From positions 2,267,001-2,331,000 of the forward strand of contig NZ_CP015381.1 in NCBI RefSeq assembly GCF_001854245.1: a stretch of DNA of 64,000 nucleotides, given 5' to 3'. Positions within the stretch are counted from its first letter, which is position 1. Every line of letters begins with the position of its first letter. Below, piece by piece: positions 1-64,000 of this stretch. Position numbers and translations under genes: made by a program. The notes beneath the pieces are model-generated. The model ran no database searches. It had not been told where the DNA came from and was given only the letters and a program-made list of their open reading frames with translations. Source of the DNA: Desulfococcus multivorans (GTDB lineage: Bacteria; Desulfobacterota; Desulfobacteria; Desulfobacterales; Desulfococcaceae).

Positions 1-1
1 C

Positions 2-205
2 GACAACCCGATCGAGCAGTTTTTGTACGGATTCAGCGTTATGGGATGCCTGCCGTCGGCAATGGCGGAGCAGCCCTCGGCCGCCACGGGAACGCTCATG
101 CGGCCCGATACCTTGCGGCAGTACGCCCGTCAGGCCGGCTTCCGGGACATCGAAATTCTCCCCGTCGAAAACGACTTTTTCCGCTTCTATCGACTGAATG
201 TGTGA
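2..205 (+). CDS. C-terminal end of a SAM-dependent methyltransferase (partial)
   Basis: The reading frame is open from the left edge of the window to a TGA at 203-205, giving 67 residues with no start inside the window. The end contains 'RPDTLRQYARQAGFRDIEIL' followed by 'FFRFYRL', which resembles the closing beta-strands of class I SAM-dependent methyltransferases, where 'the methyl donor fold' ends with 'AGF..v.vl....ffrfy.l'. The SAM-binding glycine motif would lie upstream and is not visible, so the substrate cannot be inferred. The family assignment rests on this short tail only. Confidence 0.55.
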   Translation, partial: DNPIEQFLYGFSVMGCLPSAMAEQPSAATGTLMRPDTLRQYARQAGFRDIEILPVENDFFRFYRLNV

Positions 206-714
206 GAAGCCGATTGACATCGACACTGTGCATCCGATCGGAGACCGGAGCATAGACCTTGATGCGCTTATCCGTGCCGCCGGAGTTGCAGCAGCTGCCG
301 GCGGCCGCCTGATGATCCCTGTTTTTGTGTCTTGACTTTGGTGTCAGGCATAATTATGGATATTCATAATAAGGGGTTGTTAAGCTATGCCGGTTCGTAT
401 GTTCATCCGCCGGTGTAACATGAGCGGAATACAACAGCCCCGGAAAAGCGCGGCAACGCTTCCCGCAAGCTGACCACCGGCGGCCCCGGTTTGAATCCGG
501 TTTCTATTCTTAATTACGCCGCAACTGTTCTGATCGCAGCCTCAAACGCCTGCTCGCGTGTCTTTTCAATTCCCTTTAACAGCCAGCAGAAGGACGGTGA
601 GGGGATTGGCTTTCATTCCAAACCATAACCAATATAAAAAACGTAACCCGGAAATGGAATCGGCGTCAATCAGAAGGCGGCGTTGAGTGGAATCTGTCTC
701 AAAGGGGGTGCGAC
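206..714. other. Gene-poor stretch with possible coding relics
   Basis: No intact gene is apparent over about 500 bases. Two short open stretches read like protein ends: on the plus strand a frame closing at about 333 (ending 'GGRLMIPVFVS'), and on the minus strand at about 525-590 a frame reading 'LLKGIEKTREQAFEAAIRT' before a stop. Neither has a convincing start or ribosome-binding site. They may be decayed gene fragments or chance. The last part carries the leader of the next gene, with an AAAGGGGG-type Shine-Dalgarno sequence just before 715. Confidence 0.3.
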
Positions 715-2241
715 ATGGCGAACGGTCACGATCACATTATTCATCTGGCCAATGGGCAACTGGGCGGAGAAAACACCAGCCGCCGCGACGACGTCACTCG
801 TATCGTCGAAGAGATGATCGGAACCAACCCACCGAAAGGACTGGTCATCCATTTTCACGGGGGTCTGGTGAACGAAAAGGCGGGGCGTAACATTGCCGCC
901 CGACTGCAGTCTGTTTACGATGCGGCCGGCACATGGCCGCTGTTTTTTGTGTGGGAATCCGGGCTGATCGAGACTGTGAGAAACAATCTGCGCGACATCG
1001 GGCAGGAAAAGATTTTTCGCGAGTTCGTCAAAAAGGTCGCGGAGTGGGTCTTGAAAAAACTGCCGGCCGGCATCGGTTTCAAGGGAGGCACAGGCGTTGC
1101 CGTTGACGAAATCAAGCTGAGGGAGCAGTTCGATGCCTGGTTCCGGGGCGAGCGCGACACCCCGCCTGATCCCCTTGAAGTCCCGCCCGGCATGGATGAT
1201 GCCGCCATTTCGACCACGTTGAAAGGCGTCCCTGTCGATCAGGAAAGTCTTGAAGCCGAAATTCAGATGAGCATCGAGGCGGATTTTGACTTTCAGGATG
1301 CCGTGCAGGAGGTGTTCAACGGTCTTGTTCCCGGCGGAAAACCCGTTTCCACCAAGGGTGCGGGCGGCAGCACGGTAGCGACCACATCGCTGATCAGTCC
1401 CGAGGCGGCCGATCAGCTTTTTGACCGCAGTCCTGCAACCACCAAGGGGTTTTCCCTTATCGGCTGGTTCAAGGCCGCACGCATGGCGGCGGGAATCGTC
1501 ATGGCGGTGTTGCGGCGCCTGGGTGCCGGGCGCGGGCACGGCCTCTACGTCACCATCGTGGAAGAAGTTCTGCGCGCCCTGTACGTGGATAAACTCGGCA
1601 CCCTGATCTGGAATCAGATGAAAAAAGATACGGCCGATGCTTTTCTCCCCGGTGAGCATCACGGCGGAACGGCTCTGCTGAGTGAACTGCGCAAGCGTTT
1701 CCCGGCTGGGAAGGACCTGCCGCGCATCACGCTGATCGGTCACAGCACCGGGGCCGTCTATATCTGTCATTTTCTGGCGGCGGCAGCCGAGATGTTGCCG
1801 GAGGCCGGGTTCGACGTGATTTTTCTCGCGCCGGCGGTTAGTTACGATCAGTTTGATGCGATGCTGGCCAACCATCGCGATCGAATTGCGAATTTCCGTT
1901 CATTCGGCATGAACGATGACCGGGAGATTGACGATCGCCTGGTGCCAGTCATTTATCCGCGCTCCTTGCTGTATTTTGTTTCCGGACTGCTGGAAGATAC
2001 CGTCGACCAACCCCTGGTGGGCATGGAGCGCTTCCTGCGGGAGGACAAGATCTTCACGCCGGGCGATTTTCCGGCTATTTCACGCTGTCGTGCATTTTAC
2101 GACGATTTTCCGAAAAGCCTGGTGTGGGCACCCGATACGCAAGGGGACGGGACCCGGAGCGCTTCGGCCGGACACGGCGATTTCGACAATGACGCCGACA
2201 CGCTGAGCAGTCTTCAGTGGCTGCTCGATAAGGGGTTCTGA
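715..2241 (+). CDS. Putative alpha/beta-hydrolase-fold protein, first gene of a caspase-associated module
   Basis: This 508-residue protein is not recognised at family level, but it carries hallmarks of a serine hydrolase. An early strand ends in 'HFHGG' (residues 46-50), like the oxyanion region of lipases. A nucleophile elbow 'LIGHSTGAVY' places Ser344 as candidate nucleophile. A late 'AGHGDFDND' places His487 as candidate catalytic histidine. No signal peptide is seen, so it is probably cytoplasmic. The start has a strong AAAGGGGG site 5-7 bases upstream. Its stop overlaps the start of the caspase-like gene by one base (TGATG), and the third gene follows with an overlap, so the three are almost certainly co-translated. 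The substrate is unknown. A role as effector or processing partner of the protease is inference from context only. Confidence 0.7.
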   Translation: MANGHDHIIHLANGQLGGENTSRRDDVTRIVEEMIGTNPPKGLVIHFHGGLVNEKAGRNIAARLQSVYDAAGTWPLFFVWESGLIETVRNNLRDIGQEKIFREFVKKVAEWVLKKLPAGIGFKGGTGVAVDEIKLREQFDAWFRGERDTPPDPLEVPPGMDDAAISTTLKGVPVDQESLEAEIQMSIEADFDFQDAVQEVFNGLVPGGKPVSTKGAGGSTVATTSLISPEAADQLFDRSPATTKGFSLIGWFKAARMAAGIVMAVLRRLGAGRGHGLYVTIVEEVLRALYVDKLGTLIWNQMKKDTADAFLPGEHHGGTALLSELRKRFPAGKDLPRITLIGHSTGAVYICHFLAAAAEMLPEAGFDVIFLAPAVSYDQFDAMLANHRDRIANFRSFGMNDDREIDDRLVPVIYPRSLLYFVSGLLEDTVDQPLVGMERFLREDKIFTPGDFPAISRCRAFYDDFPKSLVWAPDTQGDGTRSASAGHGDFDNDADTLSSLQWLLDKGF

Positions 2242-3350
2242 TGATGGCGCAAGACGACTACGCCATTCTTGTGGGGATCAGCCATTATCCCGATCCCGGT
2301 TTTCCTCCCCTGCAGGGGCCGTCGCGGGATGTCCGGCGTTTTTGCGACTGGCTGATCGATCCGGCCGGCGGCGATGTCGATCCCGGTCATATTACCACCA
2401 TCGTTTCACCCAATCCGCCGCCGGCCGTATCGCCGGACCAGGCGCCGCCGCAGTTTACCGATTTTCAGGTGGCGTTCCAGAACCTGATTACCGGCGGCAA
2501 AAACCGTATCGAATATCACAGAGACAGCCGTCTTTACCTGTATTTTTCCGGCCACGGATTCTGCGAAATCCGCAATCAGATGCCCCAGGCCGCCATCTAT
2601 GCCGCCAACGCGAGCCGTCTGTTCAACTGGAATATCGCCGGTACGCTGTACGCGCTCTGGGCCAGGGAAGCGGCTGTATTCGGCGAAATTGTTCTGGTGA
2701 TGGATTGCTGTCGGGATGCAGAGGCAACCCGCATGCTGATGAATCCGCCGCTGCCGGCCATAAACAACCCTGGGGCGGCCCAGAAGGTGAAACTCTTCTG
2801 CATTTATGCCGCGCCCAAAGGCGGCAAGGCCCAGGAACGCCCCATCCCCGAACTCAACGGCGAGGTGCACAGCCTGCTGACCCATGTCCTGCTGAACGCC
2901 TTTCGTCATGCGCCCCCGGATCCCAATGGCCGCGTGACCGGACATGCCCTCAAAAATTACATCGAAGATCTCTGGCCGCGTGCCTGCGGCAACATCCCCG
3001 CGGATCCGCCGGAGGTCTATATCCCCCCGACAGGCGATATCGTTTTTTTCACCCGACCACCCGAACGCCTGGCGCAGAATCTGGTCCTTCACGCCTGGAA
3101 CGCCGGGGAAACCGTAGAGATCTATGACGGCGGCAACCGGCTTCTGGTGACCCTGACGCCGGATGCGACGAGTGGTATTGTCGCTGCCGCGGATCTGGTG
3201 TGGGCGGACGGTACCCATGAATCGTTGCCGGTCGCGGATGCGAGGATCCGCGTGTCTCTGCCTGCGGGGCTCTACCGGGCGCGGCGCCGCCGCGAAGGGC
3301 AGTGGCGAGAGCAGCTCTTCCAGGCAGGAGGCGATGATGTCGGACTTTAA
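2241..3350 (+). CDS. Caspase-like cysteine protease (peptidase C14 family) with C-terminal beta-rich extension
   Basis: This 369-residue protein begins with the caspase-hemoglobinase fold pattern 'YAILVGISHYPD'. It has the catalytic histidine block 'YLYFSGHGF' (His105) and the catalytic cysteine block 'VLVMDCCRD', in which Cys157 aligns with the Cys of the metacaspase D-S-C-H motif. The protease part spans roughly residues 5-250. Residues about 281-369 form an extra beta-rich segment with 'VEIYDGG' and 'LPAGLYRAR'. A very similar pair of motifs opens the protein encoded next door, so the two are probably built to interact. There is no signal peptide. Known bacterial C14 proteases often act in conflict or cell-death systems or process a neighbouring gene product; the target here is not known. 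An alternative ATG lies three bases downstream. Confidence 0.85.
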   Translation: MMAQDDYAILVGISHYPDPGFPPLQGPSRDVRRFCDWLIDPAGGDVDPGHITTIVSPNPPPAVSPDQAPPQFTDFQVAFQNLITGGKNRIEYHRDSRLYLYFSGHGFCEIRNQMPQAAIYAANASRLFNWNIAGTLYALWAREAAVFGEIVLVMDCCRDAEATRMLMNPPLPAINNPGAAQKVKLFCIYAAPKGGKAQERPIPELNGEVHSLLTHVLLNAFRHAPPDPNGRVTGHALKNYIEDLWPRACGNIPADPPEVYIPPTGDIVFFTRPPERLAQNLVLHAWNAGETVEIYDGGNRLLVTLTPDATSGIVAAADLVWADGTHESLPVADARIRVSLPAGLYRARRRREGQWREQLFQAGGDDVGL

Positions 3351-5028
3351 AGCGGCAGTAACCGTTGCGGTGGCCGATCTGGCCGCACCCCTTGAAATCG
3401 TGGACGGCGGCTTCCAGGTTGTGGCCAAAGGCTTTGGACGTGTCGAGGCCGAGCTGCGTCCCGGGCTTTACAAGGCACGGGCCGGCATCGGCGGCACGGC
3501 CCAGGAGAAAATTTTCGCCGTTGAGGAAGGCGAAGGAGAGATGGCGGTCGTGCTGGAGCGGGTGCTGTTCGCCTCACCCGTCCCGATGGACGGGACCACC
3601 ACCAGCCATGAATATCATCAGGCTGCAGTGAATGCGGCTTTTGCTCGTCCCCCTCTGAAAAAGGGAAGCGGGGCCGGCTTTTTTCTCAGCGTGCGCGATC
3701 CCAGCGAGGCCCCGTTTATCCAGACGGATGATACGACAGCGCGTTATGCGCTTTCCTTTACCGGGTTTCGTTTGCGCAAGGCAACCGAAACCCTGATTGA
3801 TTACGATCAGGACGCGGTGCGCGATATCAGCCGCGGTTACGCCGTGTTGGCCGCGGAGCTCGATCCCGGCGCCTATGTACTGCAGTGGTCGTCTGAACGA
3901 TATGGAACGCTGGCGCGCCCGGTGCTGCTGGTGCCCAACTGGATCACCCAGCTTTTCCTCATGGTTGAGCCCCAGGGCGAAACAGGGCTGCCGATGCGTC
4001 CCAATTTTGCCGATGCCTCGGTGCAGATGGCACCTTTTGAATCCGCCTATCCGCGGGAACGGTATTTTCGATTGTCGGAAATTGCCCGGCAGGCTCTGCT
4101 GCAAGGACGCAACATCGTCGATCGCGAGGTTATGAATGCCCTGCTGCATGACAAGTTCGGCAATCCAATTCTGGGATTGCTGGCGGCGCATCTGTTGTTG
4201 CTGGATGAGAAACCACGGCTCAACCTGCTGAATATCGTCATGGGCAATCTAGGGGTCCTGCTCGGGGGAGACTTCCCGGACATGGTCGCATTGCGTCTGC
4301 GGCTGAACCAGCTTGAAAAACCGCAATCCCCGCCTCCGGCCGGCTTGTCGGTCTCTTTTCCGCCGTTGCTCAGGGCGAGCTGGGATATTCTCGCCCGACA
4401 GGCGGCGCGGAACGATTCCTTCTTCCCGCCAGGCTCGCTGTGCCGGGAAGCGGCGGATCGAACCGTCGACAACGGTGTCTGGCTGGCATGGAAGCCGGGC
4501 CGCCTGACCAAACCGGCCGTCACGCCGTTATCCGATGCGGAGCTGCGGAACAAGAAGCGGCACGACCGGGAGCGTATCCTGGCCGTGCTCGATTTCAATG
4601 GAGACAAGCGTGACGGAGAACAGGTGCTGGATTCGATTCGCAAACTGGCCAAGCCGTTATTGCGTGAAAAAATGCGCCTGTTCATCAAATCGGTCGATCA
4701 GAAAAAACCCCAGTCCATTGAGAAAATTCAGGACATCGTAATCCGGCTGGCCGGCGCTCTGCCGTGGCAGGAGCTGATGGAAAAGCTGTCGGAGCTTGAC
4801 GAGGAATTGTCATTTTCCGAACAGCTCTCCTCGGTCCAGAAAACCCTCATCCCCAATCTAATGCTGCTGCGTCAGGTGTTGCAGCGAGGCGATAAACCGG
4901 ATAGCAACCAATTGACGCTGCTCCTTGATGCCTTAAATGTGCCGCGTGCGGTCCTGCTTGAAAATCTTCTCGGCCTGGCCCGTTTGGGCGGCGCACTCGC
5001 GGCGAGACTCTATGAAGAGCGCAAATGA
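3337..5028 (+). CDS. Large uncharacterised partner protein of the caspase-like protease
   Basis: I do not recognise a family for this 563-residue protein. The start is placed at the second of two ATGs because AGGAGG lies five bases upstream; it overlaps the end of the protease gene by 14 bases. Residues 1-60 repeat the pattern of the protease tail ('LEIVDGG', then 'LRPGLYKAR'), and a weaker third copy sits near residues 171-182 ('LAAELDPGAYVLQW'). The middle (about 270-350) is leucine-rich and helical. The last 120 residues are strongly helical and charged, with basic stretches around 'RNKKRHDRER'. No transmembrane segment or signal peptide is evident. It could be a substrate, scaffold or regulator of the protease. 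That role is inferred from gene order and shared motifs alone. Confidence 0.65.
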   Translation: MSDFKAAVTVAVADLAAPLEIVDGGFQVVAKGFGRVEAELRPGLYKARAGIGGTAQEKIFAVEEGEGEMAVVLERVLFASPVPMDGTTTSHEYHQAAVNAAFARPPLKKGSGAGFFLSVRDPSEAPFIQTDDTTARYALSFTGFRLRKATETLIDYDQDAVRDISRGYAVLAAELDPGAYVLQWSSERYGTLARPVLLVPNWITQLFLMVEPQGETGLPMRPNFADASVQMAPFESAYPRERYFRLSEIARQALLQGRNIVDREVMNALLHDKFGNPILGLLAAHLLLLDEKPRLNLLNIVMGNLGVLLGGDFPDMVALRLRLNQLEKPQSPPPAGLSVSFPPLLRASWDILARQAARNDSFFPPGSLCREAADRTVDNGVWLAWKPGRLTKPAVTPLSDAELRNKKRHDRERILAVLDFNGDKRDGEQVLDSIRKLAKPLLREKMRLFIKSVDQKKPQSIEKIQDIVIRLAGALPWQELMEKLSELDEELSFSEQLSSVQKTLIPNLMLLRQVLQRGDKPDSNQLTLLLDALNVPRAVLLENLLGLARLGGALAARLYEERK

Positions 5029-5199
5029 AATAAAGGTGGTCCCCACGGTCTGCGGCATGTGCGGCCCGGACGGGAATTCGGCCCGCCCTGTGTGGCGACA
5101 TGCCCCGGCGATGCCTTATCCCTGCGGGCGGTAAAAATCGGGGAGAAAGCGGCGCACCAGAAATCGATGCCGGCATTGATGGAATCCGCCGGCGGATGA
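5012..5199 (+). pseudogene. Remnants of molybdopterin oxidoreductase and 4Fe-4S protein coding sequence
   Basis: Two adjacent frames look like pieces of real proteins. From 5012, one frame reads 'EIKVVPTVCGMCGPDG', matching the N-terminal cysteine motif of molybdopterin oxidoreductases. Shortly after, in another frame, 'PPCVATCPGDALSL' appears and continues to a TGA at 5197-5199. That is the closing cysteine motif of 4Fe-4S dicluster subunits, the usual partners of such enzymes. Neither piece is long enough to be functional, and they are joined across a frame shift. The simplest reading is a deletion scar of an oxidoreductase operon. The upstream edge overlaps the last codons of the preceding gene. 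Confidence 0.5.
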
Positions 5200-5244
5200 G
5201 TGTGTCGAATCCATGTTCTGCAATCGGAAAAGAAAGGAGAGATC

Positions 5245-6036
5245 GTGGCAACAGTCAACTACGCTGAGATTTCGGATGCGGTTCGCGAGGCGTCGCGGAT
5301 GAAGTCATTCCCGCTGGCGGTCAAGTTTTTGAAGAGCGCTGATGCGTTCCCGGAGAAAACGCGCGCTCCGGCAAGGGATCTGGGTAAACGCATCACCATT
5401 TGCCAGGCGGTTTCCATGGTGCGCCTCTACGGATGGACGGTTGGGCTGACAAAGGAGGATCTGATCTGTGTGCCGGCCATGATTGCCTTCGGCTTCAGCG
5501 GTGCGGAGGATATCGGGGGCACCCTCGGAGAACTGTTCTGCACGGTTGGATTCCACGCGGAAGCCGCGTCTGCCGCGGATGAGGCCGAAAACATGTGCAC
5601 TCTGGAAAACGGCGCCTACCCGGCGATTCTGATGGCCCCCCTGTCCAAGGGATTGTTTGAACCGGACACCGTAGCGTTTTACGGCAACGCGGCCCAGATC
5701 ATGCGTCTGGCCCAAGCCGCCGTCCATGCATGCGGGAAGCGGATTGCCGGAAGTTTCGGCGGCAAGGTCGAGTGCACCGAATACCTGATCGCCCCATTTC
5801 AAACCGCGGCCCCCCGCATCGCCATCCCCGGGCTGGGAGACCGCATTTTTTCAATGACCCAGGATGATGAACTGGTCCTCAGCATCCCGGGCAGTCTGCT
5901 GCTGCCGATGTACGAGTCCTTGACTGTGGTGGGGAAAAAGATAGGCGCCCGGTATCCGGTGCCGAGTTACCTCAACTACCAGCCAGAATTCCCGCCGATG
6001 TACGGGGAGATGGCGGATAGATTGAAATTGTTTTAG
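5245..6036 (+). CDS. DUF169 family protein
   Basis: This 263-residue protein matches the DUF169 family of anaerobic bacteria and archaea: 'PLAVKFLKS', 'ITICQAVSMVRLYGW', and a later segment with 'NGAYPAILMAPL'. The biochemical function of the family is unknown; members often sit near redox enzymes. GTG at 5245 is chosen as start because AAAGGAGA lies just upstream, while the frame is open further upstream without a good site. It follows a scar that contains iron-sulfur oxidoreductase remnants, which would fit a former redox operon. It is cytoplasmic, with no signal peptide. Confidence 0.8.
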   Translation: MATVNYAEISDAVREASRMKSFPLAVKFLKSADAFPEKTRAPARDLGKRITICQAVSMVRLYGWTVGLTKEDLICVPAMIAFGFSGAEDIGGTLGELFCTVGFHAEAASAADEAENMCTLENGAYPAILMAPLSKGLFEPDTVAFYGNAAQIMRLAQAAVHACGKRIAGSFGGKVECTEYLIAPFQTAAPRIAIPGLGDRIFSMTQDDELVLSIPGSLLLPMYESLTVVGKKIGARYPVPSYLNYQPEFPPMYGEMADRLKLF

Positions 6037-6155
6037 CCCGGGTTCACCGGCTGTTTCCGCGGGCGGTGAGGCGCTTTGCTTTCAAGATGCTCCAAATGTT
6101 GATCTGGATGAGGGTATCGTCAGAACGGCGCAGGCATAGTGGCTCGTTTCCCCAC

Positions 6156-6187
6156 AAAAAAAGGAGCCGGCCGTAATGGCTGACCCC
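6156..6187 (-). terminator. Rho-independent terminator behind tRNA-Leu
   Basis: Read on the minus strand, a stem of about ten pairs (GGGGTCAGCC against GGCCGGCTCC, with G-U pairs and one mismatch) encloses a five-base loop. Seven T residues follow. It lies ten bases past the CCA end of the tRNA, so it should end that transcript. Confidence 0.75.
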
Positions 6188-6196
6188 TTGATTTCA

Positions 6197-6285
6197 TGGT
6201 GCCTAGGGCGAGAATCGAACTCGCACGGGGACTGAGCCCCAAGGGATTTTAAGTCCCTTGCGTCTACCTGTTCCGCCACCCAGGC
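6197..6285 (-). tRNA. tRNA-Leu (anticodon UAA)
   Basis: The minus strand folds as a class II tRNA. The acceptor stem GCCTGGG pairs with CCTAGGC (one G-U pair), followed by A73 and an encoded CCA. The anticodon stem AGGGA/TCCCT encloses loop CTTAAAA, giving anticodon TAA. A long variable arm with stem GGGGCT/AGTCCCC is typical of leucine tRNA, and the T-arm shows GTTCGATTC. An intrinsic terminator follows directly. Confidence 0.95.
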
Positions 6286-6414
6286 TGATGGATTCCGGTC
6301 TTGGTTCCGGGTGTTTTTGAGGTGAGTGTTCTATAATGCAAGATCCGGAATAAAGCAAGAGAAAAGGCCCTTGCAGGGGGATCGGATGACGGGCGGGAAT
6401 GCCTTGGGGAGGCT

Positions 6415-7320
6415 TCAAAATTGGTTACGGGAGATGAAGCTCTCGGTCCGATATTTTTCCCGGAGACGCTGCTGGATCTCCAGCACGGTCTCCATGCTGC
6501 GGTAGGGGCCGAGGAACACGCGGTGCAGAACCCCCTGATCGTTCCGATCGCGTTGAACAAAGACCGGGAAGCCGTCGTATTTGAATCGGCTTTCGACGTT
6601 TTGAGCCCGGTATTCATCGGCAAAGGCACCGATCTGGAGGGTATAGGCCTCCGGCGCCTCGGGGTTGACGGCGGGAGGTGTCGGGATGCGGTGAACGAGA
6701 TACCGGCACGCCTCGTCGATGGCGTGAAGCTTGACCGCGTCCCTGAGATTCAGTCCGGATCGCAGGGTGACCATGGGCACGTCGAAGACGGTGAAGGGCA
6801 GCCCGCCCTCGTGACGACGGGCGGTGTACCGATCGCTCCAGATCATCCTGGCGGTCCGGGTATCCCAGAGCTGCACCGACAACCCCACGTTCATGGAGGA
6901 ATACAGCCCGGCGAAAACCCGCCTGAAATCGTAGACCGTGCCGATCAGCACGGCATCGCAGTCCAGAATGCGGCCCAGATGTTTGACGGGGGTCCGCGAC
7001 AGGCTCGCGGCGGTCGATATGCGACGGCGTCTCAGCCGCTCATCAACGATATGGAGCTCCACGTCTTCGAACGGCAGGACGCTCATGTGACTGTAAAATT
7101 CGATCCGAATGGTTTCGGCGATTCCCGGCGTCTCCGTCAGGTCCGTGAAAGGCAGCACGGCAATCGAGCCGGGATAATCGTTCAGCGTTGCCGGATGGAC
7201 GGTGTTCGGCACGCGGACGGGTTCATGGGCGCACCCGGCGAGAAGGCAGAGCCATCCGACGACCGTCATCGCAAGGAACGGCAGGGGTCGTGCGGAACGC
7301 CTGGTGCGACTTCGGTTCAT
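6415..7320 (-). CDS. Lipoprotein with SPOR domain
   Basis: The 301-residue protein starts with a basic stretch and a hydrophobic helix ending in lipobox 'LLAGC' (Cys at about residue 30), so it should be a lipid-anchored envelope protein. The middle part ('GSIAVLPFTDLTETPG', 'ILDCDAVLIGTVYDFRRV', 'LWDTRTARMIWSDRY') resembles the GNA1162-like lipoproteins that assemble at the outer membrane. Residues about 225-300 form a SPOR domain ('YTLQIGAFADEYRAQNV', 'FLGPYRSMETVLEIQQRL'), which in other proteins binds denuded peptidoglycan. AGAGGA lies ahead of the ATG. It is downstream of purB on the same strand, separated by a repeat remnant. Confidence 0.75.
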   Translation of the reverse strand: MNRSRTRRSARPLPFLAMTVVGWLCLLAGCAHEPVRVPNTVHPATLNDYPGSIAVLPFTDLTETPGIAETIRIEFYSHMSVLPFEDVELHIVDERLRRRRISTAASLSRTPVKHLGRILDCDAVLIGTVYDFRRVFAGLYSSMNVGLSVQLWDTRTARMIWSDRYTARRHEGGLPFTVFDVPMVTLRSGLNLRDAVKLHAIDEACRYLVHRIPTPPAVNPEAPEAYTLQIGAFADEYRAQNVESRFKYDGFPVFVQRDRNDQGVLHRVFLGPYRSMETVLEIQQRLREKYRTESFISRNQF

Positions 7321-7353
7321 CGTTTTTCCTCTTGCACTGAAAGCGGCGCTGAT

Positions 7354-7374
7354 CCCCTTCAGTCTTCAGCCGCT
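7354..7374. repeat. Remnant of the heptamer-arm intergenic element (copy A)
   Basis: CCCC followed by two heptamers (TTCAGTC, TTCAGCC) matches the right arm of the element found intact at 12661-12740 and elsewhere. No left arm remains. It lies between purB and the SPOR lipoprotein gene. Confidence 0.65.
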
Positions 7375-7407
7375 ATCCGGCCGCCGTCATGAAAGCCGAA
7401 AATCGAG

Positions 7408-8760
7408 TCAATAACAGGTTATCCCGGTGTAGTTCTCGGGCGTGATCTTCAGCAGCTCGTCCTTTACCGCCTGGGAAACGTCGAGGCCGTCGATGAAATC
7501 GGCGATGGTCTGCCGATCGATCTGCCGGTGGGTTCGGGTGAGCTGCAGCAGGGCCTCATAGGGGTTGGGATAGGATTCCCGCCGCAGGATGGTCTGGATA
7601 GCCTCGGCGACCACGGCCCAGTTTCCCTGGAGATCCGCCGCAAGCCGATCTTCGTTCAGGATCAGCTTGTCGAGCCCTTTCATGAGGGAGCGGCAGGCGA
7701 TGAGGGAATGGGCTATGGGAACGCCGATGTTCCGCATGACCGTGGAATCGGTCAGGTCGCGCTGAAGCCGCGATATGGGCAGTTTGGCGCTGAGGTGCTC
7801 GAAAAGGGCGTTGGCGATGCCGAGATTGCCTTCGGAATTCTCGAAATCGATGGGGTTCACCTTATGGGGCATGGCCGAGGAACCGACCTCTCCGGCCTTG
7901 ATCTTCTGCTTGAAGTATTCCATGGAGATATAGGTCCAGATGTCCCGGTTCAGATCGATGAGGATGGTGTTGATCCGCTTCAGGTTGTCGAAAAAGGCGG
8001 CCATGTTGTCGTAATGCTCGATCTGGGTGGTGGTGCGGGAGCGGCTCAGTTCCAGGGTGTCTTCCACGAAGTCGTCGGCAAAGGCGATCCAGTCGATGTT
8101 GGGATATGCCGCGTGGTGGGCGTTGAAATTTCCCGTCGCACCGCCGAACTTGGCGGAAAAGGGCACCTGTTCGATCAGTGCGAGCTGCCGATCCATTCGC
8201 TCGACGAACACGAAGATTTCCTTGCCCAGCCGCGTCGGGGATGCCGGCTGCCCGTGGGTGCGGGCCAGCATGGGGACGGCTCTCCATTCCTCCGCTCTTT
8301 CGTGAAGCCGGTTCCGGATCTCGAAAAGCATGGGCTTCAGAACATCCTCCCACGCCGCCTTCATGGAGAGGGGGACAGCCGTGTTGTTGATGTCCTGGGA
8401 GGTGAGGCCGAAATGAATGAACTCCTTTGCGGTCGAAAGCCCCAGGGCATCGAATTTTTCCTTCAGAAAATATTCCACCGCCTTCACGTCGTGATTGGTC
8501 GATTTTTCGATCTCCTTGATCTTCCGGGCGTCCTCGGCCGTAAATTCCCGGTAAATCCGCTCCAGCGCTTTCAACTGTCCGGGCGCGATGCTTTTCAACT
8601 GGGGCAGCGGCATGTCACACAGAGCGATGAAATAGGCCACCTCCACCTGGACCCGGTATTTCATCAGAGCGCCTTCGGAAAAATAATCCCCGAGAATGCG
8701 CGTTGCCTTTCGATATCTGCCGTCGACCGGAGAAACGGCGTTCAAGCTGGAGAGTTCCAT
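7408..8760 (-). CDS. purB: Adenylosuccinate lyase
   Basis: PurB splits SAICAR and adenylosuccinate, each releasing fumarate, in purine synthesis. The 450-residue protein opens with 'MELSSLNAVSPVDGRYR', nearly the E. coli N terminus, and the length agrees with that subfamily (456 residues). The signature loop 'GSSAMPHKVNPIDFENSEG' of the fumarase/aspartase superfamily is present, as are 'SRTHGQPASP'-type ('LARTHGQPASPTRLG') substrate-binding residues and 'TNHDVKAVEYFLKEK'. The start at 8760 is set by homology and by AGAGGACAG upstream; the frame continues open further upstream but that part is not PurB. It diverges from sbcC. Confidence 0.95.
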   Translation of the reverse strand: MELSSLNAVSPVDGRYRKATRILGDYFSEGALMKYRVQVEVAYFIALCDMPLPQLKSIAPGQLKALERIYREFTAEDARKIKEIEKSTNHDVKAVEYFLKEKFDALGLSTAKEFIHFGLTSQDINNTAVPLSMKAAWEDVLKPMLFEIRNRLHERAEEWRAVPMLARTHGQPASPTRLGKEIFVFVERMDRQLALIEQVPFSAKFGGATGNFNAHHAAYPNIDWIAFADDFVEDTLELSRSRTTTQIEHYDNMAAFFDNLKRINTILIDLNRDIWTYISMEYFKQKIKAGEVGSSAMPHKVNPIDFENSEGNLGIANALFEHLSAKLPISRLQRDLTDSTVMRNIGVPIAHSLIACRSLMKGLDKLILNEDRLAADLQGNWAVVAEAIQTILRRESYPNPYEALLQLTRTHRQIDRQTIADFIDGLDVSQAVKDELLKITPENYTGITCY

Positions 8761-8961
8761 ATTCTGTCCTCTTTCGGTGTTATCGTATTTTGTAATCTCA
8801 GGCGTCGCCCCGGTACTGCGAGGCCGACGCGTTACCGGGAGCGGATGGCCGCCCGCGCCAAGAAGGATGGATCCTCGGGCAAGGCGGCGGTGCCTCTTCA
8901 TGCGCCATGGCAGCAACTTTGTTATAGGGGAAACGAAGCCGCGGTGTCAAGCAAGGGAATC

Positions 8962-8990
8962 TTGTATAAGCGCCCCGGTTTTGCTATAAG
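8962..8990 (+). promoter_or_regulatory. Candidate sigma-70-type promoter for sbcC
   Basis: TTGTAT and TATAAG are separated by 17 bases, about 50 bases ahead of the sbcC start codon. The -10 box matches the consensus in five of six positions, the -35 box in only three. It is a prediction from sequence pattern. Confidence 0.35.
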
Positions 8991-9039
8991 TCATGGTGAA
9001 GCATCGCTTAATTTTACGGCAACGGCAAAAGGGGCCTCC

Positions 9040-12000
9040 ATGAAGATACTCAACGTTCGCATTAAAAACATCAATTCACTGGCGGGAGAGCATGAAATCG
9101 CGTTCGAAAAGCCGCCGCTGAACGAAGTGGGGATATTCGCCATCACCGGTCCCAACGGTGCCGGAAAGAGTACGATTCTCGATGCCATCTGCCTGGCCCT
9201 TTACGGCCAGACCCCTCGCTTCAAGGCGCGGAGCGAACAGGTGATGACCCGGCGGGCCTCGGATTGTTTCGCCGAGGTGACCTTTTCGCTCGATGAGCGG
9301 TGCTACCGGTCCCGCTGGTCGGCCCGGCGCGTGAACGGGGCCGTGCAGACCGCGATGCAGCTCAGCCGGATCAACGGTGAAGAGACGCTGCTCAAGGAAA
9401 CGGTCAACTCGGTGCGGGAGGAAGTCGGCCGCCTGACCGGTCTAGACTTCAAGCGGTTTTCACGCTCGGTGCTGCTCCCTCAAGGCGAATTCGCCGCCTT
9501 TCTTCACGCCCTTTCCAACGAGCGGGTGGAGGTGATCGACAAGATCGTCGGCAAGGAAGCCTATCAGGAGCACTGCGAGCATATTCTGAAGGCGGCCGAA
9601 AGCGAGAATGAGCGTCTCATCGTTCAAAAGGAGGCCCTTGCCGGGATGCCCGTTCCCGAATCGGACGCTGTCTTGCGGGAAGAACTCGAAGCCGCCGAAA
9701 GCGCTTATCTTTCGGCGTCGACGAAGCGTGACGCGCTTAAAGAGGAGCAGGATCGGATCCGACGCCGGGAACGCGATCGGCAGGTCTATCAGGACAACCA
9801 GATCGCTCTCAGCAGCGCGCTCGCCCGCAAGGAGGCCCTGCGGGACGAGATCGACCGGCTCGAGCGGGCCAGGGCGGCGGCGGGGTTTCAGGCGGATCTG
9901 GAAACCTACGAGGCCCAGGTATCGGCCGCTGCCGAAGCGGAGAAACGCTTCTCGACGTTGACCGCGTCCGTCGAAGCCTACCGGGAGCAGATCGCTACCC
10001 TATCGGAAAAAAACCGGAGCAACCGGCAGGCCCTGGACGAAGCCGAACGCCGCATCGCTGCGGACGCCGATATTTTCGAAGCGGCGCTTGCCGTGGACAA
10101 AGAGATCGAGGCCGCTGCAAATGCTTTTCGGGAACAGGTCGATCGATATGAAGCCATAGAACGTGAACGGAAAGAAAATCTTCAGGCCCAGGCCGGAATC
10201 AGGGACGAGATCGACCGGAACGCATCGGATCTCGCGGCAACGGAAAAATGGCTGGAAAAACATGCCGTCGTCGAGACACTCGGGGAAGCTTCACCCGGCA
10301 TACAGGATACCGTAACCCGCCTGAAGGCCGTTCGGGAAAAGATCCAACAGCAGGACGCCAAACGGCAGGCGTCGCTCCAGAAGCTGGCATCGGCCCGGGA
10401 ATTTCTGGAAAAGGCCCGGGCGTCCCACGCCAAAAGCCTGAAGAAGGTGGAGGTCCTCAAAGCCCGCAAGGCCGGCCAGGAGGAGACCGCCGCCGCGATC
10501 CTGGCCGATCAATCCCCCGAGGATTTCGAAATCGGGGTTCAGCAGAACATCCGCCGCCTCAAAAACGTCAAGCTGCTCCTCAGGACGGCCAAGCGGTATC
10601 AGAGACAGATGTCCGGAAACGGCGCCTCCGTCGAAGAGATGCTCCGCCAAAAGGAAGCCGAGCTGGAAGCGCTGGACGACACCTTTGCGTCCCAACAGAC
10701 GGCCATGGTGAATTTCGAGAAGAAGATCCAATTCGACGAGGAGCGCTCCCAACTGACGGCCGGCTCCCCGTGTCCACTGTGCGGTTCCCTGGACCACCCC
10801 TATGCCGCTGATGAAACGGATGCCAAAAATGCCCGCAGGACGCTCAAGGGCATGAAAAAAGAGCTCCGGAAGATGTTGAAGGCCCGGAACAGACTCTTCA
10901 GCCGAATCAAGGGCCTGAAAAAACGCCTGTCACGCATGGACAGCTACGGCGCCCAGTGGACAGAGCTTCTGGAAGAGAGCGGATACGACTGGCCGACAGG
11001 GGATGTCGACGCTGCGAAACAGGCGCTTCGGGACCTTCGGCAGGAGGTCCGGCAGGGTAAAAAAGCGCTCAAGGTCGTCAAACGCCGCGAGGGCAGGACG
11101 AGACGCATGACCCAGGCTGTGGAGAGCGCAGCGGAAAGGATGCGGGAGCGCCAGTCGATGCTCGAAGAGCAGGAAGGCGAGATGACCCTTCACCGCAAGC
11201 TGCTGTCGTCCATCGAACAGGCGTCGGCCGAATTGACGCGTCAGGAGGAGGAGCTGGCCGCATCTCTGTCATCGGCCGTCGCGCCCTTCGAAGCGGATGT
11301 GCCCCGGCGGGGGGCGGAGGATGCCTTCATCCTGAATCTCATGGCGAGGCTGGATGAATATCGGGCCCGGCAAAACCGGCGGACCGCGCTCATCGAGGAG
11401 GGCGAACAGCTCGCGGACCGCGCACGCCGCCTGCCCGATGCCGTAAAAGCCCTTAAAACCGAGGCCGAAGCCTTGGAAGGCGAGATCGAGGAGCGCCAGA
11501 AGCATCTGAATCAGCTGAAGACCGATCGGCAAAAACGGTTTGGCGAGGACGATCCCCTGCGCAGGAAGGCGACCCTTTCAGATGAGATCGCGGCCCTGAC
11601 CGCTGAAAAAGAGCGGATTCTCTCGGAAATTCAGACGTCCGAGGCGGCTCTTACGGCAGCGGAAGCGGCCCTGGCGGAAGCGCGGGATGCTCATGGGCGG
11701 GCCGTCACCGCCCGGGACACCACCCAAAGGATCCTCAAGAACAAGGTCATCGCCGCGTCGGTGTTCAGAAACCTGGACGAGGTGCGGGAGAGCTTTATCT
11801 CCGAAGAAGAAAAAGCGATTATCGAGACCCATGTCCACCAGGTCGAAGCGGAGATCCGATCCTGCCGCAACACCATTGAAAAAATCAGGATTTCCGAAGA
11901 GGCGGTCCCTTCCGACCGGTCCGCCGCCGAGGTTGAACTCGCGATGGATGATGCGGAAAAAGCCCTCTCCCGGTTGAAAGACGATCTCGACCGCCTGACG

Positions 12001-12639
12001 GAAAGAGAAGCGGCAGCGAAGCGCCTCAAAGTTGAATACACGGCTGCACGCAAGGAACTGGAGGCCCTGGAAAAGCGCTGTGACGCGCTGAACGCCCTCA
12101 AACTCGCCATCGATTCCGGAGACGATGCAGAGGTCAGAAGGGACTTCCACGAAGAGATGTTCAAGAAGCTCCTGGAAAAAGCCGGCGGATACGTGGGGAT
12201 GCTGAACGCCCGGCGATACAGGATCTGCCAGGCGGAAAAGGACCCCTTCGGGATCGAGGTGGAGGTCGCCGCCGTCGGAGAGCGGAACGGTGAGAGGATC
12301 CGTCGGCCCGTAGAAGGCCTTTCAGGGGGAGAAACCTTTGTGATCAGTCTCGGCATGGCCCTGGCATTGTCCGACCTCACCAACGGCACCCGAAAGATCC
12401 AGTCGCTCTTCATCGACGAAGGCTTCGGTTATCTCGACGACGAGAACCTGACCCAGGTCATCAACACCCTCAACGAACACCTCAAGGTCAACGGCAAAAG
12501 GGTGGGGGTCATCTCTCATGTCAGCCGCCTCGACGATGAATTTCAGACGAAAATCCAGGTCATACCGGAGCCGGACGGCACAACCCGCCTGGAAGTGCTG
12601 CCGAAGGAAAGACCTGTTGACGCGCCCAGTGCCTCGTGA
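9040..12639 (+). CDS. sbcC: Exonuclease SbcC (Rad50-like ATPase)
   Basis: The 1199-residue protein has the layout of SbcC, the ATPase subunit of the SbcCD nuclease that cleaves DNA hairpins and processes double-strand breaks. Walker A 'GPNGAGKST' is at residues 37-45. Long charged coiled coils flank a zinc hook 'CPLC' at residues 578-581. The ABC signature 'GLSGGETFVISL' is near 1093, followed by Walker B 'SLFIDEGFGYLDD' near 1122. The length is slightly above the E. coli protein (1048). The ATG at 9040 is chosen because the protein begins there with 'MKILNVRIKNINSL' and AAAAGGGG precedes it. The nuclease partner sbcD, usually adjacent, is not in this window. Confidence 0.93.
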   Translation: MKILNVRIKNINSLAGEHEIAFEKPPLNEVGIFAITGPNGAGKSTILDAICLALYGQTPRFKARSEQVMTRRASDCFAEVTFSLDERCYRSRWSARRVNGAVQTAMQLSRINGEETLLKETVNSVREEVGRLTGLDFKRFSRSVLLPQGEFAAFLHALSNERVEVIDKIVGKEAYQEHCEHILKAAESENERLIVQKEALAGMPVPESDAVLREELEAAESAYLSASTKRDALKEEQDRIRRRERDRQVYQDNQIALSSALARKEALRDEIDRLERARAAAGFQADLETYEAQVSAAAEAEKRFSTLTASVEAYREQIATLSEKNRSNRQALDEAERRIAADADIFEAALAVDKEIEAAANAFREQVDRYEAIERERKENLQAQAGIRDEIDRNASDLAATEKWLEKHAVVETLGEASPGIQDTVTRLKAVREKIQQQDAKRQASLQKLASAREFLEKARASHAKSLKKVEVLKARKAGQEETAAAILADQSPEDFEIGVQQNIRRLKNVKLLLRTAKRYQRQMSGNGASVEEMLRQKEAELEALDDTFASQQTAMVNFEKKIQFDEERSQLTAGSPCPLCGSLDHPYAADETDAKNARRTLKGMKKELRKMLKARNRLFSRIKGLKKRLSRMDSYGAQWTELLEESGYDWPTGDVDAAKQALRDLRQEVRQGKKALKVVKRREGRTRRMTQAVESAAERMRERQSMLEEQEGEMTLHRKLLSSIEQASAELTRQEEELAASLSSAVAPFEADVPRRGAEDAFILNLMARLDEYRARQNRRTALIEEGEQLADRARRLPDAVKALKTEAEALEGEIEERQKHLNQLKTDRQKRFGEDDPLRRKATLSDEIAALTAEKERILSEIQTSEAALTAAEAALAEARDAHGRAVTARDTTQRILKNKVIAASVFRNLDEVRESFISEEEKAIIETHVHQVEAEIRSCRNTIEKIRISEEAVPSDRSAAEVELAMDDAEKALSRLKDDLDRLTEREAAAKRLKVEYTAARKELEALEKRCDALNALKLAIDSGDDAEVRRDFHEEMFKKLLEKAGGYVGMLNARRYRICQAEKDPFGIEVEVAAVGERNGERIRRPVEGLSGGETFVISLGMALALSDLTNGTRKIQSLFIDEGFGYLDDENLTQVINTLNEHLKVNGKRVGVISHVSRLDDEFQTKIQVIPEPDGTTRLEVLPKERPVDAPSAS

Positions 12640-12660
12640 TGCCGCACGGTGACGGAAAAA

Positions 12661-12740
12661 GGCTGAAGACTGAAGGGGGCACAAAAACCCCATTTGCCGA
12701 AGACGTACCCCTTCAGCCTTCAGTCTTCAGTCTTCAGCCT
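12661..12740. repeat. Heptamer-arm intergenic element (copy B)
   Basis: The left arm has two heptamers (GGCTGAA, GACTGAA), then a core starting GGGGGCACAAAAACC and ending CCCC, then a right arm of four heptamers of TTCAGYC type. The arms are complementary, so the whole can fold as a long hairpin. The core is in inverse orientation relative to the copy at 21963. It lies between sbcC and maf. Confidence 0.85.
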
Positions 12741-12782
12741 CTAAAAGTTGAAAAAGCCCCCGGGATCTGTTAAAAGTCCGAC

Positions 12783-13400
12783 ATGCCGTCCACACGAAAA
12801 CAACACCATCTGATTCTGGCCTCCCGGTCCCCCCGCCGTAAATATCTGCTGCGCAAGGCCGGGCTCGTGTTCGAGGTGATTCCCGGCACCTTCGATGAAA
12901 GCGCCGTTCCCTTGACCGACCCCGGCGACTACGTCAAGACGCTGGCCCGCGCCAAGGCCGAGGAGATTGCCGTTCGCCGTCCGGAGGCCTGGGTCATCGG
13001 GGCCGACACCATCGTCTTCATCGAGGGCGCCGTCCTGGGCAAACCCGCGTCCAGGACGGCGGCACGGGAGATGCTTCGCCGCCTCAGCGGACAAACCCAC
13101 CAGGTCTACACGGGGTATGCCGTCTGTTGCCGTGCCGCAGGTCGGATGATTACGGAGGCCGTCAGGACCGACGTCCGCTTCAAGGAACTCACCGAAGCGG
13201 AGATCGAGTGGTATATCCAGACCGGCGAACCTTTCGACAAGGCCGGCGCCTACGCCATTCAGGGCCTCGGCACCTTTCTCGTCCGCAGCATCAACGGCTC
13301 CTATACCAATGTCGTCGGGCTGCCGGTGTGCGAGGTGATCGAAGCGTTGATCCGGGAGGGCGCCGTTTTTCTGGAAGGCAGTGAAGGCGCATCATCGTGA
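12783..13400 (+). CDS. Maf-type nucleoside triphosphate pyrophosphatase
   Basis: The 205-residue protein is a Maf family enzyme, which hydrolyses dTTP/UTP or modified nucleotides to monophosphates. It shows the N-terminal 'LILASRSPRRKYLL' phosphate-binding motif, the 'VIGADTIV' block with the catalytic aspartate, 'LGKPASRTAAREMLRRLSG', and 'DKAGAYAIQGLG' near the C terminus. The 'YAIQG' block is typical of the YhdE-like (dTTP/UTP) branch. No strong Shine-Dalgarno sequence is seen. Its last bases overlap the queH start, so the two are translationally coupled. Confidence 0.9.
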   Translation: MPSTRKQHHLILASRSPRRKYLLRKAGLVFEVIPGTFDESAVPLTDPGDYVKTLARAKAEEIAVRRPEAWVIGADTIVFIEGAVLGKPASRTAAREMLRRLSGQTHQVYTGYAVCCRAAGRMITEAVRTDVRFKELTEAEIEWYIQTGEPFDKAGAYAIQGLGTFLVRSINGSYTNVVGLPVCEVIEALIREGAVFLEGSEGASS

Positions 13401-13945
13401 CGGCGGAAAAACGCATTCTCGTTCACATGTGCTGCGGCCCCTGCAGCATTTATCCGGTCCAGGTGCTGCGGGAGGCCGGGATGACGGTCATGGGGTTTTA
13501 CTACGGTCACAACATCCACCCCTACACCGAATGCCGCCGGCGTCGCGAAACCCTTGACCAATACGCCGAAACCGCGGGGTTCAAGGTCATCCACCAGAAG
13601 GATTACGACCTTGAAGGCTTCCTGAGGAGCGTCGTCTTCCGGGAGGCCGACCGTTGCCGGTACTGCTACCACGACCGTCTCAAGAGCACGGCCCTTCTGG
13701 CCGGGCGGGGCCGTTTCGATTTTTTTACCAGCACGCTGCTCTACAGCCGGTACCAGAAGCACGACGTGATCCGCGCCATGGGCGAATCCCTGGCCAAATC
13801 GACGGGTGTGCCTTTTTTTTACCATGACTTTCGGGAGGGCTGGGAAGAGGGGATAGCGGCCTCGAAACGTCTGGGGATGTACCGCCAGCAATACTGCGGC
13901 TGCATCTACAGTGAAGCGGAGCGCTATCGCAAAAAACGCTCCTGA
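13397..13945 (+). CDS. queH: Epoxyqueuosine reductase QueH
   Basis: QueH performs the last step of queuosine synthesis, reducing epoxyqueuosine in tRNA, and replaces QueG in many anaerobes. The 182-residue protein has the family features: 'HMCCGPCSIYP' at the N terminus, 'FYYGHNIHPYTECRRR', 'DRCRYCYHDRL' and a C-terminal 'YRQQYCGCIYSE'. The cysteines bind an iron-sulfur cluster and a metal in characterised members. The GTG start overlaps the maf stop by four bases (GTGA). The 3' end overlaps the convergent amidohydrolase gene by 22 bases. Confidence 0.92.
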   Translation: MTAEKRILVHMCCGPCSIYPVQVLREAGMTVMGFYYGHNIHPYTECRRRRETLDQYAETAGFKVIHQKDYDLEGFLRSVVFREADRCRYCYHDRLKSTALLAGRGRFDFFTSTLLYSRYQKHDVIRAMGESLAKSTGVPFFYHDFREGWEEGIAASKRLGMYRQQYCGCIYSEAERYRKKRS

Positions 13946-15117
13946 GGATCCAGAGAACCGTCGAACCGCCGACTGGTGGACAATATTTCCGGGAGACGAT
14001 CCGGCGGACCTTCCACTGCGATAAATCGCGCCGGGTTCCCCACACGGATCTCACGGTTGCCGGGAAGGTCCAGGAGGTCGCCCCCCACCCTTATCGCGCA
14101 GGCCAGGGCGCCTTCGATGGAAAAGCCCGCCGCCGTGAGAATCCCGAGCTCCTCCCCCACGGCCTGCCCATGGTGCACCCCCAGGCTTCCGGCATCGGTG
14201 CCCACGGCGATGCGCACCCCCAGGTCCCGCCCGAGGCGGATCTGTGCAAGTTGATGCCGGAAGTTCCTCATGGCCGTCGCCGCCTCGGGCGCGTCCTGGG
14301 GCAGCATACGGGCATAGGCCTTCATGGTGACGGCCGTGGGCACCCACACCGTGCCCATGTCGGCCATGCGCCGGAGATTCTCCTCCCCCATGAAAAATCC
14401 GTGCTCCACCGAATCGCAGCCGGCCTCGACCGCAATCGCCACCGGCGTTTCGCCGTTGCAGTGAACCATGACCTTGAGCCCCCTGGCGTGGGCAGCCGCC
14501 ACTGCGGCCCGCAGCTCCTTCAGGGTGAACTGGGGGGCTGTCTGCCGTCCGAAATGGACCAGGCTGTTCAATCCGGAATTGACGATCTTGACGTGGTCGA
14601 CCGGTGCCGTCATTTCCCGGATCGCCTCTGCAAGGGACTGCCCCGGCAGGGGCGGACGGCCGATCAGACGCCCGTAGCGCCCCTGCGCCCGAAAGGCCCG
14701 CCCGGCAGCCCGGACGGTCATCCCGGCCGGTATTGCCGGGGCCTCTTCGGTCTTGTACCGGAGGGCGTGGCCGCCGTAGTCCCCCCCGTCCCGCACGGCA
14801 ACCACGCCATGGGCGGCCGCCCGGGCGAGATGCCCGGCGATCGCCTGTCGGATCTCTTCGAAGTCGGCCGCGAGCTGGCGGTGTCGAACCTCCGGGTCGG
14901 CGGTTCCCGACATGAACAGATGACAGTGGGCATCCACCAGCCCCGGGAGGACGGTGTAACGGGACCAATCGAGACATCGGCGGGCCGGATCGGCGAACGT
15001 CTTCGCCTCGCGGGCATCCCGAATGTCCCGAATGACCCCGTTTTCGACCGTGATCACCTGATCGGCTGACGCAGCGGCGCCGGTGCCGTCGATCAATCGG
15101 CCGACATGGATCCGCAT
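13924..15117 (-). CDS. Amidohydrolase family protein
   Basis: The 397-residue protein belongs to the metal-dependent amidohydrolase superfamily. It begins with the small beta-sandwich ('IHVGRLIDGTGAAASAD', 'TVLPGLVDAHCHLF'), where the H-C-H pair provides metal ligands. Further ligands are 'VMVHCNG', 'SVEHGFF' and 'VGTDAGSLG', and the closing strand is 'IRVGNPARFIAV'. The lysine-like position 'VKIVNSG' resembles imidazolonepropionase or prolidase-type members. The substrate cannot be named. It starts three bases after gdhA ends, so it is probably the last gene of the PPDK_N-gdhA-amidohydrolase operon. Confidence 0.85.
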   Translation of the reverse strand: MRIHVGRLIDGTGAAASADQVITVENGVIRDIRDAREAKTFADPARRCLDWSRYTVLPGLVDAHCHLFMSGTADPEVRHRQLAADFEEIRQAIAGHLARAAAHGVVAVRDGGDYGGHALRYKTEEAPAIPAGMTVRAAGRAFRAQGRYGRLIGRPPLPGQSLAEAIREMTAPVDHVKIVNSGLNSLVHFGRQTAPQFTLKELRAAVAAAHARGLKVMVHCNGETPVAIAVEAGCDSVEHGFFMGEENLRRMADMGTVWVPTAVTMKAYARMLPQDAPEAATAMRNFRHQLAQIRLGRDLGVRIAVGTDAGSLGVHHGQAVGEELGILTAAGFSIEGALACAIRVGGDLLDLPGNREIRVGNPARFIAVEGPPDRLPEILSTSRRFDGSLDPQERFLR

Positions 15118-15120
15118 CCC

Positions 15121-16470
15121 TTACACAACTCCCTGGTCGAGCATGGCATTGACCACCTTCACGAAACCGGCGATGTTTGCACCGGCCAGGTAATTTCCAG
15201 GATCATTGTATTCCTTTGCGGCATCGAGGCAGGTCTTGTGGATGGATTTCATGATGATCTTGAGTCGATCGTCAACCTCTTCACGCGGCCAGTTGAGGCG
15301 CATGCTGTTCTGGGACATCTCGAGGCCCGATACGGCGACCCCGCCGGCGTTGGAGGCCTTGCCCGGCGCATAGAGGATCTTTCGGTCGAGGAAGATGTTG
15401 ACGGCATCGGGGGTCGAGGGCATGTTGGCTCCCTCACATACCAGGAAAACGCCGTTTCTGATCAGATTTTCAGCATCTTTTTCGTTGATTTCGTTCTCGG
15501 TGGCGCAGGGCATGGCGCAGTCGGCCGGATGATCCCAGATGGCATTGCACCCCTTGGCAGGATCGGCTTCCGTGTAAACAACACCGGGATATTTTTCTAC
15601 ATACTCCTTGATCCGCCCCCGGCGAACATTTTTGAGGCGTTTGACAAAGTCCAGCTTGTTCTTGTCGATTCCTTCTTCGTCGTAGATGCTTCCCGAAGAA
15701 TCGGAGAGGGTGACCACCTTTGCGCCCAGTTCAATCAGCTTCTCGACGGTGAACTGCGCCACGTTGCCCGACCCGGAGACGAGAACGGTCTTGCCGGACA
15801 GGTCCTTGTTCCGGGTCGCCAGCATCTCCGCGGCAAAATAGACCGCACCGTAACCTGTGGCTTCGGGCCGAATGAGACTTCCGCCCCAGTTGATGCTCTT
15901 GCCGGTGAGGACACCCGTGAACTCGTTGGACAGTTTTTTATACATGCCGAAGAGATATCCGATCTCCCGGGCGCCCACGCCGATATCTCCGGCGGGCACG
16001 TCGGTGTTCGGGCCGATGTGGCGGTAGAGCTCGGCCATGAAACTCTGACAGAACCGCATCACCTCGATATCGGATTTTCCCTTGGGATCGAAATCCGATC
16101 CGCCCTTGCCGCCGCCCATGGGCAGGGTTGTCAGGGCGTTCTTGAAGACCTGCTCGAAGGCCAGGAATTTGAGGATGCTGAGGTTGACGGAAGGATGAAA
16201 CCTGAGGCCGCCCTTGTAAGGGCCGATGGCGCTGTTCATCTCGATCCGAAACCCTCTGTTGACCCGGACCTGTCCCTGGTCGTCCATCCAGGGTACCCTG
16301 AACATGATAGTTCGCTCGGGTTCGACGATCCGCTCCAGAATAGCGGCCTGACGATATTCCGGATTGCGGTCTAGAACCGGTCGGATGGTTTCCATTACCT
16401 CCTGAACGGCCTGATGAAACTCTTTCTGTCCCGGATCCTTTTCCTTGATCAATGTCAATATGTCGTTCAT
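15121..16470 (-). CDS. gdhA: Glutamate dehydrogenase (NADP-dependent type)
   Basis: The enzyme interconverts glutamate with 2-oxoglutarate and ammonia. The 449-residue length and 'MNSAIGPYKGGLRFHPSV' and 'LPMGGGKGGSDFDPKGKS' blocks (with the catalytic lysine) match the hexameric bacterial NADP-type enzymes. The dinucleotide-binding region reads 'VLVSGSGNVAQFTVEKLIEL'. The start has GGAGGTTGA just upstream. It lies 47 bases after the upstream PPDK_N-domain gene and directly precedes the amidohydrolase gene, all on the minus strand. Confidence 0.95.
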   Translation of the reverse strand: MNDILTLIKEKDPGQKEFHQAVQEVMETIRPVLDRNPEYRQAAILERIVEPERTIMFRVPWMDDQGQVRVNRGFRIEMNSAIGPYKGGLRFHPSVNLSILKFLAFEQVFKNALTTLPMGGGKGGSDFDPKGKSDIEVMRFCQSFMAELYRHIGPNTDVPAGDIGVGAREIGYLFGMYKKLSNEFTGVLTGKSINWGGSLIRPEATGYGAVYFAAEMLATRNKDLSGKTVLVSGSGNVAQFTVEKLIELGAKVVTLSDSSGSIYDEEGIDKNKLDFVKRLKNVRRGRIKEYVEKYPGVVYTEADPAKGCNAIWDHPADCAMPCATENEINEKDAENLIRNGVFLVCEGANMPSTPDAVNIFLDRKILYAPGKASNAGGVAVSGLEMSQNSMRLNWPREEVDDRLKIIMKSIHKTCLDAAKEYNDPGNYLAGANIAGFVKVVNAMLDQGVV

Positions 16471-16517
16471 TCAACCTCCATACGTCGTTCAACTCCAGAT
16501 TAAAATGATGAGCGGCG

Positions 16518-19511
16518 CTACCGAGCGCCGCCCGACGATGTTTTCATCATGACGCACCGAGCGCTCCTGCCGTCCACTTTCACGCTGATGGGCTCAGACA
16601 GGCGGACATGGCGGAGGTGGGGTGTTTCATGGGCCGGGGGAAGGCGGTCGAGCCATTTGCCGCGAAACCGGTCTTCGCTCCCTTCGGTTATGGTGATATA
16701 GTAGATCCCCAACGCGGTGATGTTCTGAAAGAAATGGGACCCTTGGGAGGGATCCGCGCGGAGGTGTTCATTCCTGAGCTCCACAATGGCCTGAACGCCC
16801 GAAATATGGCGCCATTGTACCGGTATCCCCAGCCAGCGGTCGGAGGACCCCCACCGTCCAGGCCCCACCAGCAGGTAAGGGTGCTTCTCCTTCAGCAGAA
16901 CCGCATTGATGTTGCCGACCTCCTCGGCCATGGTGAAGGTCCTGGCGGGATCGAACGTTTCGGGTTTGACGTAAACAATGTCGCGGATCTCGTCGTTCCT
17001 GCCGTTTCCCAGGGACTGATGGGAGACGCAGAACGCTTTCCGGACATCCTCCTCGCTGATCTGAACATCCAGAGTGTCCTGGACGGATACCATGGGCCGC
17101 AGCTGAAGAAAATAGAAGACGTCTCTTTTTTCAGAATGCCGATGATCCGCATCGAGGTTCACGGCGAATTCGATCTCGACGGGGCATCCCAGGGCCTTTC
17201 GGCCGAGTTCGAGAAAGTCCGTTAAAATCTCGGGCAGCGGAAATCGCTTGTGCTTGAGAATGGACGCAAAGGTCATGATCCTGGGGCCGTTGAATACGCC
17301 TGAATCCCGGATCCGGTGCTCCTCGGGGATATAGGTGCTGGCCAGGAGTCTCACCGGGATTTCATCCTCGGCATCATCGATCTCTCTTTTTACAAGGTTG
17401 GCATACCGGTCGAAATTGATATCCCGTTTCCGGGGCCGGGTTTTGAGGGCATAAAAATACCGCTGGGAATGGGCCAGGATCTCGTCCACCGAGGAAAACT
17501 GGGGTAGAATGCCGGGATGTTTAGGCGAGAAGCGAAGGGATTTTTCACCCTCCACCACCGTCTTCCCCATCCCCAGGGCAATGTGGGCGATGCCGTCTTC
17601 AGGCTTCATATGGGAGACGGGGTAGAAATTGTGGGACTGGAGGACGCCGGAAAGGGTTGGATAGAAGTAATCGCCATAACCGGCACCGGCCACCTCCTGG
17701 ATGATAACGGCCATGGCCTCTTCGTTGTGCTGATTGGCGGTGCTCCTGGAGAACGCCTTCGGCCCTTCAAAGTAGGTCGAGGCGTACACGCGTTTGACGG
17801 CGCTGACCAGCTGATCGAACCGAACTGATCCGTCGGGGTGGTTGTTGGGAAGCATGTAGGTTTCATAGAGTCCGGCGTAAGGCTGAAAATGGGCGTCCTC
17901 GAGCCGGCTTGACGACCGGACCGAGAGCGGCATGTTCACCTGCCCCAGAAAGGCCCTGAGATCGTCCAGGAGCCATTCCGGCATGGCGGCATCGAGAAAG
18001 GCCGCGCGCACCTCTTCATCGGTGTAGCGGTCCTCCGTCAGATGTCGAAGCCGATTCCGGGTCACAAAATCCTCGAACCCTTCGGTGGTGATCACGAGAC
18101 TCTTGGGGATCTTGATGTTGATGTTCCGGTATTTTTCATGAATCTCGGGATGTTCCTGCAGCAGCGCCGACATGAACGCCAGCCCCCGGGCCTTTCCGCC
18201 CAGAGACCCGCCGCCGAGCTTGACGAAATCCATGATGTCCGCGTCGAACCGGTCACGCTTGAACTGGGCCACCACGCCTCTCTGCTGCCAGATCAACAGC
18301 GCCTGGACATTTGAAACGATATAGCTTCGCAGCTCGTCGGCGTTCTTGAAATCCCGGGTGTGGACGACCCGGAATTTGGATGCCAGGACGATCTCGGATC
18401 GACTCATGATCCAATTGGAAAAGTGATTGCGGTCGGCGTGGTAGATCAACGAGGCGTCCGGGATGTGAGGCAGTTTGGCTTTCAGCGTCTGCAGGCTGTC
18501 GGCCCGGTCGATTTCGGAGCCGTCGGGCATTCGGAAAACGAAGTCCCCGAACCCTAAATGATTGAGAAAAAAATCCCTCAGCTCGGTGTGCAGATTGGCG
18601 GTGTTTTTGTCGATGAAGACCGCTGGTATGGCCTCGGCCACGCTCCGGTTTTGTGGCTCCGAACTGAGCATGAGCAGGGGAAGATCAGGGATCTCCCTTC
18701 GAATCCAGGACAAAAAGACGGGACCGGCCTGGGGATCGAGACGCCCTTCCCGGGGAAAGCGGGCGTCGGAGATGACCCCGAAGAGATAGTCTCGAAATTT
18801 TTGGCAAATCGTCATCGCCTGCTCGTAGGTTTCCGCAAGGAGAATTTTGGGCCGCGCCCTCATGAGCAGGAGCCGGTGTTCCTCGTTGAGGCCGGCTTCC
18901 AGAATGTTCTGGGTCTGATTGACGATTTCCTTGTAAATCAGGGGCAGAAACGAGGACCGATAGGCAGGGGAGTCTTCCACGAGAACGAGCACCCGGACCA
19001 TGGCCCGCCGGGTGTCGGCATCCGCGTTGATGCCGTCCTCGACATTCTTGACGAGGGCCAGCAGCAGATCCGAGTTTCCGCTCCAGACAAAGACATTGTC
19101 GATGCTCGTGGAGAGCGCGTGTCCTTCGTGTCGGATGACGTCCCGTGCATTGTGAGCGAGAAGAATGACGGGGAGTTGGGGGTGGATCGCCTTGACGGCC
19201 GCTCCCAGCGAGGACGGGGCCATCTCATCCAGGTGGGGCATGGTGATGATCAGGTCGAAACGCTTTCGTTTTATCAATTCTATGGCGTCGCGGGGGGATG
19301 ACACCCGGGTGACCCGCGGCGGCATACTGAGATTCAGTCCACTGTATTCATTGATAATTCTTGAAGCCAGGCTCCCGTCTTCCTCGATGATGAATGCGTC
19401 GTAGGGGCTGGAGACCAGCATAATCTCCCGAATCTTGAAGGCCATGAGTTCGTGGAACACCTTGAAACGCGCGTAGAACTCGCTGGCAAACGAGTTTTTC
19501 GGAGCCTCCAT
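16518..19511 (-). CDS. PEP/pyruvate-binding (PPDK_N) domain protein with two receiver-like N-terminal domains
   Basis: The 997-residue protein combines two N-terminal segments that look like receiver domains (about 24-165 with 'FDLIITMPHLD', and about 175-345 with 'VRVLVLVEDSPAYRSSFLP', 'LMLSSEP' and 'VFIDKN') and an ATP-grasp PPDK_N domain (about 430-800, with 'GGGSLGGKARGLAFMSALL' and 'LSVRSSSRLED'). The mobile phosphohistidine domain and the PEP-binding barrel of pyruvate phosphate dikinase are not seen, so it is not a complete PEP synthase. The C terminus has 'VGPGRWGSSDRWLG'. The ATG at 19511 is preferred because GGAGGAGG precedes it; the frame extends to a TTG at 19595. It probably leads the operon with gdhA. 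Confidence 0.8.
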   Translation of the reverse strand: MEAPKNSFASEFYARFKVFHELMAFKIREIMLVSSPYDAFIIEEDGSLASRIINEYSGLNLSMPPRVTRVSSPRDAIELIKRKRFDLIITMPHLDEMAPSSLGAAVKAIHPQLPVILLAHNARDVIRHEGHALSTSIDNVFVWSGNSDLLLALVKNVEDGINADADTRRAMVRVLVLVEDSPAYRSSFLPLIYKEIVNQTQNILEAGLNEEHRLLLMRARPKILLAETYEQAMTICQKFRDYLFGVISDARFPREGRLDPQAGPVFLSWIRREIPDLPLLMLSSEPQNRSVAEAIPAVFIDKNTANLHTELRDFFLNHLGFGDFVFRMPDGSEIDRADSLQTLKAKLPHIPDASLIYHADRNHFSNWIMSRSEIVLASKFRVVHTRDFKNADELRSYIVSNVQALLIWQQRGVVAQFKRDRFDADIMDFVKLGGGSLGGKARGLAFMSALLQEHPEIHEKYRNINIKIPKSLVITTEGFEDFVTRNRLRHLTEDRYTDEEVRAAFLDAAMPEWLLDDLRAFLGQVNMPLSVRSSSRLEDAHFQPYAGLYETYMLPNNHPDGSVRFDQLVSAVKRVYASTYFEGPKAFSRSTANQHNEEAMAVIIQEVAGAGYGDYFYPTLSGVLQSHNFYPVSHMKPEDGIAHIALGMGKTVVEGEKSLRFSPKHPGILPQFSSVDEILAHSQRYFYALKTRPRKRDINFDRYANLVKREIDDAEDEIPVRLLASTYIPEEHRIRDSGVFNGPRIMTFASILKHKRFPLPEILTDFLELGRKALGCPVEIEFAVNLDADHRHSEKRDVFYFLQLRPMVSVQDTLDVQISEEDVRKAFCVSHQSLGNGRNDEIRDIVYVKPETFDPARTFTMAEEVGNINAVLLKEKHPYLLVGPGRWGSSDRWLGIPVQWRHISGVQAIVELRNEHLRADPSQGSHFFQNITALGIYYITITEGSEDRFRGKWLDRLPPAHETPHLRHVRLSEPISVKVDGRSARCVMMKTSSGGAR

Positions 19512-19791
19512 ATCCTCCTCCGGATTTTCCCTGCCGCGGGATTTTGCACTTGACACCCTCGTGGAAAAATCAACATATTCTTCACCAATTTTCAACCCTC
19601 GACGGTGATGCGCCGGTCAGGAGCGCGAAGGTTGAGACTATCGTTATCGATGCGATCAAACAAAAACGCATCATCAATCGAAACTGACAAAAGTAGGCAT
19701 AATACAATCATTTGAGTGGAACCGCAAGAAAAGAAACGCCGGATTTTCATTCCTTTTGGGGAACAATTGTGGAGACGAGGAGACTTGAAAG

Positions 19792-20865
19792 ATGACGGAA
19801 TGGTATTTGAGTTACAATGGAGAACAGACAGGTCCGTTTGACGACGTCAAGGCGAGGTTTCAGATCGAGATGCGCGGCGGGGAAGGTTATGCGTGGCGGG
19901 AAGGGTTTTCGGAATGGCTGCCCATCGACCGGATCCCCGAACTCGGTGGTGTCGCCGATGCCATGCCGTCACCGTCCGCGCCCCCGCCCGGCATTTCACC
20001 TCCCGGACCCGCCCGTGCCGCCGTGCCCGAGCGCGTGGAAAAGCGGTCCGCTCCGGTGCCCGTGAGCGCCGACGAGGTGGACTTTACCGTTTTCGGGGCT
20101 GAAATGCAGTTTGTCGAGATCGAGTTGGACCCCGGAGAAAGCGCAGTGGCGGAGGCCGGTGCCATGATGTACAAATCCCCCGACGTCGATATGCAGACGG
20201 TCTTCGGCGACGGTTCCGGCCCTTCCGGCGGCGGAGGCGGGCTCATGGGAAAGCTTCTGGGCGCCGGGAAACGCCTCCTTACCGGTGAGAGCCTTTTCAT
20301 GACTGTTTTCACCCACAAGGGTCACGGCAAGGCCCACGTCGCCTTTGGCGCACCCTTTCCCGGCAATATCCTTCCCGTCTCCCTCGCAACGGTCGGCGGC
20401 ATGCTCATCTGTCAGAAGGACAGTTTCCTGTGCGCCGCCAAGGGGGTCAGCATCGGCATCTACTTCCAGAAAAGAATCCTGACCGGCCTTTTCGGCGGGG
20501 AGGGGTTCATCATGCAGAAGCTGGAAGGAGACGGCATGGTCTTCATTCATGCCGGCGGCACCGTGGTGGAAAGGCGTCTCGAACCGGGTGAAACGCTTCA
20601 TGTGGATACCGGATGCGTGGTGGCTTTCGAGTCGAGCGTTCAATTCGATATTCAGCAGGCCGGCGGCATCAAGACAGCGCTTTTCGGGGGAGAGGGGCTT
20701 TTCTTTGCGAAGCTGGGGGGACCGGGCAGGATCTGGCTGCAATCCCTGCCGTTTTCCCGCCTGGCCGGCCGCATGCTTCAGGCGGCGCCGCAGCGGGGCG
20801 GCAGCAGGGGTGAGGGCTCCATTCTCGGCGGGCTGGGCAATCTCATCGACGGCGACAACCGCTGA
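19792..20865 (+). CDS. GYF_2 domain plus AIM24 family protein
   Basis: Residues 1-50 form a GYF_2-type domain ('WYLSYNGEQTGPFD', 'WREGFSEWLPI'). A proline-rich linker follows (about 60-90), then an AIM24/TIGR00266 domain (about 100-330) with 'VEIELDPGESAVAEAGAMMY' and 'KRILTGLFGGEGFIMQKLEG'. AIM24 domains form a trimeric beta-helix-like fold; their bacterial function is unknown, though the yeast protein is mitochondrial. There is no signal peptide. GAGGAG precedes the start. A terminator follows directly. Confidence 0.85.
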   Translation: MTEWYLSYNGEQTGPFDDVKARFQIEMRGGEGYAWREGFSEWLPIDRIPELGGVADAMPSPSAPPPGISPPGPARAAVPERVEKRSAPVPVSADEVDFTVFGAEMQFVEIELDPGESAVAEAGAMMYKSPDVDMQTVFGDGSGPSGGGGGLMGKLLGAGKRLLTGESLFMTVFTHKGHGKAHVAFGAPFPGNILPVSLATVGGMLICQKDSFLCAAKGVSIGIYFQKRILTGLFGGEGFIMQKLEGDGMVFIHAGGTVVERRLEPGETLHVDTGCVVAFESSVQFDIQQAGGIKTALFGGEGLFFAKLGGPGRIWLQSLPFSRLAGRMLQAAPQRGGSRGEGSILGGLGNLIDGDNR

Positions 20866-20867
20866 TC

Positions 20868-20910
20868 CGGCGGCGGGTCCATGGGCCTTTTCCCGCCGCG
20901 GCTATTTTTT
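20868..20910 (+). terminator. Rho-independent terminator after the AIM24 gene
   Basis: CGGCGGCGGG and CCCGCCGCGG pair with a 14-base loop, followed by TATTTTTT. The T run overlaps the stop codon of the convergent YajD-type gene. Confidence 0.7.
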
Positions 20911-21285
20911 GCCTTTCAGGAGTTTGTCCAGATTCGCAAAAGGCTTGTGGGTGGAAAAGGGTTCCTGCCCCTCCCCCGGTGTGGGGCCGTCGTGCCATTC
21001 CGCCTCCAGGCCCCGGGAATGCTCGTTTTCGTGACAATAGAGGCAGAGGAGCTCCCAGTTGCTGCCGTCGGGCGGATTGTTGTCGTGATTGTGGTCCCGA
21101 TGGTGAACCGTGAGCTCCCGGAGCCGTTTACCCGAAAACTCCCGTCCGCATCGCGCGCAGATCCAGGGAAAGAGTTTGAGGGCGCGCTCCCGGTAGGTCT
21201 TTTCCCGTTGTGCCTGCTCTCGCCTGGCCTCGGCAAAGGCATTGCCCGCATCCTTCCGGTTTGCCGATGTTTTATTGAAACTCAT
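20902..21285 (-). CDS. YajD family HNH nuclease-domain protein
   Basis: The 127-residue protein carries an HNH fold: 'CARCGREFSGKRLRELTVHH' (first zinc-binding CxxC and the HH), 'DHNHDNNPPDGSNWELLC', and 'CLYCHENEHS' (second CxxC with the final H). The order and size match E. coli YajD (115 residues). The function of YajD is unknown; HNH motifs usually indicate nuclease activity. The start at 21285 is preferred over an upstream in-frame start because GGGAGG precedes it. A CBS-domain gene lies upstream on the same strand, 16 bases away. Confidence 0.82.
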   Translation of the reverse strand: MSFNKTSANRKDAGNAFAEARREQAQREKTYRERALKLFPWICARCGREFSGKRLRELTVHHRDHNHDNNPPDGSNWELLCLYCHENEHSRGLEAEWHDGPTPGEGQEPFSTHKPFANLDKLLKGKK

Positions 21286-21301
21286 GAGGACGCCTCCCGA
21301 T

Positions 21302-21775
21302 CTATTGTCTGTTTTCTCTGAAGAGATGATAATAGACATCCTCCAGGTAAACGATCCCGATGGGCCTATCCTGTTCCGTAATGGGCAGCCGTCGGTATTT
21401 GTTCTTGATCATCCGATCCAGAAGCACCATGATATGCTCGTTGGGGTAGCCGGCCGTCACGTTTCTGCTCATGACCTGTTCGACGGTCTTTTCCCCGAGC
21501 CTCTGAACGAGAAATCTCAGATGGCCTTCCCATGAGATTTCTTCTCCGCTGATGCCCTGGTTCAGGTAGCTCGGCCGCAGGTGGTAAAGGATGTCAAACA
21601 TCGTTACGACGCCGGCCAATTCCTTGTGGGCGTTTACCACCAGCAGGCTTGCGCTCTTGTAGCCCGATTCCCTGACCTTTCCCTGCATAATCTTCTGAAT
21701 GGCCTCCCCGGCCGGTGCATGCTCGTGGACCTTGTCAAAATTGGTCACCATGATGTCTTTGGCAAACAATGTCAT
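21302..21775 (-). CDS. Protein with two CBS domains
   Basis: The 157-residue protein is a tandem CBS pair: 'AKDIMVTNFDKVHEHAPAGE' opens the first domain, which closes with 'LAGVVTMFDILYH'. The second runs from 'VEQVMSRNVTAGYPNEHIMV' to 'YRRLPITEQDRPIGIVYLED'. Such pairs bind adenine nucleotides and act as regulatory modules; no partner domain is attached. The ATG at 21775 is chosen because GGGAG lies upstream and the CBS domain begins immediately. It is probably co-transcribed with the YajD-type gene. Confidence 0.83.
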   Translation of the reverse strand: MTLFAKDIMVTNFDKVHEHAPAGEAIQKIMQGKVRESGYKSASLLVVNAHKELAGVVTMFDILYHLRPSYLNQGISGEEISWEGHLRFLVQRLGEKTVEQVMSRNVTAGYPNEHIMVLLDRMIKNKYRRLPITEQDRPIGIVYLEDVYYHLFRENRQ

Positions 21776-21927
21776 GATACGCTCCCTGTGCTCTTGAGAT
21801 ATTCCGCAAAAAAACATGCCTTCCGCAAAAAGCCCCGGCATTTTATTACAGTAAAATATAGCAAATTTCGCATCGTTTGGGTATGGTCATTTTTTGATAT
21901 GGCATCCGACTGTGGGTATTCATGAGC

Positions 21928-21941
21928 CGGTGCCGGCACCG
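21928..21941. promoter_or_regulatory. Perfect 14-bp palindrome
   Basis: CGGTGCCGGCACCG is a perfect palindrome in the 391-base gap between the divergent CBS-domain and efflux lipoprotein genes. It could be an operator. The rest of the gap holds the repeat at 21963 and no gene that I can support. Confidence 0.25.
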
Positions 21942-21962
21942 CTTCCAGGTCCCCGTTGTGAA

Positions 21963-22042
21963 AGGCTAAAGGCTGAAGGGGTGCGTTTGTGACGAATGGC
22001 GCTTTGGTCCCCCTTCGGTCTTCAGCCTTCAGTCTTCAGCCT
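21963..22042. repeat. Heptamer-arm intergenic element (copy C)
   Basis: The left arm has two heptamers (GGCTAAA, GGCTGAA). The core begins GGGGTGCGTTTGTGACGAAT and ends CCCCC. The right arm has four heptamers (TTCGGTC, TTCAGCC, TTCAGTC, TTCAGCC). It lies upstream of the NodT-type gene. Confidence 0.85.
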
Positions 22043-22166
22043 CTATTCGGTATTGATCCATCCACCAAATTCTGCCATAACGTCCGGGATCGACGCGCGA
22101 CGGTTGCATCCGGTTTCTGAATGAACATCGATCCCGACGGCGGGATCTCCTGGAGTGTTTTTCATC

Positions 22167-23600
22167 ATGCGTTTACCCGACAAAAAACTCATCCGGCCGG
22201 CTTCGGCGGCTCTGCTGGTTTTCATCCTATCTGCCTGCATGGTGGGCCCCGAACATCTGAACCCGGGGGTCGCCCCCCCCGGAACCTTCAAGTATGCCGC
22301 CAGTCCCCATCAAACCCTGGCGGCGCCTCTCTCGGGCAAATGGTGGGAGCGCTTCGAGGACGCGACCCTGAATCGCCTTGTGGAAGCCGCCATGACCGAC
22401 AATTACGAGCTGGCCGCCTCCGCGCATCGCATCACACAAGCCAGAGCGATCGCCCGGGCGAGCCGATCGGACCTCTTTCCCGCCCTTTCGGCGGACCCCG
22501 GTTATGCCCGGCGCGGTGTTTCCGAAACCATTGAAACCAATCAGGGCGGCACCTTCACCACCTGGACCGCGCCGTTGAACGTTGCCTACGAGTTCGATCT
22601 CTTCGGCCGGATTCGAAGCGGTTATGCGGCAAGCCTTGCCGACGCCGAAGCGGTTGTGGAGGACGACAACGGATTGAGGCTCATTCTGCAGAGCGAAATC
22701 GCCGTCACCTATTTTGCCATGCGTGCCTTCGACGACGACATCCGCATCGTTTCCCGGACGATCGAGGTCCGCCGGGAGTCTCTCACCATCCTGAAAAACC
22801 GGCACATGCTCGGGGTGATTTCGCGCCTCCCGGTCGCTCGGGCCGAGGCGGAACTCAGGGCCACCGAAGCTCTCCTGCTTTCGTTGCAGCGGGATCGGAC
22901 CCTTTTGGAAAACGCTGTTGCAACGCTTCTCGGAAAAACACCGGTCGAGCTTTCCCTGGCACCGGCCCCGCTCGACAACCCGCCCCCTGATATGCCGTCG
23001 GTGCTGCCGTCGGTGCTGTTGATCGCCCGCCCGGACATTCGCCGGGCCGAACGGATAATGGCCGCTGAAAACGCCCGGGTCGGCGTCGCCGCAGCGGCTT
23101 TGTACCCCCAGGTGACCCTGGGTGCGAACATCGGTTACAGCAGCACCCGAGCCTCGGACCTGTTCGATGCCCGGAGCTTTGCCTGGGGCATCCTGCCCAA
23201 CATACACATCCCGCTTTTCGAGGGCGGACGAAACATCGCCGAACTGGAGCGGGCCAGAGCCCGCTATGCCGAGATGTATGCCGCCTACCGCCAGACGATC
23301 GTTCAGGCGTTCGGGGAGGTCGAAGATGCACTGGTCAGCGTGTCTTTGCTGGAACGGCAGCAGCGTGCCAACGAGCAGGCGGTTCAATCGGCCGATGAAG
23401 CCTATCGGCTGTCCATGGAACAGTTTGAAGGCGGGTTGGTCGATTACCTGTCGGTGCTGGACGCGGAGCGGACCCTGTTGGACAATCTCCTTCTCAAAAC
23501 CCGGCTCCGCGGTCAACGGTATCTCAGCGCAGTAGCGCTGGTAAAGGCCATCGGCGGGAGTTGGGAGACCGAACCAGGGCGCTCGCTTTCCCGCTATTAG
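22167..23600 (+). CDS. Outer-membrane efflux lipoprotein (NodT/OprM type)
   Basis: The 477-residue protein has a signal sequence ending in lipobox 'LSAC' and the family opening 'MVGPEHLNPG'. The conserved 'WWERFEDATLNRLVEAAM' and the paired repeats of the TolC-like alpha/beta barrel follow ('RADIRRAE'-like 'RPDIRRAERIMAAENARVG', 'LFEGGRNIAELERARARY'). Such proteins form the outer-membrane channel of RND-type pumps. No membrane fusion protein or RND pump gene is adjacent, so the partner is probably elsewhere. The ATG at 22167 is preferred over the upstream GTG because the signal sequence begins there. Confidence 0.9.
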   Translation: MRLPDKKLIRPASAALLVFILSACMVGPEHLNPGVAPPGTFKYAASPHQTLAAPLSGKWWERFEDATLNRLVEAAMTDNYELAASAHRITQARAIARASRSDLFPALSADPGYARRGVSETIETNQGGTFTTWTAPLNVAYEFDLFGRIRSGYAASLADAEAVVEDDNGLRLILQSEIAVTYFAMRAFDDDIRIVSRTIEVRRESLTILKNRHMLGVISRLPVARAEAELRATEALLLSLQRDRTLLENAVATLLGKTPVELSLAPAPLDNPPPDMPSVLPSVLLIARPDIRRAERIMAAENARVGVAAAALYPQVTLGANIGYSSTRASDLFDARSFAWGILPNIHIPLFEGGRNIAELERARARYAEMYAAYRQTIVQAFGEVEDALVSVSLLERQQRANEQAVQSADEAYRLSMEQFEGGLVDYLSVLDAERTLLDNLLLKTRLRGQRYLSAVALVKAIGGSWETEPGRSLSRY

Positions 23601-23605
23601 GTCCT

Positions 23606-24823
23606 TCAGGCGCTTTGACGGTAATCCGTCAGAACATCCGGCAAGGCCCGCTTGATCTGACGCAGCGCCTGTCGGATGCGATGTTCGTTTTCCACAAGCG
23701 CCAATCTCAGATATCCTTCTCCCTCCTTGCCGAAACCGATCCCCGGCGCCATGGCCACGTTGGCATGACGCATCATCCGGATGGAAAATTCCATGGATCC
23801 CATTTCGTTGTAAGGTTCTGGAATCCTGACCCAGACAAACATTCCCGCCCTGGGTGGGGTGACCTCCCATCCCATGCTCTCCAGACCACGGCAGAGGACG
23901 TCCCGGCGGTTCTGGTAGATGGCGACCTGATGGACGACGTCCTCTCCGCATTCTCTGAGGGCAACGATGCCCGCAACCTGGATCGGCGAAAAAATGCCGT
24001 AGTCGTAATACCCTTTGATCTTGGCAAGTCCCGCGATGAGCTGCTTGTTGCCGACGCAATACCCCAATCGCCAGCCCGCCATGTTGTAGGACTTGGAAAA
24101 GGATCCAAACTCGACCCCCACGTCCCGGGCGCCGGGGATCTCCATGAAGCTGGGTGCCGTATATCCGTCAAAGGTGATCTTGGCATACGCGAAATCATGG
24201 AGCACCAGGAATCGGTACTTCCTGGCCATGGCCACAACCTCCGCATACAGGCTTTGGGTCGCCACCGCCGCCGTGGGATTGTGGGGATAATTGAGCATCA
24301 AAACCTTGGGCGGCGGATAGAGGGATTCGCACATCTGGGCGATCTGCTTCAGAAAGGTTTCCTCGGAGGACAGGGGAATCCGGATCACGTTGCCGCCGGC
24401 GATGGTCACCGCATAGATGTGAATGGGGAAGGCCGGTGCGGGAACCAGGACCGTATCCCCCGGGCCGACAACCGCCAGGCACATATGGGAGATGCCCTCC
24501 TTGGACCCGATGGTGCAGATGACCTCATCATCTTCGTCCAGGGTTACACCGTAATCTTCGGCGTAGTTCTTGGCAATTTCGCGCTTCAGGTTCTTGAGCC
24601 CCGATGCAATGGGGTAACGATGCGTCTTGGGGTCCCTGGCGACTTCGCAGAGTTTTTGAACGATGGGTTCCGGGGTGGGATCAATGGGATTCCCCATGCC
24701 GAGATCGATCACGTCGTCCCCGTTCAGACGTTTTTCGGTCTTCATGTGATTGATCATCCCGAAAAGATACGGCGGCAGTTGCTCCATCCGCTTGGCGAAT
24801 TGAATATTTTCCGTGGGGCTCAT
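23606..24823 (-). CDS. Alanine/aspartate-type aminotransferase (AlaC-like)
   Basis: The 405-residue PLP enzyme is a fold type I, class I/II aminotransferase. 'DVIDLGMGNPIDPTPEPIV' and 'HRYPIASGLKNLKREIAKNY' mark the substrate-side N terminus. 'LNYPHNPTAA' contains the conserved N-P-T, and 'SFSKSYNMAGWRLGYCVGN' contains the PLP lysine. The pattern fits the AlaC branch (glutamate-pyruvate transamination), though aspartate or LL-diaminopimelate activity cannot be excluded. AAAGGAGG precedes the start. Its 3' end is six bases from the convergent efflux gene. Confidence 0.85.
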   Translation of the reverse strand: MSPTENIQFAKRMEQLPPYLFGMINHMKTEKRLNGDDVIDLGMGNPIDPTPEPIVQKLCEVARDPKTHRYPIASGLKNLKREIAKNYAEDYGVTLDEDDEVICTIGSKEGISHMCLAVVGPGDTVLVPAPAFPIHIYAVTIAGGNVIRIPLSSEETFLKQIAQMCESLYPPPKVLMLNYPHNPTAAVATQSLYAEVVAMARKYRFLVLHDFAYAKITFDGYTAPSFMEIPGARDVGVEFGSFSKSYNMAGWRLGYCVGNKQLIAGLAKIKGYYDYGIFSPIQVAGIVALRECGEDVVHQVAIYQNRRDVLCRGLESMGWEVTPPRAGMFVWVRIPEPYNEMGSMEFSIRMMRHANVAMAPGIGFGKEGEGYLRLALVENEHRIRQALRQIKRALPDVLTDYRQSA

Positions 24824-24879
24824 TGCATCCTCCTTTGAAACCCCAGGAAGACCGCGGGCCTTGGCTCGACCGGGGCTTA

Positions 24880-24920
24880 AAACAAAAAACGCCACGGGAA
24901 AGCCTTACAGTCCGTGGCGT
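24880..24920 (-). terminator. Rho-independent terminator downstream of a small peptide gene
   Basis: On the minus strand ACGCCACGG and CCGTGGCGT pair perfectly with a 14-base loop and run into TTTTTTGTTTT. It sits 30 bases after the stop of the 24-residue frame at 24951-25025, and would end that transcript or a read-through from the upstream operon. Confidence 0.8.
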
Positions 24921-24950
24921 CTGGGGTGCGAAAAAAAGTCTGTTTAAAAC

Positions 24951-25025
24951 TTACTCGCAGCCGTGTATCGCCGGGACTGTGCTGGTCGCGGCGGCGGCGG
25001 CGAGAGATGCCGGTTTGATTTTCAT
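24951..25025 (-). CDS. Possible 24-residue peptide gene
   Basis: A short minus-strand frame encodes a 24-residue peptide. It starts 'MKIKPASLAAAAA', has Ala/Ser/Thr-rich middle residues, and ends 'VPAIHGCE' with a single cysteine near the C terminus. A -35/-10 pair lies about 45-75 bases upstream and a strong terminator follows, so the unit looks like a transcript of its own about 150 bases long. There is no clear Shine-Dalgarno sequence, which lowers confidence. It could instead be a small RNA, or simply the 3' untranslated end of the saccharopine dehydrogenase-like gene. I do not recognise the peptide. Confidence 0.35.
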   Translation of the reverse strand: MKIKPASLAAAAATSTVPAIHGCE

Positions 25026-25072
25026 GGCGCTACAAGATCGATAAGGGTAAGGTCATCAGTTACATCATATAC

Positions 25073-25102
25073 ACTTTAAGTGAATCGCTCCGGGTTTGTC
25101 AA
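25073..25102 (-). promoter_or_regulatory. Candidate promoter for the small transcript
   Basis: On the minus strand a perfect TTGACA is followed after 18 bases by TAAAGT (four of six matches to TATAAT). Transcription would begin near 25066, about 40 bases before the small frame. Confidence 0.4.
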
Positions 25103-25146
25103 TCGGATTATTGTCGTCGACGCCCAAAGCAACAGCGAACTTCGGC

Positions 25147-26472
25147 TTAAGCCAGGGTCTCCCTGGTTTCGTGCAGCCGGATCCCCATGCCGGAAAGTTC
25201 TGCCAGCACCGGACCATAGATCTCCGGGACCACCGGTCGATGGACGCCCGTCATTCGTATCTTCACTTCCGCCAGCATCCGGGTGGCGATGGCCGCCGGG
25301 AGACCGACCGTTCGAGACATGGCGCTGTCCCCGCCGGGAATGCCTGTTTCGACCATGGTGGCGGTGATTTTCTCTCTTCCGCCGTCGGGGTATGTCGCCG
25401 TAAACTCGTGGTGCTGGACCAGGAGGTCGGTTTCGCCCGGGGCGTATACCAGTCTTCGTTCAAGCACGTAAGCAAACATATCGAAGGGTGCGGCCGTGCC
25501 CAACGGCAGCATGACATCGTCCAGAAGACCCAGCCACGCCAGTTTTTTGATGGCCACGCTGTACGGCGGGATCTTGAGGAATCCGGCCAGATCCTGAACG
25601 ATATCCTTTCCATTGCCCCCCACCAGTGCCGCGATGACCTCCCGGGGAGAGGTGGTGTTGAAATCGAAGGTGCGTTCCCGATTCAACAGGCCGATCTTTT
25701 TGAAACAGTGCCACGACTCGCAATGGCTGATGTTTCTGAGGGTTCCCCGATACATTGAACGGGCGGAACCGATGCCGTAGATCTCCATATAGGGTAGGGC
25801 GTCACGGTTGACATAGGCCTCGAAGGTGCCGGCGCCGGGAACGTCCACGAGCCAGTAGTGTTTGAAAAGGGCTTCGCCGGAAACCTCGACGACTTCCCCG
25901 TCCCTGAGATAGCGTCCGTCATTGGTAGCCGCCAGCAGCACCCCCGATGGGCTCCAGGAGAATTTGTACCCGAAGGGGTTGGTGTTGCTGGAAAAAGAGG
26001 GGAGCCCTCCGCAGTAGGAATAGAAGCTTTCAATTTCGCCGCCCGCGTCCTTGACGCCGTCGATCACCTGCATGGCGGCCATGTGATCGATACCGGGGTC
26101 CACCCCGATTTCATTGAGGAACAGGAGCCCCGAGGCCCTGGCTTCGTCATCCAGGGCCGCCATTTCCGGTTTTACGTAAGAGGTGGTCACGAGATGTTTT
26201 TTATGAACCAGGCACAGTCCGGCCACGTCCACGTGATAGATCCAGGGCAGCAGGCTGATGACAATGTCCGCCGACTTGACAAGCCGTTCGAGGGCCTCGC
26301 GATCCTGCACGTCCACCTGGACGGCGTTACCGTTGGGGTGACCGTCGATGACCTTCAGAGCCTTCTCGACGGTCCGGGTGGCCATAGTCAGGCGGATATC
26401 CGGCTGATTCAGCAGATAGGCGACCAAAGGCCGGGTGACGAAACCCGCACCCAATACGAGTATGTTTTTCAC
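25147..26472 (-). CDS. Saccharopine dehydrogenase family protein
   Basis: The 441-residue protein opens with the NAD(P)-binding motif 'ILVLGAGFVTRPLVAYL' and continues with 'VDVQDREALERLVKSADIVI'. The family block 'NEIGVDPGIDHMAAMQVID' and 'YCGGLPS' match saccharopine reductase-type enzymes. Such enzymes form or cleave saccharopine or related secondary amines; the true substrate here is uncertain. GTG at 26472 is preceded by AAGGAG. It is 35 bases after an FmdB-type gene, in line with the NifX and IscU-like genes, suggesting one operon. Confidence 0.85.
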   Translation of the reverse strand: MKNILVLGAGFVTRPLVAYLLNQPDIRLTMATRTVEKALKVIDGHPNGNAVQVDVQDREALERLVKSADIVISLLPWIYHVDVAGLCLVHKKHLVTTSYVKPEMAALDDEARASGLLFLNEIGVDPGIDHMAAMQVIDGVKDAGGEIESFYSYCGGLPSFSSNTNPFGYKFSWSPSGVLLAATNDGRYLRDGEVVEVSGEALFKHYWLVDVPGAGTFEAYVNRDALPYMEIYGIGSARSMYRGTLRNISHCESWHCFKKIGLLNRERTFDFNTTSPREVIAALVGGNGKDIVQDLAGFLKIPPYSVAIKKLAWLGLLDDVMLPLGTAAPFDMFAYVLERRLVYAPGETDLLVQHHEFTATYPDGGREKITATMVETGIPGGDSAMSRTVGLPAAIATRMLAEVKIRMTGVHRPVVPEIYGPVLAELSGMGIRLHETRETLA

Positions 26473-26507
26473 GATTCACTCCTTGCTTACGTTAGTGCGG
26501 TATGCAG

Positions 26508-26762
26508 TCATCTCCCGGCACGTCCGCAGCAGCTTCCGGGACCGGCGCATCCGGCATGTCCGGGCGTGGCCCCGCAGCATCCCGTATCGCCGGGGCCCGG
26601 TATCCCATGGCGAGCGACCCCCGATACGGCGGAGGGGGCCGACAGCAGTTTTTTCAGGCGACTGCTCCCACAATCCGGGCAAGACGGCGGTTCATCGGAT
26701 GATCTTACAAGGATCTCACAGGTTTTTCCACAATCTCCGCACAAAAATTCGAACAGCGGCAT
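26508..26762 (-). CDS. FmdB-type zinc ribbon protein
   Basis: The 84-residue protein begins with 'MPLFEFLCGDCGKTCEILV' and continues 'PPSCPDCGSSRLKKLLSAPS', the CxxC...CxxC zinc ribbon of FmdB-type regulatory proteins. The tail is glycine- and cysteine-rich ('GCCGATPGHAGCAGPGSCC'). The role of these small proteins is not established; FmdB was proposed as a regulator of formamidase or other genes. GGAGGAATG precedes the ATG at 26762; an upstream in-frame extension lacks such support. Confidence 0.82.
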   Translation of the reverse strand: MPLFEFLCGDCGKTCEILVRSSDEPPSCPDCGSSRLKKLLSAPSAVSGVARHGIPGPGDTGCCGATPGHAGCAGPGSCCGRAGR

Positions 26763-26814
26763 GGCATTCCTCCGATAGTGTTGACGTTCCGTGACGGCAT
26801 TACGTTCCGGGCGG

Positions 26815-27243
26815 CTATCCGTTGGATTGATATTCGTCGAGCGCTTTTTTGAGCGTCTTGACCGCCAACTGGATGCAGTGATGTTTTTTTGCGGGGATCT
26901 CCTTGAGAACCCTGAAAATATCGCCGTCATTCAGTTTTCCGGCCTCCTCGATGGTTTTCCCCTTGATGAGGTCCACGGCGGCCATGGCCGCGGATACGGC
27001 TCCCGCGCATCCCATCACCTCATACCGCGCGTCCTGGATGACGCCGTCCTCGATCTTCAGATAGATCCCCATGGTGTCCCCGCAGGTTCCGGTCATGTGA
27101 GAGGCCTGATCGGCGTCGGGGATGACGCCCATATAGGGTTTTTCAATGTAGTAAGCGATAGCCTTGTCGGAATATCCCGACTCCGCCAACATTTTGTGGA
27201 CTTCGGCCGCGCCGGCCGACTCTGCGGACTGTTGCTGATTCAT
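26815..27243 (-). CDS. IscU/NifU-like iron-sulfur scaffold protein
   Basis: The 142-residue protein is an IscU/NifU N-domain homologue. The three scaffold cysteines are Cys54 in 'GTCGDTMG' (with the conserved Asp56), Cys79 in 'GCAGA' and Cys123 in 'KHHCIQLAV'. In known members these hold a [2Fe-2S] or [4Fe-4S] cluster in assembly. The usual partner iscS and hscBA are not adjacent. It follows a NifX-like gene by 12 bases and precedes the FmdB-type gene. Confidence 0.88.
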   Translation of the reverse strand: MNQQQSAESAGAAEVHKMLAESGYSDKAIAYYIEKPYMGVIPDADQASHMTGTCGDTMGIYLKIEDGVIQDARYEVMGCAGAVSAAMAAVDLIKGKTIEEAGKLNDGDIFRVLKEIPAKKHHCIQLAVKTLKKALDEYQSNG

Positions 27244-27255
27244 GTCATCATCCCT

Positions 27256-27636
27256 TCAGTGAATGCATTCGCCGTTGCGGCCATGGCCCTGGCAGGTCTG
27301 GTCGATGTTGAACCGGGGAAGTCCGTCGTTTTTGATCAATGCCAGGTTTTCCGAAACCGATCCCTCAACGGCCCGATATGCGACGATCCCTTCCTGATTC
27401 AGTTTCGTCAGTGCGCCGCGTCCGATGCCGCCGACAACGACTGCGTCGACGGATATTCCTCCCAGGGCACGCAGGGGTTGACAATTACCGTGCAAATGAT
27501 GGAGATCTTTGTTTTCGACGGTTTCCACGTCGCCGCCGTCGGCGTCGACGATTACAAAATATGGCGCTGATCCGAAATGCGCGTAGACCGGGCTGTCCAG
27601 CCCGAGTTTTTCCGTGCTGGGAAATGCGATTCTCAT
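27256..27636 (-). CDS. NifX/NifB-type dinitrogenase cofactor domain protein
   Basis: The 126-residue protein is a single Nif-cofactor-binding domain (NifX/NafY/VnfX superfamily): 'MRIAFPSTEKLGLDSPVYAHFG', 'DAVVVGGIGRGALTKLNQEG', 'IVAYRA'. The tail 'CQGHGRNGECIH' adds two cysteines and three histidines that could bind metal. Stand-alone members in anaerobes that lack nitrogenase are common and their role is unclear; one idea is metal-cofactor trafficking. AAGGAG precedes the start. No nitrogenase genes are visible in the window. Confidence 0.86.
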   Translation of the reverse strand: MRIAFPSTEKLGLDSPVYAHFGSAPYFVIVDADGGDVETVENKDLHHLHGNCQPLRALGGISVDAVVVGGIGRGALTKLNQEGIVAYRAVEGSVSENLALIKNDGLPRFNIDQTCQGHGRNGECIH

Positions 27637-27783
27637 TCCATACTCCTTGAAGATGATTATTAAAAGACTTTAGATAGGCTTAAAATGGGCGTGTGTCAAG
27701 TCAGTTTTGGGACGCCCCGGCCTCCCGGACAGGGAGGTTCAGCGAATCATTTTCTTTTTGCCGTCGGAACAAAAAGACCATAG

Positions 27784-28010
27784 AAGGCTGAAGACTGAAG
27801 GTTGAAGGTTGATATAATATAACGTCGCTTAGCCAAAATTTGACACAGATTACAGCACTGGTGTACTCGTACAACAGCAATACAATGCGGATAGCACCTC
27901 GATGCTGATTTTTTTTTTGCAAGAGCGTCAAGATAGCGGCTGTACAGGGATAGACATCCTGTAACGGCGTCGCTTTTATGCTCCTTCAGCCTTCAGTCTT
28001 CCGCCTATAG
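27784..28010. repeat. Heptamer-arm element with a long interior (copy D)
   Basis: A left arm of about four heptamer-like units (GGCTGAA, GACTGAA, GGTTGAA, GGTTGA) begins near 27784. The right arm (TTCAGCC, TTCAGTC, TTCCGCC) ends near 28010 and is preceded by GTCGCTTTTATGCTCC, the usual core end. About 170 bases of AT-richer sequence lie between, with no gene I can support. This fills most of the 397-base gap between the NifX-like and PagL-like genes, apart from a TTGACA at 27840. Confidence 0.6.
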
Positions 28011-28033
28011 CATCAATGAAAGGAGAAAAATCT

Positions 28034-28585
28034 ATGAAAACGATGAGAAACGCCTTTGTGGGGATGGGCATGGCCGTTTGGATCGCCGTTGCCGCAATGA
28101 TACCTGCCGCCGCCGCGGCTGAATTCACGCCGCTGGATATTTCCGTAAGAATGGGCTTCGATGCGGATTCGACCCTGGAGTATTTTCATCTTTACGAAAT
28201 CAACGGCAGGGTGGGTCTTCCACCTCATCTGGAATGGGGCGGGGGGTGGTCTCTCAAGTCTGCGCTTGTCATTGCCGGGAGCCTGCTGCACGCTGCCGGA
28301 GACGACGGGCTCATGGTGGGCGTCGGTCCGCAACTCGAATTGGAATTTCCATGGCGTCCGCTGACGGCCTTTGGATCCGTCCGGCCGAGCGCCCTCAGTG
28401 ATCATCGATATGGGCAGGCGGATCTCGGGGGCTGGTTCGCTTTCTCATCCGACCTCGGTCTCAGGATCAACCTGAGCGAGTCCCTCATGATCGGATATGC
28501 ATGGCAGCACATCTCCAATGCAAACATTTACGACAGCAACCCGGGTGTGGATTTCCACGTTATGGAGCTTTCCCTGAAATTCTGA
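28034..28585 (+). CDS. PagL-like lipid A 3-O-deacylase
   Basis: The 183-residue protein has a signal peptide with hydrophobic core 'WIAVAAMIPAAAAA' and then beta-strands expected for a small outer-membrane barrel. The C-terminal 'WQHISNANIYDSNPGVDF' contains the His/Ser pair of PagL (His159 and Ser161 here), and the family pattern 'H.SN...NPG'. The protein ends in phenylalanine ('MELSLKF'), as barrels assembled by BamA often do. PagL removes the 3-O acyl chain from lipid A. Asp173 occupies about the position of PagL's third catalytic residue (Glu). A strong AAAGGAG precedes the ATG at 28034. Confidence 0.72.
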   Translation: MKTMRNAFVGMGMAVWIAVAAMIPAAAAAEFTPLDISVRMGFDADSTLEYFHLYEINGRVGLPPHLEWGGGWSLKSALVIAGSLLHAAGDDGLMVGVGPQLELEFPWRPLTAFGSVRPSALSDHRYGQADLGGWFAFSSDLGLRINLSESLMIGYAWQHISNANIYDSNPGVDFHVMELSLKF

Positions 28586-28598
28586 CGTCGCGGTGTCT

Positions 28599-28635
28599 CC
28601 CGGACGGCCGGATCAGCACATGCCCGCCGTCCGGG
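28599..28635. terminator. Perfect inverted repeat between convergent genes
   Basis: CCCGGACGGC and GCCGTCCGGG are exact inverted copies with a 17-base loop. It lies between the PagL-like gene and the convergent small membrane-protein gene. No T run follows, so it could help end transcription in either direction only weakly. Confidence 0.35.
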
Positions 28636-28642
28636 GCGTCGC

Positions 28643-28903
28643 TCATTCGCCCGCATCCTCGTCCGGCGCGACGGGGGCCTCGGTCTGACGTCTGCGCAGT
28701 TCACGGTAGACCGACACAAGACGCCATATCAGGCCGAGAAGGATGGCGGCGCTGATCAGAATCATGAGATTCGAGCCGAAAAAGGTCAGCACGAAGGAAA
28801 AGGGGTCCTTCAGGCTGTAGGATTGAATCAAGATCGACACCCCGAAGGCCAGGAAGAAACATCCCGCCAGGATCAACAGCACCTGTTTGATTACCCATAA
28901 CAT
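28643..28903 (-). CDS. Small two-helix membrane protein
   Basis: The 86-residue protein has two predicted membrane helices (about 5-27 with 'VLLILAGCFFLAFGVSIL' and 38-60 with 'LTFFGSNLMILISAAILLGL'), then a basic and acidic tail. I do not recognise a family. Its start lies five bases after the stop of another small membrane-protein gene, so they are likely co-transcribed. Confidence 0.7.
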   Translation of the reverse strand: MLWVIKQVLLILAGCFFLAFGVSILIQSYSLKDPFSFVLTFFGSNLMILISAAILLGLIWRLVSVYRELRRRQTEAPVAPDEDAGE

Positions 28904-28908
28904 CGATG

Positions 28909-29049
28909 CTACCCGCCGTATAACCAGTGAAACAAGCCGGTGATCACGAACCGTATCCCCAGCATCACCAGTATCAGCACGAGAATCACCACGGGCATTT
29001 TCCTGAAAAATACCTTCCAGTCCTTTCGGGTAACCGGCGATTTCAGCAT
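28909..29049 (-). CDS. Very small single-helix membrane protein
   Basis: The 46-residue protein has an N-terminal basic segment ('VTRKDWKVFFRKM') and one membrane helix ('PVVILVLILVMLGIRFVI'). The ATG at 29049 is preferred over an upstream start because AAGGAAAGG precedes it and the extra upstream part would be encoded by the repeat element. No family is recognised. The gene leads a pair with the next small membrane protein. Confidence 0.6.
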   Translation of the reverse strand: MLKSPVTRKDWKVFFRKMPVVILVLILVMLGIRFVITGLFHWLYGG

Positions 29050-29080
29050 TGTCCGCGCCTTTCCTTGAGTCGCTTTAAAA

Positions 29081-29159
29081 GACTGAAGGCTCAAGACTGA
29101 AGACTGAAGGGGCATAAAAGCGACGATCGTCACAGGCGCACCCCTTCAGTCTTCAGCCT
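29081..29159. repeat. Heptamer-arm intergenic element (copy E)
   Basis: The left arm has four heptamers (GACTGAA, GGCTCAA, GACTGAA, GACTGAA). The core reads GGGGCATAAAAGCGACGATC to CACCCC. The right arm has two heptamers (TTCAGTC, TTCAGCC). Its core is inverted relative to copy C. It lies upstream of the small membrane-protein pair. Confidence 0.85.
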
Positions 29160-29288
29160 AAAGAGAGACTGCATGTTACGATAGAATAATTGCGATCCCC
29201 CTCTTGTGTCAAGGGTCGGAACGTGCTATTGAGATGAGTCTCTTTAGCGTGCGATTTTCCAACCGTAACATTTCGAAAGGAGAACCAT

Positions 29289-29762
29289 ATGACCGAACGC
29301 GCATTTCAAGACTACTATCCCGATGACGTGAGCCACTGCTACGGATGCGGACGCCTGAACGAGAAGGGGCACCAGATCAAGAGTTACTGGGACGGGGAGG
29401 AAACCGTCACCCATTATACGCCTGAACCTTATCATACCGCCATACCCGGCTATGTTTACGGGGGTCTCATCGCGTCCCTGATCGACTGCCATTCCACCGG
29501 TACGGCCGCCGCAGCCGCATATAGGGCCGAGGGACGCGGAATGGACACCGAACCGGCGCTGCGGTTCGTGACGGCCTCTCTTCACGTAGATTTTCTCGCA
29601 CCGACGCCGATAGACGGACCTCTGGAAATCCGCGGAAAAATCAAGGAGATCAAGGGGAAAAAAGTCATCATCGAATCGACGCTGTCAGCCGGTGGAAAGG
29701 TTTGCGCCCGGGGGGAAGTCGTCGCGGTAAAAATGCCCGATGCCATGAAACCCAAAGCGTGA
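29289..29762 (+). CDS. PaaI-like hotdog-fold thioesterase
   Basis: The 157-residue protein is a hotdog-fold acyl-CoA thioesterase: 'SHCYGCGRLNEKGHQIKSYW' opens the PaaI-like domain, 'YVYGGLIASLIDCHSTGTAA' contains the catalytic helix with Asp, and 'RFVTASLHVDFLAPTPI' is the next conserved strand. Such enzymes hydrolyse CoA thioesters; the acyl chain is unknown. GAAAGGAG precedes the ATG. The gene is not in an operon with the genes on its left, which point the other way. Confidence 0.85.
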   Translation: MTERAFQDYYPDDVSHCYGCGRLNEKGHQIKSYWDGEETVTHYTPEPYHTAIPGYVYGGLIASLIDCHSTGTAAAAAYRAEGRGMDTEPALRFVTASLHVDFLAPTPIDGPLEIRGKIKEIKGKKVIIESTLSAGGKVCARGEVVAVKMPDAMKPKA

Positions 29763-29817
29763 ATCCGGCAAAAATCGGGAGTTGACATCGCCCGCTGACG
29801 CGGGCGATAGTAAATTC

Positions 29818-30447
29818 ATGCGACGACTTGTCATGCCCTCCCTGATCCTTGCCGTCACGGCGCTCCTCCTGATATCAGGCGGATGCGCAACTCATCCGCC
29901 CAGGCACACCAGGAACCTCTGCGACATCTTCCGGGAACGGCCCGAATGGTACGATGACGCCGCCGCCGCCGGCGAGCGTTGGGGAATTCCCATTCCCGTA
30001 ATCATGGCCATCATCGACCGGGAATCCGGGTTCCGGGCCGATGCAAAACCCCCGCGAACCACATGCCTGTTCATCTTCCCGGGGCCCCGACCGTCCTCGG
30101 CCTACGGATACCCGCAGGCTCTCGACGCCACATGGAACGAATACCAATCCCAGGCCGGGAGTCGTTTCGCGGATCGGGACGATTTTGGCGACGCCGTCGA
30201 TTTTGTCGGGTGGTACTGCCGTCTCAGCCGTATCCGCTGCGGCATTTCCAACAGTGATGCCTACCACCTTTATATCGCTTATCACGAAGGGCACGCGGGC
30301 TACAATCGGGGATCCTGGCGGAAAAAACCGGGGCTGAAGCGGATTGCGGGGTCCGTTCGACGTCGAAGCCTGCAATATCGTCAACAGCTCTCATCATGCG
30401 AAGGCGAATTCAAACGCCGGAGCGGCTGCTGCCTCTGGCCGTTCTGA
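29818..30447 (+). CDS. Lytic transglycosylase-like lipoprotein
   Basis: The 209-residue protein starts with a signal sequence and lipobox 'SGGC', so it should be anchored to the envelope. 'WGIPIPVIMAIIDRESGF' contains the catalytic glutamate (in 'DRES') of the SLT/lysozyme fold, and 'SSAYGYPQALDATWNEYQ' is the second conserved block. It probably cleaves peptidoglycan. The tail is basic and has two adjacent cysteines. No Shine-Dalgarno sequence is seen before the ATG at 29818. A TTGACA at 29782 and a 7-bp inverted repeat (CGCCCGC/GCGGGCG, 29789-29806) lie just upstream, so the mRNA may be leaderless. Confidence 0.75.
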   Translation: MRRLVMPSLILAVTALLLISGGCATHPPRHTRNLCDIFRERPEWYDDAAAAGERWGIPIPVIMAIIDRESGFRADAKPPRTTCLFIFPGPRPSSAYGYPQALDATWNEYQSQAGSRFADRDDFGDAVDFVGWYCRLSRIRCGISNSDAYHLYIAYHEGHAGYNRGSWRKKPGLKRIAGSVRRRSLQYRQQLSSCEGEFKRRSGCCLWPF

Positions 30448-30454
30448 CGAGTAG

Positions 30455-30649
30455 TTGAAGGCTGAAGGCTAAAGACTGAAGGCTGAAGGGGTGCGTCTTT
30501 GACGAATGGAGCCTTTATGCCCTTTATCATCTTCAGCGTCTTTCCGCTCACCATAAGGAAAGCTGAAAAGACTGAAGGGTGCATTTTTGATGAACGGGGC
30601 GTTTATGCCCCTTCAGCCTTCAGTCTTCAGCCTATTCAGTCTTCAGCCT
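30455..30649. repeat. Two heptamer-arm elements in tandem (copy F)
   Basis: The first element begins with about five heptamers (ending GACTGAA, GGCTGAA), has core GGGGTGCGTCTTTGACGAAT and a degenerate right end near 30543. The second has core GGGTGCATTTTTGATGAAC to ATGCCCC and a right arm with four to five TTCAGYC units ending at 30649. Both cores point the same way. The array fills most of the gap between the transglycosylase gene and kdsB. Confidence 0.8.
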
Positions 30650-30743
30650 GATTGATGCAAAAAATGCTTGATTCGATGATCCCAACGCCCTAAAAGAAGT
30701 CACCTTGAATGTTTCATTCGACACGGAATGGAGAATCCGTCAG

Positions 30744-31475
30744 ATGAAGATCGCCGTCATTATTCCATCGAGGTTCGGCTCGAGCCGGTTCGAGGGCAAG
30801 CCCCTGGCCCTGATTCTGGGTAAACCCATGATTCAGCGGGTCTACGAGGCCGCCCTTGGGGCAAAAAACGTCACGGACGTGGTGGTTGCCACGGACGATC
30901 AGCGGATCGCGGAAGCGGTAAGCGGCTTCGGCGGCCGAGCCGTCATGACCTCGGGGGAGAACCGTTCGGGGACGGACCGGGTCGCGGAGGCGGCCGCCCG
31001 GATGGCGCTCGCCATGGACGACATCGTCATCAATGTCCAGGGGGATCAGCCGCTGTTGGATCCCAGGTGCCTGAAGCACGTCACGGCCCCGTTTTTTTCG
31101 GATGGCGAGGCGGGCATGACGACTCTGGCCTATAAAATCGTCGATCCCCGGGAGATCACCAATCCCAAGGATGTCAAGGTCACCTTCGACGTCCGCGGAT
31201 ATGCGCTTTATTTCTCCAGATCGCCCATACCCTTTGGCCGCGATGCCGGAATCCCTTTCGACACCTACAAACATCTGGGCGTCTATGCCTATACCCGGGG
31301 CTTTCTGGAAATGTTTCGAAAACTTCCCGAGGGTCGCCTGGAGGCCATTGAAAAGCTGGAACAGTTGCGCGCCCTGGAATACGGCCACAAGATCAGGATT
31401 GTGGTCACGCCCTATGATTCGCCCGAGGTCGATCTCCCGGAAGATATCCCGAGGATAGAAGCGCTGATGGGATGA
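30744..31475 (+). CDS. kdsB: 3-deoxy-manno-octulosonate cytidylyltransferase
   Basis: KdsB makes CMP-Kdo for LPS core synthesis in the cytoplasm. The 243-residue protein has the conserved 'IAVIIPSRFGSSRFEGKPL' N terminus, 'VVVATDDQRIAEAV', 'NRSGTDRVAEAA', 'VINVQGDQPLL' and the C-terminal 'KLEQLRALEYGHKI'. The length matches the family. The ATG at 30744 is preferred; the frame is open 39 bases further upstream but without homology. GGAG lies ten bases ahead of the start. It confirms a Gram-negative envelope. Confidence 0.95.
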   Translation: MKIAVIIPSRFGSSRFEGKPLALILGKPMIQRVYEAALGAKNVTDVVVATDDQRIAEAVSGFGGRAVMTSGENRSGTDRVAEAAARMALAMDDIVINVQGDQPLLDPRCLKHVTAPFFSDGEAGMTTLAYKIVDPREITNPKDVKVTFDVRGYALYFSRSPIPFGRDAGIPFDTYKHLGVYAYTRGFLEMFRKLPEGRLEAIEKLEQLRALEYGHKIRIVVTPYDSPEVDLPEDIPRIEALMG

Positions 31476-31581
31476 GCGCGGGAGCATGCCCCCTCTGGTT
31501 CGCGATTCAGCCGTCATGCCGGGAGGACCTCAAGCCTTGCCCGGCTTCGTCCAGGTGCCGCCGGGATCTGCCGGAGACGGT

Positions 31582-32592
31582 TCAGTCGATGTTCTGCTCG
31601 ATGAACGCTCCGGGCTTGGGCGTTCCCAAAGGGGTCCGGCTCCGGGCCAGCGCCGCGACACGGCTTTCCAGGTTTTTGATCTGCGACTGCAGCAGGGATA
31701 GGGTCCGATCCTTGGCATCGAGGCTTCGGGTCAAGCCTTTCACCTCGGCCCGATAATTCTTTTCCATGTTCTGAACAGCCCGATTGAGCTCCTTCTGATC
31801 GATGGTCCCCGAGAGCACATCGACCAGGTCCTTCTTCAACTGCCGGTAATCCTTCGACAGACCCCCCAGTTCCGCCTTGGCGCTTTCGACGGTTTCCCGG
31901 AGTTCGGCCCGATCCCGAGTGCGGTCCTCCTCGATGGCGGAGAGTACGCCCTGAATCCTCTGGAGATCCGACTTCACCGGTTCGATGTCGCCCTCCAGGG
32001 CTGCGAGGCGCGCATCGCGTGTGGCCAGGTCCGTCTTTTTCAGATCCTCGAGTGCTTTTTCCAGCGCCGCTACCCGGTCGGCATTGGCCTTGTCGGCGTC
32101 GATCCGCTGTAAACGGACCTCCGCCCGTCCCAGCTTCTCGTCGATGCCATTCAGTCTTTCTTCAACTTTTCCGAGGGTCTCCGACATCTTTTCGAAGGCC
32201 AGAAACGCTTCGTTCATGGGGGTTTCCCTCTCGATCATCCGCTGGTTCAGGCTCTCCTGCGTTCGGGCCGTTTCGGCAACCTGCTCTTCCAGGCGTCCGG
32301 AGGCGGCCTCGAGTTCGGAAAGCTCCGCCATCAGCGTCTGAACCGTTTGGGTGTCGTCGTTTCGTATTTTCGCGGCACGTTTTTCCAAAAGCCCGTACCC
32401 CAGCACCACCATGAGCGCGACGAGCACGGGCATCAGGAGGCTTGTAATCGTCAGGCGTCGGCTCAACTTCGCGACGCGGGGATCCTCGTTGCCTCGACGG
32501 CCGGGCTTGGGGTGCACGTATTCTTTATAGGGGTCCGTCCCCTCATCGTCGGAGCCGAGCCTGAAGCCGGATGACGATGATTTCTGATTCAT
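31582..32592 (-). CDS. Membrane-anchored coiled-coil protein
   Basis: The 336-residue protein has a polar N-terminal stretch, a single membrane helix (about 48-70, 'ITSLLMPVLVALMVVLGYGL') and a long coiled coil to about 315, rich in Glu, Arg and Leu ('AELSELEAASGRLEEQVAET'). I recognise no family or catalytic motif. The coil should be outside the cytoplasm if the N terminus is inside. Its start is six bases after the guaA stop, so it is probably co-transcribed with guaA. Confidence 0.65.
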   Translation of the reverse strand: MNQKSSSSGFRLGSDDEGTDPYKEYVHPKPGRRGNEDPRVAKLSRRLTITSLLMPVLVALMVVLGYGLLEKRAAKIRNDDTQTVQTLMAELSELEAASGRLEEQVAETARTQESLNQRMIERETPMNEAFLAFEKMSETLGKVEERLNGIDEKLGRAEVRLQRIDADKANADRVAALEKALEDLKKTDLATRDARLAALEGDIEPVKSDLQRIQGVLSAIEEDRTRDRAELRETVESAKAELGGLSKDYRQLKKDLVDVLSGTIDQKELNRAVQNMEKNYRAEVKGLTRSLDAKDRTLSLLQSQIKNLESRVAALARSRTPLGTPKPGAFIEQNID

Positions 32593-32598
32593 AGTCCG

Positions 32599-34131
32599 TT
32601 ATTCCCATTCAATGGTTGCGGGCGGCTTGGAGCTGATGTCGTAAACAACCCGGTTGACGCCTTTCACTTCGTTGATGATGCGGTTGGAAATCGTCCCCAG
32701 AAGATCATGGGGCAACCTGGCCCAGTCGGCGGTCATGGCATCCCTGCTGGTGACGGCCCGGACGGCCAGGATGTTCTCATAGGTCCGCTGATCCCCCATG
32801 ACCCCGACGCTCTTGATAGGCAGCAATACCGCGAAGGATTGCCAGAGTTTGCGGTAATATCCGCTCTTTCGAATCTCCTCCAGCAGAACGGCATCGGCCT
32901 CTCTGAGAACATCGAGACGCTCTCTCGTGATCTCCCCCAGGACCCGAATGGCGAGTCCGGGACCTGGAAAGGGTTGTCGCCAGACCAGCTCCTCATCCAG
33001 GCCGAGGGCTTCACCCAGCTGGCGGACCTCGTCCTTGAAAAGGAACTTGAGGGGCTCCACCAGCTTGAGCTGCATCTTCTCGGGCAGTCCGCCGACGTTG
33101 TGATGGGATTTGATCACGGCGGTGGGCCCGCCAAAGGGCGAAACGGACTCGATGATGTCGGGGTAGAGGGTGCCCTGTGCCAGAAATTCGACATCCGTGA
33201 TCTTTCGGGCCTCGGCCTCGAAGACATCCATGAAGATCCTGCCGATGATCTTTCGCTTCCGCTCCGGATCGGCCACGCCGGAAAGGGCGTCGAGAAACAG
33301 ATCGCTTGCTTCGACGAAGCGGATGTTCATCCTGAGGTGTTGCCGAAGCGATACCTTCAGCTTTTCCATCTCGTTTTTTCGAAGCAGGCCGTTGTCGACG
33401 AAGATGCAGGTAAGGTTCGATCCAATGGCCCGGTGAATCAACAGTCCGGTGACGGAGGAGTCGACGCCGCCGCTCAGCCCCAGGATCACCTTTTTGTCGC
33501 CGACCTGCTCACGGATGGCCGCGACGGCCTCCTCGGCAAACGATGTCATGGTCCATTCCGGTTTGCATCCGCAGATGTCAAAGAGGAAATTTTCGAGAAT
33601 CCGCTTCCCTTTGGGAGTGTGCTCCACCTCGGGGTGAAATTGGAGCCCGAACAGCCGCTTCCCGGGATGGGCCACGGCCGCAATTTTCGTGTTCCGGGTG
33701 GACCCGATGATCTCGAATCCCGGCGGCAGGGTTTCGGCGGCGTCTCCGTGGCTCATCCAGCACGGCATGGTTCGCTCCGATATCCCCTTGAAAAGTCCCT
33801 CGGATTGCCCGGCGGTAAACTCGGCAAATCCGTATTCCCGTTTTCCCGCGCCCCGCACCTTTCCCCCCAGGACATCGATCATGAACTGCATGCCGTAACA
33901 GATGCCGAGCACGGGAATGCCCAGTTCAAAGATCCCCGGATCCGTCCTGGGACTGTTTTCGGCGTAGATGCTCGACGGTCCGCCTGAAAGGATGATGCCC
34001 TCCGGACGGAGCGCCTTGATCTCGTCCAGGGTAAGGGTGGGCGCCGTGATCTGGCAATATACCCGGCTCTCCCGAACCCTCCTGGCGATGAGCTGATTGT
34101 ATTGCGAACCGAAATCGATGATGATAATCAT
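32599..34131 (-). CDS. guaA: GMP synthase (glutamine-hydrolysing)
   Basis: GuaA converts XMP to GMP with glutamine and ATP. The 510-residue protein has the class I glutamine amidotransferase domain ('[12 protein letters not shown]' with the catalytic cysteine, '[14 protein letters not shown]'), the ATP pyrophosphatase P-loop '[14 protein letters not shown]', and the C-terminal dimerisation domain ending '[13 protein letters not shown]'. All three parts have the usual order and length. It leads a minus-strand pair with the coiled-coil protein gene. Confidence 0.97.
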
Positions 34132-34280
34132 GTCCTGTGGCTCCTGAGATTGGTGGGGGTATCGGGGCCTGACCGGTCAACCCCATTGAATCACGTCGTT
34201 TCCGCATTAAACGGTTTGCGGAAACAAGCCGAATATGGTAAACACCGCCCTAAAAGTCAACTTAAATCGTAACCCGACCG

Positions 34281-34340
34281 GCCGTCGTCCGCCGGCGCTG
34301 AAGGCCTGACGACGGCGGTGCCCGACAGCCGACGTCGGGC
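34281..34340. other. Two inverted repeats upstream of the TrpF-like gene
   Basis: GCCGTCGTC and GACGACGGC (34281-34289, 34308-34316) form one stem, and GCCCGAC and GTCGGGC (34320-34326, 34334-34340) a second. They lie in the 281-base gap between the divergent guaA and TrpF-like genes. No T run follows at once. They might structure the leader RNA of the plus-strand gene; nothing else is seen in this gap. Confidence 0.3.
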
Positions 34341-34412
34341 GCGGAAACACTGACCGTCAACCCTTATTGTATCCCGAACCTTTTTTTGCCGTTACGCGAT
34401 GATTGCCGTCGA

Positions 34413-35174
34413 ATGATTGTCCAGATTTACGAGATTCAGACACCCGAGGAGACGGAAACGCTGGTTTCCATGGGCGTCGATCACATCGGGAGCGTGTTGA
34501 CGAGTGAATCCGGATGGCGGGATGCCGGCGTCAAAGCGGCTGTCGATGCCTCCCGCGGACGCGCCCGCCACAGCATCATCCCGCTTTTCAACACCCCGGA
34601 AACCGTGTTCCGGGTCCTCGACCATTATCAGCCGGAGTATGTCCATTTCTGCGATGCCCTGTCCGACGGGCCAGGGATCTTACCGGAATGCCGTAATATG
34701 ATCCTTCTGCAGGAGCAGATTCGACGGCGCTATCCGAACGTCGGCATCATCCGGGCGATTCCCGTCGGGCCTTCGGGAAGGGGAGGGGCGGTGCCCAGCC
34801 TCGCGCTGGCGGAGATGTTCGCGCCGATCAGCGATATCTTCCTGACGGACACCCTGGTTCTCGCGCCTTCGGGTTCACAGGATCGTCAGCCCGTAAAGGG
34901 ATTTGTCGGCATCACGGGCCGGACTTGCGACTGGTGCGTCGCAAAGGCGCTGGCGGCATGGAGCCCGATTCCCGTCATTCTGGCCGGAGGCCTTTCGCCC
35001 GAGAACGTGCATGAGGCCGTCCTTGCCGTTCGACCCGCGGGAGTCGACTCCTGCACCGGCACCAATGCCCTGGATGCCAAAGGCCGCCCCATCCGTTTCC
35101 GAAAAGACATGGCGCGTGTGCGACGGTTTATCGACGAAGCCCGCAGGGCCGCCGCGCCCGATCCCATATCCTGA
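34413..35174 (+). CDS. TrpF-like TIM-barrel protein
   Basis: The 253-residue protein resembles phosphoribosylanthranilate isomerase: 'VQIYEIQTPEETETLVSMGV', 'DHIGSVL', 'PVILAGGLSPENVHEAV', and 'GVDSCTGTNA' with phosphate-binding glycines. It lacks the usual first-strand 'K.CG' motif of TrpF, and no trp genes are near, so tryptophan synthesis is doubtful. The ATG at 34413 starts the barrel; the frame is open to a TTG 27 bases upstream. The downstream neighbour is efp. Confidence 0.7.
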   Translation: MIVQIYEIQTPEETETLVSMGVDHIGSVLTSESGWRDAGVKAAVDASRGRARHSIIPLFNTPETVFRVLDHYQPEYVHFCDALSDGPGILPECRNMILLQEQIRRRYPNVGIIRAIPVGPSGRGGAVPSLALAEMFAPISDIFLTDTLVLAPSGSQDRQPVKGFVGITGRTCDWCVAKALAAWSPIPVILAGGLSPENVHEAVLAVRPAGVDSCTGTNALDAKGRPIRFRKDMARVRRFIDEARRAAAPDPIS

Positions 35175-35237
35175 GTTTTTTTCACCTTAACAGTTTTCAC
35201 CTTAACAATCCACATGCTTCAGGAGGAAAGACCCAAC

Positions 35238-35801
35238 ATGTATGAAAGCAGCGACCTGAGAAAAGGTCTTAAAATCGAAATCGACGGTGATCCTTATATC
35301 ATAACGCAATTTTCGTTTGTCAAGCCCGGCAAGGGACAGGCGCTTTACAAGTGCAAGCTCAAGAACATGGTCACCGGGAATCAATTCGAGCGAACCTACC
35401 GTTCGGGGGACAAATTCAACGAGGCCAATCTGGAAGAGCAGGAGATGGAATATCTGTATCACGACGGTACCACCTATTGTTTCATGAACACCTCCAATTA
35501 TGAGCAGGTACTGATGACCGAGGACCAAGTCGGCGACAGCAAGAATTTCCTCAAGGACAACACGGTCTGTAACGTCCTCCTCTTCGAGGGGAAACCCATC
35601 GGCCTGACCCTGCCAAACTTTGTGGACCTTCGGGTGATCGAGGCCGAGCCCTGGGCCAAGGGGGACACCGCTGCCGGCAGCACCAAGCCCGCCACCCTGG
35701 AAACCGGGTACGTGCTTCAGGTGCCGCCGTTCATCAATGAAGGCGAAATGCTGCGCATCGATACCCGGACCGGGGAATATGTCGAGCGCGTGAAAGAATA
35801 G
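35238..35801 (+). CDS. efp: Elongation factor P
   Basis: EF-P relieves ribosome stalling at polyproline. The 187-residue protein has the three-domain layout, and the loop of domain I is 'VKPGKGQALYKCKLKN', with Lys32 at the tip where the beta-lysine modification occurs in E. coli. AGGAGGAAAG precedes the ATG at 35238. No epmA/epmB modification gene is in the window, so whether Lys32 is modified here is open. Confidence 0.96.
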   Translation: MYESSDLRKGLKIEIDGDPYIITQFSFVKPGKGQALYKCKLKNMVTGNQFERTYRSGDKFNEANLEEQEMEYLYHDGTTYCFMNTSNYEQVLMTEDQVGDSKNFLKDNTVCNVLLFEGKPIGLTLPNFVDLRVIEAEPWAKGDTAAGSTKPATLETGYVLQVPPFINEGEMLRIDTRTGEYVERVKE

Positions 35802-35839
35802 CCTGCCGCGGGTGGGCGCCGTTCTGCCGGTTGTGGGTG

Positions 35840-37246
35840 CTACAACTGCTTCACCCGTATCATGTTGGTGGTGCCCGCGGCCCAGACGGGATGTCCGGTG
35901 GTGATGACCACCAGGTCGCCCGGTTGGACGTTTCCGGTCCCGATAGCCGAGATCGCAGCCTTCTCGATGCGCTCGTCGGTGTTCCGGGTTTCCTCGACGT
36001 AGCTGGGTATGCATCCCCAGAAGAGGGCGAGTCGACGGATCGTTCCGGGTTCGGGCGATAGGGCGATAAGCCGACATCCGGGCCTGAAACGGGAAATCTG
36101 CATGGCCGTGAACCCCGATCTCGTGGTGGCCACTATGGCGGCGGCATCCAGATGGTTGGCCAGAACACACGAGGCATGGGCCACGGATTCGGACACGTCT
36201 TTGTGCGGCATCATGCCAAGGAAGCGCCGATGCGGGAAATTGCTTTCGGCACTGACCACGATGCGCGCCATGAATCGCACCGCCTCCACCGGGAAGTCCC
36301 CGCTGGCCGATTCCTCCGAAAGCATGATGGCGTCGGCGCCGTCCAGAACGGCATTGGCGACGTCGGTGGCCTCGGCCCGGGTCGGTCTCGGCGCCTTGAC
36401 CATGGATCGCAGCATCTGCGTGGCGATGATCACCGGCTTGCCTTTGGCATTGGCTGCGGAGACCAGTCGTTTCTGGATGCCCGGAACGTTCTCCAAAGGA
36501 ATCTCGACGCCCAGATCCCCCCGGGCCACCATGATCCCGTCGCACGCAGCCATGATCTCGTCCATGTTGGCGATGGCTTCGTGTTTTTCGATCTTGGCGA
36601 TAACCGGGGTGTCCTTTCCCGCGGCGGCGATAATCTCTTTCAACTCCCGGATATCCCGGGCCTGTCTGACAAACGACAAGGCGACGTAGTCCACGTCGTT
36701 TTCCAGGCCGAAGGCCAGATCCTCACGATCCTTGTCGGTCAGGGCTTTCACCTTGACGCTGCCGGTGGGCAGATTGACGCCCTTGTGGGAGGTGAGGACG
36801 CCGCCTGTGATCACCTCGCATCGGATTTCGTCGGCAAGTGTCTCTTTGACGGTCAACTCCATCATGCCGTCGGCGAGAAGGATGACGTCGCCCGCTCGAA
36901 CCTCCCGGTGCAGATCCGGATAGGAAACCGATACCCGTTCCTGGGTACCCGCCACATTCCGACTGGTTAAATACAGGGTCTGGCCGGGCTCGATGCGGAT
37001 CCCCGGCTCGGGGATGTCGCCGACCCGAATCTTGGGACCGCAGAGGTCCTGAAGAATGGCCACCGGTTTTTTCAGGGTATCGGACAGACCCCGAACGGTC
37101 TCGATCATGCGGCGGTGTTCTTCATGGGTGCCGTGGGAGAAATTGAGGCGGGCCACGCTCATGCCGCTGTCGATGAGCTCCCGAAGCACTTGAGGGGAGC
37201 TGCTGGCAGGGCCGATGGTACAGATGATTTTGGTTTTGGGAATCAT
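35840..37246 (-). CDS. pyk: Pyruvate kinase
   Basis: The 468-residue protein catalyses the last step of glycolysis. It opens 'KTKIICTIGPASSSPQVLRE' and has 'SVARLNFSHGTHEEHRRMI', the metal/substrate block 'VIAKIEKHEAIANMDEI', 'GIMVARGDLGVEIP' and 'PTRAEATDVANAVLDGADAI'. The C-terminal allosteric-type domain is complete. AAGGAG precedes the start. It is the last gene of the ileS-lspA-holA-pyk series on the minus strand. Confidence 0.97.
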   Translation of the reverse strand: MIPKTKIICTIGPASSSPQVLRELIDSGMSVARLNFSHGTHEEHRRMIETVRGLSDTLKKPVAILQDLCGPKIRVGDIPEPGIRIEPGQTLYLTSRNVAGTQERVSVSYPDLHREVRAGDVILLADGMMELTVKETLADEIRCEVITGGVLTSHKGVNLPTGSVKVKALTDKDREDLAFGLENDVDYVALSFVRQARDIRELKEIIAAAGKDTPVIAKIEKHEAIANMDEIMAACDGIMVARGDLGVEIPLENVPGIQKRLVSAANAKGKPVIIATQMLRSMVKAPRPTRAEATDVANAVLDGADAIMLSEESASGDFPVEAVRFMARIVVSAESNFPHRRFLGMMPHKDVSESVAHASCVLANHLDAAAIVATTRSGFTAMQISRFRPGCRLIALSPEPGTIRRLALFWGCIPSYVEETRNTDERIEKAAISAIGTGNVQPGDLVVITTGHPVWAAGTTNMIRVKQL

Positions 37247-37288
37247 GCTGTTCTCCTTGATTGATTGAGGCTGAAGACGACCTGACCG

Positions 37289-38755
37289 TCATCGGCCCCG
37301 GCAGATTCGGATGATGACCGATTCCAGAAGCCGCCTCGGGGACCCCCCGGACGTTTTAAGATTTATGTCGGTCTCTTGCAGATTCTTCAGGATCTCGATC
37401 AGTTCGGCGAGGGTGAAGCGTTCGGCATTTTTGAGCAACAAGTAGACGGGATAGGGACTGCGGCCTTTGGGGGCCATGAGCAGATCGGTCCTGGGTTTGG
37501 CCGCGCCTCGCCGGAGCTTCTTGGAAACATCCGGGCCGTCGGCGTCCAATTCACGGGTTTCGTCCCACTCGGACAAGGCTGTCAGAAGGGCCTCGTCGTA
37601 TGCCGTCACTGCGGGCATGACGGACCGCTGAAAATCGGTGTAGCTGATGCCCCTTTTCCATGTCGATCCCCCCGGGCTCGTCATGAACCCCAATGCCAGG
37701 ACCATCCGCCGCACGGCGTTGACCATGGCCGCCAGGATTTGCAGCGGCACCAACCCTTCTTCCAGAAGGGCGTCCAGGTAGAATAGGGCGTTTTCGACAT
37801 TCCGTTCAGAAAGGGCGCCGGTCAATTCGTACACCGGATCCCGGCGTGTCCGTCTGAGAACCGCCGCCACATCCGGCGCCGTGATGATCGGTGCGTCCCC
37901 GGTAAAGCGGATCAGTTTTTCCAGGCCCGTCGTCAAACCGCGAAGATCGAAGCCGATCATCTCCAGCATCATCCGCCAGGCGGCAGGCGCCATCTGTTTC
38001 CGGCTTTCCGAAAGGATGGATCGGGCGTGATCGGCCAGCAGGGCCTCTCGAGCCGCGACATCCTTTCGTCCGGACCCCATGGGTACCGAACAGTTCACGA
38101 CCACGCCTTTTTCCAGGATGGTCTTGTAGAGCCCGCGACGTCTGTCGACGAGATCTGTAGTGATGAGCAGATAATTGCCGGTTGGGAACCCCCCTTCCAC
38201 CGCCTGCTGCAGGTCGGCGGATCGATCCGTATCGGCCGGGGAAGAAAGCCCCTTTTCAAGGCACCAGGCCGACAACGTCGCAACCCATGCGCCGTCCCCC
38301 CAGATATCCGGGTCCATTCGGCCACCCTTGGCGTCGGACGCCAGAAGCCCTGCGTCCGCGGGCGAAAGACCCACGAGCCCCAGGGCGGCCAGAAAATGCC
38401 GGGCAGCCTTTGGGACCTGTTCGTCATCCATGGCCTCCCGGGCTTTCCGGAACAATTTCTGATGGTCTTCCCGTGAATAGAAGATCCGGGAATCCATGAG
38501 CGCAATGACACGCGCGACGGAGAAGAGTGAAAAGGTGCTGACCCGCTCGACGGCGAGCCCGATGTCGTCGTTATCGACGATATCGTAAGATACGGACCTC
38601 TCGGGGCCGGGAAGCAGGCGGTTTACCAACCCGTCGGCCGCGTCCTTGCAAAGGGCCTCCTCCCCGTGAATCAGCCAGATCCGGGCAAGCTTGTCCGTCG
38701 GGGTTTCGCCGAGGTACTGCTTGAAACGGTTGTACGGTATCTCAGGCATGGGCAT
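37289..38755 (-). CDS. holA: DNA polymerase III delta subunit (clamp loader), extended
   Basis: HolA opens the beta clamp as part of the clamp loader. The 488-residue protein matches the family at 'RIWLIHGEEALCKDAADGLV' near the N terminus, 'NYLLITTDLVDRRRGLYKTI' in the AAA+ core and 'VAAVLRRTRRDPVYELTGAL' and 'PLQILAAMVNAVRRMVLALG' in the C-terminal collar. It is about 140 residues longer than E. coli HolA. Much of the extra length is near residues 98-178, where an insertion with helical character interrupts the core. GAAAGGG lies ahead of the first ATG, and a second ATG lies six bases on. Confidence 0.85.
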   Translation of the reverse strand: MPMPEIPYNRFKQYLGETPTDKLARIWLIHGEEALCKDAADGLVNRLLPGPERSVSYDIVDNDDIGLAVERVSTFSLFSVARVIALMDSRIFYSREDHQKLFRKAREAMDDEQVPKAARHFLAALGLVGLSPADAGLLASDAKGGRMDPDIWGDGAWVATLSAWCLEKGLSSPADTDRSADLQQAVEGGFPTGNYLLITTDLVDRRRGLYKTILEKGVVVNCSVPMGSGRKDVAAREALLADHARSILSESRKQMAPAAWRMMLEMIGFDLRGLTTGLEKLIRFTGDAPIITAPDVAAVLRRTRRDPVYELTGALSERNVENALFYLDALLEEGLVPLQILAAMVNAVRRMVLALGFMTSPGGSTWKRGISYTDFQRSVMPAVTAYDEALLTALSEWDETRELDADGPDVSKKLRRGAAKPRTDLLMAPKGRSPYPVYLLLKNAERFTLAELIEILKNLQETDINLKTSGGSPRRLLESVIIRICRGR

Positions 38756-38770
38756 GGGGCCCTTTCGGTG

Positions 38771-39262
38771 CTATTCCGGCATCCGGTTGAACACCAGGTG
38801 GACAACAAAAATACTCACACCGATGGTGATGGCGCTGTCCGCCGCGTTGAATGCCGGCCAGTGGGCGTTGCCGATGTGGAAATCAAGAAAATCGACGACC
38901 CTGCCGAATCGGAATCGATCGATAAGATTGCCGACCGCACCCCCGAAGATCAGAGCCAATCCGGCAGCCAGCCATGGATGGGTTTTGGGCGTCTTGTGAT
39001 GGAAGTAGAGGACGATCGCTGCCGCGACCGAGGACAGAATCAAAAAAACGCCCTTTCGAATCCAGGGTGCCTGGTCGGCCAGGAGTCCGAAGGCTCCGCC
39101 GGGGTTCTGTATGTGGGTAATGCTGAAAAGATTCGGTATCACCGGTATAGAATCGAACAGCGGTATGGCGTTCAGAATATAGGCCTTGGTGACCTGGTCG
39201 ATGACGATGACGGCACCACTGATCAGAACCAGTCGAAGATATTTGCGATTGTCGATGGGAAT
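38771..39262 (-). CDS. lspA: Lipoprotein signal peptidase (LspA) without a standard start codon
   Basis: LspA cleaves signal peptides of lipoproteins in the inner membrane. Four membrane helices and the catalytic blocks are present: 'GGAVGNLIDRFRFGRVVDFL' and 'FNAADSAITIGV' contain the two aspartates. The N-terminal homology includes 'KYLRLVLISGAVIVIDQVTK', which is upstream of the first standard start codon in frame (GTG ending at 39142). The only candidates near an AAAGGAG site are ATT at 39262 and ATC at 39256. The coordinates use ATT. A sequencing error or a frame shift from an ATG at about 39293 is possible. It follows ileS, the usual partner. Confidence 0.8.
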   Translation of the reverse strand: MPIDNRKYLRLVLISGAVIVIDQVTKAYILNAIPLFDSIPVIPNLFSITHIQNPGGAFGLLADQAPWIRKGVFLILSSVAAAIVLYFHHKTPKTHPWLAAGLALIFGGAVGNLIDRFRFGRVVDFLDFHIGNAHWPAFNAADSAITIGVSIFVVHLVFNRMPE

Positions 39263-39308
39263 CCGCTCCTTTAGGGCCGCCGGGACCGTCCATGGCTTGC
39301 GGCGGCAG

Positions 39309-39343
39309 AAAAAAGGGGGGGGACGACAACAGCGTCCTCCCCC
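39309..39343 (-). terminator. Rho-independent terminator between ileS and lspA
   Basis: On the minus strand GGGGGAGGACG and CGTCCCCCCCC pair with a seven-base loop and are followed by TTTTTT. It would stop most ileS transcripts before lspA. Confidence 0.75.
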
Positions 39344-39352
39344 GACATTCCG

Positions 39353-42154
39353 TTACAGGGCATCGATCTGGGATTTGCAGCGGCTGCAGATGGTCGGCGC
39401 GTCGGCGATGGTACCCACCGTGAGGTCGTGCACCCAGCAGCGTTCACATTTTTCACCGGGAGCCGTCGATACGTCGATGGCGAGCCCATCGATCTCCTTG
39501 CTGAGAAAACCCGCTTCGAAGGGCGCCTTGGCGAGTTCAATTTGTGAAACGATGAAGTACGTGTGCAGGTCGGCCTCATGGGCCTGCAGGACCGCCAGGA
39601 GATCGCCCGAGGCCCCGATGGTGACCCTGGCATCCAGGGGGTGGCCGATCTCTTTTTTGGCCCGCGATGCCTCGAGGGCCTTGGTGACCTCCCCCCGGAC
39701 CATGATCAACTGCCGCCATTGCCGCGCCAGGGCGTCGTTTTTCCAGGCCGGATCGGCATCGGGCATGGCGTGCAGGTGAACGCTTTCGGGCCGCCCCGTC
39801 ACATCCGGCATATGGGCCCAGACCTCTTCGGCGGTGAAGGGCAGGATGGGCGCCATCAACCGTACCACCGCATCCAGAATCCGGTACATGGCCGTCTGGG
39901 CACTCCGCCGTTCGATCGAATCGGGGGGCGACGTATAGAGCCGGTCTTTGAGAATGTCGAGATAAAAGGATGACAGATCGACCGTGCAGTAGTTGTGAAG
40001 CGCATGATAAATGACATGAAACTCGTAGGCATCATAGGCCTTTCGTCCTTTTTCCACCAGAGCGCCAAGGGTGTGCAGTGCGTATTTGTCGATGTCGAGC
40101 ATCATGTCATAAGTTACGGCATTTTGGGTCGGCATAAAATCAGACAGGTTTCCCAACATGAATCGACAGGTGTTTCGAATCCGCCGGTAGGCGTCGCTCA
40201 ACTGTTTGAGGATCGTCTCGGAGATGCGAACGTCGTCACGGTAGTCGGAAGCGGAAACCCAGAGCCTCAGGATTTCGGCGCCGTATCTGTCGATCACCGC
40301 TTTGGGCGCCACCACATTGCCGACGGATTTGGACATCTTGCGTCCCTGCTCGTCTACGACAAAACCATGGGTCAGGACAGCTTTGTAAGGCGCCGCCTGT
40401 CGGTTCCCAACAGCCGTCAAAAGAGAGCTGTGAAACCATCCCCGGTGCTGGTCGCTGCCTTCCAGGTAAAGGTCCGCCGGCCAGGATAGATAGTCGCGGG
40501 CTTCCAGAACCGCGGCATGGCTGACGCCCGAGTCGAACCAGACATCCAGGATATCGGTCTCCTTGGTGAAGGTGCGGCCGCCGCATTTGCCGCAGACCGT
40601 CCCGGCCGGCACCAGGTCGGAAGCATCCCTTTCCAGCCACACATCGGCCCCGTGCTCCCGGAAAAGATTGTAGACATGCGCGACGATCTCCTCGCTCACG
40701 ATCACCTCACCGCACGCTTCACAGAAAAAGACGGTTATCGGCACCCCCCAGGCGCGCTGCCGCGAAACACACCAGTCCGGCCGGTTCTGGATCATGCCGT
40801 AGATGCGCTCCCGCCCCCAGCTGGGTATCCATTGGACCCGGTCGATCTCCGCCAGGGAACGGTCTCTGAGCGCCGTCTTGTCCATGGAGATGAACCACTG
40901 GGGCGTCGCCCGGAAGATGACCGGCTGCTTGCAGCGCCAGCAGTGCGGATATGAGTGCCTGATGCCCTCTTCGGCCAGCAGCGCCCCGTTCTCCTGCAGC
41001 TTTTTGATGATCTCGGGGTTTGCCTTGAAGACGAACTGTCCCGCGAACAACCCCACATCTTCGGTGAAGCACCCCCGATCGTCCACGGGCGAATAAGCGT
41101 CGAGGTCGTATTTGAGACCCACCTCGTGGTCTTCCCTGCCGTGACCCGGCGCGGTATGGACACAACCCGTTCCGGCGTCGAGGGTGACGTGTTCGCCCAG
41201 AACGATAAGGGCGTCCCGGTCATAGAGGGGGTGAATGCACCGCTTATTTTCGAGGTCTTTCGCACGGATGTCCGAAACGATCGCGTAATCGGAGATGCCG
41301 AAGCGCTTCATGCAGTCCTCGACAAGGGTTTTTGCCAGGATCAGGGTTTCGCCGCCCCCCGTCTCCACCGCGGCATAATCAAATTCCGGATGAAGGGCGA
41401 CGGCCAGGTTGGCCGGAATGGTCCAGGGCGTCGTAGTCCATATGACGATGGAAACGCGTTTGTCTTTCAGGACCGGACAGGCCTCGCCGAGGTCGTCCTT
41501 CATCCGGAATTTGACAAAGATGGAGGGCGACGGCTCATCCGCATACTCGATTTCGGCCTCGGCAAGGGCGGTTTGGCAGCTGTTGCACCAGTAAATGGGC
41601 TTCTTGCTGTGGAAAAGGCTGCCTTCCAGAGCGAACCGACCGCATTCTCTCGCGATGACGGCTTCGTATTCGTAATTCATGGTCAGATAGGGATTTTCCC
41701 ACTCCCCCATGACCCCCAGCCGTTTGAACTCATTTCTTTGAATGTCGATGTATTTCTCGGCGTAGGCCCGACACAGCTTGCGGACCTCCACCTGACTCAT
41801 GGTCTCCTTATTCTTTTTCTGTTTCTTCAATTCCTTATCGACATTGTGCTCGATGGGAAGGCCGTGACAGTCCCATCCGGGGACATAGGGCGCATCAAAC
41901 CCGCTCATCTGCCGGGAACGGACGATGATATCCTTCAGAATCTTGTTCAGCGCGGTTCCAATGTGGATGTTTCCGTTGGCGTAAGGGGGGCCGTCATGAA
42001 GGATAAATTTTTTTCTGCCCGATGCGGCGGCCCGGATCTTCCGGTACAACCCCGCCGCTTCCCATTTTGCCAGTTGTTCGGGTTCCTTTTGCGCCAGATT
42101 CGCCTTCATGGGGAAAGCGGTGGCGGGTAGGTTAAGGGTTTTTTTGTAGTCCAT
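39353..42154 (-). CDS. ileS: Isoleucyl-tRNA synthetase
   Basis: The 933-residue class I synthetase has '[18 protein letters not shown]' (HIGH box), '[10 protein letters not shown]' (KMSKS box), the long editing insertion and a C-terminal zinc finger ('CERCW' and 'CSRCKSQ'). The zinc-finger form is the bacterial type sensitive to mupirocin in general. GCGAGGATTCA lies upstream of the ATG. A promoter candidate is at 42206-42234. Confidence 0.97.
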
Positions 42155-42205
42155 TGAATCCTCGCCTGGTTTCGGATTGAGAGTGGTTTGCCGTTGGAAT
42201 TGGAA

Positions 42206-42234
42206 AAACTAAACGGAATCGTCATAGGTGTCAA
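42206..42234 (-). promoter_or_regulatory. Candidate ileS promoter
   Basis: On the minus strand TTGACA is followed after 17 bases by TAGTTT, about 50 bases ahead of ileS. The -35 is perfect, the -10 weak. The rest of the 289-base gap upstream holds a stem (CCGACCC/GGGTCGG near 42310) that could end the preceding gene. Confidence 0.4.
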
Positions 42235-42443
42235 GAGATTGTTCCACCCACCGTTCAATTCAGGGCGGCACGGCTGGAATCCGTGAATTATTGCGGATGA
42301 GGACCGACCCGGCCGGGGTCGGGAGGCAGTGGGCAAGCGCCCGGAGAGGAACACGAAACCATTTTTGCGGCTGAATGCAGGATCGGGGAGCAGGCGAACG
42401 GCACTCACCCCGGCGGCGGATCATCCGCCGATCGTCTCCCGGT

Positions 42444-42878
42444 TCACAGGTGATCTCCGCAGGATCCCCCGTCACAGCCCTCATGAGACATCCCGCCCCC
42501 GCAGCCGCAGCCGCATGAACAGCCCCCGGAGACCTCCGCCATGGCCTTGATCACCTCCCGGCTCGACGCCGGCGACACATGATCAACGCGGGCGGTGAAG
42601 TGAATGATCTCATCGGCCTCCGTTGCGGGAAGCGACAGGTCAAGGTGCTCGAAAAAAGCATCCACCTGATGACGCGCCAGATGAAATACAGCGCTTCCTC
42701 CCGAGGGAATCCCGGACAATTCGTATTCAAACGGGGTCAGTCCTTCCTTGCCGATGCCATAAACAAATGTTATCGAGATCGGTTCCGGCGTCAGGTCGTT
42801 TCGACCGGCGGCGCGTCCGGCCGCCAGAGATATCGAGACTTTGTTCAATGGTGCTACGGCGTTCACCGCGGTCGTCAT
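42444..42878 (-). CDS. FKBP-like protein with cysteine-rich tail (SlyD-like)
   Basis: The 144-residue protein resembles a reduced FKBP-type fold: 'SITFVYGIGKEGLTPFEYEL' and 'GIPSGGSAVFHLARHQ' match the SlyD/FKBP core where a 'YG.G...P..E.AL.G...G' pattern is usual. The last 30 residues have eight cysteines and two histidines ('GGCSCGCGCGGGMSHEGC'), like the metal-binding tail of SlyD. Isomerase activity is not certain because the catalytic pocket is poorly conserved. AGGAG precedes the start. No partner gene is nearby. Confidence 0.5.
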   Translation of the reverse strand: MTTAVNAVAPLNKVSISLAAGRAAGRNDLTPEPISITFVYGIGKEGLTPFEYELSGIPSGGSAVFHLARHQVDAFFEHLDLSLPATEADEIIHFTARVDHVSPASSREVIKAMAEVSGGCSCGCGCGGGMSHEGCDGGSCGDHL

Positions 42879-43018
42879 AAAAATTCTCCTGGGTTCATGG
42901 GTTCATCATTTCCGGGTTTCGTGACGGGGCGTGTGTCCAACCGCCCCGGAACATTTCCATGATAATACTTTTTGAAAAATTGGCAATGGGTTCGGGTCCG
43001 GAACGCGGTTGTCGAGTG

Positions 43019-43489
43019 CTATGATTCGTCCATGCCCTTTTCCACCGCCTCGATCTGCTGCCACAACATGCGGGGGGACACGACGCTGCGGATGGTGTTC
43101 AGCATCCCGGGGTTTTTACAGAGAGCGGATATACCGGCGAGCGCCTTCAAATGGCACGTGATCTCTTTTGCAGGGATCGCGAGGCCGAAAACGACGTCCA
43201 CCGGCCGTCGGTCAAGGGCTTCGAAAGGGATGCCCGGCTTGAGACGGATCAGGACGATCACCATCTCCCCGATGACCGAAGACAGGGCGTGGGGAATCGC
43301 AATGCCGCCCCCGATGCCCGTGCTCATCAATTTTTCCCGCTTTTCAAGAACGTCATGAACCGCATCGACATCGACCGCGGCCTTGTGCCTCACGAAGGAT
43401 TCGGCAATGAATTTCAGGACCGAGGCCTTGTCGGGCAACGGCATATCCAGATAAATACGGTCATGAGACAGGTATGCTGAAATTTGCAT
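43019..43489 (-). CDS. PTS EIIA domain protein (PtsN-like)
   Basis: The 156-residue protein is a fructose/nitrogen-type EIIA domain. The phosphorylatable histidine lies in 'GIGGGIAIPHALSS' and the later 'IPFEALDRRPVDVVFGLAIP' block matches the family. Single EIIA domains often regulate potassium or carbon-nitrogen balance as PtsN does. No EI, HPr or permease genes are nearby. It stands alone between other minus-strand genes. Confidence 0.87.
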   Translation of the reverse strand: MQISAYLSHDRIYLDMPLPDKASVLKFIAESFVRHKAAVDVDAVHDVLEKREKLMSTGIGGGIAIPHALSSVIGEMVIVLIRLKPGIPFEALDRRPVDVVFGLAIPAKEITCHLKALAGISALCKNPGMLNTIRSVVSPRMLWQQIEAVEKGMDES

Positions 43490-43627
43490 CGTATCCGATC
43501 CGGTGCGGTTATCGGCGATAACGTCCGGGGGGCGACGAATTATCGCTTCGTTTCTTCAAACGGCAGACACACCAGCCTTCTCCGGGGGATAGGCTTTCAT
43601 GCCGTAAGGACGCCGGGGAGATCCGCG

Positions 43628-44575
43628 CTAGACATGGTTGCGCAGGTGCAGCTCGAGCGGGTGCGGATTGAGATAGTACTGCAATTTGAGATAGGGCTGA
43701 TCGTATTTCCTCACGTAGTGGTTCAGCAGGGTGACGGGCACGATCAGCGGCACATGACCGTCTCGATACAGCTCGAAGATTTCCAGAATCTCCTGTTTTT
43801 CGTCCGGGGAAATATGCTTTTTGAAGTATCCCATAATGTGCTGCAGCACATTGACGTTCTTTTTGACGGTGGTTTTGAACTTCATGGCCTCTCCGATCAT
43901 TGTCGGGTACCGGTCGTATTTTTCGCTGACCGTAAGACTGCCGTCTGCGACCAGTTTGCCCATATGTCGGTAATGATCGGGGCTGTGAGCCATGATCAGA
44001 AGCTTATGGCGGGTGTGAAAATCCACCAGCGCCCCCATTTTCCGCTCGCCGGCGAGAAGCTCCCGAAGCCGTTTGAAGACGAAAATGAGCTCGATGAAAT
44101 GCTCACGCAGCCTGGGATCGTTGAGACGGCCGTCGTCTTCGACGGGCAGCAGGGGGAAATGGGACATGAACCGCGCGGCGAAAATCCCCACACCTTTTTT
44201 CACCGGCATCCCTTTCTCGCCGTAGACCTTCACCCGCTCCATGCCGCTGCTGGGGGATCCGCTTTTGAAAATAAAGCCGCACAGTCCCTCTTTTTCCAAT
44301 TCGCGAACCCGTTTTTCCGCCCAGTCGACCATGCGCCGCGTTTGGTCGATCCGGCTGTTTCGGGTGACGAGTCGAAAGGCTTCCGGTGTTCCCTCCAGCC
44401 GCATCGCCTCCCTGGGAACACCCAGGCCGCACTCCACTTCCGGGCATACGGGAACGAAGGTCACATATTGACCGAGGGTATTCGTAATGAAACGGTCAAG
44501 TTTGTGGCCCCCGTCGTAGCGAACCTTCTCCCCCAGAAGACATTGGCTGACACCCAGCTTGATGGCGGCGGTCAT
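43628..44575 (-). CDS. DUF523 plus DUF1722 fusion protein, cluster cysteine replaced
   Basis: Residues 1-145 form a DUF523 (TudS-like) domain; known TudS enzymes remove sulfur from thiouracil with a [4Fe-4S] cluster. Residues about 190-310 form a DUF1722 (YbgA-like) domain ('HKLLIMAHSPDHYRHMGKLV', 'INHVMGYFKK'-type 'LQHIMGYFKKHIS'). Cys12 and Cys44/49 are present ('GVSQCLLG', 'VCPEVECGLG'). The usual 'SPSCG' is 'SPSSG' here (Ser110), so a likely cluster ligand is missing. AAAAAGGAG precedes the start. The reductase and photolyase genes of the same kind of cluster follow. Confidence 0.82.
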   Translation of the reverse strand: MTAAIKLGVSQCLLGEKVRYDGGHKLDRFITNTLGQYVTFVPVCPEVECGLGVPREAMRLEGTPEAFRLVTRNSRIDQTRRMVDWAEKRVRELEKEGLCGFIFKSGSPSSGMERVKVYGEKGMPVKKGVGIFAARFMSHFPLLPVEDDGRLNDPRLREHFIELIFVFKRLRELLAGERKMGALVDFHTRHKLLIMAHSPDHYRHMGKLVADGSLTVSEKYDRYPTMIGEAMKFKTTVKKNVNVLQHIMGYFKKHISPDEKQEILEIFELYRDGHVPLIVPVTLLNHYVRKYDQPYLKLQYYLNPHPLELHLRNHV

Positions 44576-44601
44576 AGCGCTTCTCCTTTTTCGGTTTTTA
44601 A

Positions 44602-44805
44602 AGACTGAAGGCTGAAGACTGAAGGCTGAAGGGGTGCATCTGTGACGACCGCGGCGTTAAAATCACCGCTGAAAGGGTTTGCCATACCCCCATAACCACT
44701 GACATCCTGCAACGCCCCCGAAATGTCCATCTTTAGTGTCCCAACACCGCCTAACCTCTCTTGCCCCTGTTTTTCCTATAGTCTTCAGCCTTCAGCCTTC
44801 AGTCT
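44602..44805. repeat. Heptamer-arm element with a long interior (copy G)
   Basis: A left arm of four heptamers (GACTGAA, GGCTGAA, GACTGAA, GGCTGAA) leads into GGGGTGCATCTGTGACG. About 145 bases follow before a right arm of three TTCAGYC units near 44780-44805. The right arm overlaps the last codons of the DUF2867 reductase gene and supplies its TGA stop. Confidence 0.7.
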
Positions 44806-46340
44806 CTAATCTCCCAGGGCGGGGGACAGGTGTCCGGAATTTTGGGGGTGAAGCGCCGAGGGGTTGAGACGATCGGCTTTCCGACGGCGCGGGCAAGACC
44901 TTCCAGCATACCTCTGAAAACCCACTGATGTCCGGGATAGAGGACATACCAGTAGAGGAGCCCCCCCAGTCCTTTGGGCACAAATCGAGACAGAAATTCA
45001 ATTTCGGTTTCGCCGTCACGGGGATGGAGCCGGATGTCGAAAACAGCCTCGCCGGGGAGTTTCATCTCCGCCGTCAGGAGAAGCCGTCGTTCGGGCACCA
45101 TTTCGAGAACCCGCCAGAAATCGAGCGCGTCGCCCACCTGGAGACAGTCTGGGTGGCGGCGGCCCCGACGCAGCCCGACGCCGCCGATCCAGCGATCCAC
45201 CGCTCCCCGCAGTCGCCAGAGAAGATCTCCGAAATACCATCCCGTATCACCACCGATTTTTGCGACGGCCGGCCAGACCTCCCCCGGTCCGGCGTGGATC
45301 CCCACACGGTACCCACATTCCAGAATCGTGCCGCCGGTGTACTGGGCATCGCCGCAATAGGCCCATTCCGGGGGAATGAGGCATCCTGCATCGGACCAGC
45401 ACGTCTCCACGCGGTCCGCCCGGCTGCTTTCAACGGCCGTCCGAATCGTCTCGCGGCAGGTGTAGAGCCGCTGGGGAATGACAGTCCGGATGCGTTCATC
45501 GCCGCACACCGATTCGTTGCGAAGACCTTCGATGAGGGGTCTTGCAAGATCCGCGGGCACCGGCGTCATTCGATGAATCAGAAAGGCGCTCAGCGCCGGG
45601 GACACGAACGGGACCGGAATGATGTGCCGGCGCGGCAGCCCGGCTTCCTCAGCATAGATTTCAGCCAGGCGGCGATAGGATATCACGTCCGGTCCGCCGA
45701 TATCGAAGGTCTGCCCCAAGACGGCCTCGGTTTCGAGACATCCCTTGAGGTATAGGAGGACGTTGCGGATGGATATGGGCTGGTTCAGGGTTTCGACCCA
45801 GCGGGGGGCGAGCATTACGGGGAACCGTTCGACGACATAGCGAAGTATCTCGAAAGAGGCGCTGCCGGCCCCCAGAATCGCCCCGGCTCTGAGGTCGGTT
45901 ACGGGGACGCTTCCGGATTTCAGGATCCCGGCAACCTCCTTCCGGGATGCCAGGTGCTCGCTGAGCCGATGATGCCCGGCTTCGGCCAACCCCCCGAGAT
46001 AGATGACGCGGTCCATTCCGGCATCCGCGGCCGCGTCGGCCATATGGCGGGCACCGGTCCGGTCCGCCCGGGCGAAGTCCAGGCCCGCCGCCGTCATGGA
46101 ATGGACCAGGTAAACCGCCGCTCGACAGCCCCGGGCCGCGGTCCGCAGGGATTCGAAATCGAGGACGTCCCCCGCGATCATTTCGAAATTCGGGTGGTTC
46201 GCCCACGAGCGGGCCGCCATTTTGGAAAAGGATCGCCCCATGGCCCTGACACGGTAACCGGACTCGAGGAGCAGGGGTACCAGTCTTCCACCGACGTATC
46301 CGGTTGATCCGATGACAAGTACGGGTTTCTCTGATATCAT
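44799..46340 (-). CDS. SDR-type NAD(P)-binding protein with DUF2867 domain
   Basis: The first 300 residues form an extended/atypical SDR fold ('PVLVIGSTGYVGGRLVPLLL' binds the nucleotide, then 'RVIYLGGLAE', 'DLRAGAILGAGSASFEILRY'). The last 200 residues form a DUF2867 domain with 'VGDALDFWRVLEM' and 'LGGLLYWYVLYPGHQWVF', typical of the family found with photolyase genes. The reaction is unknown. The gene ends inside a repeat element, with the final 'EIRD' partly encoded by it, so the C terminus may be altered. Confidence 0.8.
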   Translation of the reverse strand: MISEKPVLVIGSTGYVGGRLVPLLLESGYRVRAMGRSFSKMAARSWANHPNFEMIAGDVLDFESLRTAARGCRAAVYLVHSMTAAGLDFARADRTGARHMADAAADAGMDRVIYLGGLAEAGHHRLSEHLASRKEVAGILKSGSVPVTDLRAGAILGAGSASFEILRYVVERFPVMLAPRWVETLNQPISIRNVLLYLKGCLETEAVLGQTFDIGGPDVISYRRLAEIYAEEAGLPRRHIIPVPFVSPALSAFLIHRMTPVPADLARPLIEGLRNESVCGDERIRTVIPQRLYTCRETIRTAVESSRADRVETCWSDAGCLIPPEWAYCGDAQYTGGTILECGYRVGIHAGPGEVWPAVAKIGGDTGWYFGDLLWRLRGAVDRWIGGVGLRRGRRHPDCLQVGDALDFWRVLEMVPERRLLLTAEMKLPGEAVFDIRLHPRDGETEIEFLSRFVPKGLGGLLYWYVLYPGHQWVFRGMLEGLARAVGKPIVSTPRRFTPKIPDTCPPPWEIRD

Positions 46341-46504
46341 ATGTTTTCCGACCGCTTCGTTATGCCCGACGACGTCTGAATCGTCTGGGCGGATGTTGGT
46401 CGTCCACGCCCGACGACGGCCGCAAGTTTTGTGAAATTATACCGCTTCCGTGCGGCAAATCAAGCAAATAAAGAGAAGACGCCCCGGCAGAGAGGAAAAG
46501 ACCC

Positions 46505-47905
46505 ATGAAGATTCCCCAGGAGATGATCCGCCCCATGAACCGAAGGCCCCCATCCCCCGGAGATTTCGTTCTTTACTGGATGCAGCAGTCCCAGCGCGCC
46601 GAATGCAACCCCGCCCTCGAATACGCCGTCGAAACGGCAAATCGGCATCGGCGGCCCCTGCTGGTGGTCTTTGGTCTCAGCAGCGGATACCCCGAAGCCA
46701 ACCGACGGCACTACACCTTCATGCTGGAGGGTCTGGCGGAAACCCGGGCCGCGCTGGCCGGTCGCGGCATCCATCTGGCAATTCACGTCGGACATCCCCC
46801 CGATGTGGCGTTGGCCGCAGGCCGTCGCGCCGTCGCGATCATCTGCGATCAAGGGTATCTTCGACACCAGCGCCAATGGCGGGCCGAGGTGGCCGGGGCC
46901 GCCGCATGCCCGGTGATCCAGGTGGACGGCGACGCTGTTTTGCCGGTGGCAACGCTCTACCCCAAGGCGGCTTACAACGCCCGGATCCTCCGCATGAAAA
47001 TCCAGGAACTGTTGTGGGCGTTTCTCTATGAGCTTGAAGAAATCCCTTTGAAGATATCCTCCTCCCACATCGACCCGGCGGATATCCTGAACGCCGAAGA
47101 CGTCGCCCTCGATTCTCCGGACGATCTACTGAAAATGATAGGTCTGGACGATCTATCCGTGCCGCCAAGCCTCTTTTTCACCGGCGGCACCGCCCATGCC
47201 AAACGCCGGTTCGAAGACTTCCTCCATCGCAGCCTTGCGGTCTATGACCGTCACGCAAACCAGCCGCAGCTGGACGACGTCTCCCACATGAGTCCTTATC
47301 TTCATTTCGGACAGATATCACCCCTGTGGCTGGCGATGAAGGTTCATGCCGTGCAACGGGATTGTCCTGAGGGGGCGGCGGCCTTTCTGGAAGAGCTCAT
47401 TGTCCGACGCGAGCTGGCCGTCAACCATGTCTGGTACGCCAAAGGGTACGATCGATACGAAACCTTGCCGTCGTGGGCTCGAAAAACCCTTGACGCGCAT
47501 CGGGGCGACAATCGTCCGGCACTTTACGGGCCGGACGAGCTGGAAAAGGCCGAAACTCATGATCCTTACTGGAACGCCGCCATGAAGGAGATGATCCATA
47601 CCGGCTTCATGCACAATTACATGCGGATGTACTGGGGTAAAAAGGTGCTTGAATGGAGCGAAACGCCCGAAGTCGCATTCGAACGGCTCATCAGGCTCAA
47701 CAATCGGTACTTCATCGACGGCCGGGATCCCAATTCCTACGCAGGCATCGGGTGGATTTTCGGTCTCCACGACCGGGCCTGGAAGGAACGGCCTGTTTTC
47801 GGCAAGATTCGGTACATGGCCGCCTCGGGTCTTGAGCGAAAATGCGATATCCGGGCCTATGTCCGAAAGGTCGACCGGATGGTCGCCGCCGCTCCGGGGC
47901 CTTGA
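46505..47905 (+). CDS. Class II CPD photolyase
   Basis: The 466-residue FAD enzyme repairs cyclobutane pyrimidine dimers using light. It is a class II member: 'ELIVRRELAVNHVWYAKGYD', 'LPSWARKTLDAH', 'ETHDPYWNAAMKEM', 'GFMHNYMRMYWGKKVLEWSE' and 'DPNSYAGIGWIFGLHDRAW' match this class closely. AGAGGAAAAG precedes the ATG. It diverges from the DUF2867 reductase gene and stands near the DUF523/DUF1722 gene, a combination seen in light-response clusters of other bacteria. Confidence 0.92.
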   Translation: MKIPQEMIRPMNRRPPSPGDFVLYWMQQSQRAECNPALEYAVETANRHRRPLLVVFGLSSGYPEANRRHYTFMLEGLAETRAALAGRGIHLAIHVGHPPDVALAAGRRAVAIICDQGYLRHQRQWRAEVAGAAACPVIQVDGDAVLPVATLYPKAAYNARILRMKIQELLWAFLYELEEIPLKISSSHIDPADILNAEDVALDSPDDLLKMIGLDDLSVPPSLFFTGGTAHAKRRFEDFLHRSLAVYDRHANQPQLDDVSHMSPYLHFGQISPLWLAMKVHAVQRDCPEGAAAFLEELIVRRELAVNHVWYAKGYDRYETLPSWARKTLDAHRGDNRPALYGPDELEKAETHDPYWNAAMKEMIHTGFMHNYMRMYWGKKVLEWSETPEVAFERLIRLNNRYFIDGRDPNSYAGIGWIFGLHDRAWKERPVFGKIRYMAASGLERKCDIRAYVRKVDRMVAAAPGP

Positions 47906-47974
47906 AAGACGAAATTTTTCGGAGCGACGCCGTCATCTGCGCCGAAACCCTGGAGACGCATCCATAACCGGCGG

Positions 47975-50773
47975 CTATTGGCCTTCGGTTTCGGCTTCGG
48001 GTGCCGGGGCCGGCGGCGGGACCATGGGCGCTTCATTGCCGGTCCCGGGTGCCGGAACGATGTCCGGAGCCGGCGGCGGGACCATGGGCGCTTCATTGCC
48101 GGTCCCGGGTGCCGGAACGATGTCCGGAGCCGGCGGCGCCGGAGCCGGCAGCACCCCGTCTTCGGCGGCCGGGAAACGCCTCTGGATGCGTTCCAATCGC
48201 ATCGCCAGCATTTTTTGGAGCGTTTCAATACACTCCTCGATAGTGCGCTCCATCACCACCAGTTCCCCCTGGCTGACGATGATCCGCTGGAGTTCCGGAA
48301 TCTTCAGGCCCTTGGCCGATATCATGTAGATCGGTTGAATGTAGAGGATCAGATCTTCCAGGGGCAGAAGCACCATCCGACCGAACTGGACCTGGGATCC
48401 GGCTTGATCCCAGAGACTCAGCTGTTGAGCGATGAGACTGTTCTGATTGATCTGCGCCTCGATCTGGGAAGGACCGTACACCTGCTGACCGCGGGGGAAG
48501 CTGTATACGGTGACCCGGCCGTAATTGGAAACATCGCAGCCCACCGTGACGATCGACCGGAGGTTGTCCCGACCGATGGGGCTCATGGGGCTCACCAGTA
48601 TGAAGCCCTGGTCGTCCCCCGCCTTGAGGCTGACGGTCATATAGTAGGGATTCATGGGGCCCCGGCTCATCTTGGCGAATTCCCACGTGTCCTCGTCCTG
48701 ATAGAACTGTTCCGGATTCGTCTGGTGATACTTGGCGAAGATGGCCATCTGAACGGCAAAAAGATCCCGGGGATAGCGGACGTGATTCCGCAGATCCTCG
48801 GGCATTTCGCTCATCGGCTTCAGAAGCCCGGGGTAAATCCGGTCGTAGGCATCGGCGATGGGATCCTCCGGATCGGCCAGGTAATACATCACCGTACCGT
48901 TGTAGGCGTCGATAACGATCTTCACCGAGTTGCGGATATAGTTGAAATCCTTGCCATAGAAGGTGGATGCGGGATCGGTGGTGCGATAGGCGTGGGCGTT
49001 GGGAAAATATGCCGATGTGGTGTAGGCGTCCATGATCCAGAACATCCCCCTGGGGGTGGCCACGATGTAGGGATCCTTGTCCATCAGGAAATAGGGCGTG
49101 ATCTGGTTCACCGCCTCGACGATGTTCCTGCGGAGCAGAATACGGCTCCTGGAGGTCGTCTTGGTACTGAAAAAAATGTTGCGGTCGTTGAAATACACCG
49201 AAAACAACAGCTTCCGAAGAAGGGTGGTAATGGGGATGCCGCCGCTTCCCGCATAGTCCGTCATAATATCTTTGTCGCCCCGCTGATGATCGATCTCTCC
49301 GATGTCGTTGGGCGCGATGGCATAGGCATAATCCTGTTCGCCGTAGTAAATTCTCGGCTCGCGCACCGTAATCCCGTAATCCGACTGCAGGGGGATATCG
49401 CGCATGAACCATGTCATGGGCTCTTCTCCGCCCTGGGCGGCAGGGCTCATGACCACGCCGTAACCGTGGGTGTACTGCAGGTGCCGGTTGATCCAGTTCT
49501 GGGCCGCTTCGGGCAGGTCATCGAGGTTGATCTCCCGCGCGCCGATGTTGACCTGCTGGTAGACGTCCGCCACGGTGTACCGGTCTTCGTCCACGTCCGG
49601 AAAGGAGTAGTAGGTCCTGAACCCCTGAAGCTGACGGTAGACCTCGTCCAGGAGTTCCCGGTCCCACACCGGTATGTTGGACAGGGCATCCTGAAGCGCG
49701 GGGTTCTTCTCCAGATCGAGATTCTGAGTGACGCGGAGATTATCCGTTATGACCTGGTCGAGCTTATAGGCTTTAAGGGTCGACGCGACGCTGGTTTCGA
49801 TGAACGGCTTTTCCCGGATCATCTCGTTGGGCTGAACGACGTATTTATCCACCGACTCGTGAAGAGAGGTCGTATTGTAGACGCCCAGAAATATCAGGAA
49901 AAACGCCGCGAACACCACACCAGCCTTGAGAAATTTGCGCTTGAAGAAAAACAGAAGGAACGAAACGGCCGTTCCCAGAAAGGTAAACGTCGTCAACAGG
50001 ATCAGGGGGATGTCGATCCAGTTCTCGATGAACCCCGGGCCGTAAAAAATAGGCTCATGGGTTTCAACATACTGGAGTTCGACGATTTTGAGCAGAAACC
50101 CCCACGTCTGCAACAACACGACGATGAGGGCCACGATGGCCAGATGGATTTTGGCACCTTTGGGAATGACCTCTTCTATCCGGCAGAGCAGACGATTTTC
50201 GACGAAATAGAGGATGAAAAGAAAGGCGAAAAGAAAGATGAAGACCATCATGAGCTGAGACTGCAGAAACTCGTATATCGGGTATCCAAACAGGAAAAAG
50301 CTGATGTCCAGACCGAGATCGATGTCCCGATATCCGGCGGAGCTCCCGAAGAAGAACAGCAACCCCTGCTCCCAACGTTCATAAAAGGGAACGGAAATCG
50401 GAAAGGCGAGAAAAACCGATATGGGGGTGTAGATCTTCATGGATCCGCTTTGGATCATCTTCATCCAGCGTCGTGTCTTCCGTTCGTTCTCGGCGGTATC
50501 GGGCATGACGCAGGAGTCCGGGGAGAGGCCCAGGTATCGCGATGCAATCCAGAAATTGAAGAAGAAAATGAGAAACAGGACCAGGGTGACGGCGCCGAAA
50601 ATCAGGTACCGGTAAAAGAGCCGCATGAGGTAATATCCCTTGAGGTTCTGAGAATCGAACCACCAGAGATTCACGAAAAAATTGAGAAAAACGAAATTGA
50701 ATATGACGTAGGCCACTGAGAGCAGTATGATCGCGACAATGCCCAGGACAAGCCACCGCACCCACTTCTGCAT
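47975..50773 (-). CDS. UPF0182 family membrane protein
   Basis: The 932-residue protein has about seven membrane helices in the first 330 residues ('WLVLGIVAIILLSVAYVIFN' first), then a long soluble part with 'ELQYVETHEPIFYGPGFIE', 'NVPVWDRELL'-like 'NIPVWDRELLDEVYRQLQ' and 'TPYFLMDKDPYIVATPRG', typical of UPF0182 (COG1615). The function of the family is unknown. The C-terminal tail is proline-rich and contains a duplicated 20-residue unit encoded by a 60-bp tandem repeat. GGAGGGAAGG precedes the start. Confidence 0.88.
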   Translation of the reverse strand: MQKWVRWLVLGIVAIILLSVAYVIFNFVFLNFFVNLWWFDSQNLKGYYLMRLFYRYLIFGAVTLVLFLIFFFNFWIASRYLGLSPDSCVMPDTAENERKTRRWMKMIQSGSMKIYTPISVFLAFPISVPFYERWEQGLLFFFGSSAGYRDIDLGLDISFFLFGYPIYEFLQSQLMMVFIFLFAFLFILYFVENRLLCRIEEVIPKGAKIHLAIVALIVVLLQTWGFLLKIVELQYVETHEPIFYGPGFIENWIDIPLILLTTFTFLGTAVSFLLFFFKRKFLKAGVVFAAFFLIFLGVYNTTSLHESVDKYVVQPNEMIREKPFIETSVASTLKAYKLDQVITDNLRVTQNLDLEKNPALQDALSNIPVWDRELLDEVYRQLQGFRTYYSFPDVDEDRYTVADVYQQVNIGAREINLDDLPEAAQNWINRHLQYTHGYGVVMSPAAQGGEEPMTWFMRDIPLQSDYGITVREPRIYYGEQDYAYAIAPNDIGEIDHQRGDKDIMTDYAGSGGIPITTLLRKLLFSVYFNDRNIFFSTKTTSRSRILLRRNIVEAVNQITPYFLMDKDPYIVATPRGMFWIMDAYTTSAYFPNAHAYRTTDPASTFYGKDFNYIRNSVKIVIDAYNGTVMYYLADPEDPIADAYDRIYPGLLKPMSEMPEDLRNHVRYPRDLFAVQMAIFAKYHQTNPEQFYQDEDTWEFAKMSRGPMNPYYMTVSLKAGDDQGFILVSPMSPIGRDNLRSIVTVGCDVSNYGRVTVYSFPRGQQVYGPSQIEAQINQNSLIAQQLSLWDQAGSQVQFGRMVLLPLEDLILYIQPIYMISAKGLKIPELQRIIVSQGELVVMERTIEECIETLQKMLAMRLERIQRRFPAAEDGVLPAPAPPAPDIVPAPGTGNEAPMVPPPAPDIVPAPGTGNEAPMVPPPAPAPEAETEGQ
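48010..48138. repeat. 60-bp tandem duplication inside the UPF0182 gene
   Basis: Two exact 60-bp copies lie side by side (about 48010-48069 and 48070-48129), followed by nine bases of a third. The unit is in frame and doubles a 20-residue proline-rich segment that includes 'APGTGNEAPMVPPPAPDIVP'. Identity at every base points to a recent duplication. Confidence 0.95.
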
Positions 50774-50895
50774 CCTTCCCTCCTGTATCCGAATCGCAAT
50801 GTAACAGCGCCGATCCCGGAAGGGGCGCCGCCGTCATGGGAAACCAGTTTAACATCGTCACCCTATCAGAGGCATCCGCTATTTTCAAGAGAATC

Positions 50896-52626
50896 TTACC
50901 GGTTGCGCAAGGAGAGCAGAAGGACGAAACCCCCCGTGATCATGAAAATTTTTCCGAAAAATACCCCACCCGCGATCCCGAATAGGACGGCTCCGGAAAC
51001 CAGAAGACCGGCCGCGAGGACATGGTTCGCCAGCCGATCCACCGACCGACCGATATCGGTCAGGACACGACGCCCATCCTGATCAGGGGTCATCCGCACC
51101 ACCAGCCGGCCCTGATGAATTCGGTCCATCATGGCATCCGCCTTACGGGGCAGCCGGCACAACGCTCGGAGGAGTGCGACCGTGTTTTCGGGCAGGGAGA
51201 GGAAGGACCTTTCCATGGCTGATGCGGCGTAGCGTCGGGCGTAAGGAATGGTTTTGGACCAGACGTCGAATTCGGGGTCCAAATGGGCGGCCATCCCGGA
51301 CAGGATGCCGACGGCACGGATGACGAAGAGCATATCCGCCTGGAATTGAAACGGGGCGTTGAGAATGACGTCGCTGTATTCCCGCGCGAAGTATCGGGCC
51401 TCCCTGATGGCTGCTTCATGGAGCCGCCCGGCCTGAACGCCCCAGAACCGGTCGAGCAGGGCTTCGTGGACCGCCTCCAGCCGCTGCAGATCCGCATGGG
51501 GCAGAAGTGTGCCGGCCTTGAGATACGATGCGACGATCCGGCGAGCGTCTCGGGTCCCGAGACCCACGGCATAGTCTCGCAGGGCGGATTGAAGCCGCTC
51601 CGGGATGAAAATCATCATACCGAAATCGACGAAAACGATCTGAAATGGGCGGTTCGGTCCGCAGGGCACTGAATCTCCCGGCGCAAAAGCCGTCACGCCC
51701 CTTTCGAATTCCTCCGGGAGCGGCAACGGGCGTACAAACAGGTTTCCGGGATGCGGGTCGACATGAACGAAATGGGTTTCAAAGACCTGCCGCATATAGA
51801 GCGCGTAAAGGCGGTCCGCCACGCGTGCCGGATCGATCCCCACCCGGCGGAGGGCATCGACGTCGCCGATCTTGATGAAGCCGACGTCCTCCAGCGTCAA
51901 CGTGCCGCCGGCCGAATGGGACCAGTAGATTTTGGGGATATAGACCCCGGGATCATCGGCGGTATCCTCAGCCAGGCGCTCGGCGTTTTGTCCTTCGTTG
52001 GAAAAATCGAGTTCCTTCCGCGTCACGGCGCTGAACTCCCGATAGAGCCAGTCCGGATCGATCCGTCGCCGGATGGGTTCGTACCATTTCAACCAGGCGA
52101 GCGCTGCTTTGACGGCGGCAAGATCCGCCGCCACCCGCTCCTCGATTCCCGGTCTCAACACCTTGGAGACGGCCCGTTCTCCGGTGTCGAGGCGCACCGC
52201 GTGGACCTGGGCCAGGGAAGCGGCACCGACCGGAACCGGGGAAATCCATGCGAAAACCTCATCGGCCGGCCGGCCGAAATCCAAAGCGATACGGGCTTTG
52301 ATCCGATCGAAGGATTCGGGCGGCACCTCATCCTGAAGATCGGACAACTCCCTGGTGATCTCCATCGGAAGGATATCCACACGAATGCTCAAGAATTGGC
52401 CCAACTTGATCAGAACCCCGCCCATTTCCACCGCCAGGGCGCGAAACTCCCGGGCGATTTGCCGCCATCGGCCAATCGGTTCCGGGCGGAACCGTCTGAG
52501 GAGGGGACGGTTGATGAGAACATCCCACCATAGGGCCTGAATCACCACCTTCAGAAAAAAAGCTCTGACCCTGCGATAACGCTGAATATCGATGTCAATG
52601 TCCACGGACCGTGGTTCACCAGTCAT
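50896..52626 (-). CDS. UbiB/ABC1-type protein kinase-like protein
   Basis: The 576-residue protein belongs to the UbiB (ABC1/ADCK) atypical kinase family. It has the diagnostic 'GGVLIKLGQFLSIRVDILP' (KxGQ), 'PVPVGAASLAQVHAVRL' (the alanine-rich loop), and 'THFVHVDPHPGNLFV'. Two membrane helices close the C terminus ('HVLAAGLLVSGAVLFGIAGG' and 'IFMITGGFVLLLSL'). Members affect quinone biosynthesis; menaquinone would be expected in an anaerobe. The ATG at 52626 is chosen because it follows the stop of a small gene by eight bases, while a TTG at 52713 would overlap that gene. Confidence 0.87.
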   Translation of the reverse strand: MTGEPRSVDIDIDIQRYRRVRAFFLKVVIQALWWDVLINRPLLRRFRPEPIGRWRQIAREFRALAVEMGGVLIKLGQFLSIRVDILPMEITRELSDLQDEVPPESFDRIKARIALDFGRPADEVFAWISPVPVGAASLAQVHAVRLDTGERAVSKVLRPGIEERVAADLAAVKAALAWLKWYEPIRRRIDPDWLYREFSAVTRKELDFSNEGQNAERLAEDTADDPGVYIPKIYWSHSAGGTLTLEDVGFIKIGDVDALRRVGIDPARVADRLYALYMRQVFETHFVHVDPHPGNLFVRPLPLPEEFERGVTAFAPGDSVPCGPNRPFQIVFVDFGMMIFIPERLQSALRDYAVGLGTRDARRIVASYLKAGTLLPHADLQRLEAVHEALLDRFWGVQAGRLHEAAIREARYFAREYSDVILNAPFQFQADMLFVIRAVGILSGMAAHLDPEFDVWSKTIPYARRYAASAMERSFLSLPENTVALLRALCRLPRKADAMMDRIHQGRLVVRMTPDQDGRRVLTDIGRSVDRLANHVLAAGLLVSGAVLFGIAGGVFFGKIFMITGGFVLLLSLRNR

Positions 52627-52634
52627 TTGATCCG

Positions 52635-52778
52635 TCAGGTCGGACACCCGGTTCCATTTTTGAGGGATTTTCGGGTGCCTTCGGCCAGCCAGTCGAGCAG
52701 CCGCCGAACCCAACCTTTCTTTGTCGGAACGCCCGCCTCGGCGGTGCTTCGATCAATGTCGATCTTGTCTTCTTTCAT
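52635..52778 (-). CDS. 47-residue peptide, unrecognised
   Basis: A 47-codon frame sits between the class V aminotransferase and UbiB-like genes. AAAGGTGA precedes the ATG, and the spacing of 13 and eight bases to its neighbours suggests a true gene in an operon. The peptide is acidic at the start ('MKEDKIDIDRST'), has an amphipathic basic helix ('WVRRLLDWLAEGTRKSLK') and ends 'GTGCPT'. A leader-plus-C-terminal-cysteine layout would suit a peptide tag or modified-peptide precursor, but no modifying enzyme is adjacent. Confidence 0.55.
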   Translation of the reverse strand: MKEDKIDIDRSTAEAGVPTKKGWVRRLLDWLAEGTRKSLKNGTGCPT

Positions 52779-52791
52779 CTCTGTCACCTTT

Positions 52792-53961
52792 CTATCGTCT
52801 CACGGACTGGGCGTACATCTGCCCCATGCAGGCCTGGGAGAGGGATCGCGCCGCTGCATCGATCTGGTACTCGGACAGATAGATATGGGGGGAGAAACGG
52901 ATCCGTCCCAGACGTTCGGCAGCGACCACCTTCTGTTCAGCCAGACGCTGGACCATGGGACCGGACTGAACGCCGGGTTTTTCACAGACCACGATGCCGG
53001 TGGGGTGATCCGGAAACCGATCCGAGAGCACCTGGAAGCCGATATTCCGAAGCCGCTGCTTCAGATATTCGGCCAACTCGAAAATCCGATCGCGGACCTT
53101 GTCGAAGCCGATCTGCTCCAGGTAGGTCAAGGCGGCCAGGAAATAGACCCAGTCGCCGATACTGGGGGTCGAAAACGTGAAGCGGTCCGCGGTGGGTTTA
53201 AAATCGCTTTTGTACGGAAGATACACCTCGTCCATGACCACCGAGGAGGTGCCCACAAAGACCGGATCCAGCTCCGTCAGCCGTTTTTCGGCAATGTACA
53301 GGACGCCCAATCCCAGTGGGCCCATCAGCCATTTCCAGGCGGAAAACGCCATGAAATCGATGTTCATGCGTCGAACGTCCATGGGCTGCATACCGACACC
53401 CTGGGCACCGTCCACCACAAAGCGGATATCCCGATCACGGCAAAGTTCGCCGATGCGGGCCAGGGGCAGCCGCATGCCGGTGCACCAGTGAACCGCTGAA
53501 AGGGTGATCAGACGCGTCCGCGACGTCACCATGGCCAGCAGTGCTTCGAAGAAGGCGTCGGGGGTGGGGGCCGCGGGGGCCGTCAAGAGTTTTACCCCTT
53601 TATCACCCCAGTGGCGCCAGGGATAGACGTTGCTGGGGTACTCGTTTTCAAGCAGAATAATCTCGTCGCCCGGATCAAAACGCAGCCCGCGGGAGATCAC
53701 GTTCATCCCCTCCGCCGTGTTGTGGAGCAGGCAGAGTTCCTCGGGTGCGCATCCCAGAAGGGTGGAAAGCACGGCCTTGATTCGACGCAGAACGCGTCCA
53801 TAGTCGGCCGCGGCGGCGTGGGCGCCGTGTTGGGCGAAATCGTTCAGGAAGCGCGTCATTGCCTCGATGACGTAGGTTCCCGCAGGCGTGATGCCGCAGT
53901 TGTTGAGCCATATCTTTTCACGGTTGATCGGGTAATTATCGTAGACATGCCGCCAGTTCAT
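52792..53961 (-). CDS. Class V aminotransferase family protein
   Basis: The 389-residue PLP enzyme belongs to the class V (NifS/CsdB/kynureninase-like) fold type I group: 'IWLNNCGITPAGTYVIEAM' at the N terminus, 'HNTAEGMNVISRGLRF', the 'FVVDGAQGVGMQPMDVRRM' block with the PLP-binding aspartate, and 'FSAWKWLMGPLGLGVLY' with the PLP lysine. It is unlikely to be a full cysteine desulfurase, because no conserved mobile-loop cysteine is clear. AGGAGAGGTT precedes ATG at 53961. It leads the operon with the small peptide and UbiB-like genes. Confidence 0.82.
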   Translation of the reverse strand: MNWRHVYDNYPINREKIWLNNCGITPAGTYVIEAMTRFLNDFAQHGAHAAAADYGRVLRRIKAVLSTLLGCAPEELCLLHNTAEGMNVISRGLRFDPGDEIILLENEYPSNVYPWRHWGDKGVKLLTAPAAPTPDAFFEALLAMVTSRTRLITLSAVHWCTGMRLPLARIGELCRDRDIRFVVDGAQGVGMQPMDVRRMNIDFMAFSAWKWLMGPLGLGVLYIAEKRLTELDPVFVGTSSVVMDEVYLPYKSDFKPTADRFTFSTPSIGDWVYFLAALTYLEQIGFDKVRDRIFELAEYLKQRLRNIGFQVLSDRFPDHPTGIVVCEKPGVQSGPMVQRLAEQKVVAAERLGRIRFSPHIYLSEYQIDAAARSLSQACMGQMYAQSVRR

Positions 53962-54065
53962 AACCTCTCCTGAATTTAACATAATTTTAACATCATTTCA
54001 TTTTTATTCATGATATGTTGATGTGAACAATTTCGCAATCTTTTTAATGACGCAATTTCCAGGGA

Positions 54066-54171
54066 GACTGAAGGCCGAAGGCTGAAGACTGAAGGGGGCA
54101 CAAACGCCTCGTTCGCCGAGGACGCGCCATTCGTTGCAGGCGCACCCCTTCAGCTTTCAGTCTTCAGCCTT
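54066..54171. repeat. Heptamer-arm intergenic element (copy H)
   Basis: The left arm has four heptamers (GACTGAA, GGCCGAA, GGCTGAA, GACTGAA). The core runs from GGGGGCACAAACGCCTCG to GGCGCACCCC, somewhat longer than in other copies, and the right arm has three heptamers (TTCAGCT, TTCAGTC, TTCAGCC). It lies just upstream of phoB and is the only notable structure in the 275-base gap there. Confidence 0.85.
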
Positions 54172-54236
54172 TCATGAAATCATCAGAGCGACGGCTCGGC
54201 CGAAACCGTTGTCGCGTCACCGGGAGACGGAAAAAG

Positions 54237-54932
54237 ATGACCACCAAAGCACGTATTCTCGTCGTGGATGATGAAGAGGACATCCTTGAACTCGTCCGAT
54301 ACAACCTCGTCGGTGAGGGCTTCGATGTGATTCCGGCGGAGACCGGCGAACAAGCCCTCAAAATCGCCGGAAACGAACATCCCGATCTGATTCTTCTGGA
54401 CCTGATGCTGCCAGGGATCAACGGCATCGAAGTGGCCAAGCGACTTAAAAACAATGTCAGAACCCGCGACATTCCAATCATTATGCTGACGGCCAGGGGG
54501 GAAGAGGCCGACATTGTGCTGGGCCTGGAAATCGGGGCCGACGATTATGTGACCAAGCCCTTCAGTCCCCGGGTTCTGAATGCCAGGACCCGAGCGGTCA
54601 TCCGGCGGAACAGGTCGGATGTCGCGGACCCCGGCACCGTCATCCGCATCCGGGATCTGGTCATCGATCCCGGCAGACGCAGGGTCGAGCTCCGGGGAAA
54701 GGAGATCGACCTGTCCTTCACGGAATTCCAGATTCTGCTCTTTCTAAGCCGTCGCCCCGGTTGGGTGTTCACCCGATCCCAGATCGTCGACGCCGTCAGG
54801 GGCGAAAATTACCCCGTCACCGACCGGAGCGTGGATGTCCAGATCGTCGGGCTGCGAAAAAAACTCGGCTCCTGCGGGAACTATATCCAGACGGTCCGCG
54901 CCGTCGGATACCGGTTCAAGGAACTGTCATGA
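54237..54932 (+). CDS. PhoB-like response regulator
   Basis: The 231-residue protein is an OmpR/PhoB-type regulator. The receiver domain has the acidic pair 'VVDDEED', the phosphoacceptor in 'LILLDLMLPGINGIE' and lysine in 'DDYVTKPFSP'. The C-terminal winged helix has 'ELRGKEIDLSFTEFQILLFL' and 'RSVDVQIVGLRKKLG'. GGGAG precedes the ATG at 54237. The stop overlaps the kinase start by four bases. Phosphate genes (pst, phoU) are not in the window, so the stimulus is not proven. Confidence 0.9.
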   Translation: MTTKARILVVDDEEDILELVRYNLVGEGFDVIPAETGEQALKIAGNEHPDLILLDLMLPGINGIEVAKRLKNNVRTRDIPIIMLTARGEEADIVLGLEIGADDYVTKPFSPRVLNARTRAVIRRNRSDVADPGTVIRIRDLVIDPGRRRVELRGKEIDLSFTEFQILLFLSRRPGWVFTRSQIVDAVRGENYPVTDRSVDVQIVGLRKKLGSCGNYIQTVRAVGYRFKELS

Positions 54933-56752
54933 AAACGCCCAAGAGCCTGTTCTGGCGGATTTACCCGTCTTATCTTGTCGTCATCCTGATGGCGCTTGCC
55001 CTGGTCGGCCTCCACACCTCGGCCGTCATGAAACGCTACTATCACGAACAGATGACCCTGGGGCTCGAATCCCGGGCGAACCTGTTGCGGAATTCGGTTC
55101 TGGGGCGTCTGACGCCCCTCGACGAGGCCGCCCTCGACCGTTTGTGCAAAACAGCCGGTCGCCATGCCGACACCCGCATTACCGTCGTCCTGCCCTCGGG
55201 CAGGGTGGTCGGGGACTCCGAGGAAATCCCCGCACGCATGGACAACCACGCAGGAAGGCCTGAAATCAGCAAGGCCTTTCGGGGATCGACCGGACAGTCC
55301 ATCCGGCACAGCGAAACCCTGTCGACGTCCATGATGTACGTTGCCGTGCCTGTCGAGCGGCAGGGCAGAACACTGGCGGTGATTCGGACGGCGCTGCCGC
55401 TGGATGAGATCGGTCGAAAGATAGGCGGCTTTCAACGAACGATTTTCCAGGCGGGTCTTCTGGTCGCCCTGATGGCGGCTGTGATCGGTTATGCCGTGGC
55501 CCGCCGCATCGCCCGCCCCATCGAGGAGGTCCGAAAGGGCGCCGAGCGATTCGCCAAAGGGGATTTCACCTATGCCATCCCCCCGCCCAAGTCCAAAGAG
55601 ATGGTTATGCTGGTCAACACGCTTACCCAGATGGCGTCGGAGCTCAACGACCGCATTCAGACCGTGGACCGGCAGCGCGGAGAACTCGAGGCGGTGCTGT
55701 CGAGCATGCAGGAGGGCGTCATCGCCTTCAACATGGACGAAACCCTCATCAACGCCAATGCGGCGGCTGCCGGAATGTTCAATTTCAAACCATCCAACGC
55801 CATCGGTCGAAGCATTCAGGAGGTCATTCGAAATCCCCAGCTCCATCGGTTCGTTCATGACGCCCTGGGCGGGAAGAGCGACACCGAAGGCGAGATCCGT
55901 CTCTATCAGGAAGAGGCGGAACGCATCCTCGGCACCCATTCGTCGCCGCTTCGTGAATCCAACGGCAAACGGATCGGCACATTGATCGTTTTTCACGACA
56001 TCACCCGACTGAGGCGGCTGGAAACCGTACGCCGGGAATTCGCGGCCAACGTCTCCCATGAAATCAAGACACCGTTGACGGCCATCAAGGGGTTTGTCGA
56101 AACCCTGCTCGGCGGCGCGGTGGACGATCCCGAGGCGGCCAGGCGCTTTCTTCGGATCATCGAAAAACATGCCGACCGACTCACCGCCATAATCGAGGAT
56201 TTGATGAAGCTCTCCGAGATCGAGCAGAAAGGGCGGAACCGGGGGATCGGATTGAAGCGGGAAGCCATGGCGCCGGTTATCCGGAACGCCGTCGAGGTTT
56301 GCCGGGTCCGGGCCGACGAAAAGAAGATCGCCGTGGAGGTGGACTGCGACGAAGCCGTCGTCGCCGAGATCAACGCCCATTTCCTGGAGCAGGCCGTGGT
56401 CAATCTCGTGGACAACGCCCTCAAGTACAGCGGCACCGGCAAAGCGGTCCGCGTTCGGTCACGGCTTATCAAAGACAGCGTCGAGATTCGCATCGAGGAC
56501 GAGGGCATCGGCATCCCCGGATCTCACCTGCCCCGGCTTTTCGAGCGGTTTTACCGTGTCGACAAATCCCGCAGCCGAAAGGAAGGGGGCACCGGCCTGG
56601 GGCTCGCCATCGTGAAGCATATCGTGCAGGCCCACGGGGGGAAGATCGATGTCGAGAGCACCCCGGGCAAAGGCAGCACCTTCATCATTCGTCTGCCGAC
56701 CGTCGGCGGGGTCAACGGAACCGATCCGCCAGAATGCGGTAGCGCCGCATGA
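54929..56752 (+). CDS. PhoR-like sensor histidine kinase
   Basis: The 607-residue membrane kinase has two helices (about 10-30 and 165-190) flanking a periplasmic sensor, then a HAMP segment ('ARRIARPIEEVRKGAERFAK'), a PAS domain (about 250-360), a HisKA box ('FAANVSHEIKTPLTAIKGFV') and an ATPase domain with 'DNALKYSG', 'DEGIGIP' and 'GGTGLGLAIVKHIV'. This matches the PhoR layout. The ATG overlaps the regulator's stop (ATGA). Its 3' end overlaps the convergent NtrC-type gene by 41 bases. Confidence 0.9.
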   Translation: MKTPKSLFWRIYPSYLVVILMALALVGLHTSAVMKRYYHEQMTLGLESRANLLRNSVLGRLTPLDEAALDRLCKTAGRHADTRITVVLPSGRVVGDSEEIPARMDNHAGRPEISKAFRGSTGQSIRHSETLSTSMMYVAVPVERQGRTLAVIRTALPLDEIGRKIGGFQRTIFQAGLLVALMAAVIGYAVARRIARPIEEVRKGAERFAKGDFTYAIPPPKSKEMVMLVNTLTQMASELNDRIQTVDRQRGELEAVLSSMQEGVIAFNMDETLINANAAAAGMFNFKPSNAIGRSIQEVIRNPQLHRFVHDALGGKSDTEGEIRLYQEEAERILGTHSSPLRESNGKRIGTLIVFHDITRLRRLETVRREFAANVSHEIKTPLTAIKGFVETLLGGAVDDPEAARRFLRIIEKHADRLTAIIEDLMKLSEIEQKGRNRGIGLKREAMAPVIRNAVEVCRVRADEKKIAVEVDCDEAVVAEINAHFLEQAVVNLVDNALKYSGTGKAVRVRSRLIKDSVEIRIEDEGIGIPGSHLPRLFERFYRVDKSRSRKEGGTGLGLAIVKHIVQAHGGKIDVESTPGKGSTFIIRLPTVGGVNGTDPPECGSAA

Positions 56753-58106
56753 TCTGCTGGAGAGACTGACGTTCGAGGCCGCATTTGCGGGCGGCCTGGG
56801 TGACGTTTCCGCCGGTTTCGGCGAGGAGCCGTCCAATGTAGGCATTGTTGAAGCGCTGCAGATTTCTTTCCTTGGCATCCCTGTAGGGCAGGTCGAGCAA
56901 GGTCTCTTCCTCCGGACAGTCCCCCGTTCCGGACAGTCTTTCGATCCCGATGTCCCGGGGCTGAATCTCTTCGCCGCCGGAAAAGAGAATCCCCTGGATG
57001 ATGACGTTCTCCAGTTCACGCACATTGCCCTCCCAGGGGCGTTCGACAAGCAGTTCCATCAATTTGGGTGACAGCGTCTTCAGGGGCTTCGAAAGCTTGC
57101 GGCAGTGCTTTGCCAGGATATGATCGGCAATCAGGGGAATATCCTCCCGACGCTCCCGAAGCGGCGGTAAGGTGATGGGCAGAACGTTCAGACGGTAAAA
57201 AAAGTCCTCCCGGAAGGTACCCTCCCGAATCTTCTCCCGAAGGTTCTGGTTGGTGGACGAAATGATCCGGACATCCACTGAGATGGTCCGGTTGTCGCCA
57301 AGGGGCTTGATCTCCTTTTCCTGGATGACCCTGAGAAGCTTCGTTTGAATCGCCGGACTGACGTCGCCGATTTCGTCCAGAAAAAGCGTCCCCTTGTCGG
57401 CCTCCTGAAAAAGGCCGATCTTGTTTTGGGTGGCGTGGGTAAAAGCGCCTTTCTTGTAGCCGAAAAGCTCGCTTTCGAGGATGTGCTCGGGAACGGTCGG
57501 ACAATTGACGGGGACATAGGGCCCTTCGCTTCGGGCGCTCAAGGCATGAATGGCCCGGGCGGTCAGGTCCTTCCCGGTACCGGATTCTCCGGTGATCAGG
57601 ACCGTAAACTCCGTATTGGCCACCATCCGGATGGTCTCGAATACCCGCTGCATGACGGCGCTCTTTCCCACCAGATCCTGAAAGACGTGGGACGTTCGGG
57701 TCTCTTTTTTCAGACGGAGGTTTTCCCGGATCAGGCTGCTGCGCTCCAGGGCCTTTTCCAGCCGGAGTACAAGCGCATCGTGGTCAAACGGTTTGGTGAT
57801 GAAATCGTAGGCACCGTGCTTCATGGCTTCCACTGCCGTCTCGATGGAGCCGTGACCCGTCATCATCACGACGGTCTGTTCGGGATAATCCCGTTTGACC
57901 ATCTCCAGCAGGGCAAGTCCGTCCATACCCGGCATCTTGATGTCCGCCAGAATCAGATCGAAATATCCCTGGGAGACGTGCCGGAGCGCCTCGGTTCCGG
58001 ACGATGCGAGGGTCACCCGGCATTTCAGGTCCGGTTCGAGGCTGCGTTTCAGCAGCACGAGCATGTCCGGTTCGTCGTCAACGATGAGAATGGCGCGCGT
58101 TGTCAT
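56712..58106 (-). CDS. NtrC-type sigma-54-dependent response regulator
   Basis: The 464-residue protein has a receiver domain ('ILIVDDEPDM', 'FDLILADIKMPGMDGLALLE', 'DFITKPFDH'), an AAA+ domain with Walker A 'GESGTGKDLTARA' and Walker B 'TLFLDEIGDV', and a C-terminal Fis-type helix-turn-helix ('NVTQAARKCGLERQSLQQIM'). The sigma-54 contact loop reads 'GAFTHA' instead of the usual 'GAFTGA'. It overlaps the kinase gene by four bases (58103-58106). Two sigma-54 promoter matches lie at the far end of the cluster and are plausible targets. Confidence 0.93.
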   Translation of the reverse strand: MTTRAILIVDDEPDMLVLLKRSLEPDLKCRVTLASSGTEALRHVSQGYFDLILADIKMPGMDGLALLEMVKRDYPEQTVVMMTGHGSIETAVEAMKHGAYDFITKPFDHDALVLRLEKALERSSLIRENLRLKKETRTSHVFQDLVGKSAVMQRVFETIRMVANTEFTVLITGESGTGKDLTARAIHALSARSEGPYVPVNCPTVPEHILESELFGYKKGAFTHATQNKIGLFQEADKGTLFLDEIGDVSPAIQTKLLRVIQEKEIKPLGDNRTISVDVRIISSTNQNLREKIREGTFREDFFYRLNVLPITLPPLRERREDIPLIADHILAKHCRKLSKPLKTLSPKLMELLVERPWEGNVRELENVIIQGILFSGGEEIQPRDIGIERLSGTGDCPEEETLLDLPYRDAKERNLQRFNNAYIGRLLAETGGNVTQAARKCGLERQSLQQIMRRYRILADRFR

Positions 58107-59263
58107 GATACATGATCTCCCGGCCGGGGCGTGGCCGGCAGCGTAATCGTGAATTCGGCGCCTTTGCCGGGTTCGCTCTCCACGGAAATGTTCCCGCCGT
58201 GATTTTTCACGATGCCGTAGCTGACGGCCAGACCCAGGCCTGTGCCTTCTCCGGTGGGTTTGGTGGTGAAAAACGGATCGAAAATACGGGGAAGATCCTT
58301 CTTTTCAATGCCGTAGCCCGTATCCTTGACGCGTATCAGAAGCTGACCCGCAGGCGCGTCGTACAGCGTGGCGATTCGAATGGTTCCTTGATTGTGGTTG
58401 GCATGCTGGGCGTTCATGATGAGATTGATCAGCACCTGTCGTATCTTTTTTTCGTCCATGTAAAGCGGGGGCGCACTCCGATCGTATTCTCTCCGGAAGG
58501 TGAGCGCATTGGCGCCGGCCTGGTGGGTAACGAAAACCAGCACCTCCTCGATGATATCGTGGATATCGACCAGGGTGTTTTCCGGTTTCGAGCTTCGGGC
58601 GAAATTGAGAAGATCGGCAACGATGGCCTTGCAGTTCTTGACATGCTTCTCGATGATCTTGAGGTCTTCGAATTTCTGTGTGCCGGCAGGCTCGGATCGA
58701 ATCAACAGCTGGGTATACCCCAGGATAATGCCGAGTGGATTGTTGATTTCGTGGGCGATGCCCGAGGAGAGCTGACCGATGGAGGCCAGCTTGTCCGCCT
58801 GGGCGATTTGTTTTTCGGAGCGTGCCAGAGCCTCGGTCCGCTCCCTTACGCGCCTCTCCAGGTTTTCGTTCAGGTCGAGCAGCTCGCGATGGGCGGTTTG
58901 AATGGCGGTCTTATCGTTCATAATCTCCCGATACACCCGCCATGCCTGTCCGAAAAAGAGGGTAATGGACGCCACGATGATCAGCATGAAGGTGTTGACC
59001 CCGCCGCTGAAGGGCCGAATGAGCTCCCACACCTCCCCGTGCCCCGTGAAAAGCAGGACCTGCTTCAGGATGTGGCCGGCGGAGCGGGATACCGCGAACC
59101 CGGCCAGAAAATAACTCATCCAGAGGAGGTAGGTCCACATCAGGTGATTGGGGTTTCGTCGGTTCAGCTCCCGTGTCAGTCCGATGCACATGAAGCTCAG
59201 AACGATCATGGCGACGGAACCCACCAGGTCCACCACGATAATGGGAATGGCCGGCACGATCAT
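58103..59263 (-). CDS. Sensor histidine kinase with membrane domain
   Basis: The 386-residue protein has several N-terminal membrane helices (about 5-110), a coiled linker, the HisKA box 'LSSGIAHEINNPLGIILGYT' and an ATPase domain with 'NLIMNAQHANHN', 'DTGYGIEKKDLPRIFDPFF' and 'GTGLGLAVSYGIVKNHGG'. It is NtrB-like in its kinase part. It overlaps the regulator gene downstream and the membrane-protein gene upstream by four bases each, so it is coupled to both. The sensed signal is unknown. Confidence 0.9.
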   Translation of the reverse strand: MIVPAIPIIVVDLVGSVAMIVLSFMCIGLTRELNRRNPNHLMWTYLLWMSYFLAGFAVSRSAGHILKQVLLFTGHGEVWELIRPFSGGVNTFMLIIVASITLFFGQAWRVYREIMNDKTAIQTAHRELLDLNENLERRVRERTEALARSEKQIAQADKLASIGQLSSGIAHEINNPLGIILGYTQLLIRSEPAGTQKFEDLKIIEKHVKNCKAIVADLLNFARSSKPENTLVDIHDIIEEVLVFVTHQAGANALTFRREYDRSAPPLYMDEKKIRQVLINLIMNAQHANHNQGTIRIATLYDAPAGQLLIRVKDTGYGIEKKDLPRIFDPFFTTKPTGEGTGLGLAVSYGIVKNHGGNISVESEPGKGAEFTITLPATPRPGDHVS

Positions 59264-59748
59264 GGGCCTGCCGGGACCTCGTCGGCCGGGTGTCGCTTGA
59301 GGAGCTGTTTCAGCCCCAGATAAAGCAGAAACAGGGCCGGCACGCAGAAGAGGTGGTCAAGCTTGACCAGGTAGTAAAGCCCCTTGATCCAGTCGACGTC
59401 CGGGATCGAATCGATCTGCAACATCCAGTCATCGCGTCGGGCAACCTGGATGATGGGGTATTGCTCGTCCATGAGGTGAACAGTGAAGGCGTCGATGGTC
59501 CAGAAAATGAAGAAAAGCGCTGAATACTGAAGGTTGCGCCATCCCCCCGTCAGCACCAGACCCCGCCGCCTCAGCCAGTAGATGAGAAGCCCCATGGAAT
59601 AGGCCAGGAAGAGGTGAGACATCTGGTGGACGTACAAACCCTCGGGGTCCCCGTGGGCCTGGGTGGCGAAAACCGGACCCGGAGCGGCCAGAGTCATCCC
59701 GGCGGCCATGAGAAGCGCGTATGAAACGCGGCTCCCGACGGTACTCAA
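59260..59748 (-). CDS. Membrane protein of the TauE cluster (unrecognised)
   Basis: The 162-residue protein begins at TTG (59748), supported by GGAGGTG just upstream and a four-base overlap (TTGA) with the preceding gene. It has a signal-like helix ('YALLMAAGMTLAAPGPVFA') and two to three further membrane helices ('LFLAYSMGLLIYWL', 'ALFFIFWTIDAF', 'CVPALFLLYLGLKQLL'). No family is recognised. It lies between the second membrane protein and the kinase and may help sense or transport the same substrate. Confidence 0.65.
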   Translation of the reverse strand: MSTVGSRVSYALLMAAGMTLAAPGPVFATQAHGDPEGLYVHQMSHLFLAYSMGLLIYWLRRRGLVLTGGWRNLQYSALFFIFWTIDAFTVHLMDEQYPIIQVARRDDWMLQIDSIPDVDWIKGLYYLVKLDHLFCVPALFLLYLGLKQLLKRHPADEVPAGP

Positions 59749-60305
59749 GACACCTCCGGCTGCTCCGCGAGCATTTTCTGGACACCCCTGAAATAGGGAA
59801 GCCACGGCCTCATGTACTTGAAGAGAATCCGGCAGCCGACGTAGATCGGAAAAAAGGAGAACAGGTACCCCACGCTTTCCAGCCCCACAAGGGAAAAGGG
59901 GAAACCAACGGCAAATTCCACACCCCCGAACCGGGTCTGCATCCAACCGAGGGCGAAGGGGATGGGCCAGAGGATCCCGCAGGAATAGGCGGCCATGGTG
60001 AAAAACTGCTTTCCCCATTCGTCGGTGGCTTCCTTGTTGAGGGCCTTGTATCCGGACTGGTTCCCCGCGGCATAAGCCGAGAAGGCCATTTTCTCCTTCC
60101 GGGCAACTTCTTGCTTCATTCCGTCGATATGGGATCGGTTGAACCGAATGGCCAGGGAGACGCAGATCTCGCCGATCACCACCGTCATGAACGCCAGGAC
60201 GAAGGTGCCGATGAAATAATCGACGATGGGAATGCCGGTCCCCCGATAAAAAAAGATCAGGAAAGGGTCCACGATCCGGTAAAAGTCTGTGAAAAAAGAG
60301 GCCAT
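59745..60305 (-). CDS. Three-helix membrane protein of the TauE cluster (unrecognised)
   Basis: The 186-residue protein has three membrane helices: 'VDYFIGTFVLAFMTVVIGEI' near residue 30, a second near 100-125 and 'GYLFSFFPIYVGCRILF' near 150. A charged, helical loop ('RSHIDGMKQEVARKEKMAFS') lies between the first two. The overall layout recalls DUF106/EMC3-like proteins, but I cannot confirm it. GAGGAT precedes the ATG. It follows the TauE-type gene by about 105 bases and overlaps the next gene. Confidence 0.65.
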   Translation of the reverse strand: MASFFTDFYRIVDPFLIFFYRGTGIPIVDYFIGTFVLAFMTVVIGEICVSLAIRFNRSHIDGMKQEVARKEKMAFSAYAAGNQSGYKALNKEATDEWGKQFFTMAAYSCGILWPIPFALGWMQTRFGGVEFAVGFPFSLVGLESVGYLFSFFPIYVGCRILFKYMRPWLPYFRGVQKMLAEQPEVS

Positions 60306-60410
60306 CGTTTCATATCCTCGAAGATCGGCAGGGTTGGCGAACGCACCGTCGATCCGGCTGCCGCACCCAATGGGCGGCGGCCGGACCGGCGGTTTGGAGA
60401 AACACGGAAT

Positions 60411-61556
60411 TTACAGCAGCGAGATGCCGAAAAAGCCTCTCAGGGTGTAGCGCAGCCCGATGTAGAAAGCGAGCACGAGGAAGATCCACTTGAGCACTTT
60501 TTCAGGAATGTACTTGCCGGTTCGGGGGCCGATCATGGAGCCCACGAAGATGCCGATGAGCTCGACGCCGATCATGGGCCAATAGACCGGGATACCCTTC
60601 ATCACCATGAACTGGAAGATGGAGAAAATCATGCCGATGAGAACCGCCAGGGCCGATGTCCCGGCAACCACGAACATGGGGAGGCCCACCACGCTGGTCA
60701 GAAAGGGGACGTAAAGGAAGCCGCCGCCCACGCCGATGAAGGAAGCCAGCGCGGAGATGAGAAAACCACCCACGAAGGCCCAGATGGGGCTGAAGGTGAA
60801 TTTCTGCCCGAAAAAGGAGATTTCGGTTCTGGCAAGGCTCCATTTCAGGGTCTCGACACCCTGCTCACAGATGTCGCCCTTGCACTTGACGGTTTCCTCG
60901 AAGGCCTTGACGGCCTCTTTGGCGGCTTTCTTGTTGGACTGACCCTTGGGGCTCATTTCATAGATCATGAAGGCTGCGATCAAAAACACACAGAGCCCGA
61001 ACCATCCCTGGTACTGGGAGAAACTGACCTTTCCGGCGGTCCCGTAGACGACCATCAGGGTTGCGAACAAGGCGCCGATGCCCAGAAAAAAGCCGAGGGA
61101 GGTCACCAGGCGTTTCTGGCGACCATAATTGACGGTGGAGACCAAGGCCGAAAGCCCCACCAGCCACTGGTTGGAAACCCGGATGGAATCGGTCATCAAC
61201 TTGTTGAGGGGGCTTGCGGTATCCTTGAAGGTCTTGGCATAGGCGCCCAGACCGTAGATGGTGATATGGCCGACGCCGGCCATGACGCCGCCGAAGGCGC
61301 CCACCGTCGAGAAAATCCAGCCCACCCAGATGGCCCACAGGAAACACATGATCATACCGGGATCGGGCGCGCCGGGAATGCCAAGAAATCCCGAAGATTT
61401 GCTGGGATCGATCTGTCCGGCTCCAGTTCCGATCGGGGCTGCGGCGATGGCGTCCGCCAGTTTGTCGGCATGAGCCGCCGTCGCCGTCAAAAGCGGAAGT
61501 CCCACCGTCAGACATATCACGACAATCACCAAAAACGAGGCCAGTTTTTTTTGCAT
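60411..61556 (-). CDS. TauE/SafE family sulfite/sulfonate exporter-like protein
   Basis: The 381-residue protein is a TauE/SafE-type permease with a signal-like N-terminal helix and about eight membrane segments in two related halves. 'LSWIVGSASGFVGVGGG'-type features are seen as 'LISALASFIGVGGGFLYVPF' and 'VGMIFSIFQFMVM'-like 'IGMIFSIFQFMVMKGIPVY'. Family members move sulfite, sulfonates or other organic anions across the inner membrane. The second of two ATGs (61556) is chosen for its five-base spacing from AGGAGG; 61559 is the other. A sigma-54 promoter match lies about 150 bases upstream. Confidence 0.85.
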   Translation of the reverse strand: MQKKLASFLVIVVICLTVGLPLLTATAAHADKLADAIAAAPIGTGAGQIDPSKSSGFLGIPGAPDPGMIMCFLWAIWVGWIFSTVGAFGGVMAGVGHITIYGLGAYAKTFKDTASPLNKLMTDSIRVSNQWLVGLSALVSTVNYGRQKRLVTSLGFFLGIGALFATLMVVYGTAGKVSFSQYQGWFGLCVFLIAAFMIYEMSPKGQSNKKAAKEAVKAFEETVKCKGDICEQGVETLKWSLARTEISFFGQKFTFSPIWAFVGGFLISALASFIGVGGGFLYVPFLTSVVGLPMFVVAGTSALAVLIGMIFSIFQFMVMKGIPVYWPMIGVELIGIFVGSMIGPRTGKYIPEKVLKWIFLVLAFYIGLRYTLRGFFGISLL

Positions 61557-61702
61557 CATTTCCTCCTAATCATAGAGCTTTGAACTTTCATTTCAAAACA
61601 AACAGTCCGCACCTTCAATTTGAAGTTTTCCGCGGGTTTCCGGATTTACATCAACAGCCACACCACCTTTCCGTGCAAAATTTCTCTCAGCGGCAACATG
61701 CA

Positions 61703-61717
61703 GCAAACAACATGCCA
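61703..61717 (-). promoter_or_regulatory. Sigma-54 promoter match for the TauE cluster
   Basis: On the minus strand TGGCATGTTGTTTGC matches the -24/-12 consensus (GG and GC separated by ten bases, with TGGCA and TTGC). Transcription would start near 61691, about 130 bases ahead of the TauE-type gene. Confidence 0.7.
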
Positions 61718-62097
61718 TATTGTCCGGTTCGACTCAAAACCCATGACGTCCACCGCTTCGATGCTTGCCGACAGAAGGCCGCCGAGGGATGGGAACGGGT
61801 CGGACCCCTGCCCGGCGAGGCGGGGTCGGCGTTCAAAACACCGCCGGCAGGAGAGCAGCAGCATTTTTTTTATTGCGTCAAATTTACTGCGTCATGATTT
61901 TTTATATATATTTTGAGAAAGATAAGCCTATCGCATAAAAATATGACAGATGCAATATTTTCTTTGCAACCCCCTTCACCCCATTCCATCCGAGCGCCGT
62001 CTCCCGGGGACGATAAATTTTCTTATCGTATTGATTTTGAAATCTATTGTATGTGATTGGATATTTATTGAGGTCGATATTCATTGAGCGCAAACCT

Positions 62098-62112
62098 GGC
62101 ATCGCTATTGCT
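62098..62112 (+). promoter_or_regulatory. Sigma-54 promoter match for the ferredoxin/flavoprotein operon
   Basis: TGGCATCGCTATTGC has the -24 GG and -12 GC with ten bases between. It is 126 bases ahead of the ferredoxin start, with an expected transcript start near 62124. Confidence 0.7.
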
Positions 62113-62237
62113 TGTGAAAAAGCGTCAAAAATGGTATAGGTATATTAACATATCCATAGGGAACTGCTTTCCCTCCGGACCCGGAAAATCCCGGAAAGAG
62201 AAACCCGGAAGGATGAGCGGAACAAACGGAGACTTAA

Positions 62238-62747
62238 ATGAGCAAATACTATCTGTTTCAAGACACCCACAAATGCATTGGCTGTCATGCCTGCGAAGTG
62301 CAGTGCAAAACCCATAAATCCCTGCCCGTCGGACCGAGGCTGTGCCAGGTGCTGACCGTCGGACCCAAACTTATCGGCGACCTCCCCAAGGCTTCCTATA
62401 TCTTCATGCCCTGTTTCCATTGTGAAAACCCCTGGTGCGTAGCGGCCTGTCCCACCGGCGCCATGCAGAAACGGGAAAAGGACGGCATCGTGTTTGTGGA
62501 CAACAACCTCTGCGTGGGATGCAAAACCTGTATTTCGGCCTGTCCGTGGGGCGCCCCTCAATGGAATCCGGAATTGGGTAAGGTGGTCAAGTGCGACTAC
62601 TGTATGGACCGGATCGATCGCGGTCTCAAACCGGCTTGCGTCACCATCTGCACCACCGGATGCCTCCATTTCGGCAAGGCCGAGGAAACGACGCAGATCC
62701 GTCGGGAGCGACACGCCCGTCATGTGGCCGCTCTGGACCAGGAATAG
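62238..62747 (+). CDS. 4Fe-4S dicluster ferredoxin (electron-transfer subunit)
   Basis: The 169-residue protein carries four CX2CX2CX3C-type clusters as in HybA/DmsB/NrfC-type subunits: 'CIGCHACEVQCKTHKSLPVG', 'CFHCENPWCVAACPTGAM', 'CVGCKTCISACPWG' and 'CDYCMDRIDRGLKPAC'. There is no signal peptide, so it should be cytoplasmic and carry electrons between redox enzymes. Its stop is 13 bases from the next gene, which is a GltD-like flavoprotein, so they likely work together. Confidence 0.88.
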   Translation: MSKYYLFQDTHKCIGCHACEVQCKTHKSLPVGPRLCQVLTVGPKLIGDLPKASYIFMPCFHCENPWCVAACPTGAMQKREKDGIVFVDNNLCVGCKTCISACPWGAPQWNPELGKVVKCDYCMDRIDRGLKPACVTICTTGCLHFGKAEETTQIRRERHARHVAALDQE

Positions 62748-62760
62748 GAGGGGGGACTCA

Positions 62761-64000
62761 ATGGCGAATCAAAGCTGCACCGTGGCGGCCTGTCCGGTAA
62801 ACGACGCCGTCACTCGCCTGAACGAGGCCCTCGGATCGGGCCGGATCGTTCATCCCCGAAGTCGTCGTATCGCGGAGGAGATTCTGGAACTCCTCAACGA
62901 CGTGGCCTGGGGGCGAGCGGGAAAGGACCATATCCCGGCCATTCAGGACCTGGCCGCGGAGCTGGTGGATCTTGATCATTCGCCGGCCTCGGTTGAGGTC
63001 GGCCGTTCGATTCAGGAGGATCTATCGCGACACCGGGAGGTGTTCATCAGCCATGTGGAGACCCACAACTGCGCCACGGGCGCCTGCGTCAAGCTGGCGC
63101 CGGCGCCCTGCCAGATGGCTTGCCCCGCGGGCATCGACGTTCCCACCTATGTGACCCTCATCGGTATGGGAAAAGACGCAGAGGCCATCGAGGTCATCCG
63201 ACGGGACAACCCCTTTCCCTGGGTCTGCGGCCTCATCTGTACCCGCCCCTGCGAATACATGTGCGTCAGGGGGCGAATCGACACCCCGATTTCCATCAAA
63301 TTTCTCAAAGCCTTCGCGGCCGAGCGGGCCATGTCCGACGGCAATTACGTCAACCCGTCGAAGGAACCCGATAAAGGCAAAAAGATCTGCGTCGTCGGCG
63401 CCGGACCGGGCGGCATGAGCTGCGCATACTATCTGGCCCTCAAAGGATACGCGGTCACCGTCATCGAGGCCCTCCCGTCGGCCGGCGGGATGATCTTCGT
63501 CGGCATTCCCCGATACCGTCTTCCCCGGGAGGTCATCGACCGGGAAACGGCCATGCTCGAGGAACTCGGGGTCGAATTCCGGTTCAATACGCGATTGGGG
63601 CGGGACGTCACCTTCCCGGACCTCCGGGAAGAGGGATTCGATGCATTTTTCATCGCCGTCGGCGCGCATGCCGCATACAAGCTCAACATCCCGGGCGAAA
63701 CCGACTATCAGGTGACCGACGCCATCGACCTCCTGCGCCGGGTGGCTCTGGGTGACCGCCGCAAACCCGGCAGACGCGTCGTCGTCATCGGCGGCGGCAA
63801 CGTGGCCATCGATGCGGCCCGGACCTGTCTGCGGCTGGGATGTGAAGAGGTGACTATCGCCTATCGCCGGACCCGGAACGAAATGCCCGCCGACATCGAG
63901 GAGGTGGAGCAGGCCGAGGAAGAGGGGGTCATTTTTTCTTTTCTCACGGTGCCGATCGAGGTGGAGGGCAAAAACGACAAGCCCACCGGGCTTCGGTGCC
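62761..64000 (+). CDS. GltD-like FAD/NAD(P) oxidoreductase with iron-sulfur domain (runs off the window)
   Basis: The visible 413 residues show a GltD/NfnB-like flavoprotein. After an N-terminal segment with 'RLNEALGSGRIVHPRSRRI' (about 20-38; helical, resembling the end of NuoF-type domains), an iron-sulfur domain has 'CQMACPAGIDVPTYV' and 'CGLICTRPCEYMCVRGRIDT'. Then comes FAD-binding 'ICVVGAGPGGMSCAYYL' and, after 'PRYRLPREVIDRE', NAD(P)-binding 'VVVIGGGNVAIDAARTCLRL'. The frame is open at the right edge. Such proteins shuttle electrons between NADPH and ferredoxin partners. The start has a GGAGGGGGG stretch upstream. Confidence 0.88.
   Translation, partial: MANQSCTVAACPVNDAVTRLNEALGSGRIVHPRSRRIAEEILELLNDVAWGRAGKDHIPAIQDLAAELVDLDHSPASVEVGRSIQEDLSRHREVFISHVETHNCATGACVKLAPAPCQMACPAGIDVPTYVTLIGMGKDAEAIEVIRRDNPFPWVCGLICTRPCEYMCVRGRIDTPISIKFLKAFAAERAMSDGNYVNPSKEPDKGKKICVVGAGPGGMSCAYYLALKGYAVTVIEALPSAGGMIFVGIPRYRLPREVIDRETAMLEELGVEFRFNTRLGRDVTFPDLREEGFDAFFIAVGAHAAYKLNIPGETDYQVTDAIDLLRRVALGDRRKPGRRVVVIGGGNVAIDAARTCLRLGCEEVTIAYRRTRNEMPADIEEVEQAEEEGVIFSFLTVPIEVEGKNDKPTGLRC

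Follow-up and report, generated by a model that had tools for sequence, protein, structure and literature searches.

Conserved leader sequences point to a probable ATC start codon for lspA in Desulfococcus multivorans

Introduction

In Escherichia coli, pcnB is translated from an AUU start codon. It is comparable to lspA of Desulfococcus multivorans, as proposed here, in having an ATH start outside the initiation factors, and differs from it in gene and lineage. According to PMC5472188, the infC start is ATT in E. coli and ATC in Streptomyces, where sigR starts at GTC and is repressed by IF3. In PMC10158994, IF3 is described as requiring Watson-Crick pairing at the first two bases of the start codon; at base 3 it tolerates some other pairs and excludes weaker ones.

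The lspA locus of D. multivorans resembles infC in carrying an ATH codon behind a good Shine-Dalgarno sequence, an arrangement kept among relatives. The infC codon, however, serves autoregulation, whereas LspA is not a translation factor, so that an IF3 effect on lspA would mean either regulation by a different protein or nothing more than low output. With sigR, for which PMC5472188 describes IF3 repression, the locus would share a non-canonical start outside infC, but the sigR codon is GTC rather than ATC and helps to set the sigma/antisigma ratio. Our search of the open literature found no earlier account of lspA starting at such a codon. D. multivorans is a marine sulfate-reducing bacterium, and the window analyzed here, a stretch of 64,000 nucleotides, lies within a single 4,455,399-base contig.

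Results

The lspA gene (lipoprotein signal peptidase, Peptidase_A8) occupies positions 38771..39256 on the minus strand and comprises 161 codons plus a stop when read from an ATC codon at 39256. It is adjoined by ileS (39353-42154) and, on the other side, by a DNA polymerase III delta-like gene (37289-38755), both putatively named from a reading of their sequences. From the ileS stop codon TAA (39353..39355, minus strand) as far as the lspA stop at 38771, the lspA frame is uninterrupted; in D. multivorans the two genes share one frame with that single TAA between them (39355-39256, minus strand). The part of this frame that separates the ileS stop from a GTG at 39140..39142 (minus strand) contains no ATG, GTG or TTG. 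This GTG, the first in-frame standard start, lies inside the protein, 38 codons after the ATC and downstream of both the first membrane helix and the DQ motif. Encoded upstream of it are KYLRLVLISGAVIVIDQVTK and the LspA peptide LVLISGAVIVIDQVTK.

The lspA product matches PF01252 (2e-42, 145.2 bits, cut-off 25) and the NCBIfam lspA model TIGR00077 (121.6 bits, cut-off 73.95), and it is the sole match in the genome, indicating a single copy. The original prediction held that LspA homology extends upstream of the GTG at 39142, and this proved correct, coordinates included: the match to TIGR00077 begins at model position 7 for the whole frame, against position 45 for a protein that starts at the GTG. 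Relatives likewise align across the residues upstream of the GTG, and the homology there is not due to chance. Relatives of known structure include PDB entries 9emz, 5dir and 6ryo, and the DQVTK, GNLIDR and FNAADSAI stretches of LspA align with chains 9emz_A and 5dir_A. We take the hallmarks of signal peptidase II to be an N-terminal helix with the DQ motif, together with GNxxDR and FNxADSAI stretches that carry the catalytic aspartates. With both profiles over their cut-offs and the DQ, GNxxDR and FNxADSAI stretches all present, lspA is, as judged from its sequence, intact.

We compared the leader of lspA with that of a single sister species, Desulfococcus G001, so that the comparison covers two species only; G001 comes from a separate assembly of about 550 contigs. 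The LspA proteins of the two species are 82% identical over 161 residues, and the G001 leader reads ...TCAAAGGAGCGGATCGTCATCGATAATCGCAAATAC. A block of 12 bases, AAAGGAGCGGAT (39272-39261, minus strand), is identical in both species and starts 16 bases before the ATC in both. It contains the Shine-Dalgarno sequence AAAGGAG (39266..39272, minus strand), and the ATC itself (39254..39256, minus strand) is identical at L115:3792-3794 of G001. AAAGGAGCGGAT is the longest exact run common to the ileS-lspA intergenic stretches of the two species (96 and 160 nt); when these were shuffled by mononucleotide, an exact run of at least 12 bases arose anywhere in 7 of 2000 shuffles. Close relatedness of the two species does not account for the block, because fourfold-degenerate sites agree at only 45-52% (31/69 in lspA and 189/364 in ileS).

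The pattern of amino-acid change around the ATC also differs by region. None of the seven codons from 0 to 6, counted from the ATC, carries an amino-acid change between the two species, whereas each of the six codons at -15 to -10 does. Codons -9 to -1 are mixed, and the residues K-E-R-I encoded by the Shine-Dalgarno block are kept as amino acids too, so protein conservation alone cannot fix the start to an exact codon. Among codons -9 to 0, only two differ from ATG solely at the third base in both species: codon -2, which is ATT in D. multivorans (39260..39262, minus strand) and ATC in G001, and the ATC at codon 0. Over all 161 codons, lspA shows 59 synonymous versus 29 amino-acid changes.

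In G001, the ileS stop lies 163 bases before the ATC (first base to first base), out of frame with lspA, and there is no ATG in the last 90 bases before the ATC. Further upstream, an in-frame GTG and an in-frame ATG precede the DQ aspartate by 35 and 50 codons, respectively; inspection by eye revealed no clear Shine-Dalgarno sequence for either. We also observed a 17-base direct repeat, GCAATGAGAATTCCGGG, at L115:3625-3641 and 3696-3712 of G001. Its first copy spans the ileS stop and its second lies 71 bases later in the ileS-lspA gap, and the repeat may be the source of the longer gap in this species.

The gap in D. multivorans contains a terminator-like hairpin between ileS and lspA (39309..39343, minus strand), composed of a stem-loop at 39343-39315 followed by a T6 tract at 39314-39309. 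It folds at -20.7 kcal/mol (z -2.91), with none of 200 shuffles as good, and is missing from the output of a simple terminator scan. The same gap in G001 holds a strong hairpin without a T tract (L115:3708-3735, -22.9 kcal/mol). The D. multivorans leader (39200-39360), folded as a whole, has an unremarkable z of -0.64. Within it, the stretch that holds the stem immediately 5′ of the Shine-Dalgarno sequence is no better than shuffles (z 0.29), and the corresponding longer stretch of G001 folds better than shuffles (z -2.67). A scan of 38600-39700 detected no sigma-70-type promoters, with 0.3 expected.

To place the D. multivorans leader among its relatives, we surveyed the codons available upstream of the DQ motif. 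An lspA match was found in 55 of the 58 relative genomes searched, the genome of D. multivorans included. These 55 loci were combined with the best 80 of 212 relatives from a wider search of genome contigs; among those best 80, identity to LspA reached 62% and no record bore the name Desulfococcus. Eleven loci were left out, namely L031-L034 and L115, which repeat places already included, and the infC loci L116-L121; 41 loci without an lspA match and four duplicates were also dropped, giving 134 distinct loci. In 131 of them a standard codon precedes the DQ aspartate by 11-34 codons; such a codon was scored as a possible start, and it may be an internal Met, Val or Leu. Two loci (G001 and L085) have a standard codon only further upstream, 35 codons away in both. 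The one locus without any standard codon upstream of the motif is that of D. multivorans. Ten stretches of viral contigs matched a pattern, and none encodes a relative.

As a background, 47 open reading frames of the window were aligned to G001, and a shared standard start was sought within 25 columns of the alignment start. Seventeen lacked a standard start in the same column. For eleven of these, the window's own frame does offer a standard codon no more than 25 codons from the alignment start; in three of the eleven (15124-15699, 56036-56704 and 59278-59745) the match begins deep inside the frame and is uninformative. The remaining six include lspA, with no standard codon. Two more of the six, 44814-46421 and 58106-59350, each have a shared ATG 27-31 columns in, and 15697-16371 is an interior match at a contig end. 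The frames 54222-54713 and 50752-50982, together with 57282-58109 from among the eleven, were judged by eye to be antisense shadows. Against this rough background, lspA is a clear exception among the 47.

The original prediction had placed ATT 39262 and ATC 39256 near the AAAGGAG site, and both positions were confirmed. We used Shine-Dalgarno spacing to choose between them. Among 32 window genes, 16 match the assumed anti-Shine-Dalgarno sequence over 5 bases or more, and their aligned spacing is most commonly 5 or 6 (9/16); the others are one each at 2, 4, 7, 8 and 11, and two at 13. Measured from AAGGAG, the aligned spacing is 8 for ATC 39256, inside the range of the window though not the commonest, and 2 for ATT 39262, far below the usual 5-6. 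The codon at spacing 5 is CCC in D. multivorans and GTC in G001. Spacing therefore favors the ATC over the ATT, with neither at the commonest distance. A start at the ATT, two codons earlier, has in its favor that the codon is ATH in both species, the change being synonymous, and that one window gene has a 6-base Shine-Dalgarno match at spacing 2; but the codon that follows it also differs between the species (CCC versus GTC), and we regard this start as unlikely, although it is the leading rival to the ATC.

A sequencing or assembly error could conceal an in-frame standard start with a single base change, but an identical error would have to be present in the assemblies of two different species, both of which have the ATC behind the same Shine-Dalgarno block; we consider this highly improbable. 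Ribosomes might instead produce an N-terminally extended LspA by reading through the ileS stop or by shifting frame from an upstream ATG. Readthrough, which in D. multivorans would join ileS to lspA, was attractive from the frame that they share there, and we rejected it on the broken frame of G001. As for the frameshift, the out-of-frame ATG that the original prediction had noted about 30 bases upstream does exist, at 39288..39290 (minus strand), 34 bases before the ATC; it was discarded as a source of LspA since it has no counterpart in G001. Slippery sites were inspected by eye only. Codons -15 to -10 are not conserved, and an extended protein made in either way is very unlikely. Error, readthrough and frameshift are all disfavored because the second species has the same Shine-Dalgarno and ATC arrangement. 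Finally, GTG 39142 is the start that an annotation pipeline limited to ATG, GTG and TTG would be expected to pick, but its product would lack helix 1 and the DQ motif, although the residues preceding it are kept in the sister species and in relatives. The alternative that lspA is decaying is at odds with the excess of synonymous changes and with its being the only lspA copy found in the genome. There is very little probability that the GTG is the true start or that the gene is decaying.

Given the analogy with infC drawn in the original prediction, we examined infC in the family, and the analogy was apt. In all six family genomes, at loci L116 (G002), L117 (G005), L118 (G000), L119 (G001), L120 (G004) and L121 (G003), GGAGGTG is followed by ATA GCT, whose frame continues through 173-174 codons of infC. 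In four of these genomes the ATA frame holds no standard codon further upstream. In G001, ATG codons lie 10 and 13 codons upstream of the ATA, and G005 has five upstream standard codons, the nearest of which, a GTG 2 codons upstream, overlaps the Shine-Dalgarno sequence. GTG codons downstream of the ATA occur in some of the genomes and are not common to all. From this conservation, infC appears to start at ATA throughout the family, unlike the ATT of E. coli and the ATC of Streptomyces given in PMC5472188. The presence of the ATA in six of six genomes suggests that these cells probably use such starts elsewhere too.

Discussion

Our analysis suggests that translation of lspA in D. multivorans probably begins at ATC 39256, an isoleucine codon behind a Shine-Dalgarno sequence. 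D. multivorans has no standard in-frame start for the full protein, and a Shine-Dalgarno sequence followed by an ATH codon is kept across the two Desulfococcus species. The rare ATT/ATC start offered as one option in the original prediction is thereby well supported by the same Shine-Dalgarno block and ATC in the second species, and the shared arrangement is probably genuine and not a product of faulty sequencing.

We envisage that the AAAGGAG site would position the 30S subunit and that fMet-tRNA would pair with AUC via the first two bases only, yielding fMet-Asp-Asn-Arg-Lys-Tyr-Leu..., a full-length LspA that includes the first membrane helix. The third-base mismatch would make initiation weak and IF3-sensitive, as for infC. 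AUC is expected to be poor as a start because IF3 excludes weaker pairs at base 3, and the pairing rules, as given in PMC10158994, fit a weak, IF3-discouraged start at the ATC. The rare start and the terminator-like hairpin could jointly hold LspA at a low level, in line with an enzyme of which the cell requires little. Initiation at the ATC, low output and a role for IF3 are all inferred.

Conservation of the ATC may partly reflect the residue that it encodes. In G005 (same family, L003) and G017 (same order, L016), Ile-Asp at the matching place is internal to the protein, with an ATG further upstream. Likely, Desulfococcus lost such an upstream ATG, and its role passed to an Ile codon inside the gene that stood behind a Shine-Dalgarno sequence. 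A more far-reaching idea is that selection keeps the ATC of lspA as a control point, which in this genus would tie lipoprotein maturation to the ratio of IF3 to ribosomes. We hold this idea to be doubtful; if it were true, lspA and infC, with its ATA, would answer to the same fidelity signal.

On present evidence, lspA appears to be one more gene with a rare start of a known kind. Gene finders limited to the three standard codons would produce a truncated LspA without its first membrane helix. Beside infC, lspA would be a second example in one organism, kept in two species, and the pair would make it easy to test whether ordinary housekeeping genes are controlled through IF3 proofreading.
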